NCBI GenBank assembly: GCA_030747075.1
Contig: JASLLL010000040.1
Coordinates: 1-16,621, forward strand
DNA: 16,621 bases
Source: Gemmatimonadota bacterium
GTDB taxonomy: Bacteria; ARS69
Direction: 5' to 3'
The stretch's first letter is position 1. Each line of letters opens with the position of its first letter. The notes under the pieces were generated by a model. The model had not been told where the DNA came from. It was given only the letters and a program-made list of their open reading frames with translations, and did not search any database. Below are positions 1 through 16,621 of the stretch, piece after piece. A program made the translations under genes and the position numbers.

Positions 1-560
1 TCGTGCCCGCGCTCTCCGGACCGATCTCCAGGACTCTCCACGACGACCTGTCCAATCTCCCCTCCCTCGCCGGGAAGTTCCGGCGGTTCCGGTTCCTTCG
101 CGCGGAGAACGGCCAGCGCAATCAGCCCCACGCCGATCGAGATTCCCATGTCCGCCACATTGAACACCGGCCACGAGTATCCCCCGGCGCTCAGATGGAT
201 GAAGTCCACCACCTCACCGAGACGCACGCGGTCCACCAGGTTGCCCAGTGCCCCTCCGAGAATGAGCGCCATCGGCCACCCGCGAAACACGGGCCGTGCG
301 GACCGGAGGAAGTGAACCACAAGAAAGACGGTCACCATCGAAGTCACGACGACGAAGGTCCAGCGCCCGCCGAGCTGGATTCCGAACGCCGCGCCTTTGT
401 TGAAGACGAAGGTCCATCGGAAGAAATCCCCGAGCACCGGGATCGACTGCCCGGGATACATACTCCACGCCACGAAGAGCTTGGTCGCCTGATCCAGCGC
501 GAGAATCAGAAACACCACGAAGGCAAACCCCGGCAACCCGGCGCGTGATCGTTCGGACAT
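1..560 (-). CDS. lspA: Lipoprotein signal peptidase II (partial, 3' end outside window)
   Basis: Inner-membrane aspartyl protease that cleaves the signal peptide from diacylated prolipoproteins. Reading from ATG at 560, 186 residues are visible with no stop before the left edge. Family motifs are in order: D23-x-x-T-K near the first membrane segment, FNKGAAFG at about 53-60, GGALGNLVDR at 102-111 and FNVADMGIS at 133-141. D110 and D137 sit where the catalytic aspartate pair lies in the family. Four hydrophobic segments fit the known topology (about 11-28, 66-84, 96-107, 136-152). After the last one there is a hydrophilic Pro/Glu/Gly-rich tail of more than 30 residues that runs off the window, so the protein is longer than the usual ~160 aa. 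A GGAGGG Shine-Dalgarno precedes the ATG. The gene starts 14 bp after the ileS stop, a common pairing. Confidence 0.93.
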   Translation of the reverse strand, partial: MSERSRAGLPGFAFVVFLILALDQATKLFVAWSMYPGQSIPVLGDFFRWTFVFNKGAAFGIQLGGRWTFVVVTSMVTVFLVVHFLRSARPVFRGWPMALILGGALGNLVDRVRLGEVVDFIHLSAGGYSWPVFNVADMGISIGVGLIALAVLRAKEPEPPELPGEGGEIGQVVVESPGDRSGERGH

Positions 561-574
561 GGGGGAGCCCTCCA

Positions 575-3500
575 TCAGACTCGTCTCAGTGCGAGGACGG
601 CGGGTTCCCCGTTGATGGTCCACTCTTCGCGGGTCTCGCCATCCCCCGCAGGAACGACAATGCGGTCGGCCTGTGTCTCCCGGCGGATCATGTCGTCGTG
701 GTGCTTTACCGCGTCGCGAAGAGCGTCCGTCCCTTCAAAGCCGACTTCGATGCGATCCGTGATCGAAAAACCCGCACTCTTTCGCATGAACTGAATCTTG
801 TTTACGATTTCCCGCGCGAAGCCCTCGTTTCGGAGGTCGTCGTCGATGTTGAGGTCCAGCGCGACACTCCATCCGCCTTCCCGCTCCAGCACCCATCCGT
901 CGGGGTCTTCGTGGGAGATGATCACCTCTTCCCTGGAGATGACATGCGTTTCGTCCGCAACCCGCACCGAAATGGAACCTCGGCGCTCAATCCGCGAAAC
1001 CTCCTCGCCGGAAAGCGCCGCCACCGCCGTCGCCACCGCCTTCATGGACTTCCCAAAGCGCGGGCCCAGCACATCGAAGCGAGCCTTTGCCGAAAGCCCG
1101 GGAACGGCCTCTCCCGGCGTGCCGAACTCCGCCTCGCGGACATTCAGTTCTTCCAGCACCACGGAAGTGTGTTCGCCAAAAACCGCACCGCCTTCCGGCG
1201 GGACGATTCGCACTCGCGAGAGCGGTTGGCGAGTCTTGACGGCAGCACGGTTGCGTCCGGCGCGACCGAGACGGACCACGCATCGCACATCTTCCATGAC
1301 GCGCTCCAGTTCCGCATCCACAAGCGCGTCATCCGCATGGGGATAGTCCGCCAGGTGCACGCTCTCGGGACCGACCCCGGAACCCTCTCGAAGATCCAGG
1401 TGGAGACGCTCCGCAAGAAACGGCGCGAACGGCGCCATGAGCCGCGCGACCGTCGAGAGACATTCGTGAAGCGTCTCGTAAGCCGCGCGCTTGTCTTCAT
1501 CGAAACCGGGAGCCCAGAAGCGGGCACGCGAGCGACGCACAAACCAGTTGGAGAGATCCTCCATCACGAACGACTCCATCGCCCGCCCCGCACGCGACAC
1601 CTCGTACCGGTCCAGTTCCGTGCGCACGGTCCCCGTCACCGCGTTCAGCCTGGAGAGAACCCATCGGTCCAGCACCGGCCGCGACGACACGGGCGGTGCG
1701 CTCTCCGCATCCGGAACGAACCCGTCCAGGTTGGCGTAGCGCGCGAAGAACGCGTACAGGTTTCGCACGGTGTCGAGGATCTTCCGCGACACTTCCGCCA
1801 CGCCGCCCTTCGAGAACCGCAGCGACTGCCACGGCGTGTTTGTGACCACGAGGAACCACCGGAGCGCATCCGCTCCGCCGATATCGACGGCTTCCCACGG
1901 GTCCACCGTGTTCCCGCGACTCTTGGACATCTTCGTCCCGTCTTCGCCCATGAGGAGTCCCGTCACGAGACACGCCCGGTACGCGGGCCGATCCTCCACG
2001 AGCGCGGCAATCGCATGAAGACTGTAGAACCACCCGCGCGTCTGATCCACGCCTTCGCAAATGAAGTCCGCCGGGAACTGTTCCTTCGCGACCTCCTCGT
2101 TTTCGAAGGGATAGTGCCACTGCGCGAAGGGCATCGCGCCGGAGTCGAACCAGACATCGAGCACCTCGGGAACGCGATGCATCGTCCCGCCTTCGCCATC
2201 CGGCCAGGTGATCTCGTCCACATGCGGCCGATGAAGATCCAGTTCCGACAAGTCCCGCCCCGACTTCTCCGACAACTCCGCGACCGAACCCACGACCTCC
2301 ATCCGACCGGTCTTGTCGCTGACCCAGATCGGCAGCGGCGTGCCCCAGAACCGCTCGCGCGAAAGCGCCCAGTCGACATTGTTCTCCAGCCAGTTGCCAA
2401 ATCGCCCGTCCCGGATGTGCGAAGGAACCCAGCGGATCTCCCGGTTGAGATCCACCATGCGGCCGGCAATGTCGGTGGTGCGGATGTACCACGCACGCTT
2501 CGCGACATACATGAGAGGGTCATCGCCGCGCCAGTTGAACGGGTAGGTATGGCGACAGGTCGTCTCGTGAAAGAGAAGACCGCGCCCGCGGAGATCCCGA
2601 AGCACGGGCCGATCCGCATCCTTGAACCAGAGCCCCGCGAAGTCGCCCGCTTCCGCCGTGAGCTTCCCTTCGCCATCGACCGAGTGGATCACCGGAAGAT
2701 CATGCCGCCCCGCCGACTCCAGATCCTCTGCGCCGAATGCCGGAGCCTGATGCACGATGCCTGTCCCGTCGGTGGTCGTGACGAAGTCGCCGGGCACGAC
2801 CCGGAAGGCGTTCTTGTGTTGGGCCGCCCGATCCGCGAAGAAGTCGAAGAGGGGTTCGTAGCGCAAGCCGACGAGATCCCGTCCGGGAACGGTGGAGAGA
2901 ACCTCCGCGTCCGGGCCCAGTACGCTCTCCGCGAGGTCCTTCGCGAGAATCACCACCTCGCCGTCATGGCGCGCGCGGACATAGTCCACCTCCGGATGCA
3001 CCGCCAGGCCGCTGTTTCCGGGAAGCGTCCACGGAGTCGTCGTCCAGACGAGGAACGAAACGCCCGGTTCCTCCGCAAGCCGGAAGCGAACCGTGATCGA
3101 AGGATCTTCGACCTCTCGATACCCCAGTGCCACCTCGTGGTCGGAGAGCGTAGTCCCGGATCGCGTTGAGTAGGGCACGACCTTGTATCCCTGATAGATC
3201 AGCCCCTTGTCCGCGATCTTGCGAAGCAGCGCCCACACCGATTCGATGTAGTCGTTTTCCAGCGTGACATACTCCTCGTCCATATCCACCCAGTAGCCAA
3301 TCCGCTCCGTGATGTCGCGCCACTGATCCAGATAGGTGAATACCGACTCCCGGCACCGTCGGTTGAACTCGCCGATGCCCATGCGCTCGATCTCGCGTTT
3401 GTCGGAGATTCCCAGCGCCTTTTCGACTTCCAGTTCGACCGGGAGGCCGTGCGTATCCCAGCCACCGCGGCGGGAAACATGCCGCCCGCACATCGACTGG

Positions 3501-3733
3501 TATCGACAGACCAGGTCCTTGACGGTGCGGGCCAGCACATGGTGAACGCCGGGCCGCCCGTTCGCGGTGGGCGGGCCTTCGAAGAAGACGAACGGCTTCC
3601 CGCTACGACGAGACTCCACCGTTCGGGCGAAGGTATCGTTCGCCTTCCAGTGTTCGAGAATGCCGGTCTCCACCTCCGCAGGAGCGGGGCGTGCATCGGA
3701 CAGCGGATAAGCCGCCCGGACGGAGGGCGTCAC
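575..3733 (-). CDS. ileS: Isoleucyl-tRNA synthetase, type 2 (eukaryote-like IleS2)
   Basis: Class I synthetase that charges tRNA-Ile and edits mischarged valine; cytoplasmic. It has 1052 aa, the length of the IleS2 type. The N-terminal active-site segment FEGPPTANGRPG leads into GVHH (residues 62-65), where IleS1 enzymes have canonical HxGH. GWDTHGLPVE lies at 91-100. The CP1 editing domain shows TTTPWTLPGN at 231-240 and GTGIVHQAPAFGAED at 323-337 with the conserved Asp. DVWFDSG is at 526-532 and KMSKS at 601-605. An anticodon-binding helical region and a long C-terminal extension follow. The start is GTG at 3733, overlapping the stop of the upstream phosphorylase gene as GTGA, which implies translational coupling. 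An uninterrupted antisense frame of 874 codons on the plus strand is a GC-bias shadow. The enzyme call is certain; the subtype is strongly supported by motif and length. Confidence 0.97.
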   Translation of the reverse strand: MTPSVRAAYPLSDARPAPAEVETGILEHWKANDTFARTVESRRSGKPFVFFEGPPTANGRPGVHHVLARTVKDLVCRYQSMCGRHVSRRGGWDTHGLPVELEVEKALGISDKREIERMGIGEFNRRCRESVFTYLDQWRDITERIGYWVDMDEEYVTLENDYIESVWALLRKIADKGLIYQGYKVVPYSTRSGTTLSDHEVALGYREVEDPSITVRFRLAEEPGVSFLVWTTTPWTLPGNSGLAVHPEVDYVRARHDGEVVILAKDLAESVLGPDAEVLSTVPGRDLVGLRYEPLFDFFADRAAQHKNAFRVVPGDFVTTTDGTGIVHQAPAFGAEDLESAGRHDLPVIHSVDGEGKLTAEAGDFAGLWFKDADRPVLRDLRGRGLLFHETTCRHTYPFNWRGDDPLMYVAKRAWYIRTTDIAGRMVDLNREIRWVPSHIRDGRFGNWLENNVDWALSRERFWGTPLPIWVSDKTGRMEVVGSVAELSEKSGRDLSELDLHRPHVDEITWPDGEGGTMHRVPEVLDVWFDSGAMPFAQWHYPFENEEVAKEQFPADFICEGVDQTRGWFYSLHAIAALVEDRPAYRACLVTGLLMGEDGTKMSKSRGNTVDPWEAVDIGGADALRWFLVVTNTPWQSLRFSKGGVAEVSRKILDTVRNLYAFFARYANLDGFVPDAESAPPVSSRPVLDRWVLSRLNAVTGTVRTELDRYEVSRAGRAMESFVMEDLSNWFVRRSRARFWAPGFDEDKRAAYETLHECLSTVARLMAPFAPFLAERLHLDLREGSGVGPESVHLADYPHADDALVDAELERVMEDVRCVVRLGRAGRNRAAVKTRQPLSRVRIVPPEGGAVFGEHTSVVLEELNVREAEFGTPGEAVPGLSAKARFDVLGPRFGKSMKAVATAVAALSGEEVSRIERRGSISVRVADETHVISREEVIISHEDPDGWVLEREGGWSVALDLNIDDDLRNEGFAREIVNKIQFMRKSAGFSITDRIEVGFEGTDALRDAVKHHDDMIRRETQADRIVVPAGDGETREEWTINGEPAVLALRRV

Positions 3734-4569
3734 GACGACTCTCCCTCCAGAACTCCGCGAAGAAGCGCACCGACCCTCGGGGCGGCGGCCGCAGCGGCGC
3801 GGACCACTTCCTGATGCGCGAGCGGTTGGAGATCCTCCGGGAAGGCAAGGTCCGTCACCACGGAAACCCCCAGAACATCCATCCCGGCATGAACCGCGAC
3901 GATCGTCTCCGGCACGGTGGACATACCTACCAGATCCGCGCCCGCCAGACGGAGCATTCGGATCTCGGCGGGGGTCTCGTAATGCGGCCCGGATACCGCC
4001 GCATAGATTCCGCGTCGGGTAGCGACTCCGGCCGCAAGCGCGGCCGCCTCCGCCTGATGCAGGAGGGCACGAGAGTAGGCCTTCGACAGATCCGGGAAGC
4101 GCGGGCCGACGGTGTCGTCATTCGGACCGACGAGAGGATTGTCACCCATGAGATTCAGATGATCGGAAAGAAGCACCATGTCCCCGACTTCGAAGCCCGG
4201 ATTGATGGCGCCCGAGGCATTGGTCAGGGCGATCCACTTCGCGCCCAGCTCTCGCGCGACGCGTACCGGGAAAGTGGCCTCCTGAAGCGGGACCCCCTCG
4301 TAGTAATGCACGCGTCCGCGAAAGACGAGCACCGGCGCACCCGCAAGGCTCCCGAACTCCACGCGCCCGTCGTGGCCGTCTACGGAGCCGACCGGAAAGT
4401 GCGGGATTTCGGAATACGGAACGGACACCGCTTCGGTCAGTTCCACCGCATCGCTCAGACCGGACCCAAGCACGAGAGCCGCTCGTGGAGCGCGCATTCC
4501 GGAATCCGTGAGAAAAGCGGCCGCCTCTCTCATACGCTCCGAGAGCGGCGGCGTGGAGACTCCGCTCAT
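3730..4569 (-). CDS. Purine nucleoside phosphorylase, class II trimeric family
   Basis: Phosphorolysis of purine nucleosides to base plus ribose-1-phosphate, a purine salvage step in the cytoplasm. It has 279 aa, the usual length of the trimeric PNP family. Visible motifs are LGSGL (34-38, phosphate loop), FRGRVHYYEG (83-92), LTNASGAIN (115-123), SGPHYETPAEIRML (193-206) with the purine-contacting Glu, and GADLVGMSTVPE (210-221). Where human PNP has Asn243 in 'LITN', this protein has VVTD with Asp240. In the human enzyme that residue decides preference for 6-oxopurines, so substrate range may be broader or shifted (inference). The ATG at 4569 overlaps the divIVA stop (ATGA), and the stop overlaps the GTG of ileS. 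A methylthioadenosine phosphorylase of the same superfamily is an alternative, but the motifs fit PNP better. Confidence 0.9.
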   Translation of the reverse strand: MSGVSTPPLSERMREAAAFLTDSGMRAPRAALVLGSGLSDAVELTEAVSVPYSEIPHFPVGSVDGHDGRVEFGSLAGAPVLVFRGRVHYYEGVPLQEATFPVRVARELGAKWIALTNASGAINPGFEVGDMVLLSDHLNLMGDNPLVGPNDDTVGPRFPDLSKAYSRALLHQAEAAALAAGVATRRGIYAAVSGPHYETPAEIRMLRLAGADLVGMSTVPETIVAVHAGMDVLGVSVVTDLAFPEDLQPLAHQEVVRAAAAAAPRVGALLRGVLEGESS

Positions 4570-5171
4570 GTGGACGAACCCGCAGAGGACACGCCCTCTC
4601 CCGGAGGCGCGGACCCTTCGGAGGATTCGCGGACGGTCGCCGCGACCTCCTGCTCGAACCCGGCTTCCTCCGCAGTGGACGATGCGGAAGGCGAGGGCGG
4701 TGCAGAGCGGGGAGAGTCGGCGAAGTCGTCCACACTCACTTCCAGAATCTGCTTCTGGGAACGGAGCAGCGCCCGGAACCGCTCGATGAACGAAACCCGC
4801 TGGCGCTTCAGGTCATCCAGTTCCCCGCGGAGACGCGCCGCCTCACTGTGTGCGCGCGCCACGATCTTCTCCGCCTCAATGCCGGCGTTCTCCCGCACGA
4901 GCTTCGCTTCCTTTTCGGCGGTGGCAATCCGTTCCTCGGAGATCTTCCCTGCCGAAATCAGCGAGTCCCGGAGCCGCTCATCCAGCCCGCGATAGGACGC
5001 CAGTTCCTGCTCCAGGCGCGCGGTCTTCTCCTCTACCGACCGCTTTTCGGTCACGAGCGCCTCCATGCGATCCGCAATCACATCCAGATACGCGCGAACC
5101 TCCGCGGCGTCGAAACCGCGCGTCTTCTTCCGGAACGACTGGTTCCGAATATCCACGGGACCGATCTGCAT
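4566..5171 (-). CDS. divIVA: DivIVA-domain coiled-coil protein
   Basis: Membrane-curvature-sensing scaffold that in other bacteria directs septum placement or polar growth. It has 201 aa. The N-terminal DivIVA lipid-binding domain is recognisable: residues 1-30 with 'FRKKTRGFDAAEVRAYLD', matching the family F-x-x-x-x-R-G-Y/F-D-x-x-E-V-x-x-Y/F-L pattern. Residues about 30-145 form a long charged heptad-like coiled coil rich in Glu, Arg, Lys and Ala. Residues 150-201 are a low-complexity Ser/Pro/Ala/Glu tail, probably disordered. The ATG at 5171 has a strong purine-rich Shine-Dalgarno (GGGAGGGGGGAG). It sits between yggT and the nucleoside phosphorylase and just upstream of ileS/lspA, the same neighbourhood in which divIVA is found in many bacteria. 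The exact division role in this lineage is unknown. Confidence 0.88.
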   Translation of the reverse strand: MQIGPVDIRNQSFRKKTRGFDAAEVRAYLDVIADRMEALVTEKRSVEEKTARLEQELASYRGLDERLRDSLISAGKISEERIATAEKEAKLVRENAGIEAEKIVARAHSEAARLRGELDDLKRQRVSFIERFRALLRSQKQILEVSVDDFADSPRSAPPSPSASSTAEEAGFEQEVAATVRESSEGSAPPGEGVSSAGSST

Positions 5172-5199
5172 GGCACTCCCCCCTCCCGATGAAACGACC

Positions 5200-5499
5200 T
5201 CAGCTGAGTTTCAGCGCGCCCTCCCGGAGCGTACCGACAAGGAACGACTTCACCACCACCTGAACCAGAAGGATCGCGACGAGCACTGAGAAGTCCAGAC
5301 CGCCCAGGGGCGGCACATAGCGGCGGATCCTCATCAGCACCGGTTCGCTGAGCGATTGGATTGCGCGCACGACAGGATTGAACGGATCCGCGCCGACCCA
5401 CGAGCAGATCACATTCCCGATGAGGACATAGACATAGAGCGTGGCCAGTATGTCGAGCAGTCCGGCCAAGGCTCCCACGGCATTCGCCACCACGAACAT
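5200..5499 (-). CDS. yggT: YggT family integral membrane protein
   Basis: Small membrane protein of the YggT family, whose members are linked to osmotic-stress tolerance and, by gene context, to division. It has 99 aa from ATG 5499. There are two hydrophobic spans (about 2-33 and 67-90) flanking the conserved loop with SWVGADPFNPVVR and 'LSEPVLMRIRRYVPPLGGLDFS', the family hallmark (S-E-P-x-L-x-x-x-R-x-x-x-P-x-x-G-x-x-D-x-S). An in-frame GTG at 5502 is an alternative start, but the GGAGG Shine-Dalgarno is better placed for the ATG, which overlaps the yggS stop by one base (TGATG). It is followed by divIVA after a 28-bp gap. YggS-YggT-DivIVA adjacency is widespread and supports the call. Confidence 0.9.
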   Translation of the reverse strand: MFVVANAVGALAGLLDILATLYVYVLIGNVICSWVGADPFNPVVRAIQSLSEPVLMRIRRYVPPLGGLDFSVLVAILLVQVVVKSFLVGTLREGALKLS

Positions 5500-6188
5500 C
5501 ACTCCTCCCCCGGGGTGAAGATCCCCGTTCCGATCCGCACCATGGTGGACCCTTCCTCCACGGCGATCTCAAAGTCCCCCGTCATCCCCATGGACAAATC
5601 CGGCAGACGCGCCGCGCCGCCGAGGCTGTCCCGAAGTTCCCGAAGCGCACGAAAGGCCGCGCGCACCGGCTCCTCATCCTGCGTGAAAGGGGCCATTGTC
5701 ATGAGCCCCCGAACTGCGATCCCCGGCAGTGCCTCTACCGGGTCCAGCATGCCTTCCACCTCTTCCAAGGCGAATCCGTGCTTCGCCGGTTCTCCAGAGG
5801 TCTTCACCTCCAAGAGCACCGGCACGACACGCCCGGACTCCCCGGCGATTCGGGAGATCCGCTCCGCCAGCGAAAGGCGGTCGACGGACTGGATCTCCGC
5901 AAAGAGCCCTACCGCCCTGCGCGCCTTGTTCCCCTGCAGCGGGCCGATGAAATGCCACTCGACACCCGGCGGCAACTCCCCGACTTCGCGGATCTTCGGA
6001 GCCGCCACCTGCAGCCGGTTCTCCCCCAGGATCCGGACACCCGCGGCGACCGCTTCCCGCACTTCCTCCGGCCCGACCGTTTTTGTCACGGCGCACAGAC
6101 GAACCTCGGCCGGATCCCTTCCCGCTCGCCGGGCCGCCCCGGCGATCCTTGCGCGGATGCGCTCCAGGTTTGCAGCCACCGGGCTCAA
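5499..6188 (-). CDS. yggS: YggS/PROSC family pyridoxal-phosphate homeostasis protein
   Basis: PLP-binding protein with an alanine-racemase-like TIM barrel. It has no established enzymatic activity and acts in vitamin B6 and amino/keto-acid homeostasis. It has 229 aa, the typical length. AVTKTV at 33-38 places the PLP Schiff-base lysine at K36. Other family signatures are GENRLQ (55-60), WHFIGPLQGNKAR (78-90), LMTMAPF (162-168) and the phosphate-binding C-terminal stretch SMGMTGDFEIAV...GSTMVRIGTGIF (199-224). The start appears to be TTG at 6188, overlapping the tdk stop as TTGA, with GAGGGAG upstream. A GTG three codons further in is the alternative. Family assignment is firm; the unusual TTG start is inferred from coupling and spacing. 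Confidence 0.93.
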   Translation of the reverse strand: MSPVAANLERIRARIAGAARRAGRDPAEVRLCAVTKTVGPEEVREAVAAGVRILGENRLQVAAPKIREVGELPPGVEWHFIGPLQGNKARRAVGLFAEIQSVDRLSLAERISRIAGESGRVVPVLLEVKTSGEPAKHGFALEEVEGMLDPVEALPGIAVRGLMTMAPFTQDEEPVRAAFRALRELRDSLGGAARLPDLSMGMTGDFEIAVEEGSTMVRIGTGIFTPGEE

Positions 6189-6808
6189 GGCGCGGTGACT
6201 CCCTCCTCGTGGGCCGGATCCTCCGCGTCTTCGCGCGGCGCGGGCGGCAATACATCCGGGCTCCAGCAGGATCGACAGCGCGCTTCGTAGGCATCTCCGG
6301 CGCCGACCAGCACCCGATCCGACTCCGTGATGTTCCGCTGCGTACGGGTCGCCGGATGCCCGCAGACCACGCAGACGGCCGTCGTCTTGGTGACGCTCTC
6401 CGCAATGGCCATCAGTTGCGGAACCGGCTCAAAGGGTTCGCCACGATAATCCTGATCCAGCCCCGCCACAATCACCCGACGCCCTTCCGCGGAGAGGCGA
6501 TTCACGACATCCACGAGGTCCATCCCGAAGAACTGCGCCTCGTCGATCCCCACGGCTTTCGTCTCCGGCAGAACGAGCTGAAGGATGGACGCCCCATCCT
6601 CGACTTCGGTGGAGGGAATCCGCTGGCCGCTGTGCGAGACCACCTGGTCCGCCGCGTAACGACGGTCGATGCGCGGCTTGAATACCTGCACCTTTTGCCG
6701 GGCGATCCGCGCGCGCACGAGGCGGCGGATCAGCTCCTCGGTCTTGCCGCTGAACATCCCGCCACAGATGACTTCCACCCAGCCCACTTCGCCGACAACC
6801 GATGACAT
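6185..6808 (-). CDS. tdk: Thymidine kinase, type II (zinc-binding)
   Basis: Phosphorylates thymidine with ATP to dTMP in pyrimidine salvage; cytoplasmic, usually tetrameric. It has 207 aa from ATG 6808. The P-loop is GGMFSGKT at 16-23 and the Walker B-like segment DEAQFF is at 89-94, with E90 the likely catalytic base. The lasso/zinc domain has four cysteines as CVVCG (C146, C149) and CRSC (C178, C181). The reading frame extends far upstream, but family alignment puts the start at 6808 or at an in-frame GTG at 6817, which has better spacing to a GGGAGAG Shine-Dalgarno. The 40-bp gap upstream is the largest in the minus-strand run and has a possible promoter. Its stop overlaps the yggS start. 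Confidence 0.95.
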   Translation of the reverse strand: MSSVVGEVGWVEVICGGMFSGKTEELIRRLVRARIARQKVQVFKPRIDRRYAADQVVSHSGQRIPSTEVEDGASILQLVLPETKAVGIDEAQFFGMDLVDVVNRLSAEGRRVIVAGLDQDYRGEPFEPVPQLMAIAESVTKTTAVCVVCGHPATRTQRNITESDRVLVGAGDAYEARCRSCWSPDVLPPAPREDAEDPAHEEGVTAP

Positions 6809-6845
6809 CCAGTGCACACGACTCTCCCGGAAGATGACCCCCGGC

Positions 6846-6874
6846 AGCCTAGGCGTGGCCTTCGCGGGTGTCAA
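6846..6874 (-). promoter_or_regulatory. Putative sigma-70-type promoter for tdk and the housekeeping genes
   Basis: On the minus strand there is a perfect TTGACA (6874-6869), a 17-bp spacer, and TAGGCT (6851-6846), which keeps the three most conserved -10 positions (T1, A2, T6). The predicted start of transcription lies about 30 bases before tdk. The elements overlap the end of the UPF0104 gene: TTGAC comes from a Leu-Asp codon pair and TAG is its stop codon, so the match could be chance. The placement in the largest gap of the run supports a real function. Confidence 0.38.
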
Positions 6875-7889
6875 GCGGACGAGAGCGAACGGTGCGAACG
6901 AGAAGGACGCCGCCGACGGCAGCCGGAAGATAGAGGCTGGCCAGCCGCCACCACGCGAGGAAGGCAACGGTCTCCCCGGCCGGGAGGAAGGACGCCATGA
7001 ATGCCGCTGCGGAGACTTCGGCCGCACCCGCACCGCCGGGGGTCGGCGCGAAGAGCAGCGCAAGAGCCAGAAGCACCTGTGTTGCGAGAAGTTCCGCCGT
7101 GTGGCCATCGGGCTGGAATGCACGGAACACGGCCCAGGCGGTGGCCAGCTTCGCGGCGAAGACCGCGGCCGAGAGCGGAAGCACAGCGGCGACCCGTGCG
7201 GGATGCTGGCGGAACATCGTGCGAACATCGGCAGAAACGCGACACAGGAGAGCGCGTGCGGCGGCCAGTGCACGGTGAAAGCGTCGGGCGGGCGGGGAAG
7301 CGCCCGGCGGCCGTCCGGTACGCGCGCCCGTCGCAAGAAGGACCGTGCCGACGGCCACGACCGCCACGAACACACCGAGCGCGCCGCGAAGCGCGGCACC
7401 CATCCACCCGGGGAGACTTTCGGGAAGCGCCAGTGCGAACGCGCCTCCGGCGATTGCCAGCACCATCGCGCTGGCGAGAAAGTTCACTGACGCGACCGCG
7501 ACACCTCCGGCCAGCGGCAGCCCCGCGCGGTGCAGCACAAAGAGCTGCGCCGCCCCGCCACCCGCCTGCCCGGGGGTGAGCCCGGCCAGACACGCGTTCG
7601 CGAGGTTCGCGCGAAGGCAGGCGGCCAGCCTCACGCGGGGCGCGATCGGGGCGGCGAGAACATGCAGGCGAAGCGCACCCAGGGTCCAGTCGGCAAGGAC
7701 CAGGACGAACGCCAGCGCGAGATATGCCGGGACGGCGGGCGAAGGCGCCTGAAGCGCGACCACTCCACCGCGCAGGAAGACCGCACCCGCGAGTCCCGCC
7801 GCACCCAGCACGACGACAAGCAGAAACCCCAGCACCAGACGGCGCGGCGTCGCCCCCGGGAGCGGGTCCGGCGGCCTGCCGGGTTTCAC
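6849..7889 (-). CDS. UPF0104 / lysylphosphatidylglycerol synthase TM-region family protein
   Basis: Multi-pass inner-membrane protein of the flippase-like UPF0104 (AglD/MprF N-terminal-like) family; no substrate can be assigned. It has 346 aa from GTG 7889. About eight hydrophobic segments are visible (around 18-40, 52-70, 95-107, 124-152, 165-187, 232-252, 263-282, 303-333). Family motifs are NACLAGLTPGQAGGGAAQLF (97-116) and the hallmark PTPGGAGAAE (282-291). The frame is open to 7964, but the GTG at 7889 overlaps the stop of the upstream UnbV gene as GTGA and has a GGCGGAG Shine-Dalgarno, so I place the start there. No soluble aminoacyltransferase domain is attached, so it is not a full MprF. 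It is the last gene before the possible tdk promoter. Confidence 0.82.
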   Translation of the reverse strand: MKPGRPPDPLPGATPRRLVLGFLLVVVLGAAGLAGAVFLRGGVVALQAPSPAVPAYLALAFVLVLADWTLGALRLHVLAAPIAPRVRLAACLRANLANACLAGLTPGQAGGGAAQLFVLHRAGLPLAGGVAVASVNFLASAMVLAIAGGAFALALPESLPGWMGAALRGALGVFVAVVAVGTVLLATGARTGRPPGASPPARRFHRALAAARALLCRVSADVRTMFRQHPARVAAVLPLSAAVFAAKLATAWAVFRAFQPDGHTAELLATQVLLALALLFAPTPGGAGAAEVSAAAFMASFLPAGETVAFLAWWRLASLYLPAAVGGVLLVRTVRSRPLDTREGHA

Positions 7890-9511
7890 TCTCCGCCTTC
7901 CATGATCTCGTGATAGCGACCCGCCTCCGGACGGACGCTCGCCTGACGCCGCCCGCCGGGCCACCTCACCACGACGGAGTCCGGTTGCGCGTCTCCCAGT
8001 CCGAAGAGAACCCTGGGGTCGTTCCCGGAGAGATAGCTCCCCCCCGCCTGCACATCGGCGATGCGAACCGCGCCCCCCGCGTGGAGCGTGACGCGCGCGC
8101 CCAGTCCGTCGCGCCCGGATTCCCGGCCGGTGATGCGGAAGCCGATCCAGCGCAGGGACCCGGGCCCCGTGTTCTCCAGGAGGACGGCGGGGCCGTTCTG
8201 GCTGTTGAGGAGAATGTCGGTGTCTCCGTCATTGTCGAGATCCGCGAACGCCACGCCTCGCCCTGCCCGCGGCGTTTCAAGAACAGGCGCGTACTCGGCG
8301 GCGACCTCACGGAAAGTCCCGTCCGGCTGCGCGTGAAAGAGGAGGTCGGGCTGTTTCCAGGTGGCAGCCTGATCGACTTCGGCGATGTCGGGCTCTACAT
8401 GCCCGTTGGAAACAAAGAGGTCCAGCCGTCCGTCCAGGTCGAAGTCCAGAAAGCCGATCCCCCACCCCATGCGCGGGAGGCTCGGGGAACCGATCCCGGC
8501 CACCGCGGAGCGTTCGAGAAAGAACCCGCCGCCGTCATCCCGGTAGAGCGTGTTCGGCTCGTTCTGGAAGTTTGTGACGACCAGATCCATCCGCCCGTCC
8601 GCGTCGTAGTCCGCAGCGGCGACACCCATCCCGGCCTGTTCCATTCCCTCTTCGCTGTACGCCGTTCCCGAGAACATCCCCGACTCTTCAAATGCACCGC
8701 CACCCAGATTGCGGAAGAAGAAGTTGGGGTCCATGTCGTTCGCGACATACACATCCACGAGCCCGTCATCATCGAGATCGGCGGCCAGGCACCCCAGGCC
8801 TCGGCCGGCCACACCCGAAAAGCCGGCGGACTCCGTGGCATCCACGAACCGCCCCTCGCCCGCGTTGCGATAGAACACATCCGTCTGTCTCGGATAGAGA
8901 CCCGGAAGGCAGTAAATGCGAAGCACTCCGTGAACGCCGTAGCACTCGTTCGTGTCCGGATCGGCGACGGCGACATAGTTCGCCAGATAGAGATCGGGAA
9001 GACCGTCGAGGTCGGCGTCGAAGAAGGTGGCCCCCGCACCCCAGCGCGGATCGTCCAGTCCTCGCACGGCGGCCTCCTCCGCAAAGGTGCCGTCCCCCCG
9101 ATTCACGAACAGCCGGTTCGGCCCCCAGGCTGTGACGAAGAGGTCGGCGTCCCCGTCGTTGTCGATGTCGGCGGCGGTGGCTCCCATGCCGTAGCCCGCA
9201 TCTCCGACGCCTGCCTCAGCCGTCACATCGCGAAAGTGAAGGTCTCCGAGGTTTCGGAAGAGACGGCTTTGCCCGACGCTTGAAACGAAGTAGATGTCCA
9301 GGAGCCCGTCGCCGTCGTAGTCCAGAACGCAGACGCCGGAACCCATGACTTCCTGATAGGGTTTGTCGCCGGTCGCGCCGTTGGAGTGCGTGAATCGCAG
9401 ACCGGACGCAGCCGTGGCATCACGGAAGACCGGCTCGGCGGCGGCCGTCGAGAACGCAAGAATGGCAAGGAGCGCGCACAGGAGAGTCATGCGGGCCATC
9501 CTTCCGCGCAT
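7886..9511 (-). CDS. Secreted FG-GAP/VCBS repeat protein with C-terminal ASPIC/UnbV domain (CRTAC1-like)
   Basis: Predicted exported calcium-binding beta-propeller; its function in bacteria is not established. It has 541 aa from ATG 9511. The N-terminus MRGRMARM plus a hydrophobic stretch ending STAAAEP looks like a Sec signal cleaved near residue 25. Seven Asp-rich repeats with D-x-D-x-D-G-x-x-D follow: DYDGDGLLDIYF (64-75), DIDNDGDADLFV (115-126), DADLDGLPDLYL (165-176), DLDDDGLVDVYV (245-256), DYDADGRMDLVV (301-312), DFDLDGRLDLFV (356-367) and DLDNDGDTDILL (424-435). The C-terminal UnbV domain (about 453-535) includes GLGARVTLHAGG, GGSYLSGNDPRVLFGLG and VVVRWPGG. Alternative starts are ATG 9499 and ATG 9490; the last has the best Shine-Dalgarno spacing but lacks the positive n-region. 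It lies downstream of the reductase genes in the same run. Confidence 0.88.
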   Translation of the reverse strand: MRGRMARMTLLCALLAILAFSTAAAEPVFRDATAASGLRFTHSNGATGDKPYQEVMGSGVCVLDYDGDGLLDIYFVSSVGQSRLFRNLGDLHFRDVTAEAGVGDAGYGMGATAADIDNDGDADLFVTAWGPNRLFVNRGDGTFAEEAAVRGLDDPRWGAGATFFDADLDGLPDLYLANYVAVADPDTNECYGVHGVLRIYCLPGLYPRQTDVFYRNAGEGRFVDATESAGFSGVAGRGLGCLAADLDDDGLVDVYVANDMDPNFFFRNLGGGAFEESGMFSGTAYSEEGMEQAGMGVAAADYDADGRMDLVVTNFQNEPNTLYRDDGGGFFLERSAVAGIGSPSLPRMGWGIGFLDFDLDGRLDLFVSNGHVEPDIAEVDQAATWKQPDLLFHAQPDGTFREVAAEYAPVLETPRAGRGVAFADLDNDGDTDILLNSQNGPAVLLENTGPGSLRWIGFRITGRESGRDGLGARVTLHAGGAVRIADVQAGGSYLSGNDPRVLFGLGDAQPDSVVVRWPGGRRQASVRPEAGRYHEIMEGGE

Positions 9512-9522
9512 CGTCAGTCCAG

Positions 9523-9801
9523 TCAAGCCTTCGGCGGGCGCGTGTAGATCATGACATAGGAACTGCACACCGACAGCGCGCAACTCTCACACGCGTCGGC
9601 GAAGTCCTCCGGACCGAGCTTCTCAATGCGAACCTCGTGCCCGAGCGACTCATACAGCTCCACCACCTCATCCACGCGTGACGGGTCCGACAGGTTCCGC
9701 CGGACCCACCCCTGCGCTTCGAGATCCCGATTCGGCAGCGCCCCGGTGAAGACAAGCGGCTTCGACTCCCCGGGGTCTCCCCCGCCGCCGCAACCCGTCA
9801 C
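9523..9801 (-). CDS. Small conserved-looking protein with CxxC-x4-C motif, coupled to the bzdQ-like gene
   Basis: I do not recognise a named family. It has 92 aa, starting at GTG 9801 that overlaps the stop of the upstream activase gene as GTGA. After a Gly-rich start (with C4) comes a compact alpha/beta-looking body: LVFTGALPNRDLEAQGWVRR, then a helix DEVVELYESLG, a strand EVRIEKL, and PEDFADACESCALSVCSS, ending in YVMIYTRPP. The cysteines C70, C73 and C78 could bind a metal or an Fe-S cluster, but there are too few for a bacterial-type ferredoxin. Codon use matches the neighbours (GC-rich third positions), so it is very likely translated. The early Gly/Cys stretch is not a convincing lipoprotein signal because no hydrophobic core precedes it. 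Context suggests an accessory role to the reductase (inference only). Confidence 0.72.
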   Translation of the reverse strand: MTGCGGGGDPGESKPLVFTGALPNRDLEAQGWVRRNLSDPSRVDEVVELYESLGHEVRIEKLGPEDFADACESCALSVCSSYVMIYTRPPKA

Positions 9802-10631
9802 GCGCTTCGAGCCTCTGCCGGAGAGTCGGCCGCCTCAGCCGCGAGCTTCTCCAGTCGACGATGCCCCAGTGCCGCCGCACCCAGCGCGGAGACGAACTGC
9901 ACCATCTCCGGATCCGGCACATTGACTTCGGCCTTCAGTTGATCGCGAACGGCGGCCACCATCGTCGAAAAGCGAATGATGCCGCCGATCAGTGTGAATT
10001 CCGGCTCCGCCTTGACACGCTTTATGAGTTGCACGGAGCGCGTCGTCAGCGACTCAATGGCACCCTGCATGATGTCGGAGGGCGGCGTGCCGAGCGAGAG
10101 ATGGTTGATCACTTCCGACTCCGCAAAGACCGCGCAGACGCCCGAGATGGCCACCGCTTCCTTCGATGTCTGGAGAAGCGGACCGATCTCTTCGGTGGTG
10201 TAACCCATGTAACGGGCAGTCTTTTCCAGGAACGCGCCGGTTCCGGCGGCGCACTTGTCGTTGAGGCGGAAGGCGTGGACCTTCGCGGTCTCGTCCAGCC
10301 GGCTGGCCTTCATCGTCTGCCCGCCGACATCGAGCACGGTGCGCGTGCCGGGGAAGAGACGCGCCGCGCCGCGTGCGCTGGAGGTGAGGTCGGTCACCTG
10401 GAGATCCCGAAAGTCCACCTGGTGCCGTCCGATTCCCGTGGCGACAACATAGGTGATGTCCTCTTCCGTGACGCCAGCCTCCGCCAGACAGGTCTCATAC
10501 ACCTCACGCGAAACCTGCGTCAGCTTGAAACCGGTCGGCTTCATCGCACGGTGCAGGATCTCTCCCTTTTCGTCGAGAAGGAGCGCCTTTGTGTAGGTGG
10601 ACCCGACATCGAGTCCCGCCGTGATCGTCAT
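9798..10631 (-). CDS. bzdQ: BzdQ-like ATP-dependent activase subunit of a benzoyl-CoA reductase-type complex
   Basis: ASKHA-fold ATPase of the HgdC/BadF/BcrA/BcrD family, which uses ATP hydrolysis to push a low-potential electron from a [4Fe-4S] cluster into the partner reductase subunits. It has 277 aa from ATG 10631. Motifs are [17 protein letters not shown] (7-23, phosphate 1), [11 protein letters not shown] (100-110, phosphate 2, with Thr106 where HgdC-type proteins and its partner have Asp), [14 protein letters not shown] (124-137), [13 protein letters not shown] (162-174) and GGIIRF (216-221). C127 and C166 coincide in position with the two HgdC cysteines that bridge the dimer-interface cluster. 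The frame is open far upstream, but the ATGA overlap with the preceding activase gene and domain alignment set the start. Its size fits the short BzdQ rather than the longer Thauera BcrA. Confidence 0.85.
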
Positions 10632-11446
10632 GACGCAGCCTCCTTGTTCGCCTCGGGAACACGGCTCGCGAGGATGTGGTCCAGTGCAAAGAGCGACGCC
10701 CCCAGCGCGCCGATGTAGTGCGAGTCCTCGCTGATGTTCAGCTTCGTCTCCAGCTTGTCCTCGATCGCCCGGACCATGCCGATGTTTCGAGTCACGCCCC
10801 CGGTGAAAGTCACCTCCTCTTCGATCCCGACACGGCGAAGGAGCCCGGCGGAGCGAATGGCGATCGACTTGTGAACGCCCCAGAGGATGTCCTCGATCTT
10901 CTTCCCCTTCCCGAGCCACGACAGCACTTCGGATTCCGCAAACACCGTACAGGTGGTGCTGATCTTTGTGGACTTGACCGAACGGAGCGCCGTCTCGCCG
11001 AGCTTCTCCAGCGGGATGTCGAGCGCGCTGGCTGCCGCACCGAGGAATCGGCCGGTCCCGGCGGCGCACTTGTCGTTCATGCAGAAGTCGACGATTTCGC
11101 CCGTCTCGTTCACGCGGATGGCCTTCGTGTCCTGCCCGCCCATGTCGACCACGGTGCGCGTTTTGGGAAAGAGGTGGACCGCGCCGCGACCGTGACAGCT
11201 GATTTCGGTAACCTGATCGTTGCCGAAAGTGACTCGGTAGCGCCCGTAGCCGGTGCCAATGATGTACTCCACTTCGTCTTCACCGATGTTCGCGTCGTCA
11301 AGCGCAAGCTGAAACGCGTTCTCTGCCGCGGAGACCACATTGGCCCCTGTGTCGATGAGCGAGCGCCCGACAAGATTGCGGTCCTCGTCGATGATCGCCG
11401 CCTTCGTCTGCGTGGAACCGACATCCACGCCCCCTGCGTAAGCCAT
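10628..11446 (-). CDS. bzdP: BzdP/BcrD-like ATP-dependent activase subunit
   Basis: Second, non-identical ASKHA activase, 272 aa, expected to pair with the BzdQ-like protein as a heterodimer with a bridging [4Fe-4S] cluster. Motifs are [16 protein letters not shown] (7-22), GTGYGRY (64-70), [13 protein letters not shown] (100-112, canonical GGQD-x-K), [12 protein letters not shown] (124-135), [18 protein letters not shown] (165-182) and FTGGVTRN (214-221). C127 and C166 are the predicted cluster ligands. The ATG at 11446 has a near-consensus AGGAGG Shine-Dalgarno 10 bp after the upstream stop, and its own stop overlaps the next activase start. Two different activase genes in tandem are typical of benzoyl-CoA reductases. 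Simple 2-hydroxyacyl-CoA dehydratases use one homodimeric activator. This is the main reason for the reductase call. Confidence 0.85.
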
Positions 11447-11456
11447 GAAACCCCTC

Positions 11457-12752
11457 CTAGCCGATGGCCGCCTGTTTGCGACGCGATGCCAGCCCCTCGA
11501 AGAACGCGTCGATGCGGTTCTTCATCTGCGCCTCGGAAACGACGCGGCGATCCATCATGTCCGACTCCAGGAAGAGGCTCGGGAGCCCGAGCTTCTCCGA
11601 CATGTTCTTCCGACTGTCCGCAAGCCCCGTTGAGACCGTTCGACAGCTCTTGATGGGATGATAGACCACTCCGTCCAGATCAAAGTCTCTGGCCATCTCT
11701 TCGATCATCCGGTCCGAGTAAAACATGGAGTCCATCGCGTCCCGCACGCTCACAAGAACACCCTCTGCCAGACTCTCGATGGGGCGCTCCAGATCGTACT
11801 GGAACCCGCTGTGGGTTCCACCGGACGCGAACCAGAGATAGGTGGAGTGGACGAAGTTGCCGCCCCACTCGGTAAAGAGCTCATTGAAGCGGCGGAAGAT
11901 CGGATAGCAGGGAACACCGACAAACACGAGCCGGTAGAGCTCCTCGCTGAGAGTTCCGATTCCGTTCGCCGACTTGTACTCCAGTTCCTCGACGAGTTGG
12001 TCGAAGTACTCCGCGCCTTCCTTCGTCCCGCGAAACCCGTTCGCCACGCCCAGGAAGATGGTGCCGTCGGTGAGCGCACTGAATAGCGACGGCTTCGACG
12101 CATTCAGTTCCAGCGCACGCTTCCATCCGGTGTTCATTCTGTTCGCGTATCCCAGGACTTCCCGCAGGCGGTCAATATCGAACTTCTTCCCCGTCACTTC
12201 CTCGCAGAGCGTGATCAGTTCGGTGAGCTGCACCTCCACATACTTGCGATCGTTCTCGAAGTCCGGGTTGCCCCGCCAGGTCTGCGTGCCGTCCTGCCGC
12301 GTGCCGGGAACATCGAGCGTGAAGAGACGCGTCCCGTGCATCCGCTCCCAGATCTCGCCCCACTTGATGTAGGTGTTGCAGGCATTCGTCAGCACCGCAA
12401 TCGTGGGCTTGGGCACACGCCCCATGGGGAGTTCGCCACCGCGAAGCTGCGTGGCCACATCCGCCTTCACATAGCCGCAGATGTCGGGGGAATACCCCAC
12501 ATCCTCCGCTTCGGCCAGATAGTCATGCGCCACATGGCGCACCGCCGTCTGCAGTGAGTTGATCTCCGGAAAGACCACAGGGAGATCGAAGGTCTTCAGG
12601 ATCTCGTTGATGCTGCCCATCACGAAGACATACGCCGACTGCCCGCCGTTCTCCGCGGTATCGCCGAGTTCGGTGAACCACTCCCGAAAGAGCCGGGCGC
12701 CGTCCTTGTTTCCGCGCCCGACGATTCCCTCTGTCTCAGGCTGCTTGCCCAT
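11457..12752 (-). CDS. bzdO: BzdO/BcrB-like benzoyl-CoA reductase family subunit
   Basis: 2-hydroxyacyl-CoA dehydratase/benzoyl-CoA reductase (HgdB-type) subunit, 431 aa, close to the known size of BcrB and BzdO. In the characterised enzyme this subunit helps form the substrate site and holds a [4Fe-4S] cluster. Visible features are [20 protein letters not shown] at 41-60, SPDICGYVK at 88-96, [18 protein letters not shown] at 121-138, VGVPCYPIF at 278-286, [18 protein letters not shown] at 364-381 and [20 protein letters not shown] at 394-413. The last two are strong family signatures. C92, C125 and C370 are the likeliest cluster ligands by spacing (inference). The ATG at 12752 is preceded by AGAAGGAG. 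It lies 30 bp after the bzdN-like gene. Substrate cannot be proven from sequence. Confidence 0.85.
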
Positions 12753-12782
12753 GGACTTCTCCTTCTGCGATTCGGTCGCGCT

Positions 12783-13946
12783 CTATGCGAAGAGCAGGTT
12801 TTCCAGGAAGGTCTCGACCTGCAGCTCGAGATGCTCAAACGAGGTCATGCTCTCTTCGAACTCGGTCACGAAGTACGGGATGTCCTGCTCGTCCAGTTCC
12901 TGCGAGTAGGCGACCTGCTCTTCGAGGCCCGGCTCGCACATCTTGGCGGCTGCGATGATGGCCGCTTCCGCGCGAGAGCCACGGATGCGTTCGACGAGCA
13001 TCTTCTCCTTCGGCTTGCGAAGGTCGTGCTGGACCGGGCTGTATGAGGAGCGCTCCAGATACGATTCCGCAAGTTCGTGAAGAGGATCGTCCGTGGCGGG
13101 CACATCTTCCGTGAGGTATCGCAGACCGATCAGGAAGTCATCGTCCACGACATAACAGGTGCGCCCGAGCATCCGGATGAGGTCGATCGGCGGCTGCTCG
13201 CAGAACGCGCCTTCGAAGACGACGCGGATGCGGTCGGCCGCCTTGGCCGAGCGTTCGCGAATCTGAGGAAGGACCGTGCGGAGAAGGTCGTTGTGCTCCT
13301 CGCGGGGGATGAGCCCCGCCACGGCCACGAGACAGTAGGCGTCTTCCGCCGACAGAAGCCACGGAGTCTCGCGCTTGATGTCGTAGAGGTCGCGCATGAG
13401 GCGGCGGTTCTCGTTGAACACCTCGATGGAACGATTGAGATCCTCGGCGGAGATGGAACACCCGGCCACTTCTTCGACGGATCGGCGGAGCCGGTCGTAC
13501 TCCCCGCGAAGGTAGGTGGCGCTGTGCGCGGAGTTGGGGTTTTGCGGAAGGTAGAGAATCTGGCACGGGTAGTCGAAGTTCCGCGCCCAGATGGCGGCGA
13601 GATTCCGGGCCGCGTCGCAGATGGGGTGCGAGACGAACATATCCAGCGGGATCCGGCCGTCCGCCCCGACTTCGAGCGCGGTCTTCAGAATGGAACAGAG
13701 GTAGCTTCCGAAGTGAGAGTCCGCGTTTGTCGGCTCCACGGGCGCGCCGCACATCTTGACGGGAAGCATCCCGGCGGCGTGCGCGATCTCCTCCGGAAAG
13801 TAGACCTGAAAGTGACCGAGCACCTTTCCGCCTGCGTCGCGCCATCGGTGAACCGTCGGCATGTCCGTGTCCTCGACGAGATCCCTGCACGCGAGCAGGG
13901 CATCATCGAGCGATTGGTCCCGCCATTCGGGAAAGACATTCGTCAT
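12783..13946 (-). CDS. bzdN: BzdN/BcrC-like benzoyl-CoA reductase family subunit
   Basis: Second 2-hydroxyacyl-CoA dehydratase/BCR-family subunit, 387 aa, matching the size of BcrC/BzdN. Residues 44-61 (GHFQVYFPEEIAHAAGML) are the family's N-terminal signature. SHFGSYLCSILKTALE (77-92) and SHPICDAARN (106-115) carry C84 and C110. FEGAFCEQPPIDLIRMLG (244-261) leads to VVDDDF (266-271). AAKMCEPGLEEQVAYSQELD (333-352) carries C337 and is followed by IPYFVTEFEE. C84, C110 and C337 are the probable [4Fe-4S] ligands by comparison of spacing with dehydratase subunits (inference). The ATG at 13946 is 4 bp past the tetR stop, with its GGAGTGA Shine-Dalgarno in the end of tetR, so it is cotranscribed with the regulator. 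It could instead be a 2-hydroxyacyl-CoA dehydratase subunit, but the four-gene set favours a reductase. Confidence 0.85.
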   Translation of the reverse strand: MTNVFPEWRDQSLDDALLACRDLVEDTDMPTVHRWRDAGGKVLGHFQVYFPEEIAHAAGMLPVKMCGAPVEPTNADSHFGSYLCSILKTALEVGADGRIPLDMFVSHPICDAARNLAAIWARNFDYPCQILYLPQNPNSAHSATYLRGEYDRLRRSVEEVAGCSISAEDLNRSIEVFNENRRLMRDLYDIKRETPWLLSAEDAYCLVAVAGLIPREEHNDLLRTVLPQIRERSAKAADRIRVVFEGAFCEQPPIDLIRMLGRTCYVVDDDFLIGLRYLTEDVPATDDPLHELAESYLERSSYSPVQHDLRKPKEKMLVERIRGSRAEAAIIAAAKMCEPGLEEQVAYSQELDEQDIPYFVTEFEESMTSFEHLELQVETFLENLLFA

Positions 13947-13950
13947 TCGA

Positions 13951-14571
13951 TCACTCCGTCGTTGGGGGTGTCGTGGGAGATGGCTGGAATCCGGCCGCGC
14001 CGCTGAAAAAGAGGTTCAGCACATGGTCAAGACGGGCGTCGTCGTCAGGAAAAACGCGGCGGGCGTGGGGACCCATGGTGACTTCCACGATCGCCACGAA
14101 CGACCACGCGAGAAGCCGCGCATCGCCCGGGGACAGTTCCCCAGACCGGATGCCGTCTTCGACGATCCGCTGCACCGGTTCCGGCAGGGCGGACTGGTAC
14201 GCACGCACGAGTTCGGAACGCACGGAATCGGGGAAGGCGTTGAGGTCGCGCCGCACCAGGCGAATGAGGTCACGCTTGCGGTCCGGCAGCGCGAAGAACG
14301 CGGCCGTGAGGCGACGCAGGCGGGCGCGTGCCGTGCCGGTGGACTCCGCGGCGTGCCGGAAGAGCCCGCCCTTCTCGGCGAAGTCGCGGCGGAGCATCCC
14401 GGCGTAGAGCGCCTCCTTGCCAGCGAAGTGGTGGTAGAGCGCGCCCTTGGTCACCGACGCCGAGCGTGCGATCCGATCCATCGTCACATCCGCGTAGTTC
14501 CGCTCCAGGAAGAGCCCTTCGGCGGCGTCGAGAATGTGCGCGACGGTCGTTTCGGCCTTCGTCATGAGCAC
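13951..14571 (-). CDS. TetR/AcrR-family transcriptional repressor
   Basis: Predicted ligand-responsive DNA-binding dimer, 206 aa, first gene of the minus-strand run. The N-terminal TetR domain is clear: AHILDAAEGLFLERNYADVT (11-30), then the helix-turn-helix with MDRIARSASVTKGALYHHF (31-49) and GKEALYAGML. The C-terminal ~140 residues are a helical ligand/dimerisation domain with no recognisable specificity; an acyl-CoA or aromatic ligand would fit the context (inference). GTG at 14571 has GAAGGGAG 5 bp upstream. ATG at 14565 is the alternative. A 30-bp palindrome next to a good promoter lies 78 bp upstream of the start codon, suggesting autoregulation together with the downstream reductase genes. 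Confidence 0.92.
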   Translation of the reverse strand: MLMTKAETTVAHILDAAEGLFLERNYADVTMDRIARSASVTKGALYHHFAGKEALYAGMLRRDFAEKGGLFRHAAESTGTARARLRRLTAAFFALPDRKRDLIRLVRRDLNAFPDSVRSELVRAYQSALPEPVQRIVEDGIRSGELSPGDARLLAWSFVAIVEVTMGPHARRVFPDDDARLDHVLNLFFSGAAGFQPSPTTPPTTE

Positions 14572-14591
14572 GGCGGCTCCCTTCGGGAAGC

Positions 14592-14648
14592 GGTGTGCGA
14601 CCGGGATCCGGGCCCGGCACGCCTCCCGGGCCGGGTGTGCGACCGGGA
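14592..14648. repeat. 15-bp direct repeat in the tetR leader
   Basis: GGTGTGCGACCGGGA occurs at 14592-14606 and again at 14634-14648, with starts 42 bp apart (about four helical turns). The stretch between holds GC-rich self-complementary sequence: CCCGGC at about 14613-14618 can pair with GCCGGG at about 14630-14635. It sits between the palindromic operator and the tetR start codon, inside the predicted 5' leader. It may be a second regulator site or a duplication; function unknown. Confidence 0.6.
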
Positions 14649-14678
14649 GGGTACATACCGACTGGTCGGTATGTACCC
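14649..14678. promoter_or_regulatory. Palindromic operator, probably bound by the adjacent TetR repressor
   Basis: GGGTACATACCGAC (14649-14662), two bases TG, then the exact inverse GTCGGTATGTACCC (14665-14678). Fourteen perfect base pairs on each side are far beyond chance. The core ACCGAC-N2-GTCGGT is of the kind seen in many TetR-family operators. It abuts the predicted -10 of the tetR promoter and covers the predicted transcription start, the ideal place for repression. Confidence 0.82.
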
Positions 14679-14707
14679 ATATTCCGCCTCTCCTCCCTCT
14701 GAGTCAA
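14679..14707 (-). promoter_or_regulatory. Putative sigma-70-type promoter of the tetR-bzd-like operon
   Basis: On the minus strand TTGACT (14707-14702) is followed by exactly 17 bp and then GAATAT (14684-14679). The -35 matches 5 of 6 consensus bases; the -10 matches A2, A5 and T6 only. The operator palindrome begins at the very next base, so the start of transcription would lie inside it, leaving a leader of about 100 nt before tetR. The position relative to the operator raises confidence in an otherwise modest -10. Confidence 0.5.
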
Positions 14708-15106
14708 GCCCTTTTGGGGTGTTGCGGTGATTGTTGGTGGCTGGCGGGAGGGCCGTCGGTTCCGCTCTGGCTGACGGGAATCGCTAGCCCCGGAAGCGGT
14801 TCTGGTTGTGCCACTCCAGATTCTCGCGAGAGGGCTGCCGGGCGCCTTCCCGAGGGACGGCCAGTTCGTGGCCATGAAGGCCTTCATGGGTTGCGAGAGG
14901 TGTCGCCCAGGGCCATCGCCCTCCCCCTCTCTATGCTTATCCTGCGACCCGCGCAGCATAACACCCCGTGTCCACCCCGCCATCCCCCCGTTTATGGTAT
15001 CGTTCCCTACGCGTTCTTCCGTCTCCGACCGCTCCTCGGCGACTTCGCCTCCGTCCCCCCGGACCCCATCCCGCGTCCATCTCCGACGCCTGAAGGAGGC
15101 TCCTTC
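14708..15106. other. Intergenic region between divergent tetR and propeller genes
   Basis: About 400 bp with no convincing gene; frames running through it are continuations of neighbouring coding frames without plausible starts, or shadows. The only clear structure is an 18-bp palindrome (separate entry) and a 10-bp palindrome TCTCGCGAGA at 14822-14831. The right half (about 14920-15090) is pyrimidine-rich and probably holds the promoter and leader of the plus-strand gene, but I see no promoter good enough to name. A GAAGGAGG Shine-Dalgarno lies at 15092-15099. Confidence 0.6.
14872..14889. promoter_or_regulatory. 18-bp perfect palindrome, possible operator
   Basis: CCATGAAGGCCTTCATGG is its own reverse complement, with no spacer. 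It lies in the non-coding region about 220 bp upstream of the plus-strand gene and about 165 bp upstream of the tetR promoter. By simple counting a palindrome this long is expected by chance well under once in a window of this size. Its sequence is unrelated to the TetR-type operator, so another regulator would be needed. Confidence 0.4.
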
Positions 15107-16513
15107 ATGACCCTCCCACTCCCGCGGGTCGCCCGTCACCGGTTCCGCCTTGCCGGGCCCTTCCCCGCCGCCTTGGCGGGCGCGCTCGCAGCCTTGGCGC
15201 TCTTCGCCGCGTCACCTTCATCCGCCTGCGATCCCGGCTCCTCCGCGGCGGCATCCCCCGGCGTGCGCTCCTCCTGCGACATCCTCACCACCTCCACGCC
15301 GTTCACGCCGCACCCCGCAAACCCCATCGCCGAGGCCCCCGCCTGGTTCCCGACCGAGTACAACTGCTTCTCCGTCGTGAAGGACTCCGTCGGTTATGTG
15401 CTCCTCTTCTGGAGCCCCCCCACCGGTTTCCACCGGCTGACCTCCATCGACGGCGTCACCTGGGCTCCGCCGGACTCGCTGCCGGTCGTACCGACCAACA
15501 GTCACTGGTACACGGGCATCAAGTGCCCCGACCTCCGCTTCGACGGCGACGATCTCATCCTCTACTTCACGGGCAGCCTCCCCTCTGCGGGCATGGCGAT
15601 CGGCCGCGCCGTCTCGACCGATCGCGGGGTTACCTGGAGCGTCCATCCGACGCCCGTTCTCACGCAGACCGAACCGTACGAACTCGAACGCGTCGACTCC
15701 CCTTCCGTCGTCCGCTACGGCGGTCAGTTCGTCATGAGCTACATGACCGAATCCGGGATCAACTTCCACACCAGCATCGCGTTCTCCCCCGACGGGATCA
15801 CCTGGACGAGGCATCCCGGCAATCCCGTGATCACCGCCGCACCCGGAACCTGGTACGACAGTTCCGCCGGGCGACCGCGCCTCCTGCCCGACCCCGACGG
15901 TACCGCGCTCCACCTCTTCTTTACCGGGACAACCGACGGGCGCCCACGCTGCGCGAGGATTGGACACTCCGTCTCCTCCGACACGGCCCAGACCTGGACG
16001 ACCGACCCCCTTCCGGCGCTGGACTTGAACCCGGGAGACGGCACATGGAACGACATCAGCGTCTGGTGTACGAGCTTCGTGTGGGAGGGTTCCCGCCTGT
16101 CGGCGTACTTTGTCGGAGTGAGTTCCGATCCGCTGGCACACGATCAGTCGCTCGGCCTCGCTCAGGCCGTGTGGCCGCTCAACTCCGCCGTGGACGCTCC
16201 CGCACCACAGACGCTCCCTCCCGGTGGCGCGGACGCGCTCCTCGCGTCCCCCAACCCGTTCACGCGGACGACCTCCATCCGCTTCGCGCGGAACATCCCG
16301 CTCGCGGAAGGGAGCGCAAGCGTCTCAGTTCACGATGTTGCGGGAAGGCTCGTGCGAAGAATCTGGACGGGCGCCGCCACCGCCGTCCCGGGGCTTTTCG
16401 TCTGGGACGGCCACGACGATGAGGGCAACGCTGTCGCCTCGGGGCGGTATCTCGTACGCGCAACAAATGACGGGGCCGCTGTCGCCGCGGTCTGGGTCAC
16501 GCGGCTTCGGTAG
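15107..16513 (+). CDS. Secreted Asp-box beta-propeller protein with FlgD-like C-terminal sorting domain
   Basis: It has 468 aa, starting at ATG 15107 behind GAAGGAGG. The N-terminus has a basic region (RVARHRFR) and a hydrophobic core (about 20-35) ending ASPSSA|C, a Sec signal; Cys41 makes a weak lipobox. The body resembles a five-bladed propeller as in GH43/GH32 or sialidase-like proteins, with four Asp-box-like repeats: SIDGVTW (113-119), STDRGVTW (170-177), SPDGITW (227-233) and SSDTAQTW (290-297). Short strands such as LILYFTG and LHLFFTG alternate with these. Residues about 378-468 form a FlgD-type Ig-like C-terminal domain: SPNPFTRTTSIRF, VSVHDVAGRLVRRIW, FVWDGHDDEGNAVASGRYLVR. In FCB bacteria such domains occur at the end of exported or surface proteins. 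I cannot identify catalytic residues, so enzymatic activity is open. The upstream extension of the frame lacks a Shine-Dalgarno. Confidence 0.85.
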   Translation: MTLPLPRVARHRFRLAGPFPAALAGALAALALFAASPSSACDPGSSAAASPGVRSSCDILTTSTPFTPHPANPIAEAPAWFPTEYNCFSVVKDSVGYVLLFWSPPTGFHRLTSIDGVTWAPPDSLPVVPTNSHWYTGIKCPDLRFDGDDLILYFTGSLPSAGMAIGRAVSTDRGVTWSVHPTPVLTQTEPYELERVDSPSVVRYGGQFVMSYMTESGINFHTSIAFSPDGITWTRHPGNPVITAAPGTWYDSSAGRPRLLPDPDGTALHLFFTGTTDGRPRCARIGHSVSSDTAQTWTTDPLPALDLNPGDGTWNDISVWCTSFVWEGSRLSAYFVGVSSDPLAHDQSLGLAQAVWPLNSAVDAPAPQTLPPGGADALLASPNPFTRTTSIRFARNIPLAEGSASVSVHDVAGRLVRRIWTGAATAVPGLFVWDGHDDEGNAVASGRYLVRATNDGAAVAAVWVTRLR

Positions 16514-16523
16514 CGGGGGTTCG

Positions 16524-16621
16524 TCAGGGTCCGAGGAACTTCACCTCCACCGTGGGAAACGAATCGGTCGCCGAGCCCGCCACGGCGACCGCCACGCCGA
16601 ACGGGCCGAGCCACTCATAAC
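16524..16621 (-). CDS. 3' end of an unidentified convergent gene (partial)
   Basis: One minus-strand frame reads, after two edge bases, 31 residues YEWLGPFGVAVAVAGSATDS...VEVKFLGP and ends with TGA at 16526-16524. The codon pattern is strongly GC at third positions like the neighbours, and the residue composition looks protein-like, whereas other frames here are Arg-rich shadows. It would end 10 bp from the stop of the plus-strand propeller gene. Only the last ~31 residues are seen, so no function can be proposed. Confidence 0.5.
   Translation of the reverse strand, partial: YEWLGPFGVAVAVAGSATDSFPTVEVKFLGP

Follow-up and report, generated by a model that had tools for sequence, protein, structure and literature searches.

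A probable MBR-type class I aryl-CoA reductase operon under TetR control in a poorly sampled bacterial phylum

Benzoyl-CoA reductases (BCRs) are the usual marker of anaerobic aromatic degradation, and those of class I are described as using one ATP for each electron moved (PMC11971306), not the two assumed in a preliminary description of the DNA studied here. The described system closest to the present locus is MbdNOPQ, the 3-methylbenzoyl-CoA reductase of Azoarcus/Aromatoleum sp. CIB (PDB 9g87, 9gai, 9gal, 9gba), whose operon has been described as beginning with mbdO and whose regulator MbdR, encoded in a separate operon, has the operator consensus ATACN10GTAT (PMC4424350). Class I also includes the BCR type, bcrCBAD of Thauera, with two HGD-D subunits, two activases and the same downstream pathway, and the BZD type, BzdNOPQ (PDB 8s02, 8s1t, 8s2r), which carries out the class I reaction with short activases and for whose BzdNO part E. 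coli MC4100 has served as the laboratory strain (PMC11971306). Among uncultured phyla, class I BCRs have been reported in Krumholzibacteriota (PMC10936416) and in Chloroflexi, Aminicenantes and TA06 (PMC6472368), with the same Bcr-Dch-Had-Oah logic and with FCB relatives included; these reports rest on bcr gene annotation, which the scores given below suggest would leave the MBR type unnamed.

The locus lies on the minus strand of a contig stretch of 16,621 nucleotides (the window), with the genes in the order N, O, alpha and delta, followed by a small fifth gene. N (12,783–13,946; 387 aa; PF06050) is an MbdN-like gamma subunit of the HGD-D family, with a predicted role in electron transfer, and O (11,457–12,752; 431 aa) is an MbdO-like beta subunit of the same family, predicted to hold the catalytic [4Fe-4S] cluster and to bind the aryl-CoA. 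Two ATP-binding activases follow, an MbdQ-like alpha subunit (10,628–11,446; 272 aa) and an MbdP-like delta subunit (9,798–10,631; 277 aa), which had earlier been labelled P and Q in the reverse sense, so that the order is N-O-Q-P. Alpha and delta share 4 nt (ATGA) where they meet, and delta shares another 4 nt (GTGA) with the fifth gene (9,523–9,801, minus strand; 92 aa), which starts with GTG. The first gene of the operon encodes a TetR-family regulator (13,951–14,571, minus strand; PF00440, 60.7 bits), with 4 nt between its stop and the N start. Upstream lie a palindromic ATAC-N10-GTAT operator (14,655–14,672), the core of GGGTACATACCGAC-CA-GTCGGTATGTACCC, and, directly ahead of it, a sigma-70-like promoter read by eye (14,679–14,707, minus strand; TTGACT-N17-GAATAT). 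Open reading frames, domains and gaps bear out the tightly packed set of two dehydratase/BCR-family subunits and two distinct activases that had been proposed; positions 9,798–13,946 hold as a four-gene block and fall short as operon limits, because the TetR gene, the operator and the fifth gene lie outside them.

N and O match PF06050 over their full length (216 and 203 bits, respectively; cut-off 28) and are the only PF06050 proteins in the 2.67-Mb genome. The alpha and delta activases match PF01869 and TIGR00241 (267 and 208 bits for the latter; cut-off 125), are 40% identical to each other, and both carry Cys127 and Cys166, the cysteines of the bridging cluster. The two unlike HGD-D subunits and two unlike activases of class I are thus present. 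Among solved structures all four subunits are closest to MbdNOPQ, at 55–70% identity: N to MbdN (9g87_B, E=4.6e-157, 57.9%), O to MbdO (9g87_A, E=3.7e-160, 55.2%), alpha to MbdQ (9gai_D, E=9e-122, 69.6%) and delta to MbdP (9gai_C, E=4e-93, 57.2%). In a concatenated N+O tree the window falls inside the MBR clade (support 100/100), in an 11-row subclade (99/95), and the Azoarcus MbdNO is itself nested within the clade, at 100/100 with KSB1, G057 and G331; quick single-subunit trees of N and of O agree on the MBR clade. Both subunits thus group with their Mbd counterparts, apart from the BCR, BZD and HAD types, and a new subtype outside the known clades, which the preliminary description had entertained, is not what the trees give. 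By sequence comparison the assignment to class I and the MBR subtype is well supported, domains, Mbd matches and two distinct activases agreeing with the class first proposed.

The regulatory region points the same way. The operator is identical to the MbdR consensus cited above, and a TetR protein of the same family is encoded immediately upstream of N in 20 loci, at 11 of which the ATACN10GTAT operator occurs, against 0.3 expected from shuffles. A putative TetR-controlled operon is suggested, resembling the Azoarcus system in regulator family and operator and differing from it in that the TetR gene opens the operon; no entry named MbdR appeared among the solved-structure matches of the window TetR. 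Neither a transporter nor a methylbenzoate-CoA ligase adjoins the operon, a further difference from the mbd system.

The partners of MbdNOPQ in ring opening, DCH, HAD and OAH, are also found in the genome, on a contig (C38) other than that of the operon and with no contiguity in the assembly. OAH (6-oxo hydrolase) and HAD (hydroxyacyl-CoA dehydrogenase) exceed their model cut-offs (547 against 464 bits and 493 against 339 bits), and DCH (dienoyl-CoA hydratase) scores 284 bits, slightly under its cut-off of 292.5. In relatives the same genes stand near N-O-alpha-delta (OAH in 33 loci, HAD in 27, DCH in 27), and this recurs in the separately sampled loci L149 and L150. Of the partners whose search had been proposed, no benzoate-CoA ligase passes the cut-off in the genome; its three AMP-ligases are two FadD-like proteins and one acetate-CoA ligase. 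Neither outcome that the preliminary description had named as refuting came about: N and O do not fall with HadBC, and this genome does encode the ring-cleavage hydrolase. The genome further encodes a KorA-type oxidoreductase alpha subunit (660 bits, cut-off 483) and narG (1436 bits, cut-off 1084), and nitrate may serve as the acceptor.

Taken together, these genes very probably form an operon under TetR control whose product is an ATP-dependent aryl-CoA reductase of class I and MBR subtype, served by the ring-opening route encoded on C38. The bridging [4Fe-4S] cluster of the alpha and delta activases would receive electrons from reduced ferredoxin, for which the KorA-type oxidoreductase is the probable source; ATP hydrolysis would drive single electrons into N and then to the [4Fe-4S] cluster of O, where the aromatic ring of the CoA thioester would be reduced to give a cyclohexadienoyl-CoA. 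DCH, 6-hydroxycyclohexenoyl-CoA dehydrogenase and 6-oxo hydrolase would then hydrate and oxidise the product and open the ring. Counted against this explanation are the lack of a ligase over the cut-off, the non-contiguity of C38, the sub-cut-off BCR scores and differences in the pocket.

In N, Cys84, Cys110 and Cys337 are invariant. In the alignment of O, BzdO Cys95 and Cys128 correspond to Cys92 and Cys125, and Tyr128 stands at the position of BzdO His131; Cys370 (in KSCRTV) and the Glu of FPEINS are placed at the sites of BzdO Cys380 and Glu65 by motif only, as the aligned BzdO fragment (residues 75–300) spans neither. The three-cysteine [4Fe-4S] site and catalytic Glu of class I are accordingly found in O, Cys370 and the Glu with that qualification, and the comparison with BzdNO shows differences at Tyr128 and at some cysteines of BzdN. 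Three residues of O that lie in or close to the catalytic pocket (124, 128 and 280) are not those of MbdO, so that the substrate may differ from that of MbdNOPQ: Ala124 and Tyr128 occur in 67 of 67 clade relatives and Val280 in 66 of 67, against Tyr, Phe and Thr in MbdO. An MBR-clade enzyme acting mainly on another aryl- or cyclic-CoA thioester (e.g., hydroxylated, halogenated or heteroaromatic), and not on benzoyl-CoA or a methyl derivative, would suit these residues, as well as the two copies in some genomes (L087/L088, L094/L098, L050/L122) and the missing ligase. We consider it rather unlikely, however, as the models whose cut-offs OAH and HAD exceed take their names from the pathway of unsubstituted benzoyl-CoA, and a 4-hydroxybenzoyl-CoA-reductase-like gene adjoining the operon in L053 points to benzoyl-CoA as substrate. 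Benzoyl-CoA, or ring-substituted benzoyl-CoAs, would be the most likely substrate of the MBR-type reductase.

The preliminary description had called the locus bzdNOPQ-like, and the two short activases and the N-O-activase-activase order do recall that system, as does the occurrence of the small fifth gene in some BZD-type clusters (L166, L167, L171) too. Identity of N and O to BzdN and BzdO is only 25–26%, however, against about 58% to MbdN and 54–55% to MbdO; the BZD-type models TIGR03190 (BzdN), TIGR03191 and TIGR03192 give 94, 91 and 185 bits against cut-offs of 454, 449 and 380; and BzdN cysteines 36, 263 and 293, shared with the double-cubane-cluster protein (DCCP), are replaced by Gln47, Leu272 and Ser303. 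With the trees also setting BZD apart from MBR, tree and residue tests refute this type, whose probability we regard as minimal. The BCR type forms a separate clade as well, and its models TIGR02263, TIGR02260, TIGR02259 and TIGR02261 all remain under their cut-offs (247, 205, 215 and 144 bits against 421, 487, 578 and 313); BCR-type loci have a long activase (424–438 aa), and L041, L042 and L043 pass the NCBIfam cut-offs. A 2-hydroxyacyl-CoA dehydratase (HgdABC/HadABC-like) or a DCCP with its activator belongs to the same superfamily (HadC E=2.5e-41, HadB E=1.2e-32, DCCP E=2e-17) and is extremely improbable, given MbdN/MbdO matches better by more than 100 orders of magnitude, N and O not grouping with HadBC, two distinct activases, each with an MBR counterpart, in place of a single homodimeric activator, genes of the dearomatising pathway both in this genome and in the operons of relatives, and, for DCCP, three of six candidate cluster cysteines (Cys84, Cys110, Cys337) and two different subunits instead of one.

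The fifth gene, a further difference from the mbd operon, has homologues in 47 of the 55 loci with room beyond delta, mostly again as the fifth gene. Its product, a small CxxC protein with invariant W32, C71, C74 and T87, belongs to no family in Pfam or NCBIfam and, as judged by these, represents an undescribed family. The AF2 model has a strand-helix-strand-helix-strand core (mean pLDDT 79), for which a fold search returned a best E of 0.4 and mostly weak nucleoside diphosphate kinase matches. Profile matches in the PDB to PPR repeats span 14–17 residues and were taken as chance, and the gene was absent from the plasmid collection searched.

The MBR clade occurs in metagenome-assembled genomes of at least ten phyla. 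The host phylum, a poorly sampled candidate phylum as had been surmised, is represented by five genomes of one family in the genome collection searched; the lineage is barely sampled, and class I BCRs in FCB-type phyla had already been reported. Two other genomes of the phylum (G003, G004) have the BCR type. Viral contigs searched with the alpha subunit gave no relatives, and HGD-D matches in the plasmid collection were distant only; a plasmid locus of Azoarcus KH32C considered as bzd proved a dehydratase-type cluster with one activase.

As MbdNO is nested in the clade, the known methylbenzoate specialist appears to be derived from this MBR branch. We tentatively propose, with slightly more doubt than confidence, that the MBR and BZD types share an overlooked CxxC accessory protein of about 70 residues, which might, for example, deliver or protect the bridging [4Fe-4S] cluster of the activases, and that the MBR clade found in the environment, with the Azoarcus enzyme as a derived tip, gives uncultured bacteria a route of aromatic-ring reduction that is widespread and for the most part unannotated. 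MBR-type enzymes score so far below the curated cut-offs that they would probably go undetected in surveys relying on bcr/bzd annotation; the fifth gene would offer a testable handle on the assembly or protection of these oxygen-sensitive, ATP-driven complexes.

The reductase genes lie on the minus strand in a compact series that opens with a TetR regulator gene (14571-13951), followed by N (13946-12783), O (12752-11457), the activase genes alpha (11446-10628) and delta (10631-9798), and a small open reading frame, the fifth gene (9801-9523). The intergenic gaps of the operon are of 4 to 30 nt, with 4-nt overlaps at the alpha/delta and delta/fifth gene junctions, and N and O are the only proteins of the PF06050 family in their own genome (2.67 Mb in 61 contigs, rated 100% complete). 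The flanking genes (1-9583 and 14534-16513) appear to be of ordinary kinds, for housekeeping or secreted proteins. Those named by reading the translations are LspA, IleS, purine nucleoside phosphorylase, YggT, YggS, DivIVA-like, thymidine kinase-like and membrane flippase-like proteins and a secreted protein whose C-terminal tail is of the FCB type; an FG-GAP/ASPIC protein was named by its Pfam match.

Among all PDB sequences, the best matches of the four subunits are those of the 3-methylbenzoyl-CoA reductase of Azoarcus sp. CIB, a methylbenzoyl-CoA reductase (MBR), namely MbdN for N (E 4.6e-157), MbdO for O (3.7e-160), MbdQ for the first activase, alpha (9e-122), and MbdP for the second, delta (4e-93); the next matches of N and O (HadBC, BzdNO and the double-cubane-cluster protein, DCCP) are at 1e-41 or weaker. 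Identity to the Mbd counterparts is 57.9% for N, 55.2% for O, 69.6% for the first activase and 57.2% for the second, and the activase cross-pairings are only 39–41% identical, whereas BzdN and BzdO share 25–26% with their window counterparts. When compared with the NCBIfam equivalog models of the bcr and bzd types, a check already proposed in the preliminary description, all four proteins fall far below the cut-offs, although bcr-type loci of other genomes exceed them; the MBR type is accordingly left unnamed by curated annotation. The bzdNOPQ-like assignment made earlier thus gives way, on identities, best matches and model scores alike, and the window enzyme is, judged by its sequence, a further example of an already known type, the MBR.

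The possibility raised earlier, that branching outside the known Thauera, Azoarcus and methyl-BCR clades could make this a new subtype, is not borne out by a careful N+O tree, in which N and O sit inside an MBR clade separated from the bcr-type outgroup at 100/100. Azoarcus Mbd lies deep within this clade on a long branch, grouped at 100/100 with KSB1 and two sampled genomes (G057 and G331), while the window pairs with G002, from its own family (99/96), inside an 11-row subclade (99/95). The clade was also recovered in quick N and O trees that included 2-hydroxyacyl-CoA dehydratase and BZD-type sequences (and DCCP in the N tree), whose deeper joins were left out of use because long branches are involved. 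Scanning genomes with an alignment of N gave 287 relatives. The top 80 share 66–80% identity over essentially the whole of N and nearly all belong to MAGs; the phyla represented are Planctomycetota, Gemmatimonadota, Chloroflexota, Marinimicrobia, Pseudomonadota, Zixibacteria, Eisenbacteria, KSB1, Acidobacteriota, Myxococcota and Bdellovibrionota. An MBR-type N is present in 11 of the 386 genomes sampled around the window's genome, and the five genomes sampled from its phylum (two with the MBR type, two with the bcr type and a fifth, of 67% completeness, with neither) suggest that the types have been exchanged between lineages. Within the window's one family the two class I types alternate, G003 and G004 carrying a bcrCBAD reductase above the NCBIfam cut-offs (loci L042 and L043) instead of the MBR type.

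A more divergent MBR-like pair (L152 and L153, in G350 and G221), with N 49–50% identical to MbdN and 58% to the window, has no fifth gene and weak 6-oxo hydrolase (OAH) matches, and is possibly another subtype. On one contig of a Phycisphaerales MAG (JASMMN010000024), two identical MBR clusters (L095 and L096) stand in opposite orientation; this could reflect an assembly artefact or a recent duplication. In the MBR operon of L168 (G365), N is broken into several frames and is followed by O, a likewise split alpha, delta and the fifth gene.

O retains Cys92, Cys125 and the thioester-side tyrosines known from BzdO (PMC11971306). The window and 67 of 67 clade relatives have Tyr (Tyr128 in the window) where BzdO has His131 and where MbdO and the bcr type have Phe; residues 124 and 280, Tyr and Thr in MbdO, are Ala (67/67) and Val (66/67) in the clade. 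Of the cluster cysteines, N retains three (84, 110 and 337); Cys249 is shared without exception by the clade, MbdN and the bcr type, and Cys264 nearly without exception. At three more positions where BzdN and DCCP both have cysteine, N carries Gln47, Leu272 and Ser303; MbdN and the bcr type likewise lack these cysteines, so that the double cubane of BzdN cannot be assumed here.

Upstream of the TetR gene lies a perfect 30-bp palindrome (core ATACCGACCAGTCGGTAT), adjoined by TTGACT-N17-GAATAT. It shows the ATACN10GTAT pattern that is the operator of Azoarcus MbdR, a TetR repressor (PMC4424350). The pattern occurs upstream of the TetR gene in 11 of 20 TetR loci, the window included, against 0.3 expected by shuffling, and in one of 60 other loci (0.6 expected), that one being G002, the window's close relative; this supports a putative MbdR-like circuit. 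Many TetR proteins share similar operators, and the pattern therefore does not establish the effector.

As for the ring-cleavage partners sought in the same genome, another contig (C38) carries, in this order, genes for a hydroxyacyl-CoA dehydrogenase (493 bits, cut-off 339), OAH (547 bits, cut-off 464), a dienoyl-CoA hydratase slightly under its cut-off (284 against 292.5 bits) and an SDR; in G057 the same four lead straight into N-O-alpha-delta-fifth gene on one strand. Over 83 loci, the window and C38 counted, neighbours include OAH (33), the dehydrogenase (27), the hydratase (27), SDR (17) and thiolase (13), and the separately sampled L149 and L150 show the same arrangement; a 4-hydroxybenzoyl-CoA-reductase-like gene is present in L053 and a PaaX-like regulator in nine loci. 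The benzoate-CoA ligase, also looked for, did not appear above cut-off in the window's own genome, the three candidates being two FadD-like ligases and one acetate-CoA ligase. In Planctomycetota and Marinimicrobia MBR loci (L095, 762-2851; L093, 14325-18967), an extra HadB-like single subunit adjoins the reductase, accompanied by activase-family and CoA-ligase-like genes. In the window's own genome, narG (1436 bits, cut-off 1084), a KorA-type 2-oxoacid oxidoreductase (660 bits, cut-off 483) and one haem-copper oxidase fit a respiring facultative anaerobe with a ferredoxin supply.

Homologues of the fifth gene occur in 47 of the 55 loci with room beyond delta, mostly immediately after it, and in six of eight loci from a separate genome survey (one of which, L147, is L049), the other two being the most divergent MBR loci. 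The protein has invariant W32, C71, C74 and T87 and nearly invariant G31, E45, Y50, G54, E56 and R88; it matches no Pfam or NCBIfam family and gives no credible PDB sequence match. Its model has a strand-helix-strand-helix-strand core, most of it of high confidence. The CxxC stands where the second long helix begins, and a fold search found no clear structural neighbour. A profile search matched 16 of 386 genomes, and in 15 of them genes that are class I BCR-like or belong to the benzoyl-CoA pathway lie no more than a few kb away, BZD-type clusters (BzdN 54–61%, BzdO 62–66%) among them; for the one remaining homologue, at L170 6053-6331 (G105), no such pathway gene was found nearby. The fifth gene did not turn up in the bcr-type loci tested. 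By this distribution and the lack of a family match, the fifth gene is, as far as the libraries searched show, a hitherto undescribed partner of systems of the MBR and BZD types, and it could be one of the Azoarcus genes bzdS, bzdT or bzdU.

Earlier publications already describe class I BCRs from uncultured phyla, both of the FCB group and beyond it (PMC10936416, PMC6472368). Searches of openly available papers turned up no MBR-type enzyme reported from these phyla, which is weak evidence of absence. What makes the system of interest is how widely the clade is spread, how low it scores against curated models, and the fifth gene.
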